Shown here piece after piece: positions 1 to 48,602 of a stretch of 48,602 nucleotides of DNA. Both the position numbers and the translations under genes were made by a program. Each line of letters opens with the position of its first letter. Positions within the stretch are counted from its first letter, which is position 1. The DNA comes from Gammaproteobacteria bacterium. GTDB lineage: Bacteria > Pseudomonadota > Gammaproteobacteria > SZUA-152. The notes below the pieces were generated by a model, which saw only the letters and a program-made list of their open reading frames with translations, made no database searches and was not told the origin of the DNA. Location: the NCBI GenBank assembly GCA_011321815.1, contig DROS01000042.1:1-48602 (forward strand), in the 5' to 3' direction.

Positions 1-164
1 CGCCCGAAGGGTTGGCCTGTCAGCGTCCATGGCGGCGTTGCTCCTCTTGCAAAGGACGACGGCCATTCGCTGCGAGGAGCGCCTCGCCTAAAGCGCCTAC
101 TGTTGGTGCCCTGAACGCTGACAGACCAACTGAATCCCAATTTATTACCTTGAAAGAGTACTAG
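1..164 (-). mobile_element. MITE-like palindromic element, partial copy
   Basis: This stretch is almost exactly the reverse complement of 1007-1169, with one small length difference near 67-70. It ends in the same terminal sequence, finishing in AGTACTAG at 157-164. It is therefore an inverted partial copy of the complete element at 1007-1274; the rest lies left of the window. It encodes no protein. The two copies face each other across tadA and tRNA-Ser. Confidence 0.8.
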
Positions 165-265
165 AGGCGACTCATTGGTTTGTCCAAGGAATTTCTGAAC
201 ATGGTATTATCAATTAGCAAGGAAATAAGCCATTGAAAAAAGTAAAAATAGCTTGTTTACAATAG

Positions 266-775
<510 letters not shown>

Positions 776-862
776 GGCGTGTGTGGCACGAGGTGCGTGC
801 CCCCCAAGGAAATGCCCGGGTTTGAAAATTTCTACGTAATGCGTATGCTATGCGCTCCTTTT

Positions 863-955
<93 letters not shown>

Positions 956-1006
956 TTAAGGTGGCAGGCCATTGGTGAATATGTGCGCAGCAATTGAGAT
1001 TTGGCT

Positions 1007-1274
1007 CTAGTACTCTTTCAAGGTGATAAATTGGGATTCAGTTGGTCTGTCAGCGTTCAGGGCACCAACAGTAGGCGCTTTAGGCGAGACGCTCCTCGCA
1101 GCGATGGCCGTCGTCCTTTGCAAGAGGAGCAACGCCGCCATGGACGCTGACAGGCCAACCCTTCGGGCGCTCCTGTGGTGTTCCGCTGCGGCGTCGCCTA
1201 AAGCGCCTACTGTTGGTGCCGCGAAACACCACAGGAACGCTGAATCCCAATTTATCACCTTGAAAGAGTACTAG
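1007..1274. mobile_element. MITE-like palindromic element, complete copy
   Basis: A 268-base non-coding element with terminal inverted repeats of about 35 bases: the left end starts CTAGTACTCTTTCAAGG and the right end is its mirror. CTAG at both ends may belong to the repeat or be a 4-base target duplication; being palindromic it cannot be assigned. A 4-base YTAR target would fit an IS5-group transposase acting in trans, which is an inference. Inside, a GGCACCAACAGTAGGCGC module occurs once near 1060 and inverted near 1195-1220, and a second hairpin lies around 1171-1235. The two 83-residue open frames on opposite strands are products of the palindrome. Confidence 0.8.
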
Positions 1275-1594
1275 TTGCATACCCTGTTTGCCCCATAGCT
1301 GCGTTGTTGTTCTTGCCATAGACTGGTTATTGCGCGTCATTTTTCCTTGTCTAAAATAAGTGCCTGTTTTTGGTGGTGCGATGAACAAATGTGACGCACA
1401 CTTAAATCTGAATTTCAAGCGCCATGGGCATATTGGTTATGCCTTGATGCGGCCCCTGTCCGTCCTGCGCCCATTTCCCCTGGGCCCACGATCCCAGTAT
1501 GATCAGCGTTTACTGAGCGGCCACATGGGTTCAGGCCCTTTGCCGGGTGGATCAGTGAAGCGGGCGGGTATGCTGAAGCAAAGTGTGCGTTAAA
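1275..1594. other. Intergenic region, no gene recognised
   Basis: A 77-codon frame at 1360-1593 on the plus strand has no ribosome binding site and no recognisable composition, and runs head-on into the gene at 1595. I see no RNA gene or clear terminator. Confidence 0.5.
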
Positions 1595-1936
1595 CTATTT
1601 TTCCTCATTGTTTTCCAGGCATTGTGTTGCATTTTGTTTGGCCTCAGTTGAACATTTCAGGTGCTTGTCCGGATTATTTCCATGCAATTGTCCGCATGTT
1701 TCGTAGGCACGAATCAATGTCCAGTTGCATTCAAGCTGCCGGGACAGGGTTTCCAATCGCACATTTTGTTGCTGGCGTTGTTTGGTGGCCTGATCCAGTT
1801 CTCGCAGTATGGATTGGAGTTGTTGCTGCTGGTCACTTTTTTTTTCAGTAATGTCTGTTTCGGCTTGGCTGGGCAGTACCGAAAAAAAGAGAAGAATGGC
1901 CAATATGGCAGAATATATTTGTGGCATGTGGTGCAT
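1595..1936 (-). CDS. Small secreted coiled-coil protein, function unknown
   Basis: Not a family I recognise. The 113-residue product has an N-terminal signal peptide (hydrophobic residues about 7-20, with a plausible cleavage after PSQA), so it is probably periplasmic. Residues 35-70 are Gln/Leu-rich with heptad-like spacing and probably form a coiled coil. The C-terminal 45 residues carry four cysteines (in ECNW, ETCGQ, KCST and TQCLE), compatible with two disulphides. Two starts are possible, ATG at 1936 or at 1927; an AGGA precedes both, and the spacing to the second is more usual. Nothing nearby suggests an operon partner. Confidence 0.6.
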   Translation of the reverse strand: MHHMPQIYSAILAILLFFSVLPSQAETDITEKKSDQQQQLQSILRELDQATKQRQQQNVRLETLSRQLECNWTLIRAYETCGQLHGNNPDKHLKCSTEAKQNATQCLENNEEK

Positions 1937-2371
1937 AGTCCTAGAATCTGCGATAAATGCAAAGCATGCCGCATGTCATCGCGGTTTATTCAGCAGATGG
2001 GTTGTGGTGCAGCCGATAAGAAGGCCGAATAATGTCATACTGCCGGGTTTATCTCCAGGCGGTTGATTACGAAACCCGGATTAATAAAGCTGTTGGTGAA
2101 TTTTGGGTCAGGGTGGGTAGAAATAGCAGGCAGGCCGTTCTTTTCGGGAGGGAAGAACGTCAGCTGCAATGAAAATAATTGTTAAGTCAATGAGTTAACT
2201 GTTTTCTGTTCCGCTAATATTCGAAATACTGGTGCATTGTATGTAGCAAGTACGCGCGCCAATGTGTCGACGCCAGTTATGGTGTGCCATTTTGCCCGGA
2301 GTTTTGTAATGTGTTGGGCAAGGGCGGCCGATGACCAAACAAAATCAATAAAAAGGAATTGCTCAAATAGA
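1937..2371. other. Intergenic region upstream of the signalling cluster
   Basis: The region is divergent between the secreted protein and the first c-di-GMP gene, so it should hold promoters for both. I cannot point to a convincing -35/-10 pair. The open frame of the downstream gene extends up to 2237, but that extension has no ribosome site and no conserved sequence. Confidence 0.4.
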
Positions 2372-4435
2372 ATGAAACCTCTGCGCGTTTTATTAGTTGA
2401 AGACTCTGAAGATGATGCGGCGCTGACTTTGCGCCAGCTTAAAAAGGGCGGTTATGCGCCTTCCTTTAAAAGAGTGGATACTCCCGAGACCATGCGCGCA
2501 GCGTTGGAAGTACGTGAGTGGGATATTGTTCTTTCCGATTACAATATGCCGGAATTCAGCGGCCCTGCGGCGCTGGTCTTGTTGCGTTCAACCGGTATTG
2601 ATCTTCCATTTATCGTGATTTCCGGCGCCATGGGTGAAGAGTCCGCAGTCTCTCTAATGAAGGCTGGCGCGCATGACTATATCATGAAGGATAATCTGGC
2701 ACGGCTGATCCCGGCCATTGAGCGCGAATTACGTGAAGCTGAAGTGCGCCGTGCCCGCCAGCGGGCGGAAGCGGATTTGCGTCTGTCAGCCAAGGTTTTT
2801 GAATCCAGTGTGGAAGGGGTGATGATTGCGGACCGGGAGGCCTGCATCCTGCGAGTGAACAAGGCCTTTAGTGAGATCACCGGTTATTCGGAAGCGGAGG
2901 TGATTGGTCAGCGGCCGAATATTTTACAATCGGGGCGGCATGACAAAAATTTTTATCGTGGCATGTGGCAGTCCATTAACGATAATGGTTATTGGCAGGG
3001 TGAGATCTGGAACCGGCGCAAAAATGGAGAAGTGTTTCCAGAATGGCTGACGATCAGTGCGGTGACTGATGTGAATGGGCACGTGACGCATTTGATTGGC
3101 GGCTTTACGGATATGAGCCAGCAAAAACAGGCGGAAGACCGTATTCAGCATCTCATGTATTACGATGCCTTGACGGATTTACCCAACCGGGTTTTGTTTC
3201 GGGAACGGTGCAAACAAGCTATGTCACGTGCGCGGCGCAGTGGCAGGCGCGTGGCTTATTTACACTTTGATATCGACCGGTTCGTGAATATTAATGACAC
3301 ACTAGGCCATCCGGTGGGAGACCAGCTGTTGCAACAGGTTGGGCAGCGCCTGACAGGCTGCGTGCGCCAACAGGATCTGGTAGCGCGCTTTGTGGGGGAT
3401 GAGTTTGGTGTTGGGATAACGGATGTTGATCGCAATGAGCCAGTGGACAGTTTGTTGCAAACAGTGGTTGGCGCATTTTCTGAACCTTTTTACATACAAA
3501 GCAGGGAAATTTTTTTGGTGCCGAGTATTGGAGTGTCGTTTTTTCCGGATGATTCGATGGAGTTTGATGAACTGGCACGTTTTGCGGACACAGCATTGCA
3601 TGCCGCCAAACGTGATGGTGGGGCCAATTATCACCTCTATCAAAAATCCATGAATGCAGATGCAGATGACCGCCTGTCAATGGAAAGTGCATTACGTCGC
3701 GCACTGGAACGTGAGGAATTTCTGCTTTATTACCAGCCACAGTTGTCGCTGAAAACAGGTGACATCATCGGTGTGGAGGCGTTGTTACGCTGGCGTCGCA
3801 GTAACGAGAATCTGGTGTTGCCGGGAAAATTTATACCCCTGTTGGAAGAAACCAGTTTGATTATTCCAGTGGGTGAGTGGGTTTTGCGTCAGGCCTGTCG
3901 GGATCATCAGGCCTGGGCCGAGGCGGGCAACAAACCCATACCAATTGCGGTTAACCTGTCGGCCCGTCAATTCCGGGATAAGGGCTTGGTGGCAATGATT
4001 CGTCAAGTACTTGCAGAAAATGCCATTGCCGCTGAAATGATTGAACTGGAAATTACGGAAAGCTGCGTGATGGAAGATCCCGAAGAGGCATTGTCAACCC
4101 TGGAAGCTTTTCATGAAATGGGTATTCGTATTGCCATTGATGATTTTGGTACCGGCTATTCATCACTGAGTTATTTGAAACGGTTTCCGCTGGACGTGTT
4201 GAAGATTGACCAATCCTTTGTTGCAGATATTCCGGCAGATGAAGATGATGCAGCCATTATTGATACCATTATCGCCATGGGGCACCGGCTTAAACTTTTG
4301 GTAACCGCCGAGGGTGTGGAAACAGAAGCACAAGCTGGCTTTCTGCGTGAACATGGCTGTGATAATGTACAGGGCTATTTTTATGACCAGCCCATGTCCG
4401 CTGAAAATCTGCTTCTCCGGATTTCCAGGGCATAA
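2372..4435 (+). CDS. REC-PAS-GGDEF-EAL cyclic-di-GMP signalling protein
   Basis: A soluble 687-residue response regulator predicted to degrade, and perhaps make, cyclic di-GMP. From the ATG at 2372: receiver domain 1-125 with acidic pocket EDSEDD, probable phospho-acceptor D56 (in SDYNMP) and K106; PAS 139-250; GGDEF 257-420; EAL 433-685. The EAL domain looks active: EALLRW at 469-474, NLSARQF, EITES, DDFGTGYSS, KIDQSF, AEGVE and QGYFY are all present. The GGDEF loop reads VGDEF (341-345), the first Gly being Val, but an I-site RxxD lies five residues before it. The start is chosen because AAGGAA lies about 13 bases upstream and the receiver begins there; the open frame extends 45 codons further up without conservation. 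The kinase gene follows after 10 bases. Confidence 0.9.
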   Translation: MKPLRVLLVEDSEDDAALTLRQLKKGGYAPSFKRVDTPETMRAALEVREWDIVLSDYNMPEFSGPAALVLLRSTGIDLPFIVISGAMGEESAVSLMKAGAHDYIMKDNLARLIPAIERELREAEVRRARQRAEADLRLSAKVFESSVEGVMIADREACILRVNKAFSEITGYSEAEVIGQRPNILQSGRHDKNFYRGMWQSINDNGYWQGEIWNRRKNGEVFPEWLTISAVTDVNGHVTHLIGGFTDMSQQKQAEDRIQHLMYYDALTDLPNRVLFRERCKQAMSRARRSGRRVAYLHFDIDRFVNINDTLGHPVGDQLLQQVGQRLTGCVRQQDLVARFVGDEFGVGITDVDRNEPVDSLLQTVVGAFSEPFYIQSREIFLVPSIGVSFFPDDSMEFDELARFADTALHAAKRDGGANYHLYQKSMNADADDRLSMESALRRALEREEFLLYYQPQLSLKTGDIIGVEALLRWRRSNENLVLPGKFIPLLEETSLIIPVGEWVLRQACRDHQAWAEAGNKPIPIAVNLSARQFRDKGLVAMIRQVLAENAIAAEMIELEITESCVMEDPEEALSTLEAFHEMGIRIAIDDFGTGYSSLSYLKRFPLDVLKIDQSFVADIPADEDDAAIIDTIIAMGHRLKLLVTAEGVETEAQAGFLREHGCDNVQGYFYDQPMSAENLLLRISRA

Positions 4436-4445
4436 GTTGCAAAAA

Positions 4446-5972
4446 ATGAACTGGGGATTGTACACGCGGGTTATTGTCAGTCTTGGATTTATTCTGTGCA
4501 TTTCAATGTTGTTATTAGGTTACGTGTTGTTGCATGGCGTTGATAAAACAGAAAGAATGGAGAGCATTGCTCTGACGCTTGGTGGCATATGGTTATTGGT
4601 GATGATGGCCATTCACCTGGTTTTACGCAGCACGATAAAACCTTTGTCTGCGCTCACCAAGCATATTACAACTACATCGTTTGAAATGCCCCACCGGGAA
4701 ATCAGTGTGGATTTGCGCGCCAGGAAAGATGAAGTTGGTATATTGGCCTGTGCATTTGATGCCATGTTATCGAACCTTCAGAAATCTTATTCCAATCTGG
4801 AAAAAAGAGAGGAGCACTATCGGCGGCTGGTGGAAACAGCAAATGTTATTCCCTGGGAACTGGATTTAAACTCACGACGTATAACTTATGTCGGGCCGCA
4901 AGCGAAGGCTATGCTTGGTTATGAAATCAGTGATTGGTACGAAGAAAAATTTTGGTTGAATCATGTATATGCAGAAGATGTTGACATGGCCGAAAAGTTT
5001 TATCGCCATGTTGCCTCCACTGATGAAGGTTGTGAAATTGAGTATCGGATAAATCATGCTGATGGAAAAGTGGTATGGGTGCGCGACTGTGTGCATAAAT
5101 CCACTTATGATCCACGCTCACCCACATTACAAGGGCTGATGTTTGATGTCGACGAAAGAGTCAAGGCCCGTCAGGAATTGCAGCGTTATCGTGAACATTT
5201 GGAAAATGTGGTTAACGAACGCACGGCTGAGTTATTAACCGTTAATCAGGAGCTGCAATCATTTGCGCATTCCCTGTCCCAGGATTTGCGCGTGCCGTTA
5301 CGTGTCATTAATGGATTTAGTGAGGCCATGCTGGAAGATTATGGTGATGTTGTCGGAGATGAGGGACGGAGTTATTTAAAAAGAATTTGTGGCGGCACAA
5401 AAAAAATGGGCAAGATGATCGATGATATTTTGATTCTTTCCCGGGTTACCCGCAAAGAATTGTACCGGAAAAAGATCAACCTTTCCCAAATGGCGGCTGG
5501 TGTGGTGGAGGGCCTCCGGGAAGAATATATTGATCATCAGGTAGAGTTTATTGTTGATAAGCAATTAACCGCCTATGGTGACGCAGAATTAATAGAAATA
5601 TTATTGAACCATCTTTTGAGCAATGCATGGAAATTTACACAAAAAGTGGAGCACCCACGTGTTGAATTTAGTGGTGAGCTGTCCGCAGGAAATATGGTTT
5701 ATGCGGTAAGGGATAATGGTGCCGGGTTTGATATGCAGTACGTTGAAAAATTATTCTTACCTTTCAGGCGATTGCACAGCTCTGAGGAATTTGAGGGCGT
5801 GGGTGTCGGCCTGGCGGCGGTAAAGCGTATTGTGTTGCGGCATGGTGGAAAAACCTGGGGAGAGGGAAAGGTTGACGGCGGCGCTGTATTTTATTTTACG
5901 TTGGGAGAATCTTCACGAGAGCAATCGAGTTCCGGTAAAAAGTTTTTGCTGGATAATGATATCGCTGTGTGA
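4446..5972 (+). CDS. Membrane HAMP-PAS sensor histidine kinase lacking the phospho-acceptor His
   Basis: A 508-residue inner-membrane sensor. Two membrane segments lie at about 7-27 and 36-55 with almost no periplasmic loop. A HAMP-like linker (RSTIKPLSALTKHI) follows, then a PAS domain of the PAS_3 type (about 120-240), a coiled linker, a HisKA-type helix pair (265-335) and a HATPase_c domain (380-490) with N-box SNAWKF, G1 box DNGAGF and G2-like GVGVGLA. The H-box reads SQDLRVPL instead of S-H-D-L-R-x-P-L: codon CAG at 5280-5282 encodes Gln279. Known kinases of this type autophosphorylate on that His, so this protein probably cannot, though it may still bind ATP or act as a phosphatase or scaffold. 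It sits 10 bases after the EAL gene. Confidence 0.85.
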   Translation: MNWGLYTRVIVSLGFILCISMLLLGYVLLHGVDKTERMESIALTLGGIWLLVMMAIHLVLRSTIKPLSALTKHITTTSFEMPHREISVDLRARKDEVGILACAFDAMLSNLQKSYSNLEKREEHYRRLVETANVIPWELDLNSRRITYVGPQAKAMLGYEISDWYEEKFWLNHVYAEDVDMAEKFYRHVASTDEGCEIEYRINHADGKVVWVRDCVHKSTYDPRSPTLQGLMFDVDERVKARQELQRYREHLENVVNERTAELLTVNQELQSFAHSLSQDLRVPLRVINGFSEAMLEDYGDVVGDEGRSYLKRICGGTKKMGKMIDDILILSRVTRKELYRKKINLSQMAAGVVEGLREEYIDHQVEFIVDKQLTAYGDAELIEILLNHLLSNAWKFTQKVEHPRVEFSGELSAGNMVYAVRDNGAGFDMQYVEKLFLPFRRLHSSEEFEGVGVGLAAVKRIVLRHGGKTWGEGKVDGGAVFYFTLGESSREQSSSGKKFLLDNDIAV

Positions 5973-6415
5973 ATGGTATGAGCTAAATGCACAAATAAAC
6001 CCATAGGCCGGGTGTCTATGATATCAGATGGCAAGTGAGGTTAATTGGCATTACTTTTTTGTATTGTCAGATGTTGTTTGGGAAGTCACTGCATGCACGT
6101 TTCCAGAGCGCATAAGCATAAAAAGTGGATTGCTCGCAGGGTTACGGTATGCTGTGTACAGCATTAACCCGGTATCTTGTTTTATGCGACGGGAACAGCC
6201 TTTGAATACCGAGTTATAACGTTGTATTAATTGGATATATTAGAAAAACCGTTATTTCAATATAGCGGTTGTGGTTTTATCGGGTATGTACAGAGTTTAA
6301 TGTTTGCTCACCAATGTGTAGCTGGAAAATAACTCTGTATCGACTAGATTAAAGGGAGAGCTTTTGCTTCGTGGGCAGGAATGACAACGAAAGCAAAAGG
6401 TAAAAGGGGAAATGG
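5973..6415. other. Intergenic region between the kinase and response regulator genes
   Basis: About 440 bases with no credible gene; a 63-codon frame at 6028-6219 lacks a ribosome site and any recognisable sequence. The hairpin at 6247-6270 is listed separately. The length suggests that the downstream regulator pair has its own promoter. Confidence 0.5.
6247..6270 (+). terminator. Possible terminator hairpin downstream of the kinase gene
   Basis: AACCGTTAT (6247-6255) pairs with ATAGCGGTT (6262-6270) over nine base pairs including one G-T, with a six-base loop. It is followed by GTGGTTTTAT, an imperfect T tract. It could end the transcript from the kinase gene. Confidence 0.4.
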
Positions 6416-6865
6416 ATGTCGGACAAAGTTATTTTATTGGTTGAAGATAACCCGGATGATGAGGCCCTGACTCTACGGGCTTTAAAAAAAAATAATATTC
6501 TTAACAAAGTGGTTGTGGCGCGTGACGGCGAAGAAGCGCTGGAATATCTGTTTGGTACTGGAAGATATGCAGGGCGTGATACCAGCATTCAGCCCCAGGT
6601 TGTTTTGCTGGATTTGCAATTACCAAAAATCAGTGGGCTTGAAGTGCTTAAACGTTTGCGGGCAGATAAACGCACAATGTTGCAGCCGGTGGTGATTCTT
6701 ACCACGTCCAGTGAAGAGATGGATGTTGTTGCGAGCTATGAAAACGGAGCCAATAGTTACACCCGGAAGCCGGTGGATTTTAATCAATTCATTGAGGCAG
6801 TGAAGCAGCTTGGTTTGTATTGGCTGGTATTGAATGAAGCACCCGTAAAGCGTGGGGAAAATTGA
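6416..6865 (+). CDS. Single-domain CheY-like response regulator (Rcp type)
   Basis: A 149-residue stand-alone receiver of the kind often paired with phytochrome-like kinases. Acidic residues are in VEDNPDD (9-15), the phospho-acceptor is probably D66 in LLDLQLP, T96/T97 is in ILTTSS, and the conserved Lys is K118 in TRKPVDF. There is no output domain, so it should work by protein contact or in a phosphorelay. The start follows a purine-rich AAAAGGGGAA. Its stop codon is two bases from the ATG of the REC-GGDEF-EAL gene, so the two are co-transcribed and probably translationally coupled. Confidence 0.92.
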   Translation: MSDKVILLVEDNPDDEALTLRALKKNNILNKVVVARDGEEALEYLFGTGRYAGRDTSIQPQVVLLDLQLPKISGLEVLKRLRADKRTMLQPVVILTTSSEEMDVVASYENGANSYTRKPVDFNQFIEAVKQLGLYWLVLNEAPVKRGEN

Positions 6866-6867
6866 GC

Positions 6868-8580
6868 ATGACTGTATCGCTACGAGTTCTCCTGGTCGAA
6901 GATTCTGAAAATGATGCCATGCTGCTTAAGAGAGAGCTACAGCGTGCGCAATACGAGCCAGTTGTGTTGCGGGTTGATAATGGCCCGTCAATGCAGCGTG
7001 CTTTGCAAAACCAAAATTGGGATATCGTTGTCACTGATCATAATATTCCCGGTTTTAGTTCCGAGGAAGCGATTGCCATCGCACTGGAATGTAAACCTGA
7101 TATTCCTATCATTATAGTTTCGGGCAGTATTGGTGAAGACATTGCAGTGGCTGCAATGAAAATGGGCGCGCACGATTATATTATGAAGGACAACCTTAAG
7201 CGCCTTGTGCCTGCCATTGAACGGGAATTGCGCGAAGCGGAAATGCGACGCTCCCATCGACTTGCAGAAGCAACGATCCATCATCTGGCTTATCACGACC
7301 AATTGACTGGCCTGGTGAATCGTAATGAGTTTGACCGGCATCTCAACAATGCCCTGGACTCCGCCAAGTGTGACAATATTTCGCACGTATTGTTGTATCT
7401 GGATCTGGACCAATTCAAAGTGATTAATGATACCTGTGGACATCAGGCCGGGGATGAATTGTTAAGTCAGCTGGCATTATTGTTGCGGGAAGAGGTGCGG
7501 GGTAATGATATTCTGGCCCGCCTGGGTGGTGATGAGTTTGGCCTGTTGTTGGAAAACTGCCCATTGGATAAGGCAAAAGTGATTGCCGAAGACCTGCGGG
7601 AACTGGTCAGTGATTTTCGTTTTGTCTGGCGTGATAAAAGCTTCAGCATTGGTGTCAGTATCGGTATGGCCAGAATCACCAAAGATGCGCAAGGTGCCGA
7701 CGAGGTGTTGGGCGCCGCCGACATAGCCTGCTACGCGGCAAAAGACATGGGGCGTGACCGGGTACATGTGTATAAGGACGATGATTCGGAACTGCTGCGG
7801 CGGCAAACTGAAATGCAATGGGTCTCCCGTATAAAAGATGCGCTGGAAGATGGCCGGTTTGTATTACACCAGCAGCAGATGCATTCGCTCAGTCGCCTTA
7901 ACGGCAGGGTCCAGTGCGCTGAATTTTTGGTGCGCATGCTGGATGAACAGGACAACATTATCATGCCCGGTGCATTTATTCCTGCGGCAGAGCGTTACGG
8001 CATCATGTCCTTGCTGGACCGTTGGGTGGTTCGCTCCACTATCGCCTATTTAGCTGACAATTTATCGGCAAGTGAAAAAAATGACAGTACATTTTTCGTT
8101 AATCTTTCGGGTAGCTCGCTCGGTGATAGTGATTTTTCGACCTATATCCGGCAACAAATCACACACTACAATATCCCACCCGAGCTGTTATGTTTTGAAA
8201 TTACTGAAACGGCAGCTATATCGAACTTGAGCGAGGCGGTTAAATTTATTAATGAAATACGCAGCTTTGGTTGCCAGTTTGCGTTGGATGATTTTGGTTC
8301 TGGTCTGAGTTCCTTTTCTTATCTTAAAACACTGCCTGTGGACTATTTGAAAATAGATGGTTCATTTGTGCGCGATATTGAAGTGGATCCAATGAATTTT
8401 GCAATTGTGCAGGCGATCAATGAAATTGGCCACGTTGCCGGTTTGCACACCATTGCGGAATTTGTTGAAAATGAAAAAACACTGGAAAGCCTGCGTGGTA
8501 TTGGTGTTGATTTTGTACAGGGTTATTGCATTGCTCATCCAAAGGCAGTGCGCGAAAAAATGCCTGTTAGTGCTTCCTGA
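6868..8580 (+). CDS. REC-GGDEF-EAL cyclic-di-GMP signalling protein
   Basis: A soluble 570-residue response regulator with both cyclic-di-GMP domains. The receiver is 1-125 with D57 (TDHNIP) and the segment HDYIMKDNLKRL nearly identical to that of the protein at 2372-4435. GGDEF (about 135-300) has an intact GGDEF at 220-224 and an I-site RGND five residues before it, so it is probably an active, product-inhibited cyclase. EAL (about 320-565) has the Glu of ExLxR (AEFLVRM, 352-354), FVNLSG, EITETA, DDFGSG, KIDGSF, AEFVE and QGY, so phosphodiesterase activity is also possible. ATG 6868 is preferred to TTG 6862, because GGGGA lies about 10 bases before it and it clears the preceding stop. Confidence 0.92.
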   Translation: MTVSLRVLLVEDSENDAMLLKRELQRAQYEPVVLRVDNGPSMQRALQNQNWDIVVTDHNIPGFSSEEAIAIALECKPDIPIIIVSGSIGEDIAVAAMKMGAHDYIMKDNLKRLVPAIERELREAEMRRSHRLAEATIHHLAYHDQLTGLVNRNEFDRHLNNALDSAKCDNISHVLLYLDLDQFKVINDTCGHQAGDELLSQLALLLREEVRGNDILARLGGDEFGLLLENCPLDKAKVIAEDLRELVSDFRFVWRDKSFSIGVSIGMARITKDAQGADEVLGAADIACYAAKDMGRDRVHVYKDDDSELLRRQTEMQWVSRIKDALEDGRFVLHQQQMHSLSRLNGRVQCAEFLVRMLDEQDNIIMPGAFIPAAERYGIMSLLDRWVVRSTIAYLADNLSASEKNDSTFFVNLSGSSLGDSDFSTYIRQQITHYNIPPELLCFEITETAAISNLSEAVKFINEIRSFGCQFALDDFGSGLSSFSYLKTLPVDYLKIDGSFVRDIEVDPMNFAIVQAINEIGHVAGLHTIAEFVENEKTLESLRGIGVDFVQGYCIAHPKAVREKMPVSAS

Positions 8581-8624
8581 GTCAAGTCAATTTACCTTTG
8601 GTATACGGGAAATTCGTCGCAGGC

Positions 8625-9419
8625 TTAACCGATTAATTCAGGTTTATGCCCCAGCTGGCTGGCTGGCCGGGCCGGCACAGCAAGGCGTGGGGTCGGCACT
8701 TTTTTGTTGCCCGGGGTGAACTGACGCAACAGGTTGTTCGCAATGCCATTCAGATCGGTCGCAATTTCCCCGTCTTCCATTTCGGCAGTCTTTTTGCTGT
8801 CAGCATGGTCGTTGCCATGTAATAAATAACCACTGCATTCCAGTTTTAATGAAAGCAGGGATTGTGTGTTGTTATATAAAAAACTGAAAAACCGCCGGGC
8901 TACCGGTTTGGTTTTTGCGCCGAGCATGATGACGCAAATGGTAAAGTCAGTATTGAGGGAGGCTATAAATGCCAGCTGATCATAGGCAATGCGTACGCCA
9001 TTCAATGATGCCTGCACCGTGATGAGCAAGCGATTGTTTTTCAGTGCTAATGTGGTTGATGGTGACAATACCGGAATCAAACAGTATGCAGGCAGACTGA
9101 TTTCATCATCGTCCTTATGCGCGGTTAATGTGGGTGTTACATTGTTTGCCAGTACCGACAAATGATTGGAAACCGCCAGACGGTTTTCAATATTTAACAC
9201 CATACTGCTGCTTTGGCTATTAAAGGCATGATTCAATTCATACACAATGTAATCATCATTTCTTGCACCCAGCAATACGGGGATAATGGTGGTATTTTCC
9301 CAGATTGGCAGGCGCTCGTTTCCATCGCTGAGAAAATAATGACTGATTTGGGCAAGGCGGTGTTTTGAGAATGTGCTGCTGTTCTCAGCATGCGCGTTAT
9401 TATGGGTTGTTTTTGACAT
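8625..9419 (-). CDS. Third gene of the ParA-CBM48 operon; possible P-loop-less MinD/ParA relative
   Basis: A 264-residue protein that I do not recognise with confidence. The ATG at 9417-9419 lies inside the end of the ParA gene (20-base overlap), so the two are translationally coupled. There is no Walker A motif, signal peptide or membrane segment. By eye, the stretch LLITVQASLNGVRIAYDQLAFI with the following FTICVIMLGAKTKPVARRFF resembles the region after Walker B in FlhG/MinD-type ATPases, where TPEPTSITDAY and a following Asn motif normally sit. This is a weak visual match. The C-terminal 40 residues are Pro/Arg-rich and probably disordered. A regulatory or partner subunit of the preceding ATPase is an inference from the operon. 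Confidence 0.6.
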   Translation of the reverse strand: MSKTTHNNAHAENSSTFSKHRLAQISHYFLSDGNERLPIWENTTIIPVLLGARNDDYIVYELNHAFNSQSSSMVLNIENRLAVSNHLSVLANNVTPTLTAHKDDDEISLPAYCLIPVLSPSTTLALKNNRLLITVQASLNGVRIAYDQLAFIASLNTDFTICVIMLGAKTKPVARRFFSFLYNNTQSLLSLKLECSGYLLHGNDHADSKKTAEMEDGEIATDLNGIANNLLRQFTPGNKKVPTPRLAVPARPASQLGHKPELIG

Positions 9420-10656
9420 GGCGCAGATCCATTGTGTGATTGCTTGATGGGTTCGTCGGTGGTACCAAGGCTTGTATCGTATATTTATCACCTACACGCA
9501 GCATGGAATTATGTACACCCAATGGGCTCAGTACCTGGTCCGGGTTAGTGGGGTCGCTCCGCCATTTTCCATCAATAATCAGGCGGTACTGGTATTCTCC
9601 CGCAGGCGCAAAAAATATTTTATGTATGGTGTTGTTTTCCTGAACAGTTTCAACATCCTTATCCGGCACCCAGTCATTAAAATCACCGGCCAGTTTTAGG
9701 TTGAGGGTCATATAATTTTTATAAGTGAGTTCAACCCGGTGTAGCTTGCCGATACCGTTATTTTTTTCGGGATACGCCGTTTGCAGGCCGCTTTTTTGGG
9801 TGCTGGCAGTTACCGCAGGTGCAGTAAGTGTAGGTGATTGTTCAATGGCGTCAATGCGACTACTCAGCCAGGGCGTTTCAGCCGGTACGGCGGGTTTTTC
9901 GTTTGTGGAGCGGCGAATGATTTCATTGGCCAACTCCTGATAGTCTTTGCTGGCGATGGATTTTTTATCAAATTGGATAATGGACTGACCCGCACACACG
10001 GCTTCCTTGAGCCGTACTGTGCTGTGAATCAGGGAGGGCAATACGTTTTCCCCATATTGCTCCCAGATACCCAGCAAAAATTTTCGGCAGAGACGGGTGC
10101 GCTTGTCGACCAATGTCGGCAGTATATTGATTTCGATATCGAGCCCGTATTTTTGTGCAACCAAATCCACTGTATCGCCAAGACGCTCGATGCCATCAAT
10201 GGCAAACAGGCTCATGTCGATGGGAACGATTACCCGGTTTGCAGCGCGTATGGCGTTAATGGACAGCAGGCTGAGTGATGGCGGACAGTCAATAATCACA
10301 AAGTCATAAATGGACTCCACAGCTTGCAAATGGTCAGCAAGTTGTCGTTCACGTTTGGGCATGTCCGCAAGTACGTGCTCAATTGCCGCTAATGAAATGG
10401 TCGCGGGTACCAAATCGACCCCTGCGGTGACGTTCATGATGATGGCTTCCACCAGAGGAAAATCCAGGGCAAACACCTCATACAGCCCGGGCTCATCCTG
10501 CTTGCGCTGTCCCAGCCCCAGGGATGCGTGACCCTGGGGGTCGGTATCCACCAGCAGGGTGCGCAGGCCTTTTTCACCCAGGCCTGCCGCCAGATTAATC
10601 GCCGTTGTTGTTTTGCCGCAGCCACCCTTTTGGTTTGCAATCGCCACAATATTCAT
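9400..10656 (-). CDS. ParA-family ATPase fused to a C-terminal CBM48/AMPK-type glycogen-binding domain
   Basis: A 418-residue cytoplasmic ATPase. Residues 1-245 are a ParA/MinD-family domain: deviant Walker A KGGCGKTT (10-17), Walker A' LLVDTDPQG, Walker B FVIIDCPPS. A Pro/Thr/Ala-rich linker follows (about 250-303). Residues 305-389 match a CBM48 (AMPK beta-type) carbohydrate-binding module: LAGDFNDWVP, an aromatic GEYQYRLIIDGKW, DPTNP and the closing NSMLRV. ParA ATPases form dynamic gradients that position DNA or large cargoes; CBM48 binds alpha-glucans. A glycogen- or polysaccharide-positioning role is my inference. ATG 10656 is preferred because the ATPase fold begins there and AGGA lies upstream; the open frame runs 102 codons further but is covered by the small HTH gene, whose stop overlaps as ATGA. 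Confidence 0.88.
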   Translation of the reverse strand: MNIVAIANQKGGCGKTTTAINLAAGLGEKGLRTLLVDTDPQGHASLGLGQRKQDEPGLYEVFALDFPLVEAIIMNVTAGVDLVPATISLAAIEHVLADMPKRERQLADHLQAVESIYDFVIIDCPPSLSLLSINAIRAANRVIVPIDMSLFAIDGIERLGDTVDLVAQKYGLDIEINILPTLVDKRTRLCRKFLLGIWEQYGENVLPSLIHSTVRLKEAVCAGQSIIQFDKKSIASKDYQELANEIIRRSTNEKPAVPAETPWLSSRIDAIEQSPTLTAPAVTASTQKSGLQTAYPEKNNGIGKLHRVELTYKNYMTLNLKLAGDFNDWVPDKDVETVQENNTIHKIFFAPAGEYQYRLIIDGKWRSDPTNPDQVLSPLGVHNSMLRVGDKYTIQALVPPTNPSSNHTMDLRHVKNNP

Positions 10657-10841
10657 AAAATATCCTGATTTAGTGGGGTACCGCCGGTGTATTGTTGACT
10701 TTTTTGCGGAAAGTCCATCAGGAGTGTGATGTTTTTGTGAATGCGCTGCACTGGGCCGGTTTTTCGCCAATAACTGAGTTGGCGCTGGTTGAGCCCGGTG
10801 ATGCATAGCACCTGCTGACAGGTATGACCTGTTTTGTTCAT
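10653..10841 (-). CDS. Mini MerR-like helix-turn-helix protein
   Basis: A 62-residue protein whose first 30 residues (CQQVLCITGLNQRQLSYWRK) resemble the helix-turn-helix start of MerR-type regulators, where the pattern is I/V-x-x-I-T-G-x-S-x-R-x-L-x-Y-W. The usual wing (Gly/Arg-rich, then a Tyr) is not evident after KTGPV, so it is either a minimal version or a truncated or frameshifted descendant of a longer regulator. Its TGA overlaps the ParA ATG as ATGA at 10653-10656, which strongly supports translation. It is the first gene of the operon and a likely autoregulator. Confidence 0.65.
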   Translation of the reverse strand: MNKTGHTCQQVLCITGLNQRQLSYWRKTGPVQRIHKNITLLMDFPQKSQQYTGGTPLNQDIL

Positions 10842-11104
10842 CCCTTCCCCCCATTATTTTTTTAGTGCCACGATCCTGTGATGGCTGCTGTTGTTCGCAG
10901 TTTACTGTCAACAACGTGTGGTTGATGTCTGTCAGGATCGGTGCAGTGTGGGTGGTGGCCAAAAAATGTCAAGAAAAAAGCAGATAAAAAATGCCATTTT
11001 TGTTCATTTTAGTGCTATGCGCATTTTGCCTGCTGCCATAAAACCCCAACTTATAATCTTAAATAAAGAATAAGGAATCAATAAATATTATTTTTTTAAA
11101 TAAG

Positions 11105-11220
11105 GGTGGGCTGCTAATGTGTATTCCACATGACCCCTACATGTGACTGCTACGCAGATCTGATTACTGCTACTGACGATCTGACAAAAACCGCAACGCC
11201 CCCATCGTTGCGGTTTTTTG
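11105..11220 (+). ncRNA. Candidate small RNA ending in a strong intrinsic terminator
   Basis: The flanking genes point away from each other, yet the region contains a textbook terminator (11186-11219). Upstream of it are further stems: ATGTG/CACAT (11117-11131), and CAGATC (11155-11160) with GATCTG (11178-11183). A TATAAT at 11052-11057 could be part of a promoter, but no well-spaced -35 is obvious. Start and strand are uncertain, because the terminator's A and T tracts make it symmetrical. I do not recognise a known sRNA family. Confidence 0.4.
11186..11219 (+). terminator. Intrinsic terminator, possibly bidirectional
   Basis: CCGCAACG (11191-11198) pairs perfectly with CGTTGCGG (11206-11213) over a seven-base loop. 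It is preceded by AAAAA and followed by TTTTTT. Confidence 0.75.
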
Positions 11221-11353
11221 TTGCGGGGGTTAATCATTGCGATGCCTGCGCGTATCCCGGTTAAAATTTTTTAGGTTCAAAAAGGCTTTGAACATTTTCG
11301 TGTGGCAGGTAATATACCGGTGTACCCCGAATTAGGGAGGGGGGGAAAGTGTT

Positions 11354-11385
11354 TGCCCTGACGAGTTCAGGGCATACGCTTTTTT
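11354..11385 (+). terminator. Second terminator-like hairpin upstream of the invertase gene
   Basis: TGCCCTGA (11354-11361) pairs with TCAGGGCA (11367-11374) over a five-base loop, and a run of six T starts five bases later. It could terminate a short transcript or act as a leader attenuator for the invertase gene. Confidence 0.5.
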
Positions 11386-11659
11386 AAGTACGCGACTGAT
11401 GACTTTTCAGTTCATCACCTTTTTCTCTTTCTGCTTTTGCATATTATCACCCAAAGTTTTCTGGTATTTTTTACCGGTTGATTTGTGTGGGCTTTAGGCT
11501 GCTGATCAGGAATTCTCTGGCTTTCCAGAACTGAGCGACTGGGTTAGCGTACTTCCGCGAGATGTACAGTATTATCCTGCATGGTCGATGTTGATTTCGA
11601 GCAGGAGTGTTTAACTTGATAGCAAACGACAATATGACAATCCGGGAATCTGCCAAGTA

Positions 11660-13036
11660 ATGACCTCAACCCGTACGGAAGACATTCTGAAGTCAGCTTA
11701 CGCATTGCTCGACAATGCCGTGCTGTCGTACAAGGGCGAACCGACGGGTACCGCCGCCGCACTGGATGACCGTGTCGCTGCACCGAATTACGAAGAATGT
11801 TTTGTGCGTGATTTTGTGCCCAGTGCGCTGGTGTTTTTATGCGATGGCAAGCCTGAGATCGTGCGCAACTTCCTGAAGATGGTGGTCAGCCTGCGTCACC
11901 AACAGTCGGTTATGGAGGGTCACGAACGTGCATTGGGCCTGATGCCGGCCAGTTTCCGCGTGCCAGGCGAGCAGGACAAAGACGGCAAACCCACCGCTGA
12001 CTTTGGCGAGCTGGCCATTGGCCGGGTGGCACCGGTAGACTCGGCGATGTGGTGGGTGATCCTGTTGCGTAGCTATGTGTTGGTAACCGGTGATATTGCA
12101 TTGGCCCACAGTGAGGAATTCCAGGAAAGCATGCGCTTTACCCTGGACCTGTATCTGAAAGAAAGCTTTGAAACTTCGCCCGCTATGCTGGTGCCGGACG
12201 CCTCGTTTATGATTGACCGGCGCATGGGGGTGTATGGCCATCCGCTGGAAATTCAGGCGTTACTGTATGGCATGTTAAGTACCGCGCAGGAATTATTATT
12301 ACCCACACCGGAAAATCAACGTCTGTTGTCTAACAGCAAAAAGCGCATGCAAACCCTGCGTTCTTATGTGCGCATCTATTATTGGCTGGATTCTCAACGC
12401 CTGAATGAAATTCACCGCTTTCGATCAGAAGAATTCGGTGAAGATGCCGCCAACCATCTGAACATTTATCCCGAAACCATCCCGCCCTGGATGGATGGCT
12501 GGTTGCCGCATAATAGTGGTTATCTGGTGGGAAATCTGGGCGTGGGACGTATGGATTTTCGACTGTTTTCATTTGGCAACCTGTTGGCGATTATGTTTGG
12601 CCTGACCACCGACAGGCAGGCTGAAAAAATCATGAACCTGTATGATGCACGCTGGAATGAGCTGGTGGGTGAAATGCCGTTAAAAATTGTCTATCCAGCA
12701 CTGGATGGCGATAAGTGGCGTTACACCACTGGCAGTGACCCCAAAAATGTACCCTGGTCATACCACAACGGCGGCAGCTGGCCGTGTCTGATCTGGGCGT
12801 TTGTGGGTGCCGCCGTGCGCACCGGGCGCCATGATCTTGCGCGGAAAGTCATGGCGCTTTCCATGGAAAAATTGTGCCATGACCAGTGGCCGGAATATTA
12901 CGACGGAAAGAACGGCAGCCTGATTGGGCGGCGCTCCAATCTAAAGCAAACCTGGTCAGCCAGTGCAGTGATCCTGGGGCATCAATTCCTGGAAGAGCCC
13001 GACGCCCTGGCGGTGTTCGAGTCCATTAATTTTTAA
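11660..13036 (+). CDS. GH100 alkaline/neutral invertase
   Basis: A cytoplasmic 458-residue enzyme predicted to hydrolyse sucrose to glucose and fructose. It matches GH100 over its whole length: NYEECFVRDFVPSALVFL near the N terminus, the MIDRRMGVYGHPLEIQ block (about 175-195) with the catalytic Asp described for cyanobacterial InvA, the region IPPWMDGWLP with HNSGYLVGNLG, and a C-terminal WPEYYDG with QTWSASA holding the second acidic catalytic residue. There is no signal peptide. The ATG at 11660 has only a weak GGGA upstream. It is followed 18 bases later by the HDOD gene, so the two may be co-transcribed. It lies opposite the glycogen-binding ParA operon, which may reflect shared carbohydrate biology but is not proof. 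Confidence 0.9.
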   Translation: MTSTRTEDILKSAYALLDNAVLSYKGEPTGTAAALDDRVAAPNYEECFVRDFVPSALVFLCDGKPEIVRNFLKMVVSLRHQQSVMEGHERALGLMPASFRVPGEQDKDGKPTADFGELAIGRVAPVDSAMWWVILLRSYVLVTGDIALAHSEEFQESMRFTLDLYLKESFETSPAMLVPDASFMIDRRMGVYGHPLEIQALLYGMLSTAQELLLPTPENQRLLSNSKKRMQTLRSYVRIYYWLDSQRLNEIHRFRSEEFGEDAANHLNIYPETIPPWMDGWLPHNSGYLVGNLGVGRMDFRLFSFGNLLAIMFGLTTDRQAEKIMNLYDARWNELVGEMPLKIVYPALDGDKWRYTTGSDPKNVPWSYHNGGSWPCLIWAFVGAAVRTGRHDLARKVMALSMEKLCHDQWPEYYDGKNGSLIGRRSNLKQTWSASAVILGHQFLEEPDALAVFESINF

Positions 13037-13054
13037 AAACATAAAGAAACTATT

Positions 13055-13885
13055 GTGCCATCATCTCCGATTAATCTGGAACAGCTGAATTTTCCCAAGG
13101 TCTCCCCTCAGGCGGCTAAAGTGCTCAATTATTTATCGAGTGAAGACCCGGATATGGGCGAAGTGGATAACATCATCATGCGGGACCCGGTGCTTGCAGG
13201 CACCTTGCTGCGTTATGCCAATTCACCACTGTACCGAAGCAGTGGTGAAATCAGTAACATACCCACCGCAACACGGATGATCGGCATAAAAAATGTGCGC
13301 AGTGCCGCAGTAATGACCGCCTTGCGCGCAACCTGTCCCGCAGAAAGCGAACTCACAAAAACCATTTTGCAGCACTCGCTGGGTATTGCCACACTGTGTA
13401 AATTGATCGCCAAAAAAAGCTGTCCGGCCGTAGCAGATGACCTGGAATTGCTGGGACTGATTCATGATATTGGCATGGTGGTACTGGCCTGTAATGCAGA
13501 AAATGAATACCGGGCACTGCTGGCGCGCGCCCAAGCCGAAAATATTGCCGTGGACAAGCTGGAGAAAATGGAATTTGGTTTTACTCATGACCAGATTGCT
13601 GCCAGAGCCCTGCACGAATTTCGATTGCCAAAACGGCATGAAACCGTGCTGACCCATTTTCATCAGCCGCCTGATGAAAATGAAACCGATGAGGAATTAA
13701 AAAAAGAACGTGCAGTGTTGGTATTGGCGCACCGGTTGTTGTTTGAAATACGTGGTGATGATGTTTGCAGTGAAACGCTTTTTGAGTCAACCGATGAACT
13801 CATGCACATTTTAAATCTTGATGACGCGGCAGTGGAAACGGTTCTTGAGTATGCCCGGGCACATTTGTCTGATTTTGCGGGATAG
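13055..13885 (+). CDS. HDOD-domain signalling protein
   Basis: A 276-residue protein made almost wholly of one HDOD domain (about 10-210), a helical domain related to HD phosphohydrolases but usually lacking their full metal site, found in bacterial signalling proteins. Typical sections are VDNIIMRDPVLAGTLLRYAN, SNIPTATRMIGIKNVRSAAV and the HD-like LGLIHDIGM. No enzyme domain is attached. Translation starts at GTG 13055 with a weak purine stretch upstream. It lies 18 bases after the invertase gene. Partner and output cannot be told from sequence. Confidence 0.85.
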   Translation: MPSSPINLEQLNFPKVSPQAAKVLNYLSSEDPDMGEVDNIIMRDPVLAGTLLRYANSPLYRSSGEISNIPTATRMIGIKNVRSAAVMTALRATCPAESELTKTILQHSLGIATLCKLIAKKSCPAVADDLELLGLIHDIGMVVLACNAENEYRALLARAQAENIAVDKLEKMEFGFTHDQIAARALHEFRLPKRHETVLTHFHQPPDENETDEELKKERAVLVLAHRLLFEIRGDDVCSETLFESTDELMHILNLDDAAVETVLEYARAHLSDFAG

Positions 13886-13939
13886 CCCCGCACACATTTT
13901 TCTCTTTTCACTCCTTTTCTGTTTTGGTGTTTTCCGGTT

Positions 13940-15847
13940 ATGGCTTTGATTAAATTCGATGATGTCTCCCTGGCTTTTGGGCATGTTGCCCTGCTTGACA
14001 AGGTCACCTTGCAAATTGATCCGGGGGAGCGGGTTTGCCTGCTTGGCCGCAACGGTACCGGTAAATCGACATTAATGCAGGTTTTACGGGGTGCGGTCAG
14101 TCCGGATGATGGCAGTGTGTGGCGTCAGCAAAATGTACGCATTGCCTGGCTGGCACAGGAGGTGCCCGCAGACCAGGCACAATCCGTATTTGACGTGATT
14201 ACAGCCGGACTTGAAGGTGTGGGCGCCCTGCTGGCGGAATATCACCATGTGGTATTGTCGTTGGAAGACGACGCATCGCCCGCCGTGCTGGAACGTCTTG
14301 CCGAATTACAGAGCAGGCTGGAAGCCGAAGATGGCTGGCGTCTGGAACAAAAGGTTGAAGACGTGATTTCACGGCTGGAACTGCCTGCCGATAAACGTCT
14401 GTCAGAATTATCAGGTGGGCTCAAGCGGCGGGTCATGCTGGCGCAAGCTCTGGTGGCCGAGCCGGATTTGCTGTTACTGGACGAACCCACCAACCACCTT
14501 GATCTGGCTGGCATTCAATGGCTGGAAGATTTTTTACTGGGTTGGAATGGCAGCGTGCTATTCATCACCCATGACCGGGCCTTTCTGCAAAAACTGGCCA
14601 CACGCATTGTGGAACTGGACCGTGGCCATATCAACTCCTGGCCGGGGAATTACAAAAACTACCTGCAAAAGAAAGAAGAGGCGCTGGCCATAGAAGCCGA
14701 TCATAACGCCAAATTTGATAAACGGCTGGCGCAGGAAGAGGTGTGGATACGCCAAGGTATCAAGGCGCGGCGCACCCGTAACGAAGGCCGGGTGAGGGCA
14801 TTGCAAGCTATGCGTCGTGAATACAGTGACCGGCGCAAGGTACAGGGCAAGGTAAGCCTTAATCTCGAAAATGCCGAACGCTCTGGCAAGCTGGTGGTGG
14901 AAGTGGAAAATGCCAGCGTGGGTTACGACGGCTCCACCATCGTGCGTGATTTTTCCACGCGCATTCAACGTGGTGACCGCATCGGTATTATAGGCCCCAA
15001 TGGTGCGGGAAAAACCACGTTGCTGAAGTTATTGCTGGGAGAACTGGAGCCATCGCAAGGCACAGTGCAACTTGGCACCAAGCTGGAAGTTGCCTATTTC
15101 GACCAGCAGCGTGCTGTGCTGGACCCGGAAAAAACCGTGATGGACAATCTGAACTCCGGCAGTGATACGGTTACCATCAATGGCCGTGAAAAACACATTA
15201 TCAGTTATTTACAGGATTTTTTATTTCCACCACAACGGGTGCGCTCGCCAGTATCATCGCTTTCAGGCGGAGAGCGTAACCGCCTGTTGCTGGCACGCCT
15301 GTTTACCCAGCCCGCCAATTTATTGGTAATGGATGAACCCACCAACGACCTCGATGTGGAAACCCTGGAACTGTTGGAAGAGCTGCTGAGTGAATATGCG
15401 GGAACACTATTACTGGTTAGCCATGACCGGGCTTTTCTTGATAACGTAGTGACCCGCACCCTGGTCTTTGAGGGGCAGGGTATGGTGAATGATTATGTGG
15501 GTGGGTATGATGACTGGTTGCGTCAGCGGCAACAGCCGGGCTCACCGCATGCGGTTAAAATGAAGAGACCCGGGCAAGAGAAAGCCAAAGCAGAAAAAAA
15601 ACCGGCGACAGCCAAGGTAAAAAAACTCAGTTACAAGGCACAACGGGAACTGGACGGCCTGCCGGCACGCCTTGAATCCCTGGAAACGGAACAAAACAGT
15701 TTGCAGGCACAAATCGCTGCACCCGAATTCTATCAGCGGGACAAAGATGAAATAGCCAAAACACTGGCGCAGCTTGAGCGGGTTGGCAATGAGCTTGAAC
15801 AGTGCTTTGCACGTTGGGAGGAACTGGAGGCGGAGCAAGCAGGTTGA
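13940..15847 (+). CDS. uup: ABC-F ATPase Uup
   Basis: A soluble 635-residue ABC-F protein with two ATPase cassettes and no membrane segments; ABC-F proteins act on the ribosome. Cassette 1 has Walker A GRNGTGKST, signature LSGGLKRR and Walker B LLLLDEPTNHLD. Cassette 2 has GPNGAGKTT, LSGGERNR and LLVMDEPTNDLD. The linker between them (KARRTRNEGRVRAL) is the ABC-F interdomain region. The C-terminal 80 residues, after a Lys/Ala-rich stretch, form the coiled coil that identifies Uup among ABC-F members. Uup is linked to precise transposon excision and ribosome quality control. It is transcribed alone, 55 bases after the HDOD gene. Confidence 0.93.
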   Translation: MALIKFDDVSLAFGHVALLDKVTLQIDPGERVCLLGRNGTGKSTLMQVLRGAVSPDDGSVWRQQNVRIAWLAQEVPADQAQSVFDVITAGLEGVGALLAEYHHVVLSLEDDASPAVLERLAELQSRLEAEDGWRLEQKVEDVISRLELPADKRLSELSGGLKRRVMLAQALVAEPDLLLLDEPTNHLDLAGIQWLEDFLLGWNGSVLFITHDRAFLQKLATRIVELDRGHINSWPGNYKNYLQKKEEALAIEADHNAKFDKRLAQEEVWIRQGIKARRTRNEGRVRALQAMRREYSDRRKVQGKVSLNLENAERSGKLVVEVENASVGYDGSTIVRDFSTRIQRGDRIGIIGPNGAGKTTLLKLLLGELEPSQGTVQLGTKLEVAYFDQQRAVLDPEKTVMDNLNSGSDTVTINGREKHIISYLQDFLFPPQRVRSPVSSLSGGERNRLLLARLFTQPANLLVMDEPTNDLDVETLELLEELLSEYAGTLLLVSHDRAFLDNVVTRTLVFEGQGMVNDYVGGYDDWLRQRQQPGSPHAVKMKRPGQEKAKAEKKPATAKVKKLSYKAQRELDGLPARLESLETEQNSLQAQIAAPEFYQRDKDEIAKTLAQLERVGNELEQCFARWEELEAEQAG

Positions 15848-16238
15848 CAGGGGTTGATTCAGGGCACCCTGTGTGACTGTTTTTGCAGTACGCGCATTTC
15901 CCGGGTATATGTGCCGTCATCGGGTACAGGTCGAGGGCAGTGAATTTGACGGCTTGGCTTGAGATTATACCGCTCGACCGCTATAGTTGGCGGAGAACCG
16001 AGAAAAATTGAATTGAAATGAATACCACCGCACACAAGACACACTCCGATGCCCCTTCTGGGCGGGTGTCTTTGCGTACCGCTTTTCTGCTGTCCCTGCG
16101 TCTACTGCCTTAGGGCAGACAAACTATCCCACACAATACGATTGATCCCTGTGCTGCGCGAATACGCAGATCACAGTCTATGAATATCATGTGCAATCAT
16201 CTGTTGGTAAGATGATTCTATGAACAATGGAGCAGACA
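15848..16238. other. Intergenic region upstream of leuA with a structured element
   Basis: No gene is seen. At 16036-16072, AAGACAC pairs with GTGTCTT and an inner GCCC pairs with GGGC around CTTCT. This may be the uup terminator or part of a leuA leader, although I find no leucine-rich leader peptide. Confidence 0.4.
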
Positions 16239-17777
16239 ATGAGCAAGCAGCTGATTATTTTTGATACCACTTTGCGTGACGGTGAGCAAAGCCCTGGCGC
16301 GTCCATGACCCGCGACGAAAAGGTACGCATTGCCAAAGCCCTGGAACGTATGCGAGTGGATGTGATCGAGGCCGGTTTTCCTGTTGCCAGCGAGGGTGAT
16401 TTTGAATCGGTGAAAGCGGTGGCTGATGCCATCAAAGACAGCACCGTGTGTGGTTTGGCCCGTGCGCTGGACAAGGATATTGACCGGGCCGGTGAGGCGT
16501 TGAAAGGAGCCAATTCAGCACGTATTCATACCTTCATTGCCACCTCGCCCATACACATGAAAATGAAGCTGCGTATGGAGCCGGATGCCGTGGTTGAGCA
16601 AGCGGTCCGCGCCGTGAAACGTGCGCGACAGTTTACTGATAACGTAGAATTTTCACCGGAAGATGCTGGTCGCTCCGAGCTGGATTTTTTGTGCCGGGTG
16701 CTGGAGGCAGTAATCGATGCAGGCGCCACCACGGTCAATATTCCCGACACCGTGGGTTATAACCTGCCACATCAGTTTGGCGGCCTCATTGGCAGGCTCA
16801 TGGAGCGGGTACCCAACTCGGACAAGGCGGTGTTTTCCGTGCATTGTCATAACGACCTTGGTATGGCAGTGGCCAATTCGCTGGCCGCCGTGGCACAGGG
16901 CGCACGTCAGGTGGAATGTACCATCAACGGTTTGGGTGAACGCGCCGGTAATGCCGCGTTGGAGGAAATTGTCATGGCGGTGAGTACACGGCGGGACGTA
17001 TTTGATTGCAGCGTCGACCATCTGGACCGCACACAGATCGTGCCGTGCTCGCGTCTGGTGTCGAGCATCACCGGTTTTACCGTGCAGCCCAACAAAGCCA
17101 TTGTCGGTGCCAATGCCTTTGCCCACGAATCCGGCATCCATCAGGACGGTGTGCTCAAAAGCCGCGAAACTTACGAAATCATGCGTGCTGAAGACGTGGG
17201 CTGGTCTGCCAACCGCATGGTGCTGGGCAAACATTCGGGGCGTAATGCCTTTCGCACACGTTTGCAGGAATTGGGTGTCAACTTCGCCAGTGAGGAAGAA
17301 CTCAATGCCGCCTTTGTGCGCTTCAAGGAACTCGCCGACAAAAAACATGAAATTTTTGACGATGATTTGCAGGCACTGGTGACCGAGGCCAGCCTTGAGG
17401 CCGAAAATGAACGGGTTAAACTGGTGGCGCTCAAAGTCTGTTCCGAAACGGGCGAGACCCCCAATGCTTTGGTGACACTTAAAATCGATGGCGCAGAAAA
17501 AACGGCCACGGCCTCCGGTGGCGGTCCGGTGGATGCGGCATTCAAGGCTATTGAATCGCTGGTGAACAGTGGCGCCGAATTGCAGTTATATTCGGTGAAC
17601 AACATCACCAGTGGCACGGATTCGCAAGGCGAAGTCACCGTACGTCTGGAACAGGATGGCCGTATCGTTAACGGGCAGGGCGCAGATACCGACATCGTTA
17701 TCGCCTCGGCCAAGGCCTATATCAATACCCTTAACCGGGTGCTGGCGCCGGTGGACCGGCAGCATCCCCAGGTGTAA
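16239..17777 (+). CDS. leuA: 2-isopropylmalate synthase
   Basis: Condenses acetyl-CoA with 2-ketoisovalerate in the first committed step of leucine synthesis, in the cytoplasm. The 512-residue protein has the HMGL-like TIM barrel with [15 protein letters not shown] at the N terminus (metal and substrate site), [13 protein letters not shown] and HESGIHQDG. The C-terminal third is the LeuA dimer domain for leucine feedback ([27 protein letters not shown]). ATG 16239 is chosen because GGAG lies six bases upstream; the ATG at 16227 would add four residues. The next gene starts 17 bases after the stop. Confidence 0.95.
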
Positions 17778-17794
17778 GCGCGGGACTGACAACG

Positions 17795-18682
17795 GTGACG
17801 ACACGACAACAACAGGTAGCCTGTTTACAGGCAATGGGTATTCAGGTGTGGACATCACGGGAAGCACCACAGGAAGTGCCGCGTGATGTAGCGGGCCAGC
17901 GGGAGATGCCGGTTGAAGCCGTACAGGCAGATGCTGCGTCGCCGCAGGTTTTGCCGGACACGGCTTCGGTGTCCGGTATGCCCGGGCCGCCGCTGGTTGC
18001 TAGCGAAGCACAGGTCAGCGGGACACGGGTTGACGAAGAACCCCCGCTGCCCACAGACGAGTTCATTCCCAGCCTGGATATCTCGGAAATATCAACACAA
18101 CCTGCCCCGGTTGCTGATGTCAGCAGTCTGGACTGGCCGGAGCTGCAAGCAGCCGTAGCTTCATGTACGGCCTGTGAATTACACAAAACCCGCACACAAA
18201 CGGTGTTCGGTGTGGGAGACCATGCGGCGCAGTGGATGATTATCGGTGAGGCACCTGGGGCCGATGAGGACAAACAGGGCGAGCCTTTTGTGGGGCGTGC
18301 CGGTCAGTTGCTCAACAACATGCTCAAAGCGCTGGGCTTGCGGCGTGAGCAGGTATTCATTGCCAACATCCTGAAATGTCGTCCCCCCGGAAACCGTAAC
18401 CCGGCGCCAGAGGAGATTGTGCGGTGTGAAGCCTTTCTGCAACGTCAGGTGGCGCTGGTGAAGCCAAAAGTCATTCTCGCTGTGGGGGGTGTGGCGGCCC
18501 ACAACTTGTTGAAAGTGGATACAGCGGTGAGCAGGCTGCGCGGTCAGTTGCACCACTATGGCGAAACACCGCTGGTGGTGACTTACCACCCGGCCTATTT
18601 GTTGCGCAAACCCAGCGAAAAGGGCAAGAGCTGGGCGGATCTGAAATTTGCAGCTGCCGTGGTACGGGGTGAGCCGTCATGA
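17795..18682 (+). CDS. Family-4 uracil-DNA glycosylase
   Basis: Removes uracil from DNA. The 295-residue protein has a catalytic domain from about 115 on: GEAPGADED (151-159, the family-4 version of the water-activating loop), the [4Fe-4S] cysteines C124, C127, C195 and C211, and HPAYLLR (265-271, DNA contacts). The first 110 residues are longer than usual, Pro/Ser/Glu-rich and probably disordered, except for a short [12 protein letters not shown]-like start. Translation is taken from GTG 17795. The stop overlaps the rimI start as ATGA, so the two are co-translated. Confidence 0.92.
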
Positions 18683-19149
18683 GTGCCGTGGTGCGCACGC
18701 CGGAGCTATGGATACGGCCAATGGTGGTGGATGATCTGGAACAGGTTATGCGCATTGAACTGGCCATGTATCCTTTCCCCTGGACCCGGCGCATTTTTGA
18801 AGACTGTCTGCGTATCGGATATCGCTGTCATGTGGGGGAAGTTGAAGGCAACTTCGCGGGTTATGGTGTGATGTCCACCGGAGCCGGTGAAGCGCATGTA
18901 CTGAATCTGTGTGTTGCTGGGGAATTCCAGCGGCGGGGTCTGGGACGTGAAATTTTAAGCCTGCTACTGGACGAGGCCGACAAGCTGGAAGTGCGCGATG
19001 TATTTCTGGAAGTGCGGCCGTCTAACGCGGGTGCAATCATGCTGTACGAGCAGATGGGGTTTAATCAGGTGGGGTTGCGCAAGAATTATTACCCCACAGT
19101 GGATGGGCGTGAAGACGCAATTATTTTTGCGGCCAGTCTGCGTTTGTAG
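18679..19149 (+). CDS. rimI: Ribosomal protein S18-alanine N-acetyltransferase
   Basis: A 156-residue GNAT acetyltransferase predicted to acetylate the N-terminal Ala of S18. The acetyl-CoA loop is QRRGLG, preceded by AHVLNLCVAGEF; FLEVRPSNAGAIMLYEQMGF is the typical C-terminal GNAT block, and the closing YYPTVDGREDAI matches RimI. The gene overlaps the glycosylase gene by four bases (ATGA). It is the last gene of the leuA-UDG-rimI run and meets the czc operon tail to tail. Confidence 0.93.
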   Translation: MSAVVRTPELWIRPMVVDDLEQVMRIELAMYPFPWTRRIFEDCLRIGYRCHVGEVEGNFAGYGVMSTGAGEAHVLNLCVAGEFQRRGLGREILSLLLDEADKLEVRDVFLEVRPSNAGAIMLYEQMGFNQVGLRKNYYPTVDGREDAIIFAASLRL

Positions 19150-19197
19150 TCTGAGAGGACGCTTGAAGTCCCTAACGACTTGTTTTCATAATGAAAG

Positions 19198-19226
19198 GCC
19201 GCCGCTGTGCAGCGGCACACGGCGGC
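19198..19226. terminator. Hairpin between convergent rimI and czcA-like genes
   Basis: GCCGCCG (19198-19204) mirrors CGGCGGC (19220-19226), with a further GTG/CAC pairing inside. It lies between two converging genes and probably acts on both, although no long T tract is present. Confidence 0.5.
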
Positions 19227-19256
19227 TGAACGCGATCTATATAGTTGCCGGGTTAA

Positions 19257-23629
<4,373 letters not shown>

Positions 23630-23637
23630 CAGGAGCC

Positions 23638-24939
23638 TCATGGTCTTGTTATCGGTTGCGCAATACGCACGCCGGTTAATCGTTCAATTTCAATAATGTT
23701 GCGTTGGGCGTTAACACTGGCCTCAATTAATGCGTTATGTGCATCCAGTAATTCAGCTTGAACACTGCGCCATTCCAGATAACTGTATCGCCCAAGGTTG
23801 TATGCGCGGCGGGTTTCGGTGAGTGCTTTCTCAAGCGGGGGAATAATGTCATTGCGCACGGCGTTGATCACGTGCATATCATGTTGCAGTTTTTCATAAA
23901 GGACAGAGAGGATCGTTTCAGCACGAATGCGTGTTGCCGTTTCGGCCAGGTGTGTTTCAGCCAGATTGGCCCGTGCTTCCGCAATGCGCCCCGGGTTACG
24001 GGTACGTTGACCAAAGGGAATGGAGATGCCGGCAATCAATGCCTGACTGTTGTTATTGCTGTCTTCCTGGGTATGACGCATTCCAGCATTGACACGCCAG
24101 CTTGGTTTGTCCCGGGCCAGCGCCAGTTGCAATTCCGCTTTTTTTAAACGTCGGTTTGACAGCAGCCGGATGAATTCCGGATTCTGTTGCAGTTGTGACT
24201 TGAGGGTTCCGAACGATGCCAGCTGGGGCAGGCTGGTGATGTCACCGGCAACACGTGAAAACGTCAGCTCGGTTTCCCCCCACTGGGCGGCTAACCGGCG
24301 GTTAGCGGATACCCGTTCGTGATCAATGTGTTCACGCTCCAGTTTTCTGCGAGCCAGTTCAGCCTGTGCTCTGAACAGCTCGGCTTCGGGTGCCTTGCCT
24401 GCCCTCACGCGCTTTTGTACCGCTGCAATGGTTGCTTTTGCAAGCTGCACGGTTTTATCCGCGTTCACCCTGCGCGCTTGGAATGCCAGACTGACAAGAT
24501 AGCGGCGTGCTGTTTCAGCCGCAGCGTCGAGCTGTTTGATGCCGGCCTCAACAGAGAACAGGGAGAGTCCTGCTCGTGCAGTGTCGACATAACGTTGGCG
24601 GAGTCCCCGCTCAAGTATCCAGCTGATACTGATGGTTGCCTGGGCGTTGTCAAAACCCTTGTGATTACCCGTGCCCAAGGCATCTTCCAACAGGACATTC
24701 AACTCGGGACTGGGCGCCAGCCCGGCTTGTTGTACTCTCCCGTCTTGCGCCTTGAGCCGGTAATCGAAAGCCCGTAAATCCGGGTTGCCTGTGATTGTTT
24801 TGGTTACGGCTTCCCGCAGACTGATTGTACGCTTGTCAGACTCCGGGTCAGATGTTGCGTTTGCACCTGCGCTGAAAAACACGAAACAGGATACAACGGT
24901 TACTGTTGCAATCACATGATGGTTTATTTGTCTTGGCAT
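23638..24939 (-). CDS. CzcC-type outer-membrane efflux channel
   Basis: A TolC-family outer-membrane protein of 433 residues, forming the exit duct of the metal efflux complex. A signal peptide covers about 1-28 (ending SAGANA). Two outer-membrane efflux repeats follow, with LREAVTKTITGNPDLRAFDY and long Ala/Glu/Arg-rich helices, and the second repeat ends LGRYSYLEWRSVQAELLDA. There are only 8 or fewer bases between this gene and the adaptor gene. The start is ATG 24939 with a weak ribosome site. The upstream gap to the His-rich gene is 186 bases. Confidence 0.9.
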   Translation of the reverse strand: MPRQINHHVIATVTVVSCFVFFSAGANATSDPESDKRTISLREAVTKTITGNPDLRAFDYRLKAQDGRVQQAGLAPSPELNVLLEDALGTGNHKGFDNAQATISISWILERGLRQRYVDTARAGLSLFSVEAGIKQLDAAAETARRYLVSLAFQARRVNADKTVQLAKATIAAVQKRVRAGKAPEAELFRAQAELARRKLEREHIDHERVSANRRLAAQWGETELTFSRVAGDITSLPQLASFGTLKSQLQQNPEFIRLLSNRRLKKAELQLALARDKPSWRVNAGMRHTQEDSNNNSQALIAGISIPFGQRTRNPGRIAEARANLAETHLAETATRIRAETILSVLYEKLQHDMHVINAVRNDIIPPLEKALTETRRAYNLGRYSYLEWRSVQAELLDAHNALIEASVNAQRNIIEIERLTGVRIAQPITRP

Positions 24940-25125
24940 AAAAAAGATATCCGCATTACACAGTGAAGGAATGAAGTCGAAGAAAATCGAAAAAAGCTGA
25001 CAGGGAAAGGTTTCTGAGAAAACCAGTCAATGGCGTGCCGCAAACCAAAAGGCGCGGCCAAACCCGTTGACTGGTCAACAAAAAAATTTGATGCTGAAAT
25101 TGTGACAGGAATTCCCAGAGCCGTT

Positions 25126-25551
25126 TCAGTGCTGTGGTGGCGCCCGTAATGGTGGGGAAAGAACGTAATACCCATGAATGACAAGTTTGCTTTCCCGGCG
25201 GCGTCGGGCAAGCTGTGGGCGCGCGGCAAATGTCACCAAGACAAAAAAGAAACTGAAGAGCGCGATGGCAAAAATGTTATTACTGATGTTTTTCAACACT
25301 CCCTCCAGGCTGACATCAATTTCGGATATCGCGCCACCGTGCTGATTGCCGTGGGATGTGTCATGAGCAAAATGGGCTTTGCTCAGGTGGCTGTGATTGT
25401 CCACCTCACCAATGGCATGGGTATGCTCATGATGCCCGTGGTCCAGATCATGAACGTGCAGTTTGACCTCCTGTACGCACAGCAGCGACAGAGAGAGGAG
25501 CGCACTCCACAATACCAACGTCCATTTGTTTGTCTGGCGAAAAAAATTCAT
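25126..25551 (-). CDS. His-rich membrane-associated protein at the head of the metal efflux operon
   Basis: A 141-residue protein of no family I can name firmly; it resembles in outline the small His-rich proteins that accompany czc operons. Residues 12-27 are hydrophobic (signal or anchor). Residues 32-75 hold a His/Asp cluster (HVHDLDHGHHEHTH, then HSHLSKAHFAHD and HGNQHGG), a likely site for Zn, Co or Ni. A second membrane segment lies at about 92-110, followed by RRRRESK. The metal-binding part is thus probably periplasmic between two helices. It is first in the operon and divergent from miaA, so it may sense or buffer the metal. Confidence 0.75.
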   Translation of the reverse strand: MNFFRQTNKWTLVLWSALLSLSLLCVQEVKLHVHDLDHGHHEHTHAIGEVDNHSHLSKAHFAHDTSHGNQHGGAISEIDVSLEGVLKNISNNIFAIALFSFFFVLVTFAARPQLARRRRESKLVIHGYYVLSPPLRAPPQH

Positions 25552-25638
25552 ATCCGGCGCAGTCTATACAACTAAACAAGCCCAAAGCAACCAGCCACAC
25601 ATTTCGTCGCAGTCCCAAGACGCAGTAGAATACCGCCC

Positions 25639-26589
25639 ATGTCTGATACACTCCCCCCCGCCATCTTTCTTATGGGTCCCACCGCTACAGGAAAGACAGA
25701 TTTAGCCATTGCGCTTTGCAAAGAGCTGCCCTGCGATATTATCAGCGTGGATTCGGTGATGGTTTATCGGGGCATGGACATCGGCTCGGCCAAGCCCGAT
25801 ATGGCGACCCTGGCCGCCGCCCCCCATCGGCTCATTGACATCTGCGACCCTGCGGAGCCTTTTTCCGCCGCGCAATTCCGTCAGCGCGCCATGGCCGACA
25901 TCAACGAAATTCTGGCCCGTGGCCGTATCCCGTTATTGGTGGGTGGCACCATGTTGTATTTTCGTGCGCTGGAGCAAGGGCTGTCGGCCTTGCCGTCGTC
26001 TGATCCTGCTGTGCGGACACGCCTGGAGACTGAGCTGGGTGAACAGGGTCTGGCCCATTTGCACACCCGTCTGGTGCGCGTGGACCCCGAAGCTGCGGCA
26101 CGTATTCACGTCAATGACCCGCAACGCACCTTGCGCGCACTGGAGGTGTTTGAGCTGAGCGGCCAACCCATGAGCACTTTTTTACAACAGGACATTGATA
26201 ACCATTTGCCTTGCCGTCCGATAAAAGTCGTATTGACCCCGGCGGATCGCGCTGCACTGCATCGCCGCATTGAGCGACGCTTTCAGATTATGCTGGAGCA
26301 GGGTTTTATGGCAGAGGTGGAGGCCTTGCACCAGCGTGGTAATTTGCACGCAGACCTACCCTCGATGCGCGCAGTGGGTTACCGTCAGGCGTGGGCGCAC
26401 CTCGATGGTCAATGGGATTATGAGACCATGGTGGAAAAAGGCATCATTGCCACCCGTCAATTTGCCAAACGCCAGCTCACCTGGTTGAAACACGAGCCAG
26501 AAGACGTGATGTTCCGCCTCAGCTTTGAAGAAAAACCAAAGCAAATTCTGGCTCAGGTCTTGAAATATCTTGCCGCTAGTGCCATATGA
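25639..26589 (+). CDS. miaA: tRNA dimethylallyltransferase
   Basis: Transfers an isopentenyl group to A37 of tRNAs reading UNN codons, in the cytoplasm. The 316-residue protein has the P-loop [12 protein letters not shown] near the N terminus, then [19 protein letters not shown] (substrate-binding switch), [12 protein letters not shown] and, near the C terminus, [12 protein letters not shown]. Length is normal. It stands just ahead of hfq, as in many gammaproteobacteria, with a 261-base gap that probably holds an hfq promoter. Confidence 0.96.
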
Positions 26590-26850
26590 GAGACACAGGG
26601 GCGGGCGTTGCCGGATTCAGGCACCTTCCGTGATTGTGTGAAAGCTGGCTAGCGCATATTTGTTAGTGGTTTTTACGGCCGAGTGGTTGGGTTTTCCCTG
26701 CGTTGTCCGAGGAAGCTGGTGCGTTTTATAGTACAACCTGGATCATGCCCACACGATTACTTGCGGGGTCCAGGTACAACAAACAGCAAACAATCAAGAC
26801 GCGCTGAATTCCAATAACTCTAATAAGGATACATAAAAAGGAGAAACACC

Positions 26851-27102
26851 ATGTCAAAGGGGCAATCATTACAAGACCCTTTCCTGAATGCGCTACGTAA
26901 GGAACGTGTTCCAGTCTCAATTTTTCTGGTTAATGGTATTAAATTACAAGGACAAATTGATTCGTTTGACCAGTTTGTCGTATTGCTGAAAAACAGTGTC
27001 AATCAGATGGTTTACAAGCATGCTATTTCCACCGTTGTGCCTGCGCGCAACGTGAAATTACCGGTAGCAGCTGAAGGTGGTCAAGATTCCCATAATTCCT
27101 GA
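26851..27102 (+). CDS. hfq: RNA chaperone Hfq
   Basis: A hexameric Sm-like protein that anneals sRNAs to mRNAs. The 83-residue product has the Sm1 motif ([20 protein letters not shown]), [18 protein letters not shown], and the Sm2 motif [10 protein letters not shown]. The C-terminal tail is short (about 15 residues) compared with the 102-residue E. coli protein. A strong AAGGAGA ribosome site precedes the ATG. hflX follows after 32 bases. Confidence 0.97.
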
Positions 27103-27134
27103 AATCTCCATCATTATTTTGGGGAGGGACGTGT

Positions 27135-28523
27135 TTGTTTGAGCGTCCCGGTACCCTGGAAGATGCATCCGGCCAGCGTGCCCCCTCAAGCGAGCGTGCC
27201 ATTCTGGTACATGTGGATTTTTTTTCGCGTAGTGTCGCGCCTTCCCAGGCAATGTCTGTTTCAAACGGTGTTTCTTCATCAGCCACCGCTTTGCGTGCGG
27301 ATGATGAAGCGCTGGCCGAATTTCGTGAACTGGCCATTTCGGCGGGGGCAGCGCCTGTAGCGGTGGTATCCGGTACGCGGCGCAAACCCGACCCAAAATA
27401 CTTTATCGGCACCGGCAAGGCTGAGGAAGTGCTGGCACTCATTGCGCATGAGCAGGCAGACCTGGTGCTGGTGGATGCGCCATTGGCGCCCTCACAGGAA
27501 CGCAACCTGGAACGTCTGCTCAAGTGCCGGGTGCTGGATCGCACCGGACTGATTCTGGATATTTTTGCCCAGCGCGCCACTTCCCACGAAGGGCGATTAC
27601 AGGTGGAACTGGCTCAGCTGCGGCATCTGTCGACACGGCTGGTGCGGGGCTGGACGCATCTGGAGCGCCAAAAAGGTGGTATCGGTCTGCGTGGGCCGGG
27701 TGAAACCCAGCTGGAAACAGACCGACGCCTGCTGGCAGCACGCATCAAGCAACTCAACAAGCGTTTGGACAAGGTGCAAAACCAGCGCGAGCAGAGTCGC
27801 CGTTCCCGCCGCAAGGCAGAGGTGCCCACGGTCTCCCTGGTGGGTTACACCAATGCGGGAAAATCCACCCTGTTTAACCGGCTGACAGAATCCGGGGTGT
27901 ATGCGGCTGATCAATTATTCGCCACGCTGGACCCCACTCTGCGGCGTCTGGCGCTACCGGATACCGGTGCGGTCATCCTCGCCGATACTGTGGGGTTTAT
28001 CCGGAATTTGCCGCATGATCTGGTGGCGGCCTTCCGCTCGACACTGGAAGAAACCCGGCAGGCAGATTTATTGCTGCATGTGGTTGATGCAGGTAACGAA
28101 AATTATTCACAACAGATTGAGCAGGTGAATGCCGTACTGAAAGAGATTGGTGCAGACAAGGTGCCGCAGATCGAAGTGTTCAACAAAGTGGATCTGCTGA
28201 CCGATTGTCCTGCCCGGCTGGATCGTGACGAAAAGGGTTTGGTGTATCGCGCCTGGTGTTCCGCACAGACTGGTGAAGGCATGGAATTGCTGCAATCGGC
28301 ATTGGACCAACGTTTCAGCGCCGATCAGTTACACGAGTGGATTCGGGTGCCAGCGGCCAATGGCCGGCTGCGCGCCAGACTGTTTGACCTTGGCAAGGTG
28401 CTCAGAGAGCAGGTGGAGGAAAATGGTGACCTGTTGCTGGAAGTTGAGTTGGCGCGACGGGATTTTGAAAATTTGCAAAAGACGGAAGGAGTGCGGGCCG
28501 CAGGTGACCGTTCAGTTTCCTGA
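27135..28523 (+). CDS. hflX: Ribosome-associated GTPase HflX
   Basis: A GTPase that splits stalled 70S ribosomes, known as a heat-shock rescue factor in E. coli. The 462-residue protein has the HflX N-terminal domain (VVSGTRRKPDPKYFIGTGKA), a Gly-rich linker (RGPGETQLETDRR), a coiled part and a G domain with GYTNAGKSTLFN, DTVGFIRNLP and NKVD. Translation should begin at TTG 27135: GGGAGG lies about eight bases upstream, and the first residues (FERPGT then ILVHVDF) align with known HflX starts. A TTG start may keep expression low. It lies in the hfq-hflX-hflKC block. Confidence 0.95.
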   Translation: MFERPGTLEDASGQRAPSSERAILVHVDFFSRSVAPSQAMSVSNGVSSSATALRADDEALAEFRELAISAGAAPVAVVSGTRRKPDPKYFIGTGKAEEVLALIAHEQADLVLVDAPLAPSQERNLERLLKCRVLDRTGLILDIFAQRATSHEGRLQVELAQLRHLSTRLVRGWTHLERQKGGIGLRGPGETQLETDRRLLAARIKQLNKRLDKVQNQREQSRRSRRKAEVPTVSLVGYTNAGKSTLFNRLTESGVYAADQLFATLDPTLRRLALPDTGAVILADTVGFIRNLPHDLVAAFRSTLEETRQADLLLHVVDAGNENYSQQIEQVNAVLKEIGADKVPQIEVFNKVDLLTDCPARLDRDEKGLVYRAWCSAQTGEGMELLQSALDQRFSADQLHEWIRVPAANGRLRARLFDLGKVLREQVEENGDLLLEVELARRDFENLQKTEGVRAAGDRSVS

Positions 28524-28782
28524 ATTCAGGAACGGGTGAAGCATAAATGGTTGCAGCTGGGTACCGAAACCCCCTAGAATCCACATCTTGTGTCAGCGGA
28601 AAGCTGGCGACTCATTCATGTTAGGTGCATGCTGCCTGTTACCAATGCCTGTCAAAGTAAAGGTGTGGGGAGCGCATGTGCCAGAACACGGTATTTTGCT
28701 GGCACTGGCCAGATGCGATGATTTTTTGTAGTGGTTTTTGCAACAGTTTTTATAAAACAGTTTTTAAACGTGGAGCGTAATA

Positions 28783-29994
28783 ATGGCCTGGAATGAACCT
28801 GGCGGTTCAGGGAACAAAGATCCCTGGGGTGGACGTAAAAATAATGAACAGGGTCCGCCCGATCTCGATGAGGTGGTGAAAAAACTTCAGGACAAGTTTG
28901 GTTCGCTATTTGGTGGCGGCAAGCGCGGTGGTGGTTCTTCTGGCTCCGGCAGAGCAGGTTCTGTCGGTTTTGGTTTGATTGCGATAATCGCGATTACTGT
29001 ATGGGCCGTATCCGGCGTATACATCGTCGAGGAAGGTACCCGTGGCGTGGTGCTGCAATTTGGCAAATACAATAAAACCACCCAGCCAGGGCCGCACTGG
29101 TATCCGCGAGGCATTCAGACCGTGGAAACGGTGGATATTGCCAACATCCGAGGCATCAGCATCGGCTTCCGCGCCGGCGGTGGGGGCGGGAATCGCCAGA
29201 CCGGCAGCAGCGTGGGGCGTGAATCGTTAATGCTGACCCAGGACGAGAACATCGTCGATGTCAAACTGGCCGTGCAATACAAAGTGAAAAGCGCCAGTGA
29301 TTATCTGTTCAACGTCAAAGAGCCGGAGACCACGTTGCGCCAGGTTATCGAAAGCGCGATACGTGAAACGATTGGCAAAAGCGATATGGATTATATTCTC
29401 AAAGAAGGCCGTGCGGACGTAACGGAACAGACGCGCAAACAGGTACAGGCAATCCTGGACCGTTATAAAACAGGGCTGCAAGTCACCACCGTTAATCTGC
29501 AAGACGCACAGCCTCCCGAGCAGGTGCAGGATGCCTTTGCCGATGCCGTCAAAGCACAGGGTGATCAGGCGCGTGTAATCAATGAAGCCGAAGCCTATTC
29601 CAACGACATCATTCCTCGTGCCCGGGGTAAGGCTGCACGTCAATTGGCCGAGGCCAGTGCGTACAAGGAACAGGTGATTGCCGAAGCCACGGGTGAGGCG
29701 TCGCGCTTTACGCAAGTGTTAAAGGAATACAAAAAAGCCCCCGAAGTGACACGCAAGCGTCTGTATCTTGAGTCGGTGGAATCAGTGCTGAGCAACAGCA
29801 GTAAAGTACTGGTGGATACCAAAGGCAGTGGCAACCTGTTGTACCTGCCACTGGATAAAATGATGTCGGGCGGCAGCAGCTCGGGTGACGCATCCAGTGT
29901 GCGCCGTATCCTCCAGGGTGGCGATTCATCAACCGTACGACAAAATGTGGAACAACGATTGCGCGACAATGTTCGTGGTAGGGGAGTACGCTAA
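28783..29994 (+). CDS. hflK: FtsH-regulating membrane protease modulator HflK
   Basis: One half of the HflKC complex, which encloses the FtsH protease in the inner membrane. The 403-residue product has the Gly-rich start MAWNEPGGSGNKDPWG with PPDLDEVVKK, one membrane helix at about 63-83, an SPFH/band-7 domain (YIVEEGTRGVVLQFGKY onwards) and long Ala/Glu-rich helices. The stop codon shares one base with the hflC ATG. Confidence 0.95.
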   Translation: MAWNEPGGSGNKDPWGGRKNNEQGPPDLDEVVKKLQDKFGSLFGGGKRGGGSSGSGRAGSVGFGLIAIIAITVWAVSGVYIVEEGTRGVVLQFGKYNKTTQPGPHWYPRGIQTVETVDIANIRGISIGFRAGGGGGNRQTGSSVGRESLMLTQDENIVDVKLAVQYKVKSASDYLFNVKEPETTLRQVIESAIRETIGKSDMDYILKEGRADVTEQTRKQVQAILDRYKTGLQVTTVNLQDAQPPEQVQDAFADAVKAQGDQARVINEAEAYSNDIIPRARGKAARQLAEASAYKEQVIAEATGEASRFTQVLKEYKKAPEVTRKRLYLESVESVLSNSSKVLVDTKGSGNLLYLPLDKMMSGGSSSGDASSVRRILQGGDSSTVRQNVEQRLRDNVRGRGVR

Positions 29995-30848
29995 TGGGAC
30001 AGGCTAAAGGATTTGTCAGCATCCTCCTGCTGATTGCTGTGGTGATTGCAGCATTTTCGATTTTCACCGTAAACGAACGGGAAAAGGCTATTCTGTTCCG
30101 TTTGGGTGAAATTGTTAAAACAGATTTTACACCAGGGTTGTATTGGAAAACCCCTTTCGTGAATAACGTACGCAAGTTTGATTCGCGCATCCAGACGCTG
30201 GATGCAGAACCTGAACGTTATCTCACCGGCGAGAAGAAAAACCTCATCGTGGATTCGTTTGTGAAATGGCGCATCAAAGATGTCGCCAACTACTTCACCG
30301 CTACCGGTGGTGACGCAGTACGGGCCAACCTGCGTTTGTCGCAAATTATCAAGGATGGTCTGCGTGGTGAGTTTGCCAAACGCACCATCAAAGAAGCTGT
30401 GTCGGGTGAGCGTCAGCAAATCATGACCTTGATCACCAAACAGGCCAATGCAGAAGCAGAGGCTTTTGGTATCGAGATCGTCGATGTGCGTATCAAACGT
30501 ATTGATTTCCCCTCGGAGATCAGTGATTCCGTGTATCGTCGCATGCGTGCGGAACGTGAACGTGTGGCCAAAGACCTGCGGTCACGTGGTGCGGAATCGG
30601 CAGAAAAGATTCGTGCCGAGGCAGATCGTCAGCGCACTGTGATTATCGCCGATGCGTTTCGTGATGCAGAGATTTTACGCGGTGAGGGTGATGCCGCTGC
30701 CACGGAAATTTACGCCAAAGCCTATGGCAAGGACGTAGAGTTTTATTCCCTGTATCGCAGCCTGAATGCCTACAAAACAACGTTTTCCAGTAAGAGTGAT
30801 ATTCTGGTGATTGAGCCGGACTCGGAGTTCTTTAAATACTTTAAATAG
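29994..30848 (+). CDS. hflC: FtsH-regulating membrane protease modulator HflC
   Basis: The partner of HflK, 284 residues. It has an N-terminal membrane helix (about 8-26), an SPFH domain (FTVNEREKAILFRLGEI), the helical stalk with MRAERERVAKDLRSRGAESA, and a C-terminal end FYSLYRSLNAYKTTF typical of HflC. It overlaps hflK by one base, so the two are made in step. Confidence 0.95.
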   Translation: MGQAKGFVSILLLIAVVIAAFSIFTVNEREKAILFRLGEIVKTDFTPGLYWKTPFVNNVRKFDSRIQTLDAEPERYLTGEKKNLIVDSFVKWRIKDVANYFTATGGDAVRANLRLSQIIKDGLRGEFAKRTIKEAVSGERQQIMTLITKQANAEAEAFGIEIVDVRIKRIDFPSEISDSVYRRMRAERERVAKDLRSRGAESAEKIRAEADRQRTVIIADAFRDAEILRGEGDAAATEIYAKAYGKDVEFYSLYRSLNAYKTTFSSKSDILVIEPDSEFFKYFK

Positions 30849-30854
30849 AACCTG

Positions 30855-30903
30855 AATCCTGCAAGCGGACTCACTCAGCGCAAGCACGATCACTTGCAGG
30901 ATT
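30855..30903 (+). terminator. Stem-loop after hflC
   Basis: AATCCTGCAAG (30855-30865) is a perfect 11-base inverted repeat of CTTGCAGGATT (30893-30903), with a 27-base loop. It starts six bases after the hflC stop. It has no strong T tract, so it may be an mRNA-stabilising hairpin rather than a terminator. Confidence 0.5.
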
Positions 30904-30979
30904 TGGGCAGAACTGAATTCGGTATGCGTTTTTACTTCAGCCAGTGCTGAACTGAAGACGTGATTTTTTGGTTTAATGG

Positions 30980-31177
30980 ATGTATGAAATGTGGGATGAA
31001 CTGCTAAGCGCCCTGGCGCTGGTGTTGGTGATAGAGGGTTTGTTCCCGTTTATCAGTCCCGCCGGGTTTCGCAAAAAAATACTTGCGATGCTGGAAATGG
31101 ATGATCGCCAGATACGCATTGCCAGTTTTGCCAGCATGGCAATCGGACTGGTGTTGTTGTATCTGGTTCGCCAGTAA
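30980..31177 (+). CDS. yjeT: DUF2065 (YjeT) small membrane protein
   Basis: A 65-residue inner-membrane protein with two hydrophobic segments (about 6-27 and 47-63) and the family pattern ALVLVIEGLFPFISP then FRKKI. Function is unknown, but the gene is a regular member of the hflC-hisZ-purA neighbourhood in gammaproteobacteria. The ATG at 30980 is used; another in-frame ATG lies three codons on. Confidence 0.88.
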   Translation: MYEMWDELLSALALVLVIEGLFPFISPAGFRKKILAMLEMDDRQIRIASFASMAIGLVLLYLVRQ

Positions 31178-31234
31178 GTTGTGACATAATAAATAAAAAT
31201 CTACGAGCCAGCTTTAAAAATACAGTGCGTCATC

Positions 31235-32422
31235 ATGAATAACGAACGTTGGCTATTGCCCGAAGGTATTGAAGAACTGCTGCCGCCCCAGGCCGGGCGT
31301 CTGGAGCAGTTGCGCCGTGCCGTGCTGGATTTATTTTATGGCTGGGGTTATGAACTGGTGACGCCACCGCTGGTGGAATACCTGGACTCGTTGTTGACGG
31401 GCACCGGTAATGACCTCAATCTGCAAACCTTTAAACTGACCGACCAGCTCAATGGCCGCACGATGGGTGTGCGTGCCGATATCACTCCGCAAGTGGCGCG
31501 TATTGATGCGCATCGCTTGAGCGAACGCAAAACGCCAGTGCGCCTGTGTTATCAGGGCACTGTGTTGCATACCCGTGGCGATGGTCTCGGTGGCCCGCGC
31601 AGTTTCACACAGGTGGGTGCTGAGCTGTATGGGCACAGCGGTGTGGAAAGCGATGCGGAAATGGTCAATTTGATGCTGGATACTCTGGCACTGGCCGGTG
31701 TTGATTCAGTTTATGTGGATCTGGGGCACGTGGGTATTTTTCGAGCGCTGACGCAAGCCGCAGGACTGGACGCCCAGCAGGAGAGCCAGTTATTTGATGC
31801 CCTGCAACGCAAGGCTGTGCCGGAAATACAAAGCCTGCTTGCGGCGTTGTCAGTAGATACGGAGACCCGCCAGGCACTTGAGGATCTGGTATGGCTGAAC
31901 GGTGGTGATGAAGTGCTGGACAAAGCACGGTTGTCGCTGAAGGGAAATGCCGCAGCGCTGCAAGCGCTTGATGAAGTGGCGCAGGTTGCACAACGTGTAA
32001 GCCGGCAGCAACCGGATTTGCAACTGCATTTTGATCTGGCCGAATTGCGTGGTTTTCACTATCACACCGGTGTGATGTTCGCCGCCTATCAGGCAGGACA
32101 GGGCAGGGCGATTGCACAGGGTGGACGTTATGATGACATAGGCGGAGTGTTTGGACGCGCACGTCCGGCCACCGGTTTCAGTGCGGATTTACGCGCACTG
32201 GCGGTGCTGGGTGTTGACAACATGAGCGCAAAAACGGAAACAAGTATTTTTGCCCCCGCAGATGACAGCCCCAGACTCATTGAAAAAATCCGTGAACTGC
32301 GCATGGCCGGTCAGCGGGTGATTTGTGAATTGCCGGGTCAAAACGGTGATGCCAGTGCCGCAGGGTGCGGGAAAATTCTGGTTATGCAGGATGGTCAGTG
32401 GTGTGTGGTTGACGTTGCATAG
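31235..32422 (+). CDS. hisZ: ATP phosphoribosyltransferase regulatory subunit
   Basis: A catalytically inactive relative of histidyl-tRNA synthetase that works with short-form HisG in the first step of histidine synthesis. The 395-residue protein has a class II synthetase-like core: LPEGIEELLPPQAGRLE at the start, YGYELVTPPL-like GWGYELVTPPLVEYLD, MGVRADITPQVARIDA (motif 2-like) and FHYHTGVMFAAY, with RYDDIGGVFG near the end. It lacks the anticodon-binding domain, as expected for HisZ. It lies between yjeT and purA. Confidence 0.95.
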   Translation: MNNERWLLPEGIEELLPPQAGRLEQLRRAVLDLFYGWGYELVTPPLVEYLDSLLTGTGNDLNLQTFKLTDQLNGRTMGVRADITPQVARIDAHRLSERKTPVRLCYQGTVLHTRGDGLGGPRSFTQVGAELYGHSGVESDAEMVNLMLDTLALAGVDSVYVDLGHVGIFRALTQAAGLDAQQESQLFDALQRKAVPEIQSLLAALSVDTETRQALEDLVWLNGGDEVLDKARLSLKGNAAALQALDEVAQVAQRVSRQQPDLQLHFDLAELRGFHYHTGVMFAAYQAGQGRAIAQGGRYDDIGGVFGRARPATGFSADLRALAVLGVDNMSAKTETSIFAPADDSPRLIEKIRELRMAGQRVICELPGQNGDASAAGCGKILVMQDGQWCVVDVA

Positions 32423-32439
32423 TTTAACCGACACCTTCC

Positions 32440-32486
32440 CGTCATTCCGGCGGTTTTCCGGATACCGGATCAAGTCCGGCATGACG
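32440..32486. repeat. Palindromic intergenic repeat between hisZ and purA
   Basis: CGTCATTCCGG (32440-32450) and CCGGCATGACG (32476-32486) form an 11-base stem with one mismatch, with a second CCGGATACCGG inside the loop. This kind of short GTCATTCCGG palindrome is a common dispersed repeat in proteobacteria. It may also terminate the hisZ transcript. Confidence 0.6.
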
Positions 32487-32548
32487 ATGGGATGTTAACG
32501 GGATAGCAGTGTTTTTTTATAATCAAAACGGCATTAATGATTTTTTAA

Positions 32549-33880
<1,332 letters not shown>

Positions 33881-34180
33881 CCTGTCCTATGGTATTTAAG
33901 GTTTAGGCATCCGGCGTGTGCTGTATCGGTAATGGTATGGGGCATCAGAAAACTCGACAATGGGTGGTGTTATCGTAACGTTGCCCATCTGTTTATGGTG
34001 TTGTAAACGCAGAGATCGCAAAGGGCGCAAAGTTAACCCCCCCCCCAAAGAATGTCACCCGCCATGGGGCAGCCTGTTTACACGGTTCATCGCTTGGGTA
34101 TTCCAGCACGTTTTAGCCATCACCCAGAGATTTAAACCGGGGTTGTTTGTTTTCCCAAATTCATTTTCCAGGAGCAGCCT
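33881..34180. other. Intergenic region with a half repeat arm and a C10 run
   Basis: No gene is seen. Bases 34005-34035 match one arm of the palindromic repeat family found around the Wadjet genes (AAACGCAGAGATCGCAAAGG and onward to GTTAAC), without the mirrored arm. A homopolymer of ten C follows at 34037-34046, about 135 bases before the alkaline phosphatase start. AGGAGC ahead of 34181 is that gene's ribosome site. Confidence 0.5.
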
Positions 34181-35788
34181 ATGGATCACGGACATGCTAC
34201 GTCACTTGGTTATCGGAATATTTACCTGCTTGTTTTCAGTTTGTTTCTTTTTTTATTCATATCGCAGCAGACATTTGCAAAACCCGCTGCAAAAACCACG
34301 GTCAAGAATGTCATTCTCTTGATTGGTGACGGAATGGGACCGCAGCAATATGCATTAGCCATGTCGTATGCCCAGCTGGCGCCTGATGCGCCTATTCGAA
34401 AGCTGAATCTGGAAAAGCTCATGTCCCAAGGGGAAGTTGGTTTAATGATGACTTACCCCAAGGGCGCACTCGTCGTTGATTCAGCCGCATCGGCTACGCA
34501 ACTCGCCACGGGTCATTATGCAGGTTCGGAAATGATCGGCCTGGATTATAAAGGTAATCCACAAGCGACTATTCTGGAACTTGCCCGCGATGCCGGAAAG
34601 TCCACCGGGCTGGTGTCTGATACCCGTATCACTCACGCAACGCCTGCTGCCTTTGCGGCCCACCAGCCACACCGGTCGATGGAAGATAAAATTGCTACCG
34701 ATTTAATCAACAATAATGTTGATGTGATGTTATCTGCGGGGTTGCAATCGTTTCTTCCACAAGGGGTCAGAGACAAAAAAAGCAACGTATATGCAAATCT
34801 TCGCCAACAGATTCCTGCGCACATTAAACTGGTTTCAAAAAGAAAAGATGATCGCAACTTGTTAAATGAAGCTGAAAACAAGGGTTATCATCTTGTGTTT
34901 GACCGGGAGTCAATGTTTATGGCCCCTGAAAGCAGGAAGTTGTTGGGCCTTTTTGATTCCGCACGAATGCCGGATGGTATTCGTGAATCGCAAACGGAGA
35001 ACGAAAAATCCAGAAAGCATCCTACGCTGCTGGAAATGACAAGCAAGGCACTTGATCGTCTCTCCCAAAATGAAAAAGGATTTTTCTTAATGATTGAAGC
35101 GGGCCAGATTGATTGGGCGGCTCATTCCAGTGATGTGGGTACAATGCTTCATCAAATGCTGCAATTTGACAAAACGATTGGGTACACAATGGCGTGGGCC
35201 AGGAAAAACGGTGATACTTTGCTGGTGTTAACGGCGGATCATGAAACCGGTTCATTCGGCTTCAGTTATTCCAGTTTTGAAACGCCAAAGGCAAAAAATC
35301 TTGAAGGTAAGGCGTTTACCGGTATCAAGTACAAGCCAAAATACAATTTTGGCACGCCAAAAATAATCGACATGATTTATCAGCAGAAGAAGTCCTACAC
35401 AGAAATGGTTTCTGAATTTGATGCCTTGCCTGAAAGGCAGCAAACGGCAGCAAGCCTGATGAACATCGTTAATAAAAACTCTGAGTTCAAAATATCGTTG
35501 TCTGAGGCAGAAGAGATTTTAAAGCCTGTGGATGGCGGATTTTATGTGAACGATTTTAAGGCATTTTATGTTTATGACAATCGTTACCGACAAAACAGGC
35601 TCGGAATAACTTTGTCACGACACCAAAATGTTGTATGGGGTACTGGCACGCATACTGCCACACCGGTGCCCGTTGTGGCATTTGGGCCGGAAGCAATAAC
35701 CGGGCAGTTCAATGGCATTCATCACAGCACGGCGGTCGCAATGATGATGAGAAAAGCACTGGGCCTGACGATCAGTTCGCCGCATTGA
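34181..35788 (+). CDS. Exported alkaline phosphatase (PhoA family)
   Basis: A 535-residue secreted phosphomonoesterase. The N terminus has a hydrophobic export segment (about 13-30) followed by FAKPAA. Active-site elements are in order: metal Asp in LLIGDGMGPQ (D50), DSAASAT (metal Asp100 and nucleophile Ser101), DTRITHATPAAFAAH, EAGQIDWAAHSSD (metal ligands) and TADHETG. The mature part is larger than E. coli PhoA. A good AGGAGC ribosome site lies ahead of the ATG. It is a single-gene unit with no Pho box that I could identify. Confidence 0.9.
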   Translation: MDHGHATSLGYRNIYLLVFSLFLFLFISQQTFAKPAAKTTVKNVILLIGDGMGPQQYALAMSYAQLAPDAPIRKLNLEKLMSQGEVGLMMTYPKGALVVDSAASATQLATGHYAGSEMIGLDYKGNPQATILELARDAGKSTGLVSDTRITHATPAAFAAHQPHRSMEDKIATDLINNNVDVMLSAGLQSFLPQGVRDKKSNVYANLRQQIPAHIKLVSKRKDDRNLLNEAENKGYHLVFDRESMFMAPESRKLLGLFDSARMPDGIRESQTENEKSRKHPTLLEMTSKALDRLSQNEKGFFLMIEAGQIDWAAHSSDVGTMLHQMLQFDKTIGYTMAWARKNGDTLLVLTADHETGSFGFSYSSFETPKAKNLEGKAFTGIKYKPKYNFGTPKIIDMIYQQKKSYTEMVSEFDALPERQQTAASLMNIVNKNSEFKISLSEAEEILKPVDGGFYVNDFKAFYVYDNRYRQNRLGITLSRHQNVVWGTGTHTATPVPVVAFGPEAITGQFNGIHHSTAVAMMMRKALGLTISSPH

Positions 35789-35794
35789 GCAATA

Positions 35795-35857
35795 AACGCA
35801 AAGTGCGCGAAGACGTAAAAACAGTACAAGCTTTGCGTTCTTTGCGCACTTTGCGTT
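35795..35857. repeat. Long palindromic repeat, copy upstream of jetA
   Basis: The arm AACGCAAAGTGCGCGAAGACG mirrors the 3' arm CTTTGCGTTCTTTGCGCACTTTGCGTT across a loop containing AACAGTACAAG. The same family, with the same loop core, occurs at 38255-38319; a longer variant is at 42061-42146. It lies directly after the phosphatase gene and may also terminate it. Confidence 0.8.
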
Positions 35858-36075
35858 AAATACTCAATAATAAATGTTGCGGTTGAATTAGATCCTGGAA
35901 TAACCCGTATGTTTAAAGCCAGTTGCTTGCAAAATAAATGCTTGATTTGCATTTAAAAGAAATCAGGCTGAGCAGCCGGGCCTCCGGCTCCTGCTATTTT
36001 TCACCCAAACCCCGGCCGCTTTTTTGGGTATAGTACGGTTTTACAATCACTATCAGGCCTCAAATAACCGCCCCC

Positions 36076-37542
36076 ATGTTTTTTACCGACAACCGCACAC
36101 ACTTTTTCCGTCCCTTTTTCGGTAAATACCGGGAACAGGTGGTGGAGTGTCTGCGTATTCTGCATGCCCGCCTTTATGGCTCACTGGCTGATTACAAGCG
36201 GGCCTTTACCCGCGATCAGGTGCTGGAGTCCTTCACCGAAGCCATTACCCGCACCCCTGTGCTGGACGAGGAGGAAGACGATTTTTCAGCACCGGTACGC
36301 AGCGAGCGGGAGCAGGCCAACTGGATTCTCAACCTGCTGCTGGAGCACGGCTGGGTCGAACGCCATGCCGATGAGGCCACTCTGCAAAGCAGTTACGCTT
36401 TCAGTCGTGTGGGCCGTTTGTTTACCCAGCCCATGGTGGAAACGGCCGGTGGTGGCTTCCGTACCCGGCATCGCAATACCCGCAACACACGCAATGCCTT
36501 GCAATCCTTTCTTGAGCGTGGGGAGGTGTATGACCTGCTGGACGCCTACGAATATTCAGAACGCATTATCAGTGATTTCAGCGATGTGATCGCCGAGCTG
36601 GATGAGCGCAAGCGCATGCTGGTACGGGAAGTAGAGGCCCGGCAGGTTATCCAGCAGGCCAGTGACGAATTTTTTGATTTCATGGAAAAGCGTTTCATGC
36701 CGGATCTTTCCGTGCGCCTGTCGGCGGACAGTGTGGAAAAATACCGCGATGAAATCCAGTCGCTGCTGCGCAAAGCCAAGCGCAAGCAGAAAAAATTCAA
36801 AACCGGTGCCGAAATCGAGTTACGCAAACTGGCCCCGGAGTTGTTACAGGACAAACAGGCTTCGTTGTATTACCACATTCTCGACAGTATCGAATCACGC
36901 ATTCACAGTGCCAGCGACATCATGTTGCCCGCATTGCGCAATGCCTTGCACAGTTTTACCCGGCGTGCCGACATTATTATTCGCCAGCTCAGTTATACGC
37001 TGGGTGGCGAGCAGGGTGATCTGCTCAACCTGTGCCAGCAACTGGGCCCGCTGCCGAAAGAAAAACAACAACAGGCACTTGATGCGGTGGCCAATGCCAT
37101 GACCGTGCTTGATCTTGGTGTGATTGACCCCAGTGCGCTGCGGCTGCATGCCGGACGACAACGGCGACGGGTCAACAGCGCTGCCGAAGCGCATGCCCCC
37201 ATGGACAAAGCCTCGCGCCGCGAGTTGTTTATCCAGCAGTCACTGCAAAAAGCCTTTGTGGTCAACAATCAGCAAGTGAGGCAGTTTATTATTGCCGCAC
37301 TTAAAAATGGCCATCGAATTCACAGTAACCAGTTACCGATACAAAATGCCCGTGACCTGTTAATGGCCGCCCATGCCATCGAAGCCGGAGCCGCCGGACG
37401 CCGATCCAGCGAATTTTCTTTTCGCGTAGAGCCCACCGGCCAACGGGCACAAACCGATTATTATCAAATGACCGATGACTTCATCATCGAACTGGTCGAT
37501 CATTCCCCGGAACCTGCTTTGGAAAAAAGTCATGTTGACTGA
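36076..37542 (+). CDS. jetA: Wadjet JetA (MksF-like kleisin)
   Basis: The kleisin subunit of the Wadjet SMC complex, which recognises and destroys circular plasmids. The 488-residue protein begins FFTDNRTHFFRPFFGKYREQVVECL, typical of JetA/MksF. It is mainly helical: a winged-helix-like N-terminal part, a helical neck (about 175-260, EVEARQVIQQASDEFFDFMEKRF with basic coiled helix KAKRKQKKFK) and a C-terminal part that should bind the SMC head. Length fits the family. It is first of four genes in the JetABCD order, and jetB starts inside its last codons. The Wadjet subtype cannot be fixed by eye. Confidence 0.85.
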   Translation: MFFTDNRTHFFRPFFGKYREQVVECLRILHARLYGSLADYKRAFTRDQVLESFTEAITRTPVLDEEEDDFSAPVRSEREQANWILNLLLEHGWVERHADEATLQSSYAFSRVGRLFTQPMVETAGGGFRTRHRNTRNTRNALQSFLERGEVYDLLDAYEYSERIISDFSDVIAELDERKRMLVREVEARQVIQQASDEFFDFMEKRFMPDLSVRLSADSVEKYRDEIQSLLRKAKRKQKKFKTGAEIELRKLAPELLQDKQASLYYHILDSIESRIHSASDIMLPALRNALHSFTRRADIIIRQLSYTLGGEQGDLLNLCQQLGPLPKEKQQQALDAVANAMTVLDLGVIDPSALRLHAGRQRRRVNSAAEAHAPMDKASRRELFIQQSLQKAFVVNNQQVRQFIIAALKNGHRIHSNQLPIQNARDLLMAAHAIEAGAAGRRSSEFSFRVEPTGQRAQTDYYQMTDDFIIELVDHSPEPALEKSHVD

Positions 37543-38215
37543 CGCACTGAGCCAACGGCTCGAAAAAGAAAACCTGAGCCTCGATGAATTCCGCGAGCTG
37601 ACTATCCGCCTGCTCAACCACGGTGTGTTATGCCGGGATGAAAGCCAGACCGAGCAACAGCTCTACGACCGCTACCTGCGCATTGCCGATCTGGTGCAAG
37701 ATTACCTGCATATTATGGATATCAGCGTATTTCACGACCGGCGTTTTGAATATCTGCGCCTTTATCCACCGGGCAGTGAAACACCCGGCATGGAAGAAAC
37801 GGATACCTCAGCCTTTGCAGGCAGCCTGCGCAACCGGTTGTCCCAGTCGGAAGTGGCCATGGTGCTGGTGTTGCGCCTGCAATATGACAAAGCGTTACGC
37901 GAAGGGCAGGTGGATGACAAAGGCTATGTTACAGAGTCCGTCGAAGCACTGAGTATCGCCATGAAAAACATCCTCGCGCGCAGCCTGCCGGAAAAACTCA
38001 CTGAGCGAAAACAGTTATTCATTCATTTGCGTCGCCTGCGCCTCATCGAGTTTCGCAGCGAAGAAGAACTGCTCAATGGCGAAGCCTGGTTGAAGATTCA
38101 TCCCATGATCGTCAGCTTCGTCAACGATGACGCCGTACAGGCACTGGCCTCAGCAACCACATCGGAAAATACGGATAACAAAGCCACCGCCACTGAGGCC
38201 GGATTGCCGGGATAA
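37532..38215 (+). CDS. jetB: Wadjet JetB (MksE-like, DUF4194)
   Basis: The KITE-type winged-helix subunit that binds the kleisin in the Wadjet complex. From ATG 37532 the protein has 227 residues and shows the family blocks LSLDEFRELTIRLLNHGVL, YLRIADLVQDYLHIMD, RFEYLRLYPPG and RNRLSQSEVAMVLVLRLQYDKALREG, all typical of MksE/DUF4194. The start is chosen because GGAAAAAAG lies just upstream and conservation begins there; a longer frame opens at 37475. It overlaps jetA by 11 bases. Confidence 0.88.
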   Translation: MLTDALSQRLEKENLSLDEFRELTIRLLNHGVLCRDESQTEQQLYDRYLRIADLVQDYLHIMDISVFHDRRFEYLRLYPPGSETPGMEETDTSAFAGSLRNRLSQSEVAMVLVLRLQYDKALREGQVDDKGYVTESVEALSIAMKNILARSLPEKLTERKQLFIHLRRLRLIEFRSEEELLNGEAWLKIHPMIVSFVNDDAVQALASATTSENTDNKATATEAGLPG

Positions 38216-38254
38216 AAATGCGCCAGTCAAAAACCGGAAAAACCAACGCAACGT

Positions 38255-38319
38255 TCACGAAGACGCAGAGCGCGCAAAGAAAAACAGTACAAGCTTTGCG
38301 TCTCTGCGCTCTTTGCGTT
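38255..38319. repeat. Long palindromic repeat between jetB and jetC
   Basis: The arm ACGAAGACGCAGAGCGCGC with AAAG mirrors CTTTGCGTCTCTGCGC followed by TCTTTGCGTT, across a loop holding AACAGTACAAG. It is closely related to the copy at 35795-35857, including the loop. It lies in the 166-base gap within the defence locus. Confidence 0.85.
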
Positions 38320-38381
38320 TATAACACTCAGCTTGATAGTGTTACAAACGTCTAAAAAAACAGGCAGAGAGTCAAGTATTT

Positions 38382-41300
38382 ATGTTCCTGAAAAAATTTA
38401 TCTTTGTAAACTGGGGCAACATCCCCCAGCTTGAATTTGAACTGGGCCCCATTAACTTGTTATCAGGCGGTAACGGTTCAGGTAAAACCACAGCGGCAGA
38501 TGCCATCCAGACCATCATGACCGCAGCCCACGAAAACCTCTTTCAATACAACCCAGGGCAGGACGAAACCACCCAGCGTGGCCGTGGCGGCAAACGGGTA
38601 CGCACCCTGGCGTCCTACGTATTGGGCTGTGACGACGGCAGTTACGCACGACTCGATCCCAGCGACGGTTATCTTGCCGCCGTGTTTTGTCCCACCAAAG
38701 GTGAAACGGCAGAATCGTTCACTGCCGTCATCGGCGTGCGCGCCTGGCTGGATGCCACCGGTGGGCAACAGATAGCACGGCAGGATGATTTATTGTTTCT
38801 GATCCTGCCCGGTGAAGCGCTGACACTGGCCCATTTTGTCCGCGATGACGGCAACACAAAATACACCACACCGCTGGATAAAATCCAAAACCTGTTAATC
38901 CGTGAATTCGGCCAACGTCACGTACAAAAATACGACACCAAAAAAACCTACCTGCGCCGTCTCTACGCCGCCCTGCGAGGCCAGAACGACAGCGTTTCCG
39001 AAACCGAAGCCACAGCCGCCGCGCGCGCCTTTTCCCGCTTCATGGCCTACAAGCCAGTGCGCAGCATCAATGATTTTGTGGCCCATGAAATCCTTGAAAG
39101 AAAGGATCTCGGCGAAGCGATCCGCTCCATTTCCGGCCAGCTTAAAACCATTCACGCCATGGAGCGTGACGCCGCCCAGTTGGTGGAATCCATCGACATT
39201 CTGGAACGCGCCGAGCAACAGGCCAGCCACTACATCCAGCAATGGATCGAACTGAATAGCCTCGACTTTACCCTCGCACAATATGACTACCTGCAACGCC
39301 AGCGCGATTACATCAAAACCAAGAAACAGCAAAGCGATTACCAGCGCAGCCTGAAAGAAAACGAAGCCGAAACAGAACTGACCGAACAACGACAAAAACA
39401 ACTGAACGAACAACTGGTGCACCTGGAAGCCCAACGCCTGGGTATTAGCGCCTTACAACAGAAAGACGAACTGGAACAACAGCGCAAACAGCAACAAAAC
39501 AAACTCACAGACATGGCGCGTCGCCTGCTGGAACAGGACAACTCACTGGACACCAACCTGCAAGCCAGCAAGTCCATCGTAAAAGATTTACAACGCGCCG
39601 ATTTAATGGACGAGTTGCCAGTGATCGCGGACTTACAGATTCGCCAGCTTGCACAAAATGTCGTAAAGGAAGGCGGGCGGGGTGAGCTGGATATTCCAGC
39701 GCTGTTACAAAAAGATCTGCTGAATGACCTGTCACCACTGGAACTGCATCTGGATCAGGCCCGCGCCGCTCAGCGGCTGCACAACCAGTGGCATGAGCAA
39801 TGGCACCAGTCCGACAGCCTGTCAGACCATGCCTCACTGTATGAACAACTGGCAAAGCTGGCGCATAACCGGGGAGCACGTTACGAAAAGCTGAAAAACC
39901 AATGCCGGCAAAAAGAACAAGACATCGAGCGCCTGCAAGCGAAACAAGTCAGCTATCCACCTTTTGTAGAACGCGCCCTCGCAGCGATACGTCGGGACTG
40001 TCCGCAAGCCGACCCACGAGTGTTGTGTGATCACGTAGAAATCAGCGACTCGCGCTGGCAAATGGCCATCGAAGGTTATCTGGGCATGGCGCGTTTTTCC
40101 ATCATCGTCGATGGCAAACACGAAGCTGAAGCGATACGCATTGTGCGCCAGTTACCGGGGCGCGATAACCGCGCGCGTATCATTCAAGGCGACAAAGCGC
40201 AACGGGATGCCGAATGCTCCAGTCTGCCGGCAGACTCCATTATTCATTTGTTATCCTTCAGTCATGCCACCGCCAAACATTACCTCACCGCCAGTTATGG
40301 CAACGTCGTGCAAGTGGCTTCCACGGATGCGTTACGTCAAACCCGCCGGGGCCTCACCACCGACGGCATGGGTGCCGGTGGTTACAGCATGTTTCGCTGT
40401 GACCTGCCAGAAGGCGAACTGGTGTTTGGCGTAGCCGCACGGGAAAGAGCCCTGAAAGCCAAACAGGAAGAACTGGCCAGCCTCAACGAGCAATGGCAAC
40501 AAGCCAACGACCAGATGCAACAAGTCAACAGCATGCTCGATAACGTTAAAAAACTTCGACCACTGGACTATGCCGACGCCATCACCCACATGCTGGAAAT
40601 ACACCGTGAATTGCAAAAACTGGAAAACCTGCTGGCACAACTGGACTTGTCCGAACACAAAGACCTGGAAAACAAACTGACCGAACTTCGCCAACAGGAA
40701 CAACAACTGCGTCAACAACAAGGCGGCCTGAAAGAAGGCAAAGGCGAACTACAGGAAAAACTGCGCAAGATCGGCAAACGATGCGAAACACTGGCCGACG
40801 AACAGGAAAAAACCCAACAGATAGCAGAAAGCTGCGAACAAAACCTGCTGGCCATCGTCAGTGAATGGCCTGAACTCGATGCCGACGCCCGCCTGGCCGC
40901 AGGAGAAAAAGAAGCCAGCAACATGCGTACCGACGCAGTTGAAACCGCCATCAACTATCGGCAGGAAATCAAACGCAACCTGCATACTCTGGAACGCAAA
41001 ATGGACGAAGCAATCCAGAAACATAACCAGCATTGTTTGCCCGGTGACGCCATTGTCTATCACAGCTTCAAAGGCGACTACGACGCCGCCCTGTTTCGTG
41101 CCATTTGTGGGCTGCAACGCGACCTTGACCGGGTTTTCAATCGCCTGAAAAACAACATACTGGTGGATAAATACGACAACCTGCGACAACTCAAAGACAG
41201 CTTCAATAACGCCTTTGTGACTCACTTTTGTCATACCATTCACCAAGCCATCAACGACGGAAAGCGTCAGATAGAACGGCTCAACAAAGAGCTACAGCAT

Positions 41301-42038
41301 CACCAGTTTGGCGACGACCGGGAACGTTTTCGTTTTGACAGCAACTGGATTCCCGAATTCCGGGACTATGCCCGTTTCTTTGAAGAAGTCATCAAGCAGC
41401 CCGGAGTCGGTGATGAAATCGACCTATTCAAAATGGACCTATCCGTAAAATCGCAAAAAGTGCGTAAAGAACTGATGCGTATGCTACTCGACGAAGACGC
41501 CAACAAGGCGCTGCGAGAACTGGACCGCATCGGCGACTACCGCAACTACCGAAAATATGAAATCTACAAAGAAGTGGAAGGCAAAGAACCCATCGCCTTG
41601 AGTGAATACGGCACCGGCAGTGGAGGCCAACTGGAAACCCCGGCCTACATCATCCGCTCGGCAGCCATAACCTCCGCGTTTCGATTCTCTGAAGGAAACA
41701 GCCATCTGCGCATGGTGCTGGTGGACGAAGCCTTTTCAAAAATGGATGAAACCCGCTCGCGGGAAGTCATCGACTACCTGACCAAAGCCCTCGGCCTGCA
41801 ACTGATTTTTATCATGCCCACCAGCAAATGCGGACCCTTTATGGACTTGATCAGCAATGAATTTGTATTCGCCAAATGTCCCAGCGAACAGCCACGGGGT
41901 CAGCTCAATACACGGGTGTTGGTAGACCGCAAACAATGCAATACCGAAAAAATTCAACAACTGTGGGCTAACCATAAACGTACTGTTTATCAACAAGCTG
42001 AATTGGATTTTATGGATGAGGTTTTGGAAGTGCAATGA
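38382..42038 (+). CDS. jetC: Wadjet JetC (MksB-like SMC ATPase)
   Basis: The SMC motor of Wadjet, 1218 residues. Walker A GGNGSGKTT is at 29-37. Two long coiled-coil arms follow (about 280-420 and 690-890, rich in Gln/Glu/Leu/Lys) around a hinge region. The ABC signature SGGQ is at 1080-1083, and Walker B VLVDEAF has D1115 and E1116. This split-head layout is that of SMC/MukB-like proteins. JetC is thought to extrude plasmid DNA until the nuclease JetD is activated. ATG 38382 is used, with a GAGAG upstream. The protein is longer than chromosomal MksB, in keeping with JetC. Confidence 0.9.
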   Translation: MFLKKFIFVNWGNIPQLEFELGPINLLSGGNGSGKTTAADAIQTIMTAAHENLFQYNPGQDETTQRGRGGKRVRTLASYVLGCDDGSYARLDPSDGYLAAVFCPTKGETAESFTAVIGVRAWLDATGGQQIARQDDLLFLILPGEALTLAHFVRDDGNTKYTTPLDKIQNLLIREFGQRHVQKYDTKKTYLRRLYAALRGQNDSVSETEATAAARAFSRFMAYKPVRSINDFVAHEILERKDLGEAIRSISGQLKTIHAMERDAAQLVESIDILERAEQQASHYIQQWIELNSLDFTLAQYDYLQRQRDYIKTKKQQSDYQRSLKENEAETELTEQRQKQLNEQLVHLEAQRLGISALQQKDELEQQRKQQQNKLTDMARRLLEQDNSLDTNLQASKSIVKDLQRADLMDELPVIADLQIRQLAQNVVKEGGRGELDIPALLQKDLLNDLSPLELHLDQARAAQRLHNQWHEQWHQSDSLSDHASLYEQLAKLAHNRGARYEKLKNQCRQKEQDIERLQAKQVSYPPFVERALAAIRRDCPQADPRVLCDHVEISDSRWQMAIEGYLGMARFSIIVDGKHEAEAIRIVRQLPGRDNRARIIQGDKAQRDAECSSLPADSIIHLLSFSHATAKHYLTASYGNVVQVASTDALRQTRRGLTTDGMGAGGYSMFRCDLPEGELVFGVAARERALKAKQEELASLNEQWQQANDQMQQVNSMLDNVKKLRPLDYADAITHMLEIHRELQKLENLLAQLDLSEHKDLENKLTELRQQEQQLRQQQGGLKEGKGELQEKLRKIGKRCETLADEQEKTQQIAESCEQNLLAIVSEWPELDADARLAAGEKEASNMRTDAVETAINYRQEIKRNLHTLERKMDEAIQKHNQHCLPGDAIVYHSFKGDYDAALFRAICGLQRDLDRVFNRLKNNILVDKYDNLRQLKDSFNNAFVTHFCHTIHQAINDGKRQIERLNKELQHHQFGDDRERFRFDSNWIPEFRDYARFFEEVIKQPGVGDEIDLFKMDLSVKSQKVRKELMRMLLDEDANKALRELDRIGDYRNYRKYEIYKEVEGKEPIALSEYGTGSGGQLETPAYIIRSAAITSAFRFSEGNSHLRMVLVDEAFSKMDETRSREVIDYLTKALGLQLIFIMPTSKCGPFMDLISNEFVFAKCPSEQPRGQLNTRVLVDRKQCNTEKIQQLWANHKRTVYQQAELDFMDEVLEVQ

Positions 42039-42060
42039 TGGCGGTTTGAATAAGTTGAGT

Positions 42061-42146
42061 GTTGTTAACGCAGAGGCCGCAGAGGCGCAGAGTACGCAAA
42101 GAAAAACATTTAAAAAGGTTTTCTCTGCGACCTCTGCGTTAACAAC
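42061..42146. repeat. Long palindromic repeat between jetC and jetD
   Basis: The arm GTTGTTAACGCAGAGGCCGC and onward mirrors the 3' arm TTCTCTGCGACCTCTGCGTT ending in AACAAC. The left arm has an extra GCGCAGAG unit. The family resemblance to the copies at 35795 and 38255 is clear (GCAGAG/GCAAAG units), but the loop differs. Confidence 0.85.
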
Positions 42147-42216
42147 ACGGTAATTAAAAAAACCAACATTCTCTCCGCAGCCTACTAAAAAACTGTTGAA
42201 ATAGAGATCACGCGCA

Positions 42217-43353
42217 ATGACAATCCCGCCTCCCTGGCTAAATGACACCATCGAAATCACAAAACTGTGTAACCTGTTCATTGACCGCTTAAACAAACAA
42301 CCCGCCTCGGAGCGCCAGAAACCTGTTGAAATCCCGCTCAATAAAAAAACCATTCCCAGTCTGTTCATACAAGGTGAAACCGCAGACCATCTCTGGGATT
42401 TAATCAAAAGCCTGGAAGAAGACCACCAGATTTTCCATATCAGGAAGAAAAAGCACAAAGACCCCTTTGCCCCGGAATACATACAAGCAAGATTGATTTT
42501 ACAAAGCAGGGGAGAGGACGTTTTACGCGGCTGGTTACAACGAGAAAAAGGTTTTACGCCATTACAGGCATGGCGTAAAACCGTCACCGCAAACCAACAT
42601 CGTTTTCCAGGAAAAACAGAAAAATTATCTGCCCATCATGTTGCAATGTATGGCATGAATGAAGAGGATATTGTTGAAGCCTTTGCCCGTCTTGCAAATT
42701 ACCAACAGGCAGGACTAAGCCTGCGACAACTAAGCAGCCGTTGTTTTTATGGCGATTCAAAATTTCTGGATAACCGCGAAGAGCTGATTCGTGAACTGTA
42801 CCCGGACTTACAAATAAGTCCCCGGCCAGTGATGGTCAACATTTTTATTCCCGTAACAATCCATGGCATTTTATTTATTGAAAATCAGGACAGCTATACT
42901 CGCGCCATCACAGGCAGCCCAGCCATGTGTAAAAACTGGGTGTTGGTGTATGTGGCTGGGTTCAAAGGCAGTGCGGCACGTATCAGACAACCGGACGGTG
43001 TTAGCCTGCATTACCACGGTAAAAGTAACAATGTCCTGCAAAAACAACTGGAAGCCTGGTGGTTTGCACAACAAACGAATGAATGGCCAGTATGCTTTTG
43101 GGGTGATATGGATTATTCCGGCATGGGTATTCTCAAAGCATTGAAACAACGTTTTCCCGAAGTTTATGCCTGGCCGCCGGGTTATGAACCCATGCTGAAA
43201 TTATTACAACAACAAAAAGGTCACTTATCTGAAATGGTCGACAAGCAGGCGCAGCAAGATCCGGGTATTACCGGCTGTGAATTTGCCGATAAAGTATTGC
43301 TGCCTGCTATGCGCCAGAAACAGGCATTCATTGACCAGGAAGTTATCTATTGA
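42217..43353 (+). CDS. jetD: Wadjet JetD (TOPRIM nuclease, DUF3322-DUF2220)
   Basis: The nuclease of Wadjet, which cleaves the plasmid after DNA extrusion. The 378-residue protein has an N-terminal arm domain (DUF3322-like, about 1-190) and a C-terminal TOPRIM domain (DUF2220-like). The TOPRIM Glu is in FIENQDSYT (E222), and the acidic pair is in WGDMDYSGMGIL (D297 and D299). All three catalytic acids are present, so the system looks intact. It is separated from jetC by a 178-base gap containing the palindromic repeat. The integron array begins about 95 bases after its stop. Confidence 0.9.
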   Translation: MTIPPPWLNDTIEITKLCNLFIDRLNKQPASERQKPVEIPLNKKTIPSLFIQGETADHLWDLIKSLEEDHQIFHIRKKKHKDPFAPEYIQARLILQSRGEDVLRGWLQREKGFTPLQAWRKTVTANQHRFPGKTEKLSAHHVAMYGMNEEDIVEAFARLANYQQAGLSLRQLSSRCFYGDSKFLDNREELIRELYPDLQISPRPVMVNIFIPVTIHGILFIENQDSYTRAITGSPAMCKNWVLVYVAGFKGSAARIRQPDGVSLHYHGKSNNVLQKQLEAWWFAQQTNEWPVCFWGDMDYSGMGILKALKQRFPEVYAWPPGYEPMLKLLQQQKGHLSEMVDKQAQQDPGITGCEFADKVLLPAMRQKQAFIDQEVIY

Positions 43354-43447
43354 ATGTTATTATTTTTAAGCGTCGTAAAAAATAATGAGGAAATAGGGGG
43401 TAGGCGACTATTAAAGGTATTATTACTACACTAATATTTTTCTTGAA

Positions 43448-43524
43448 ATATAACGACAGTGCCCACCGGCAAATTACGGGTGCAGCGAGTAATTTGTCCG
43501 TGTGAAGCACATTGTTTGTTATAA
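43448..43524 (-). other. attC site, terminal site of the cassette array
   Basis: Read on the minus strand it runs from TTATAAC (R'' side) to GTTATAT (R' side). Inside, CAAATTAC pairs with GTAATTTG around GGGTGCAGCGA, with a further GTG/CAC pairing, giving the imperfect palindrome expected of attC. It follows the ParE gene directly and is the last array feature before the Wadjet locus. Confidence 0.7.
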
Positions 43525-43806
43525 ATTCCTTTCATTTTCTTTGTTGTGCCAGATTCTCAATACATATATAATTTTTTCTGCGATAAGGTAACGTACTGTA
43601 TAGCTGGTTATATAAAGATCGCGGATTTGCTCTGGATCAGGGGCTTTCAAAACGGGTAGCCCAATTTTTGGAAATTGCTTCAGCTTTTCAACACCCTCTT
43701 GAAGATCTATTGCTATTCGACGGGCTGCGAATGGGTTCTTCGCCTCTACAAATTCCACCGCTCTTCGGAGATCATCGATTGACTCCGGCGAAAACCTTAT
43801 TCTCAT
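43519..43806 (-). CDS. ParE/RelE-family toxin
   Basis: A 95-residue toxin of the ParE/RelE superfamily. The blocks RFSPESIDDLRRAVEFV, FAARRIAIDLQEGVEKL, FPKIGLPV and the closing YLIAEKIIYVLRIWHNKEN fit the family. ParE members block gyrase and RelE members cut mRNA; I cannot decide which from sequence. The start overlaps the antitoxin gene end by four bases (ATGA), antitoxin first. The pair forms one integron cassette; the stop lies inside the attC site. Confidence 0.88.
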   Translation of the reverse strand: MRIRFSPESIDDLRRAVEFVEAKNPFAARRIAIDLQEGVEKLKQFPKIGLPVLKAPDPEQIRDLYITSYTVRYLIAEKIIYVLRIWHNKENERNL

Positions 43807-44069
43807 AATTTAGGTGGAGATTTGCGATCCTTGGTGCCCCAGCTATTCAACCAGGCATTCACATCCGATTCATCAATGGATTTACCAGCCTTAATGGATT
43901 CAAGCGCTTTGAGTGTATCCTGCCACCTTGAGTCTTCCAGTGATTGTCTTGCAAGAAACTCCTTAATAGCTTGATTTATAATGTAATTTTTACTCCTGTC
44001 AAGCTTCTTTGCAAGGGATTCCAGGGGTTTCTCAATATCGTCAGTAATCCGAATACTCGTAATGCCCAT
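43803..44069 (-). CDS. Ribbon-helix-helix antitoxin of the ParE-like toxin
   Basis: An 88-residue antitoxin. The N-terminal half is a ribbon-helix-helix DNA-binding domain (SIRITDDIEKPLESLAKKL then RSKNYIINQAIKEFL). The C-terminal half (SIDESDVNAWLNSWG) is the probable toxin-binding arm. It should neutralise the ParE-like protein and repress the pair. Such modules are common in large cassette arrays, where they are thought to prevent loss of the array. Confidence 0.88.
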   Translation of the reverse strand: MGITSIRITDDIEKPLESLAKKLDRSKNYIINQAIKEFLARQSLEDSRWQDTLKALESIKAGKSIDESDVNAWLNSWGTKDRKSPPKL

Positions 44070-44136
44070 AAACTAGCCTCAATGTAGTGGTTTGTAATAC
44101 ATATTAGTACAATCAAGGCGATGTGGCTAGAGGAAT

Positions 44137-44208
44137 TTATAACGACCAAGCTGTGCGGCGCAAACGAAGCGCAGCGTAGTTTGTGCCCGAGCGAGCGCAT
44201 TGTTAGAT
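44137..44208 (-). other. attC site
   Basis: On the minus strand it runs from ATCTAAC, a perfect RYYYAAC core, to GTTATAA, over 72 bases. The interior has the mirror pairs GCGCAAAC and GTTTGTGC around GAAGCGCAGCGTA. It lies just after the lipoprotein gene and ends the two-gene peptidase/lipoprotein cassette. Confidence 0.85.
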
Positions 44209-44212
44209 TTAT

Positions 44213-44689
44213 TTACTTGCACGTTGGCCCTGACGCATATCCAAGATAATAATAACCCTCCCAAATTACTGAACCCCTTTGGGATACAGAGAATTGTATT
44301 CCTTCCGTAGTATTGCAAAACGCATAATCGAGGCTAGATATATTTTCGGGCTTAAAAATCCCTATTGCAAAATTTACAGTTTCTTTAGATTTAACTCGAT
44401 AAAAGAAGTATCCGGCATTATTATTAATATCAGCCCTATCATCAAGCAACGGGTAACATTCCTCCCCTGTTGTTGCTTTTTTTATAATCACAGCTTTTTC
44501 AATAGTTTTTTTATCGCCAAGATGTATCAACGTAAAGTGTTGTTGAGAAGAAATATTTGAATTTTTTATTGCCAAACAGTTCCCATGCATCCAACCCACC
44601 TCACTATCTAAATTCTCATTAATCGGTTGCGAAAGTGATGAGCAAGATATTATTGCGAAGGAAATTATCGTAGTTAGAATTAATTTCAT
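44213..44689 (-). CDS. Predicted lipoprotein, partner of the M15-like peptidase cassette gene
   Basis: A 158-residue protein of no family I recognise. It has a lipoprotein signal (hydrophobic residues 3-15, lipobox IISC at 13-16), so it should be a lipid-anchored envelope protein. The mature part has four further Cys (in GNCLA, EECYP, AFCNT and PTCK) and ends with an aromatic VIWEGYYYLGY. It starts six bases after the stop of the peptidase gene, and both share one attC, so they travel as one unit. An immunity role is an inference, supported only by position and predicted location. Confidence 0.7.
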   Translation of the reverse strand: MKLILTTIISFAIISCSSLSQPINENLDSEVGWMHGNCLAIKNSNISSQQHFTLIHLGDKKTIEKAVIIKKATTGEECYPLLDDRADINNNAGYFFYRVKSKETVNFAIGIFKPENISSLDYAFCNTTEGIQFSVSQRGSVIWEGYYYLGYASGPTCK

Positions 44690-44695
44690 TTCATT

Positions 44696-45265
44696 TCATC
44701 GTCCATTATATGACCAATGCGGAGCATCAGTTTTTAATTTTTTCACGCCATAGGAGACCCCAATAGAATGGAGTACAATATTGGTATTTACATTGAGGGA
44801 ATATGTTACCGACACTTCAGATCTATCTTTTTTCTTAACCTTTATAGTGCCGGTCCATTTTATCGTCATATCAACCGCTTTACCGTTGATGTGATTGCTT
44901 GTCAATGAAGGAGGGTTGATGCTTCTAGGTGGAACAGCTAAGCCAAACCCATTAACCATTTCTAGCGCACCAGCTTTGCTCTTTGTCAAATCTCCATGAT
45001 CCCATTCTATATCGACTGCGATCTTTTTTTGCCTCAGATGGTTTACACTTACCTTGTGAAGTTTTCCAAGACCAGTGAAAAAGATATGCTCTTTTATCAC
45101 TTTTTTTGTTGTTGATATATCAACTGTAGCACCAGCATCCGTTAATGCTTTAACAAATGTTTTCACCCCATTTTCAAAGGTAATTTCAAGATCATCCACC
45201 TTGTTGCTATTTTTTGCATGAGCATTTGCCCATGTAACCCAATATATCCCACTCTTTGTAGCCAT
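44696..45265 (-). CDS. M15-like cell-wall peptidase in an integron cassette
   Basis: A 189-residue protein whose motifs resemble M15-type zinc DD-peptidases and L-Ala-D-Glu endopeptidases. SNHINGKAVDM (about 124-134) fits SxHxxGxAxD, holding two zinc ligands, and DAPHWS near the C terminus fits the third His. Upstream, a helix with FVKALTDAGATVDIST resembles the start of such domains, although the usual RxxxRQ pattern is not plain. There is no signal peptide, so it reaches the wall, if it does, by lysis or a secretion system. It is the first gene of a two-gene cassette whose second gene encodes a lipoprotein. Family assignment rests on two motifs. Confidence 0.65.
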   Translation of the reverse strand: MATKSGIYWVTWANAHAKNSNKVDDLEITFENGVKTFVKALTDAGATVDISTTKKVIKEHIFFTGLGKLHKVSVNHLRQKKIAVDIEWDHGDLTKSKAGALEMVNGFGLAVPPRSINPPSLTSNHINGKAVDMTIKWTGTIKVKKKDRSEVSVTYSLNVNTNIVLHSIGVSYGVKKLKTDAPHWSYNGR

Positions 45266-45285
45266 CTATTTCTCTAGTTTTTTAA

Positions 45286-45343
45286 ATCTAACGATAAAAT
45301 TCAGCGGCGCAATTTTTGCGTCCGCTGGAATGCCTTGTTAGCC
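45286..45343 (-). other. attC site
   Basis: A compact 58-base site. On the minus strand it runs from GGCTAAC (R'' side) to GTTAGAT, with interior palindrome CAGCGG/CCGCTG flanking GCAATTTTTGCG. It is nested in the 3' end of the antitoxin gene, which reads into it (ANKAFQRTQKLRR tail), a common feature of such cassettes. Confidence 0.85.
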
Positions 45344-45615
45344 ATTAAATCCTGGAATCCACCAGAGACGTACTTATGAAGGACGCTAGATACTAGTGTC
45401 TGATATGGAATCCCTTCCTCAAGCGCCCGCCTCTGAAGTGACTCCAGATCACGACTAGAAATCCGGATGTTAATCCGCTTATCCTTTTTGAATGTTTCCT
45501 CGGCAGCTGTTTGCAGCATTTTTTTTCGCCTGGGTGTGAGCACAGATTTGAACTCACCTGCTTCAAAATCTTTAAGAATTTCTTTTTCCTCTTTGTTCAG
45601 TTTAGGCTTAGTCAT
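45301..45615 (-). CDS. BrnA-like ribbon-helix-helix antitoxin
   Basis: A 104-residue antitoxin following a BrnT-like toxin. An N-terminal arm (LNKEEKEILKDFEAGEFKSV) precedes a ribbon-helix-helix domain (INIRISSRDLESLQRRALEE then PYQTLVSSVLHKYV). The last 15 residues are encoded by the attC site. The start overlaps the toxin gene end by four bases (ATGA). It should neutralise the toxin and repress the operon. Confidence 0.85.
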   Translation of the reverse strand: MTKPKLNKEEKEILKDFEAGEFKSVLTPRRKKMLQTAAEETFKKDKRINIRISSRDLESLQRRALEEGIPYQTLVSSVLHKYVSGGFQDLMANKAFQRTQKLRR

Positions 45616-45902
45616 GATTTCTCTCCAAGATATTGTTCGGTCGCCTTTCTGCTCGGAATCACTGTTTTTAAGAAGATCTCTTTTCGGTTTTCAACATAGG
45701 GTACAAGATGCACATAACCATCTATGTCGATAACAAAAATTCGTTGACTCGGATATTTGTCGCTGTTTGGATGCTCAATATCGTCCAGTAATGCGCCTTG
45801 CTGTAAATAGAAAACAATGTCCTCAAACGAAACCCCACGCTCTACAATAAGCTGTTGGTTTTTCTCAGGATTCCAGTTGATCGGCTTCATGAAATACAGC
45901 AT
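45612..45902 (-). CDS. BrnT-like ribonuclease toxin
   Basis: A 96-residue protein with the BrnT-type layout: WNPEKNQQLIVERGVSFEDI at the start, RIFVIDIDGYVHLVPYVE in the middle and a Lys/Arg-rich C-terminal strand region. BrnT toxins are RelE-fold ribonucleases whose gene precedes the antitoxin gene, as here. The first ATG is at 45902; an in-frame ATG four codons on (45890) begins MKPINW and may be the real start. Confidence 0.78.
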   Translation of the reverse strand: MLYFMKPINWNPEKNQQLIVERGVSFEDIVFYLQQGALLDDIEHPNSDKYPSQRIFVIDIDGYVHLVPYVENRKEIFLKTVIPSRKATEQYLGEKS

Positions 45903-45948
45903 AGCATATATGTGTGCCTTTTGGCATCAAGTCTGATATTTTGTTGAT

Positions 45949-45988
45949 GGCTAACGACCTCGTCAGCGGCTGGATGTGCTTGTTATAC
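45949..45988 (-). other. Short or degenerate attC-like site
   Basis: On the minus strand GTATAAC and GTTAGCC cores frame only 40 bases, with CAGCGGCTG as the sole internal symmetry. Known attC sites are mostly longer than about 55 bases, so this one may be truncated. Its place between the NTF2-like gene and the BrnT gene is as expected. Confidence 0.5.
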
Positions 45989-45992
45989 GGCG

Positions 45993-46406
45993 CTAATTAA
46001 TATATTCAATATCGATATTTACCTGCGCCCACAGCTTCCAAACACCGGACTCCTTCCTAAATAACTGGACCATATCGATTTCATTATTTCGAAATGCTGG
46101 ACCTGATATTTTCTTAGTAGATTGCTTAACTCTCGCATACGCAAGATCTCCATCATAAGCAATAAATTTGAAGCTAAGTAATTCATAAGACAGCTTGTAG
46201 CTGCCAAATATCTGCGGCAGCATATTCTTTGTTGGAAGATATGCTGGAGACTGAGAATGCATTGTAGACATGCTCCTATCTGCGTCTTCTTCTTGAATGT
46301 ATTTCAGATTATTTAAAATATTATTTTTTAGTACGTCGGTTATTTCTGAGTTAGCAACGACAGCATTCGGCATCAAAGATACTACTAACACCAATATAAA
46401 TTTCAT
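45993..46406 (-). CDS. Exported NTF2/SnoaL-like protein
   Basis: A 137-residue protein with a signal peptide (about 1-19, ending VVANS). The mature part has the rhythm of a small NTF2-like fold: an N-terminal helix pair with a serine-rich turn, then strands YELLSFKFIAYDGDLAYARVKQ, MVQLFRKESGVWKLWAQVNID. No catalytic residues are evident. It is a single-gene cassette; function is unknown. Confidence 0.65.
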   Translation of the reverse strand: MKFILVLVVSLMPNAVVANSEITDVLKNNILNNLKYIQEEDADRSMSTMHSQSPAYLPTKNMLPQIFGSYKLSYELLSFKFIAYDGDLAYARVKQSTKKISGPAFRNNEIDMVQLFRKESGVWKLWAQVNIDIEYIN

Positions 46407-46519
46407 TTACTACTCTCCCTTCACTTCCAATGAATGTTTGCTAGCTAGGTAAAAATCTATAGGCTAAATAATTAATAGAGTTATTCTTATGCGCCTGGAA
46501 AATGTAGAGCTCGTTTACC

Positions 46520-46589
46520 ATATAATGCCTACATCAGTGGACACAAAAAAACGGCGTTTTTGATGGTCCTCTGGGTGTTTTTGTTAGAT
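46520..46589 (-). other. attC-like site with one altered core
   Basis: On the minus strand it starts with a perfect core (ATCTAAC) and has a long internal palindrome (GGACCATCAAAAA mirrored by TTTTTGTGTCC around CGCCGT). The distal core reads ATTATAT where GTTRRRY is expected, so the recombining G of GTT is changed. The site may be recombination-defective. Confidence 0.6.
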
Positions 46590-46593
46590 TGAT

Positions 46594-46941
46594 CTAATCT
46601 AGTGCTGCCATTATTTCGCTTGGCTTGTAACCACGAATCACTTTATTATTTACCACTAATAGTGGAACTCCATTACCATTTAGTGCTTTGTAGTCATTAG
46701 CGCCTTTTTCTGATTTTTCTATATCATACTCCTGATATTCTATGTTATTAGATGCCATGAATTCTCTTGCTTTTTCACAATACCCACACCACTGAGTAGC
46801 GTAAAGTATTACACCGTTGTCTCCATCAACCGTGTCTTGCGTATATACGAATTCAGTCACATTTGTTTCTGGCTCAGTTAAATACCAATTCAAAAACCCT
46901 GCGAATATTAATAAGACAAACAATTTATTAAACATTAACAA
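46594..46941 (-). CDS. Membrane-anchored glutaredoxin-like protein
   Basis: A 115-residue thiol oxidoreductase. A hydrophobic N-terminal segment (about 5-20) anchors or exports it. The glutaredoxin/thioredoxin-fold domain has the active site WCGYC (residues 51-55), the cis-Pro in NGVPLLVV and the closing IRGYKPSEIMAAL. An envelope thiol role is likely. It is a single-gene cassette with no partner to indicate a substrate. Confidence 0.85.
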   Translation of the reverse strand: MLMFNKLFVLLIFAGFLNWYLTEPETNVTEFVYTQDTVDGDNGVILYATQWCGYCEKAREFMASNNIEYQEYDIEKSEKGANDYKALNGNGVPLLVVNNKVIRGYKPSEIMAALD

Positions 46942-46963
46942 CCCCTTGTAAATTTAATGCCAG

Positions 46964-47063
46964 CAATAACCAGCGTTTTGTAGCGTTGGGAGGCTTGTGC
47001 TAGGATTTTTTAGCACAAACGAGCAACGCGGAAAAACGTCCGAGTTGATTGCTTTTGTTATGT
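46964..47063 (-). other. attC site (long form)
   Basis: A 100-base site. On the minus strand it runs from ACATAAC to GTTATTG. The interior is an extended palindrome including CGTTGGGAGGCTTGTGCTA and its partner TAGCACAAACGAGCAACG. It resembles the site at 48361-48461 closely, so the two share a recent ancestor. Confidence 0.85.
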
Positions 47064-47351
47064 GTGTTTTTCATATTCTCGTTCGATCTTAGCAACCTGA
47101 ACTTTATACTTGGTGTACCAGTGTTTCCGCCCGATAGCCTGAGCCTTAATATGTTCTGGATCATTCTTCCACCTTTCAATATGCTTCAGGCTAGGCCAGT
47201 ACGAAATTGCGATTTCCTGCCCACCTTCTGATACAGCATTAAATTCCATGCAGCCATATTTTTCGATAGCGAGAGACCTCATTTTCTTAGCCATGAGCGA
47301 ATATTCGTCATCAAGCTCATTTATTCTGGCTGTAAAAATAACGGCATACAC
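47058..47351 (-). CDS. Antibiotic biosynthesis monooxygenase (ABM) domain protein
   Basis: A 97-residue single-domain protein of the dimeric ferredoxin-like ABM fold. YAVIFTARINELDDEYSLMA, the central GGQEIAISYWPSLKHIERW and DPEHIKAQAIGRKHWYTKYKVQVAKI are typical. Close relatives are frequent integron cassette genes; the substrate is unknown. It lies three bases after the YjbR-like gene in the same cassette, and its stop is within attC. Confidence 0.85.
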   Translation of the reverse strand: MYAVIFTARINELDDEYSLMAKKMRSLAIEKYGCMEFNAVSEGGQEIAISYWPSLKHIERWKNDPEHIKAQAIGRKHWYTKYKVQVAKIEREYEKHT

Positions 47352-47354
47352 GAG

Positions 47355-47714
47355 CTAGTTCATTCCTTTTAAACTTTCTTTCTCTTTTTTAGTCAATTTA
47401 CTAACCACCAGTTCATATGATTTATCAGATAGGTCTTTAATTATTTCCAATGGCAATTCGTCATTTAGGGAAATGGTGATCCAGTGCTTTTTGTTCATGT
47501 AATAGCCGGGGGTTACCGAATCGTACTGCCCCACTAGCGCTTCAGCATCTACTGGGTTCGCTTTTAATGTGACTCTGGGTATTTCTTCTTTTTGAGACAC
47601 CAAGGCATACATTTTACCCATGACCTTATACACCAAAGCCTCCGGCCCGAATGGATAGCTTGATTCTCCACCTTTCAATTCTGATAAGTATTTTTCAATT
47701 TTATCTTTATCCAT
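47355..47714 (-). CDS. MmcQ/YjbR-family protein (DUF419)
   Basis: A 119-residue protein with a CyaY-like fold. Family features are the start SSYPFGPEALVYKVMGKMYAL, then PRVTLKANPVDAEALVGQY, the conserved GYYMNKKHWITISL and a helical end. YjbR-like proteins may bind DNA, but no cellular role is established. It is the first gene of the two-gene cassette with the ABM protein. Confidence 0.88.
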   Translation of the reverse strand: MDKDKIEKYLSELKGGESSYPFGPEALVYKVMGKMYALVSQKEEIPRVTLKANPVDAEALVGQYDSVTPGYYMNKKHWITISLNDELPLEIIKDLSDKSYELVVSKLTKKEKESLKGMN

Positions 47715-47743
47715 AAGCTAAATGTCACCCATTCGCTAGACAC

Positions 47744-47833
47744 ACATAACGCTTAAACTCAGTTGACCAGCAATGCGGCGTGCAGCGAAGTGAAACGGCG
47801 TATTGCTGGGTCAATCGCAGTGATTTGTTAGGG
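47744..47833 (-). other. attC site
   Basis: A 90-base site. On the minus strand it runs from CCCTAAC (directly after the lipoprotein stop) to GTTATGT. Interior mirror pairs are GACCCAGCAATACGCCG and CGGCATTGCTGGTC around a TTCACTTCGCTGCACG loop. Confidence 0.9.
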
Positions 47834-47836
47834 CCG

Positions 47837-48346
47837 CTATTTAATGAGGCAATCATTGAAGTTTATAGCGTCACCGCCGGTTTGAGAAAAACCAAATTTG
47901 AGGGGTTCTACTGTTAGCGTGTTTGAAAAACACAATGTGTCATTATTAATTGTGTAAAAGGTGTCTACTGTAAATACGTCGTTAGGTACTTTAAAAATAA
48001 TTGTAATTGCATAGCCTTTTATGCCTTCTTGCAAAGTGGTTTCGCCTTTATCAATATAAGTTGGTGGAGTGAGCGTATTGGTTGTTGGTGGTTGAGACTT
48101 TGTTAGGCATTGCGAATCGTCATAGTTTACTGGTGAAAATTGTATGAAGCCATCAGTAGTAAACTCATATTTTCCGATGACCCACAAAGGTATAAGTGCG
48201 CCACTTGAATCTGCTGCCTGAATACATGATTGTGTAAACCACACACCTGTAATTGGTGATGTGCCAATTGTTGAAGATGTAGTATCGCCTGAGTTACCAC
48301 AGGCGCTGATGATAATTGAAGTAATGATTAATGTTAAAAGTTTCAT
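47837..48346 (-). CDS. Predicted lipoprotein, function unknown
   Basis: A 169-residue cassette protein with a lipoprotein signal (lipobox IISAC, Cys16). The mature part has a Ser/Thr linker, then a beta-rich stretch starting TGVWFTQSCIQ with ITGVW-type small-lipocalin-like rhythm; further Cys are in SQCLT, DTLCF and NDCLIK. I do not recognise a family. It is the most upstream complete cassette in the window, nearest the expected promoter. Confidence 0.65.
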   Translation of the reverse strand: MKLLTLIITSIIISACGNSGDTTSSTIGTSPITGVWFTQSCIQAADSSGALIPLWVIGKYEFTTDGFIQFSPVNYDDSQCLTKSQPPTTNTLTPPTYIDKGETTLQEGIKGYAITIIFKVPNDVFTVDTFYTINNDTLCFSNTLTVEPLKFGFSQTGGDAINFNDCLIK

Positions 48347-48360
48347 AATGTCATTTTATG

Positions 48361-48461
48361 TCCTAACGCCGCAAATCACCGGCACGTTGGGGCAACGGGA
48401 GGCTTGTGGCATTCGCCACAAACGAGCGTTGCGGAAATGTGTCCGAGTGAATTTGCCTTGT
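48361..48461 (-). other. attC site interrupted by a group II intron
   Basis: The distal part is complete on the minus strand, ending GTTAGGA at 48361-48367, with the palindrome arms GAGGCTTGTGGC and GCCACAAACGAGCG in the middle. The proximal core is cut after TTGT (plus strand 48458-48461), where the intron starts. The missing TARRRY half should follow the intron outside the window. Confidence 0.75.
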
Positions 48462-48602
48462 GTACGCCCGACATGGGCATAAACTGATGGGGTGTAAGTC
48501 CCCTGTAGGAGTACCTCCGTTTTTTCTCATAGAGACGATGATAACTACTAGCCGACGGCAAGGGCAACCTCGCGAGATGTTGTCTGAAGGAAGCCCGAGC
48601 GC
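48462..48602 (+). mobile_element. Group IIC intron, 5' part
   Basis: The sequence starts GTACGCCCGACATGGGC, one base from the class IIC 5' consensus GTGCGCCC. It continues with the domain I features GGGGTGTAAGTCCCC, ACTACTAGCCGACGGCAAGG and GTCTGAAGGAAGC, which are strongly conserved in these ribozymes. It lies on the plus strand, opposite to the cassettes, inside attC after TTGT. That is the target described for class C-attC introns. The reverse transcriptase gene and 3' end lie beyond the window. Confidence 0.88.

Follow-up and report, generated by a model that had tools for sequence, protein, structure and literature searches.

The window, a stretch of 48,602 nucleotides from a gammaproteobacterial genome, carries on its reverse strand a gene in which a Soj-type ParA ATPase is joined to a glucan-binding module (CBM). 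It is overlapped at its end by a gene for a putative partner and at its start by the remainder of a MerR-family gene (Table 1). In the surroundings, a gene for a GH100 neutral/alkaline invertase (11660-13036, forward strand) is located divergently to the ParA-CBM gene; it was rejected as a functional neighbour, since outside the window its position is shared by the nearest relative (L002) alone, and there within a syntenic block, so that this conservation is not independent evidence. A row of four genes convergent with the partner gene (2237-8580, forward strand) encodes two response-regulator GGDEF-EAL proteins, a histidine kinase, and a response regulator. Furthermore, we identified an RND efflux operon (19257-24939, reverse strand) consisting of an AcrB-family pump, a membrane-fusion protein, and an outer-membrane channel, and a Wadjet-like anti-plasmid defence locus (36076-43353, forward strand) with JetA (PF18982), an SbcC/Rad50-like SMC protein, and further genes around them.

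Table 1. Positions of the ParA-CBM gene, its neighbours and their parts in the window
Feature	Position	Strand	Details
ParA-CBM fusion gene	9400..10656	-	418 aa; ATG at 10656, stop at 9400-9402
Soj-type ParA ATPase domain (aa 1-250)	9907..10656	-	Pfam AAA_31, Soj/ParA structure matches
Disordered linker (aa 253-304), fast-changing	9745..9900	-	pLDDT, identity to nearest relative
AMPK-beta/CBM48-type glucan-binding module (aa 305-389)	9490..9744	-	PF16561, AMPK beta-1 match, model
Partner gene	8625..9419	-	264 aa; start codon 20 nt within the ParA-CBM gene
Putative ATPase-docking peptide RLAQISHYFLS (partner N-terminus, aa 21-31)	9327..9359	-	cross-phylum motif
Partner body (aa 44-239), FlhG/FleN/MinD-like fold without P-loop	8703..9290	-	profile and fold comparison
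MerR-family remnant	10653..10841	-	62 aa; weak MerR_1 (E=0.057); TGA overlaps the ParA-CBM ATG (ATGA)

The initial annotation, made from the letters alone, had described a complete ParA domain followed by a disordered linker and an AMPK-beta/CBM48-like module. Pfam family AAA_31 was detected in residues 1-174 (E=1.3e-51), and the coordinates and strand proved to be exact, with every quoted motif of both ATPase and module being found. The domain harbors the deviant Walker A motif KGGCGKTT with the signature Lys10 and a Walker B aspartate (D123), and R186 and R215 occupy the positions of the Soj DNA-binding arginines (matched by motif at the sequence level). A structure search with the whole model returned a result list filled by ParA structures; the best solved structures were Soj/ParA (Z 38.6 to 35), the Soj fold being reached with Z 38.6 and 1.4 A over 250 residues at 40% identity to Soj.

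For the C-terminal module, a profile search without CBM48 similarity had been named beforehand as a refuting outcome, but the search was positive: AMPK1_CBM (PF16561) matched residues 319-390 with E=3.6e-7, its 30.7 bits exceeding the cut-off of 26.8. When searched separately, the C-terminal 118 aa matched the crystal constructs of the AMPK beta-1 CBM (E=1.7e-8), with W329, R358, W365, and N383 of the fusion aligning with W100, K126, W133, and N150, the ligand-contact residues of AMPK beta-1. In an AlphaFold model based on an alignment of 34 sequences, most of the CBM revealed a pLDDT of 92-97 and was predicted to be all-beta, eight strands being placed between 305 and 388; values below 50 were found at 274-301 and 393-418. 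The linker, predicted to be disordered, changes fast: it is only 29% identical to the nearest relative, compared to 82% for the ParA domain and 74% for the CBM. No PF16561 protein besides ParA-CBM was found by profile search in the window's genome (3.58 Mb).

A scan of 84,980 species genomes, of which the best 80 loci were analysed, recovered the fusion sought across genomes in at least six phyla, with ParA and CBM in identical order in 78 of the 80. It was found in Gammaproteobacteria, Nitrospirota, Omnitrophota, Myxococcota, Desulfobacterota, Planctomycetota, and a few others. Since the order is the same in 78 of these best homologous loci, and in view of the Pfam and AMPK matches, a chance or mis-called fusion was ruled out. 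The contig of locus L044 bears an archaeal label, which is doubtful because its ParA-CBM groups with Desulfobacterota; it is likely mis-binned or recently transferred. In the alignment of the 80 sequences from these loci, NQKGGCGKTT, D37, and D123 were invariant, including each of K10, G11, G12, C13, G14, K15, and T16; R186 was present in 97%, and position 215 was mostly R or K. As to the glucan-binding aromatic residues, whose loss would have spoken against the initial annotation, the equivalents of W100 and W133 were present in every CBM-bearing sequence of the best 80 loci. The K126 equivalent was R, K, or Q (Q in eight sequences of the Omnitrophota group), and the N150 equivalent was N, or D in about half of the Omnitrophota group.

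Two gammaproteobacterial loci (L016 and L019) possess a KGGCGK-type ParA with MerR and no CBM. An ATPase-domain tree places both within the gammaproteobacterial fusion group, so that the CBM was apparently lost secondarily. A link of this loss to a loss of GlgA was discarded, as the two loci disagree and one of the two genomes keeps GlgA. Conversely, the complete genome G073 (L106, 4370-4919) has lost the ATPase part and retains a frame with the CBM alone, located between MerR and partner. AMPK1_CBM matches without ParA were also seen at L108/L109, in genome G049 between glgC and a phosphorylase gene and in genome G184 in a small protein adjoining a phosphorylase-like gene.

Other identities were considered for the ATPase. 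An ordinary chromosomal ParA was ruled out, since a separate soj-parB pair is located elsewhere in the genome (contig C69). BcsQ was rejected with 79.1 bits against the cut-off of 157.85 bits of NCBIfam TIGR03371. A plasmid origin was likewise dismissed: the CBM had no match among 72,556 plasmids, and the fusion-bearing genomes G075 and G112 of the class sample are single contigs.

The initial annotation had assigned the two coupled neighbours as regulator and partner, of which the partner stood and the regulator did not. With only 62 aa left, the window's regulator is a remnant, in contrast to the intact MerR of 150-170 aa in relatives, including the nearest one; compared to these copies, its DNA-binding start is retained and most of the remainder is deleted. 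A MerR gene lies upstream of the fusion in at least 12 loci. The partner, in which a Pfam search detected no family and in particular no ParB domain, carries an N-terminal peptide that it has in common with its counterparts in most non-Omnitrophota loci among the best 80 ([K/R]LG[R/K]GLxxISHxFLS). Elsewhere the peptide reads KLGRGLEDVSYLFLS, KLGKGLGDISHLFLS, SLGRGLDEISDIFLS, RGISSIAHHFLS, or RDLADVLHYFLPE, compared to RLAQISHYFLS in the window, and it is common to counterparts whose bodies differ greatly across phyla. It resembles the N-terminus of the ParB of the same genome, KKRGLGRGLDALLGG, and partners of A/D ATPases were reported to act via such N-termini (PMC10241942, PMC12462528).

A pattern for this peptide matched 32 loci directly after ParA-CBM, compared to 4 of 880 other ORF starts. 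As this pattern had been drawn up with the peptides already in view, we trained a 17-residue profile on sequences from Gammaproteobacteria and Nitrospirota alone and ran it on 3,223 ORFs from the other phyla. Its top five matches, and 11 of the top 13, were ORFs directly downstream of ParA-CBM, with the motif 33-84 nt past the ParA-CBM stop. Both the architecture and the pairing of ATPase and partner are well supported. The partner body was found to be similar to FleN by comparison with PDB sequences (profile E=3.7e-15) and to FlhG by fold comparison (E=1.3e-9), and a Walker A motif (P-loop) is absent from the window's partner. Such an FlhG/FleN-like body without P-loop characterizes the gammaproteobacterial partners; a direct profile comparison of the partner with ParA-CBM gave weak similarity. 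In many loci, a family of about 200 aa follows the partner (L106, 5610-6206, and counterparts); it is apparently fused to the partner in L005 and absent from the window.

In Omnitrophota, the gene just upstream of ParA-CBM encodes a single-pass membrane protein whose N-terminal tail (EIYeHLAxiYL) is conserved; this protein is the likely candidate for the partner in this group. By eye, the tail resembles the partner peptide. Since the N-terminus of this protein was outside the 40 best matches of the trained 17-residue profile, its reading as a partner peptide is a lead only. A conserved block in the Omnitrophota loci L022-L076 comprises an alginate-export-type porin, a GH57 gene, the single-pass membrane protein, ParA-CBM, a small membrane protein, and a Lys-rich protein whose C-terminal domain looks EF-Tu-like by eye. 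A GH57 gene was found two or three genes upstream of ParA-CBM in at least 14 Omnitrophota loci. Its product is 33-35% identical to the GH57 of the glycogen cluster in the window's genome and begins directly at the catalytic domain, with no signal peptide recognized by eye.

That cluster (glgA-glgB-glgC-GH57-malQ) belongs to the window's own genome, and glgB was found beside the fusion system in L044 and L077; no glycogen genes were present in the operon in the window or in the other gammaproteobacterial loci read. With the presence of GlgA called at E<=1e-50, 56 of the 80 genomes with the best fusion loci possessed it. The 24 without it belonged in 21 cases to Myxococcota and Planctomycetota, and outside these two phyla 56 of 59 fusion-locus genomes were positive. 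In the sample of 275 genomes from the window's class, GlgA was found in all ten genomes with an intact fusion compared to 150 of 275 overall, a comparison made with no correction for phylogeny. All Planctomycetota fusion genomes (11/11) encoded a GT35 phosphorylase and most of them GH57. In six of ten Myxococcota fusion assemblies, GlgA, GT3, GT35, GH13, and GH57 were all absent at the thresholds used, although their CBM tryptophans are intact. This gap weighs most heavily against a strict glycogen role, but less so as the assemblies may be incomplete. The CBM likely has an alpha-glucan as its ligand. That glycogen is the physiological ligand, and that granules are positioned instead of glycogen enzymes being controlled, is an inference.

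The explanation that we favour, at about even odds, is that ParA-CBM serves as the ATPase in a positioning or partitioning system of ParA type with an intracellular alpha-glucan (glycogen) as its cargo. By analogy to ParA proteins, dimerisation, DNA binding, and stimulation by the peptide would be expected. ATP-bound ParA dimers would hold the nucleoid via the conserved basic residues and tether glycogen granules directly via the C-terminal CBM. Using the ParB-like peptide at its N-terminus, the partner would dock on the ATPase and trigger hydrolysis, which would release the tether, so that granules would be dispersed along the nucleoid and divided between the daughters. In Omnitrophota, where a single-pass membrane protein is the likely partner, this release point may lie at the membrane. 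Counting against such a cycle, the CBM sits on the ATPase of the fusion, whereas in known positioning systems the partner, not the ATPase, binds the cargo; the geometry of ParA-CBM would therefore be unprecedented. The absence of glycogen genes from the gammaproteobacterial operons read and the CBM loss in L016 and L019, with GlgA kept in one of these genomes, also speak against it.

The chief rival to positioning is a glucan sensor, in which the CBM would signal to the ATPase whether glycogen is bound, in the manner of AMPK-beta, and the resulting output via partner and MerR would regulate glycogen enzymes or gene expression, with no granule being moved. We regard this as rather unlikely. It would fit the MerR gene upstream in at least 12 loci, the relation of the partner body to FleN, an antiactivator whose binding target is the transcription factor FleQ, and the example of BcsQ, a ParA-like regulator of a polysaccharide synthase (according to PDB titles). 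In the window, however, MerR is decayed and ParA-CBM and its partner are intact. Moreover, R186, R/K215, and the Soj-type fold are retained and the N-terminus of the partner carries the ParB-like peptide; these features suggest spatial cycling over pure regulation.

Distinctly unlikely in our view is a role of the CBM as an adaptor to cell envelope or exopolysaccharide, by which a machine for glucan synthesis or export would be placed at the membrane in a BcsQ-like manner, with no part for storage glycogen. The single-pass membrane protein and the alginate-export-type porin that adjoin the Omnitrophota fusion point in this direction, as do the six Myxococcota assemblies without glycogen enzymes; the GH57 near the fusion, starting at its catalytic domain with no signal peptide seen by eye, the absence of bcs genes from the annotated loci, and the resemblance of the CBM to the alpha-glucan module of AMPK-beta argue against it. 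That the CBM no longer binds sugar and serves as a protein-interaction module on an ordinary chromosome-segregation ParA we hold to be very unlikely: the ParA can exist without CBM (L016/L019), but the ligand tryptophans are invariant across phyla, a soj-parB pair exists separately in the window's genome, and the partner lacks a ParB domain.

No description of a ParA-CBM fusion was found in the open-access literature, in agreement with the initial annotation, which knew of no such system; as the search covered open-access texts only, this is not proof of novelty. As far as we found, novelty lies in the combination of the ATPase and the glucan module, each of them known by itself, in the breadth of this combination, and in the ParB-like partner. 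Tentatively, and with somewhat less than even confidence, we propose a cross-phylum system in which a ParA with its own glycogen-binding module and a partner with a ParB-like peptide would actively position and partition storage polysaccharide, as the first dedicated glycogen segregation machinery. Known cargos of ParA/MinD ATPases are chromosomes, plasmids, carboxysomes, flagella, and chemoreceptors; if the proposal is true, a storage polymer would join them. A machinery that places or partitions the glycogen stores within bacterial cells was not found in the open-access literature searched. In an E. coli csrA mutant, glycogen gathers at the old poles and can exclude the chromosome (PMC4836754), so that a machine spreading glycogen would be of obvious benefit. 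The fusion family itself is broad, conserved, and modular, with CBM, linker, and putative activating peptide.

Compared to ParA-ParB (Soj-Spo0J), the ATPase is of Soj type and the N-terminus of the partner resembles the ParA-binding motif of ParB; in contrast, the fusion adds a C-terminal glucan-binding module, its partner has no ParB/Srx or DNA-binding domain, and the soj-parB pair of the genome is separate. FlhG/FleN is homologous to the partner body at the profile E-value given above, but the window's partner lacks the P-loop and carries an extra N-terminal peptide, and a link to FlhF/FleQ was not seen. BcsQ of cellulose synthesis is also a ParA-fold protein tied to polysaccharide metabolism, whereas the fusion scores far under the BcsQ cut-off, has a CBM, and lies in annotated loci without bcs genes. 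With the CBM48 of the AMPK beta-subunit, the module shares about 70 aligned residues, conserved equivalents of W100, W133, and N150, and R/K at K126; unlike there, it is borne by a ParA ATPase and not a kinase, and the position of AMPK Thr148 varies in the fusion family. Like McdAB and other ParA/MinD systems that position cargo (PMC10241942, PMC6328274), the locus combines an ATPase with an adjacent partner that probably activates it through its N-terminus; unlike in those systems, the ATPase itself carries the cargo-binding module, and the presumed cargo is a polysaccharide.

What the first reader, a model, noticed from the sequence alone, without database searches (positions are those of the whole stretch)
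44213..45265. Cassette pairing an M15-like wall peptidase with a lipoprotein: possible effector and immunity
The peptidase motifs (SNHINGKAVDM and DAPHWS) suggest a peptidoglycan-cleaving enzyme without a signal peptide. The next gene, six bases away and sharing the attC, makes a lipid-anchored envelope protein. A toxic wall hydrolase delivered to rivals, with an envelope immunity protein, would fit, as would a lysis module. This would be an unusual integron cargo.
Basis: inference. Interest (0 to 1): 0.6.

Follow-up and report, generated by a model that had tools for sequence, protein, structure and literature searches.

The report
Integron cassette with broken toxin, immunity
A movable gene cassette in a gammaproteobacterium carries a wall-cutting weapon gene and its antidote from the type VI secretion family, but the weapon gene looks scrambled and the host seems to have no type VI machine, so the cassette probably now serves as protection against neighbours.

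Summary
The two genes are real: a 189-aa M15-like peptidase (45265-44696, minus strand) and, six bases on, a 158-aa lipoprotein (44689-44213). They lie between attC-like sites with exactly matching boundary heptamers, in an array of about seven cassettes; integron integrases occur elsewhere in the genome.

The effector/immunity reading holds for the family. The fold search for an intact relative gives M15 enzymes. Near relatives lie beside Hcp, VgrG-PAAR or TssA-TssH, more distant ones inside T6SS operons; 9 of 11 intact relatives are followed by the same lipoprotein family; 14 of 15 distinct other carrier genomes have the sheath gene TssC (class background 71 of 369).

Two things change the reading of this copy. 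Codons ~54-84 of the peptidase are out of register with all 13 aligned relatives, removing seven residues invariant among them; the lipoprotein is intact. And the host (99% complete) shows no TssC, TssF or TssK, only leftover Hcp and VgrG. Broken or missing effector with intact immunity recurs in 4 of 14 loci.

Best reading: a T6SS effector-immunity pair captured as an integron cassette and now kept for immunity. The frame shifts could still be assembly errors; protection is inferred, not shown.

The parts
44696..45265 (-). M15-like peptidase gene, T6SS effector family, 189 aa; central segment out of register, probably inactive
   Evidence: ORF; alignment A1/A3; fold of intact relative L004 matches M15 enzymes; frame analysis
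45024..45107 (-). out-of-register stretch, bounded by two runs of seven A (minus strand)
   Evidence: another reading frame at 45024-45110 hits the family profile on its own, positions 53-81, E 5.3e-8; alignment scores against 13 relatives: ORF frame -8 to -37, other frame 11 to 116
44213..44689 (-). lipoprotein, putative immunity protein, 158 aa, intact
   Evidence: ORF and lipobox; alignment A2/A5 with invariant Cys and C..EG...Y..LGY...C motif; model pLDDT 85.3
44143..45291 (-). inferred integron cassette (cut points after G of GTTRRRY), 1149 bases
   Evidence: exact heptamer match GTTAGAT / ATCTAAC; sequence
44133..44208 (-). attC-like site of this cassette (weak fold)
   Evidence: z 0.95 and 0.15
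45286..45343 (-). attC-like site of the preceding BrnT/CopG-type cassette, upstream boundary of this cassette
   Evidence: z -3.8 and -4.0
43446..43524 (-). attC-like site of the next (ParDE) cassette
   Evidence: z -3.9 and -3.7
43519..44069 (-). neighbouring ParE/RHH toxin-antitoxin cassette genes
   Evidence: PF05016 1.2e-13, PF01402 2.6e-5
45301..45902 (-). neighbouring BrnT-like toxin and CopG-type antitoxin cassette genes
   Evidence: PF04365 6.8e-7 (below its cut-off), PF12441 1.6e-6

Best explanation
The cassette is a type VI secretion effector-immunity pair picked up by an integron. The effector family is a metal-dependent M15 (VanY/endolysin-type) peptidase that would cut peptidoglycan stem peptides after T6SS delivery to a rival's periplasm; the lipoprotein is its immunity protein, held in the envelope where it would bind and block the enzyme. 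In this copy two small indels put about 31 central codons out of register, so the peptidase is most likely dead, while its ORF stays open up to the immunity start six bases on. With no T6SS of its own, the host most likely keeps the cassette, if it is kept by selection at all, as protection against T6SS-armed relatives. Shown here: gene pair, family link to T6SS, cassette boundaries, out-of-register stretch in the assembly, no hit to three T6SS core genes. Inferred: peptidoglycan substrate, inhibition by the lipoprotein, reality of the indels in the cell, protection as present function, translational coupling.
For: M15 fold of an intact relative, best match Ply500 E 1.9e-4, then VanY, VanXY, LysB4, LdcB, VanX. 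T6SS neighbours: Hcp upstream in L016 (PF05638), VgrG + PAAR in L009, TssA + TssH in L013, ClpV/VgrG/ImcF/ImpG in Rahnella L033 where the domain ends a 1162-aa protein, between tssH and tssB in an E. coli T6SS operon. TssC in 16 of 17 handles, 14 of 15 distinct genomes, against 71 of 369 in the class; within that class sample 5 of 7 carriers other than the own genome have TssC against 66 of 361, Fisher p 0.0036. Lipoprotein after the effector in 9 of 11 intact relatives. Cassette; integrases. Out of register. Host lacks TssC, TssF, TssK but has two Hcp and a VgrG. Effector broken or missing with intact immunity in 4 of 14 immunity-positive loci: window, L012, L049, own-genome L045.
Against: Both shifts lie at runs of seven A, where sequencing or assembly errors also fall, and the reads were not available. 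The cassette's own attC folds poorly. The window's cassette is the only copy seen between attC-like sites; flanks of 5 other loci looked at showed none by eye. Two intact relatives, L011 and L014, have no such lipoprotein, and L014's genome has no TssC. The E. coli partner protein is not in this lipoprotein family. The immunity model has no confident PDB match, so the fold does not help with function. No toxicity, binding or protection test exists. The C23 integrase has an internal stop and the C16 one is cut by the contig end.
Confidence: 0.6

Rival explanations
1. The pair is an intact, working T6SS effector-immunity pair; the out-of-register stretch is an assembly error at two A-runs, and T6SS genes are missing from the draft or supplied by nothing.
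For: Both boundaries of the stretch are A7 runs; the ORF remains open over the whole length, which random decay would rarely leave; H126, D133, D181, H184 are kept; draft in 109 contigs.
Against: 15 long ORFs of the same window hold 38 homopolymer runs of 6 or more, 8 of them 7 or more, and are open (ORFs chosen because they are open). Two errors within 84 bases that cancel each other are needed. Compared with the degraded C34 copy and the relatives the second site also lacks a codon, so it is not a pure run-length change. Three T6SS core families are missing from a 99% complete genome.
Confidence: 0.22
2. The peptidase is a phage-type endolysin and the pair is a lysis or spanin-like module.
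For: Distant relatives (27-41% identity) occur on 34 IMG/VR contigs, some in tail or lysis surroundings by eye; Ply500 and LysB4 endolysins are among the best fold matches.
Against: No match in 50,697 phage records; 0 of 34 viral loci carry the lipoprotein in the flanks held; window row lies in a 100/100 clade of 10 cellular rows; no phage genes in the cassette array; near relatives have Hcp, VgrG, PAAR or TssH neighbours.
Confidence: 0.05
3. The cassette is neutral cargo: a captured pair decaying without any present function.
For: Host lacks three T6SS core genes; a second effector copy on C34 is a fragment with stops; Hcp and VgrG are left over.
Against: The lipoprotein keeps its open frame, lipobox and all invariant columns of the family; the peptidase frame has been regained rather than left with an early stop; a second immunity relative is also kept on C66.
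Confidence: 0.25
4. The peptidase is made intact by programmed or polymerase slippage at the A7 runs, giving an on/off effector.
For: The first run has the form A AAA AAA G in frame, a shape known (recalled) to allow -1 slippage, and a -1 step there enters the conserved frame.
Against: A second -1 step at the second run leads into a frame with an early stop (frame 1...KKRSQSI*), so a +1 step or RNA slippage would be needed; one codon is lost as well; relatives need no shift.
Confidence: 0.03

Closest known systems
T6SS peptidoglycan effectors with M15-like domains (Tpe14 of Acinetobacter, PMC6833914; LysM-M15 and M15-only proteins of Neisseria T6SS loci, PMC10210955; WHIX subclass II, PMC12135965; passages seen)
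   Same: M15-type peptidase used as T6SS cargo, often beside a protein with a signal peptide
   Different: Here a small stand-alone domain with its own beta-rich lipoprotein family, below the Pfam M15 cut-offs, on an integron cassette and out of register
E. coli T6SS-operon pair (AM456_RS00710/00715, between tssH and tssB)
   Same: Same peptidase family (38% identity to L004), no signal peptide, small partner gene next door, inside a T6SS operon
   Different: Partner protein is unrelated by profile; not a cassette
Orphan immunity arrays of Vibrio cholerae T6SS clusters (Kirchberger et al. 2017, PMC5361080; passages seen)
   Same: Effectors lost, immunity genes retained
   Different: Those sit in T6SS clusters and move by homologous or illegitimate recombination; the paper says there was no evidence that an integrase inserts such pairs
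rAID systems of Bacteroidales (PMC12247911; passages seen)
   Same: Tyrosine recombinase linked to arrays holding immunity genes against T6SS effectors
   Different: Here a classical integron with attC sites, a single immunity gene with a damaged effector still attached, in Gammaproteobacteria
Phage endolysins of the Ply500/M15 type
   Same: Fold and metal-site motifs
   Different: No phage context and a co-inherited lipoprotein

Membership tests
Peptidase family M15 (VanY/Ply500 fold) | M15 fold | tested here: met
   Model of the intact relative L004 (pLDDT 92.5): Foldseek 2vo9 E 1.9e-4, next rows VanY, VanXY, LdcB; second look best Z 7.3, rmsd 3.9, 109 aligned. The window's own broken copy was not folded.
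Peptidase family M15 (VanY/Ply500 fold) | Metal-site pattern H-x6-D ... D-x-x-H (pattern recalled) | tested here: met
   H126, D133, D181, H184 invariant, window included
Peptidase family M15 (VanY/Ply500 fold) | Match to a curated M15 profile above its cut-off | tested here: not met
   Peptidase_M15_4 E 0.099, 13.7 bits against 25 for the window; 3 of 13 relatives match weakly. A divergent subfamily, so filed as M15-like
T6SS effector-immunity pair | Relatives linked to T6SS components | tested here: met
   Hcp, VgrG, PAAR, TssA, TssH, full operons; 3 of 11 intact near or genome loci have such genes in the stretch read, plus Rahnella and E. coli records
T6SS effector-immunity pair | Cognate immunity gene adjacent and co-inherited | tested here: met
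   9 of 11 intact relatives
T6SS effector-immunity pair | Effector toxic in the periplasm and neutralised by the partner | not testable with these tools
   No experiment
T6SS effector-immunity pair | Host has a T6SS to deliver it | tested here: not met
   TssC, TssF, TssK not found in the own genome; so this copy is not filed as a working T6SS weapon
Integron gene cassette | Flanking attC sites with core heptamers | tested here: met
   Heptamers exact; upstream attC strong, own attC weak fold
Integron gene cassette | Integron integrase in the genome | tested here: met
   C23 (472 bits, one internal stop) and C16 (425.6 bits, cut by contig end) over the cut-off of 265; not on this contig, which ends at 48602
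Integron gene cassette | Excision and insertion by the integrase | not testable with these tools
   No experiment
Phage lysis module | Phage gene context and spanin- or holin-type partner | tested here: not met
   window surroundings
Acquired interbacterial defence / orphan immunity | Immunity gene without functional cognate effector | tested here: inconclusive
   Effector out of register in the assembly; reads not available
Acquired interbacterial defence / orphan immunity | Protects against T6SS attack | not testable with these tools
   No experiment

The most novel reading that the evidence does not exclude
Integrons act as a capture-and-share system for T6SS immunity: cassettes bring in effector-immunity pairs, the effector is disarmed while its frame is kept open so that the coupled immunity gene is still made, and a T6SS-less host gains protection against T6SS-armed neighbours, an integron counterpart of rAID.
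Probability: 0.35. Interest if true: 0.78.

Novelty: new variant of a known kind. Interest (0 to 1): 0.6.

Why it matters
Kirchberger et al. 2017 (PMC5361080, passage seen) compared the insertion of T6SS effector-immunity pairs with integron cassette insertion and stated that no evidence yet linked it to an integrase. A pair with exact cassette boundaries gives a concrete case to test. If the cassette protects a host without T6SS, integrons would be a route by which bystander bacteria gain defence against contact-dependent killing. The work also defines a small M15-like effector family with its own lipoprotein immunity family.

Tried and rejected
Lysis module or endolysin: rejected for this clade, kept for distant relatives. 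CoxG hits in Pfam (E 0.0026, below cut-off; 6 of 13 relatives) were set aside because the fold search gave M15 and the metal motifs fit. PHROGs and NCBIfam gave nothing useful for the pair. PDB sequence searches gave no relative. Rfam gave no attC match, only a tRNA. The GTTRGRY scan of the whole window was no richer than chance (27 found, 45 expected), so boundaries were judged by matching heptamers and folding. An automatic attC scan found one clear site; the others were picked by eye and then folded, which is a choice to be weighed. Second look for the immunity model listed only partial beta-barrel matches (best Z 6.8 over 76 residues), not used. L010's neighbour is ClpB, not the T6SS ClpV, so L010 is not counted as T6SS-adjacent. 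Programmed frameshifting: disfavoured because two -1 steps reach a stop. Literature searches for integron-borne T6SS pairs: and for M15/VanY T6SS effectors; nothing describing this pair or a T6SS immunity gene as an integron cassette was seen in those listings, but only open-access papers are held and most were seen as titles and abstract openings only.

Full report
What is there. On the minus strand, 45265-44696 encodes a 189-aa protein and 44689-44213 a 158-aa lipoprotein, six bases apart. The first lacks a signal-like N-terminus and carries SNHINGKAVDM and DAPHWS. Curated families see it only weakly (Peptidase_M15_4 E 0.099, below cut-off); the lipoprotein has no Pfam match up to E 1.

The cassette. 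The pair is one of about seven gene units in an array from about 43.4 kb to the contig end at 48602. Just before the peptidase is GTTAGAT and just after the lipoprotein ATCTAAC, an exact match as expected of a cassette; exact matches also flank the ParDE unit and the 47714-47058 unit, and a 6 of 7 match the lipoprotein unit at 48346-47837; two other units gave no match, and matches for the glutaredoxin unit are not at plausible sites. For the BrnT/CopG unit the script reported none because its attC overlaps the gene end; by eye GTTAGCC and GGCTAAC match. Folding as single-stranded DNA is far better than shuffles at 43446-43524, 45286-45343, 46955-47065 and 48340-48460 (z -3.0 to -4.0), moderate at 46500-46595 and 47735-47835 (z -2.3, -1.7), and no better than shuffles at 44133-44208, the pair's own site, and 45946-45992. 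Integron integrases score over the cut-off on C23 (one internal TAG) and on C16 (cut by the contig end). The left end of C23 begins with an attC-like sequence in a compatible orientation, so it might join this array (inference).

The peptidase family. tblastn-confirmed relatives in bacterial genomes number 12 loci; in 369 genomes of the class, 8 have a match, the own one included. In the alignment of 13 relatives without the window, R55, A60, Y61, L62, H64, I69 and G84 are invariant; with the window added these drop out. The model of an intact relative, L004 (pLDDT 92.5), matches Ply500 (E 1.9e-4), then VanY, VanXY, LysB4, LdcB and VanX; the second look agrees with best Z 7.3, rmsd 3.9, 109 aligned, under the level of 8 that its note calls safe, with Hedgehog domains of similar fold next.

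The link to T6SS. Hcp lies directly upstream in the same-genus genome G011 (L016); Crenothrix L009 has VgrG and PAAR upstream; Diaphorobacter L013 has TssA and TssH. In Rahnella the domain is the C-terminus of a 1162-aa protein among ClpV, VgrG, ImcF and ImpG genes. In E. coli, 112 of 5426 genomes hold a close match to the homologue with its partner; in the one annotated region read it lies between tssH and tssB, in an operon that also has Tae4/Tai4. Of 17 carrier handles, 16 have TssC; G011 equals G392 and G099 equals G400 by identical matches, so 14 of 15 distinct genomes. In the class as sampled 71 of 369 have it. Among the 7 class-sample carriers other than the own genome 5 have TssC, against 66 of 361 others (Fisher p 0.0036); G177 and G287, weak distant matches, do not.

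The partner. A profile of 10 lipoproteins finds relatives directly after the peptidase in L004-L010, L013 and L048, that is 9 of 11 intact relatives (not L011, L014); L010, L048, L049 and Rahnella L033 (E 2.8e-4) were not in the profile. C..EG...Y..LGY...C is kept even in Diaphorobacter and Rahnella. The predicted fold is beta-rich (pLDDT 85.3, pTM 0.77) with no confident PDB match (best E 0.033). The E. coli partner is a different protein.

The damage. In the ORF frame, residues 54-84 read KKVIKEHIFF...; another frame of the same DNA reads KKSDKRAYLFHWSWKTSQGKCKPSEAKK, the family sequence. Against each of 13 relatives the ORF frame scores -8 to -37 and the other frame 11 to 116. The family search reported this other frame as a separate match, positions 53-81, E 5.3e-8. 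The stretch is bounded by two A7 runs, the shifts cancel, and the protein is one residue shorter than L004. The metal-site residues lie outside the stretch and are kept. I infer loss of activity, because a helix and seven invariant residues of the core are replaced. Assembly error is not excluded; 38 runs of six or more (8 of seven or more) in 15 long ORFs of the window leave those ORFs open, though they were chosen as open.

The pattern. Immunity-positive distinct loci number 14; the effector is broken or missing in 4: the window, Lampropedia L012 (N-terminus missing and frame changed), G366 L049 (C-terminal remnant with a stop) and C66 of the own genome (L045, with an N-terminal remnant of another copy behind it). 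G260 has tandem lipoproteins of another kind beside C-terminal remnants. C34 of the own genome holds a decayed effector fragment.

The host. No TssC, TssF or TssK was found in the own genome (99.16% complete); two Hcp genes and a VgrG with DUF6484 and DUF2169 neighbours on C62 remain. TssC is present in 4 of 12 genomes of the genus, so armed relatives exist.

Phage relatives. No match in 50,697 phage records, but 34 IMG/VR contigs hold relatives at 27-41% identity, 0 of 34 with the lipoprotein. In the tree of 34 rows the window lies in a 100/100 clade of 10 cellular rows; L014 falls among viral rows.

How it most likely works. Family: delivered by T6SS, the M15 domain cuts peptidoglycan stem peptides; the lipoprotein in the envelope blocks it. 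This copy: the peptidase is most likely inert, its frame remains open up to the immunity gene (which may help its translation; inference), and the lipoprotein may protect against T6SS-armed neighbours.

Literature. Kirchberger 2017 (PMC5361080, passages), PMC12247911 (passages), PMC12135965, PMC6833914, PMC10210955 (passages). Searches named in Tried and rejected showed no report of this pair or of a T6SS immunity gene as an integron cassette.

Verdict. A new variant of a known kind: T6SS effector-immunity pair, integron-borne, effector probably disarmed. Interest 0.6.

Noticed in passing
window 36076-43353: Wadjet-like operon (JetD C-terminal domain in 42217-43353; the three genes before it fit JetA, JetB, JetC by eye) directly beside the integron array.
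   Followed up: partly
L037:341-3230 and L041:13773-15324 (own genome, contig C62): Hcp, VgrG, DUF6484 and DUF2169 genes in a genome where TssC, TssF and TssK were not found: leftover or orphan T6SS tip genes.
   Followed up: partly
L035:3187-4008 (own genome, end of contig C16): 273-aa protein with weak peptidoglycan-binding and M15_4 matches near an integron integrase gene at the contig end; a second possible wall effector.
   Followed up: no
L040:376-1409 (own genome, start of contig C13): Amidase_2 protein (E 9.5e-21) overlapping a small lipoprotein gene, next to an integrase fragment; looks like another effector-immunity pair.
   Followed up: no
L056, L058 (genome G260): Tandem related lipoproteins beside short C-terminal remnants of the peptidase: an orphan immunity array with a different immunity family.
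   Followed up: partly
L034:715-1701 (own genome, contig C23): Integron integrase interrupted by one internal TAG; the contig starts with an attC-like sequence.
   Followed up: partly
L064:4001-4865 (viral contig): Prophage-like tail region with the M15-like protein and a small partner resembling the E. coli T6SS partner, hinting at exchange between phage and T6SS pools.
   Followed up: no
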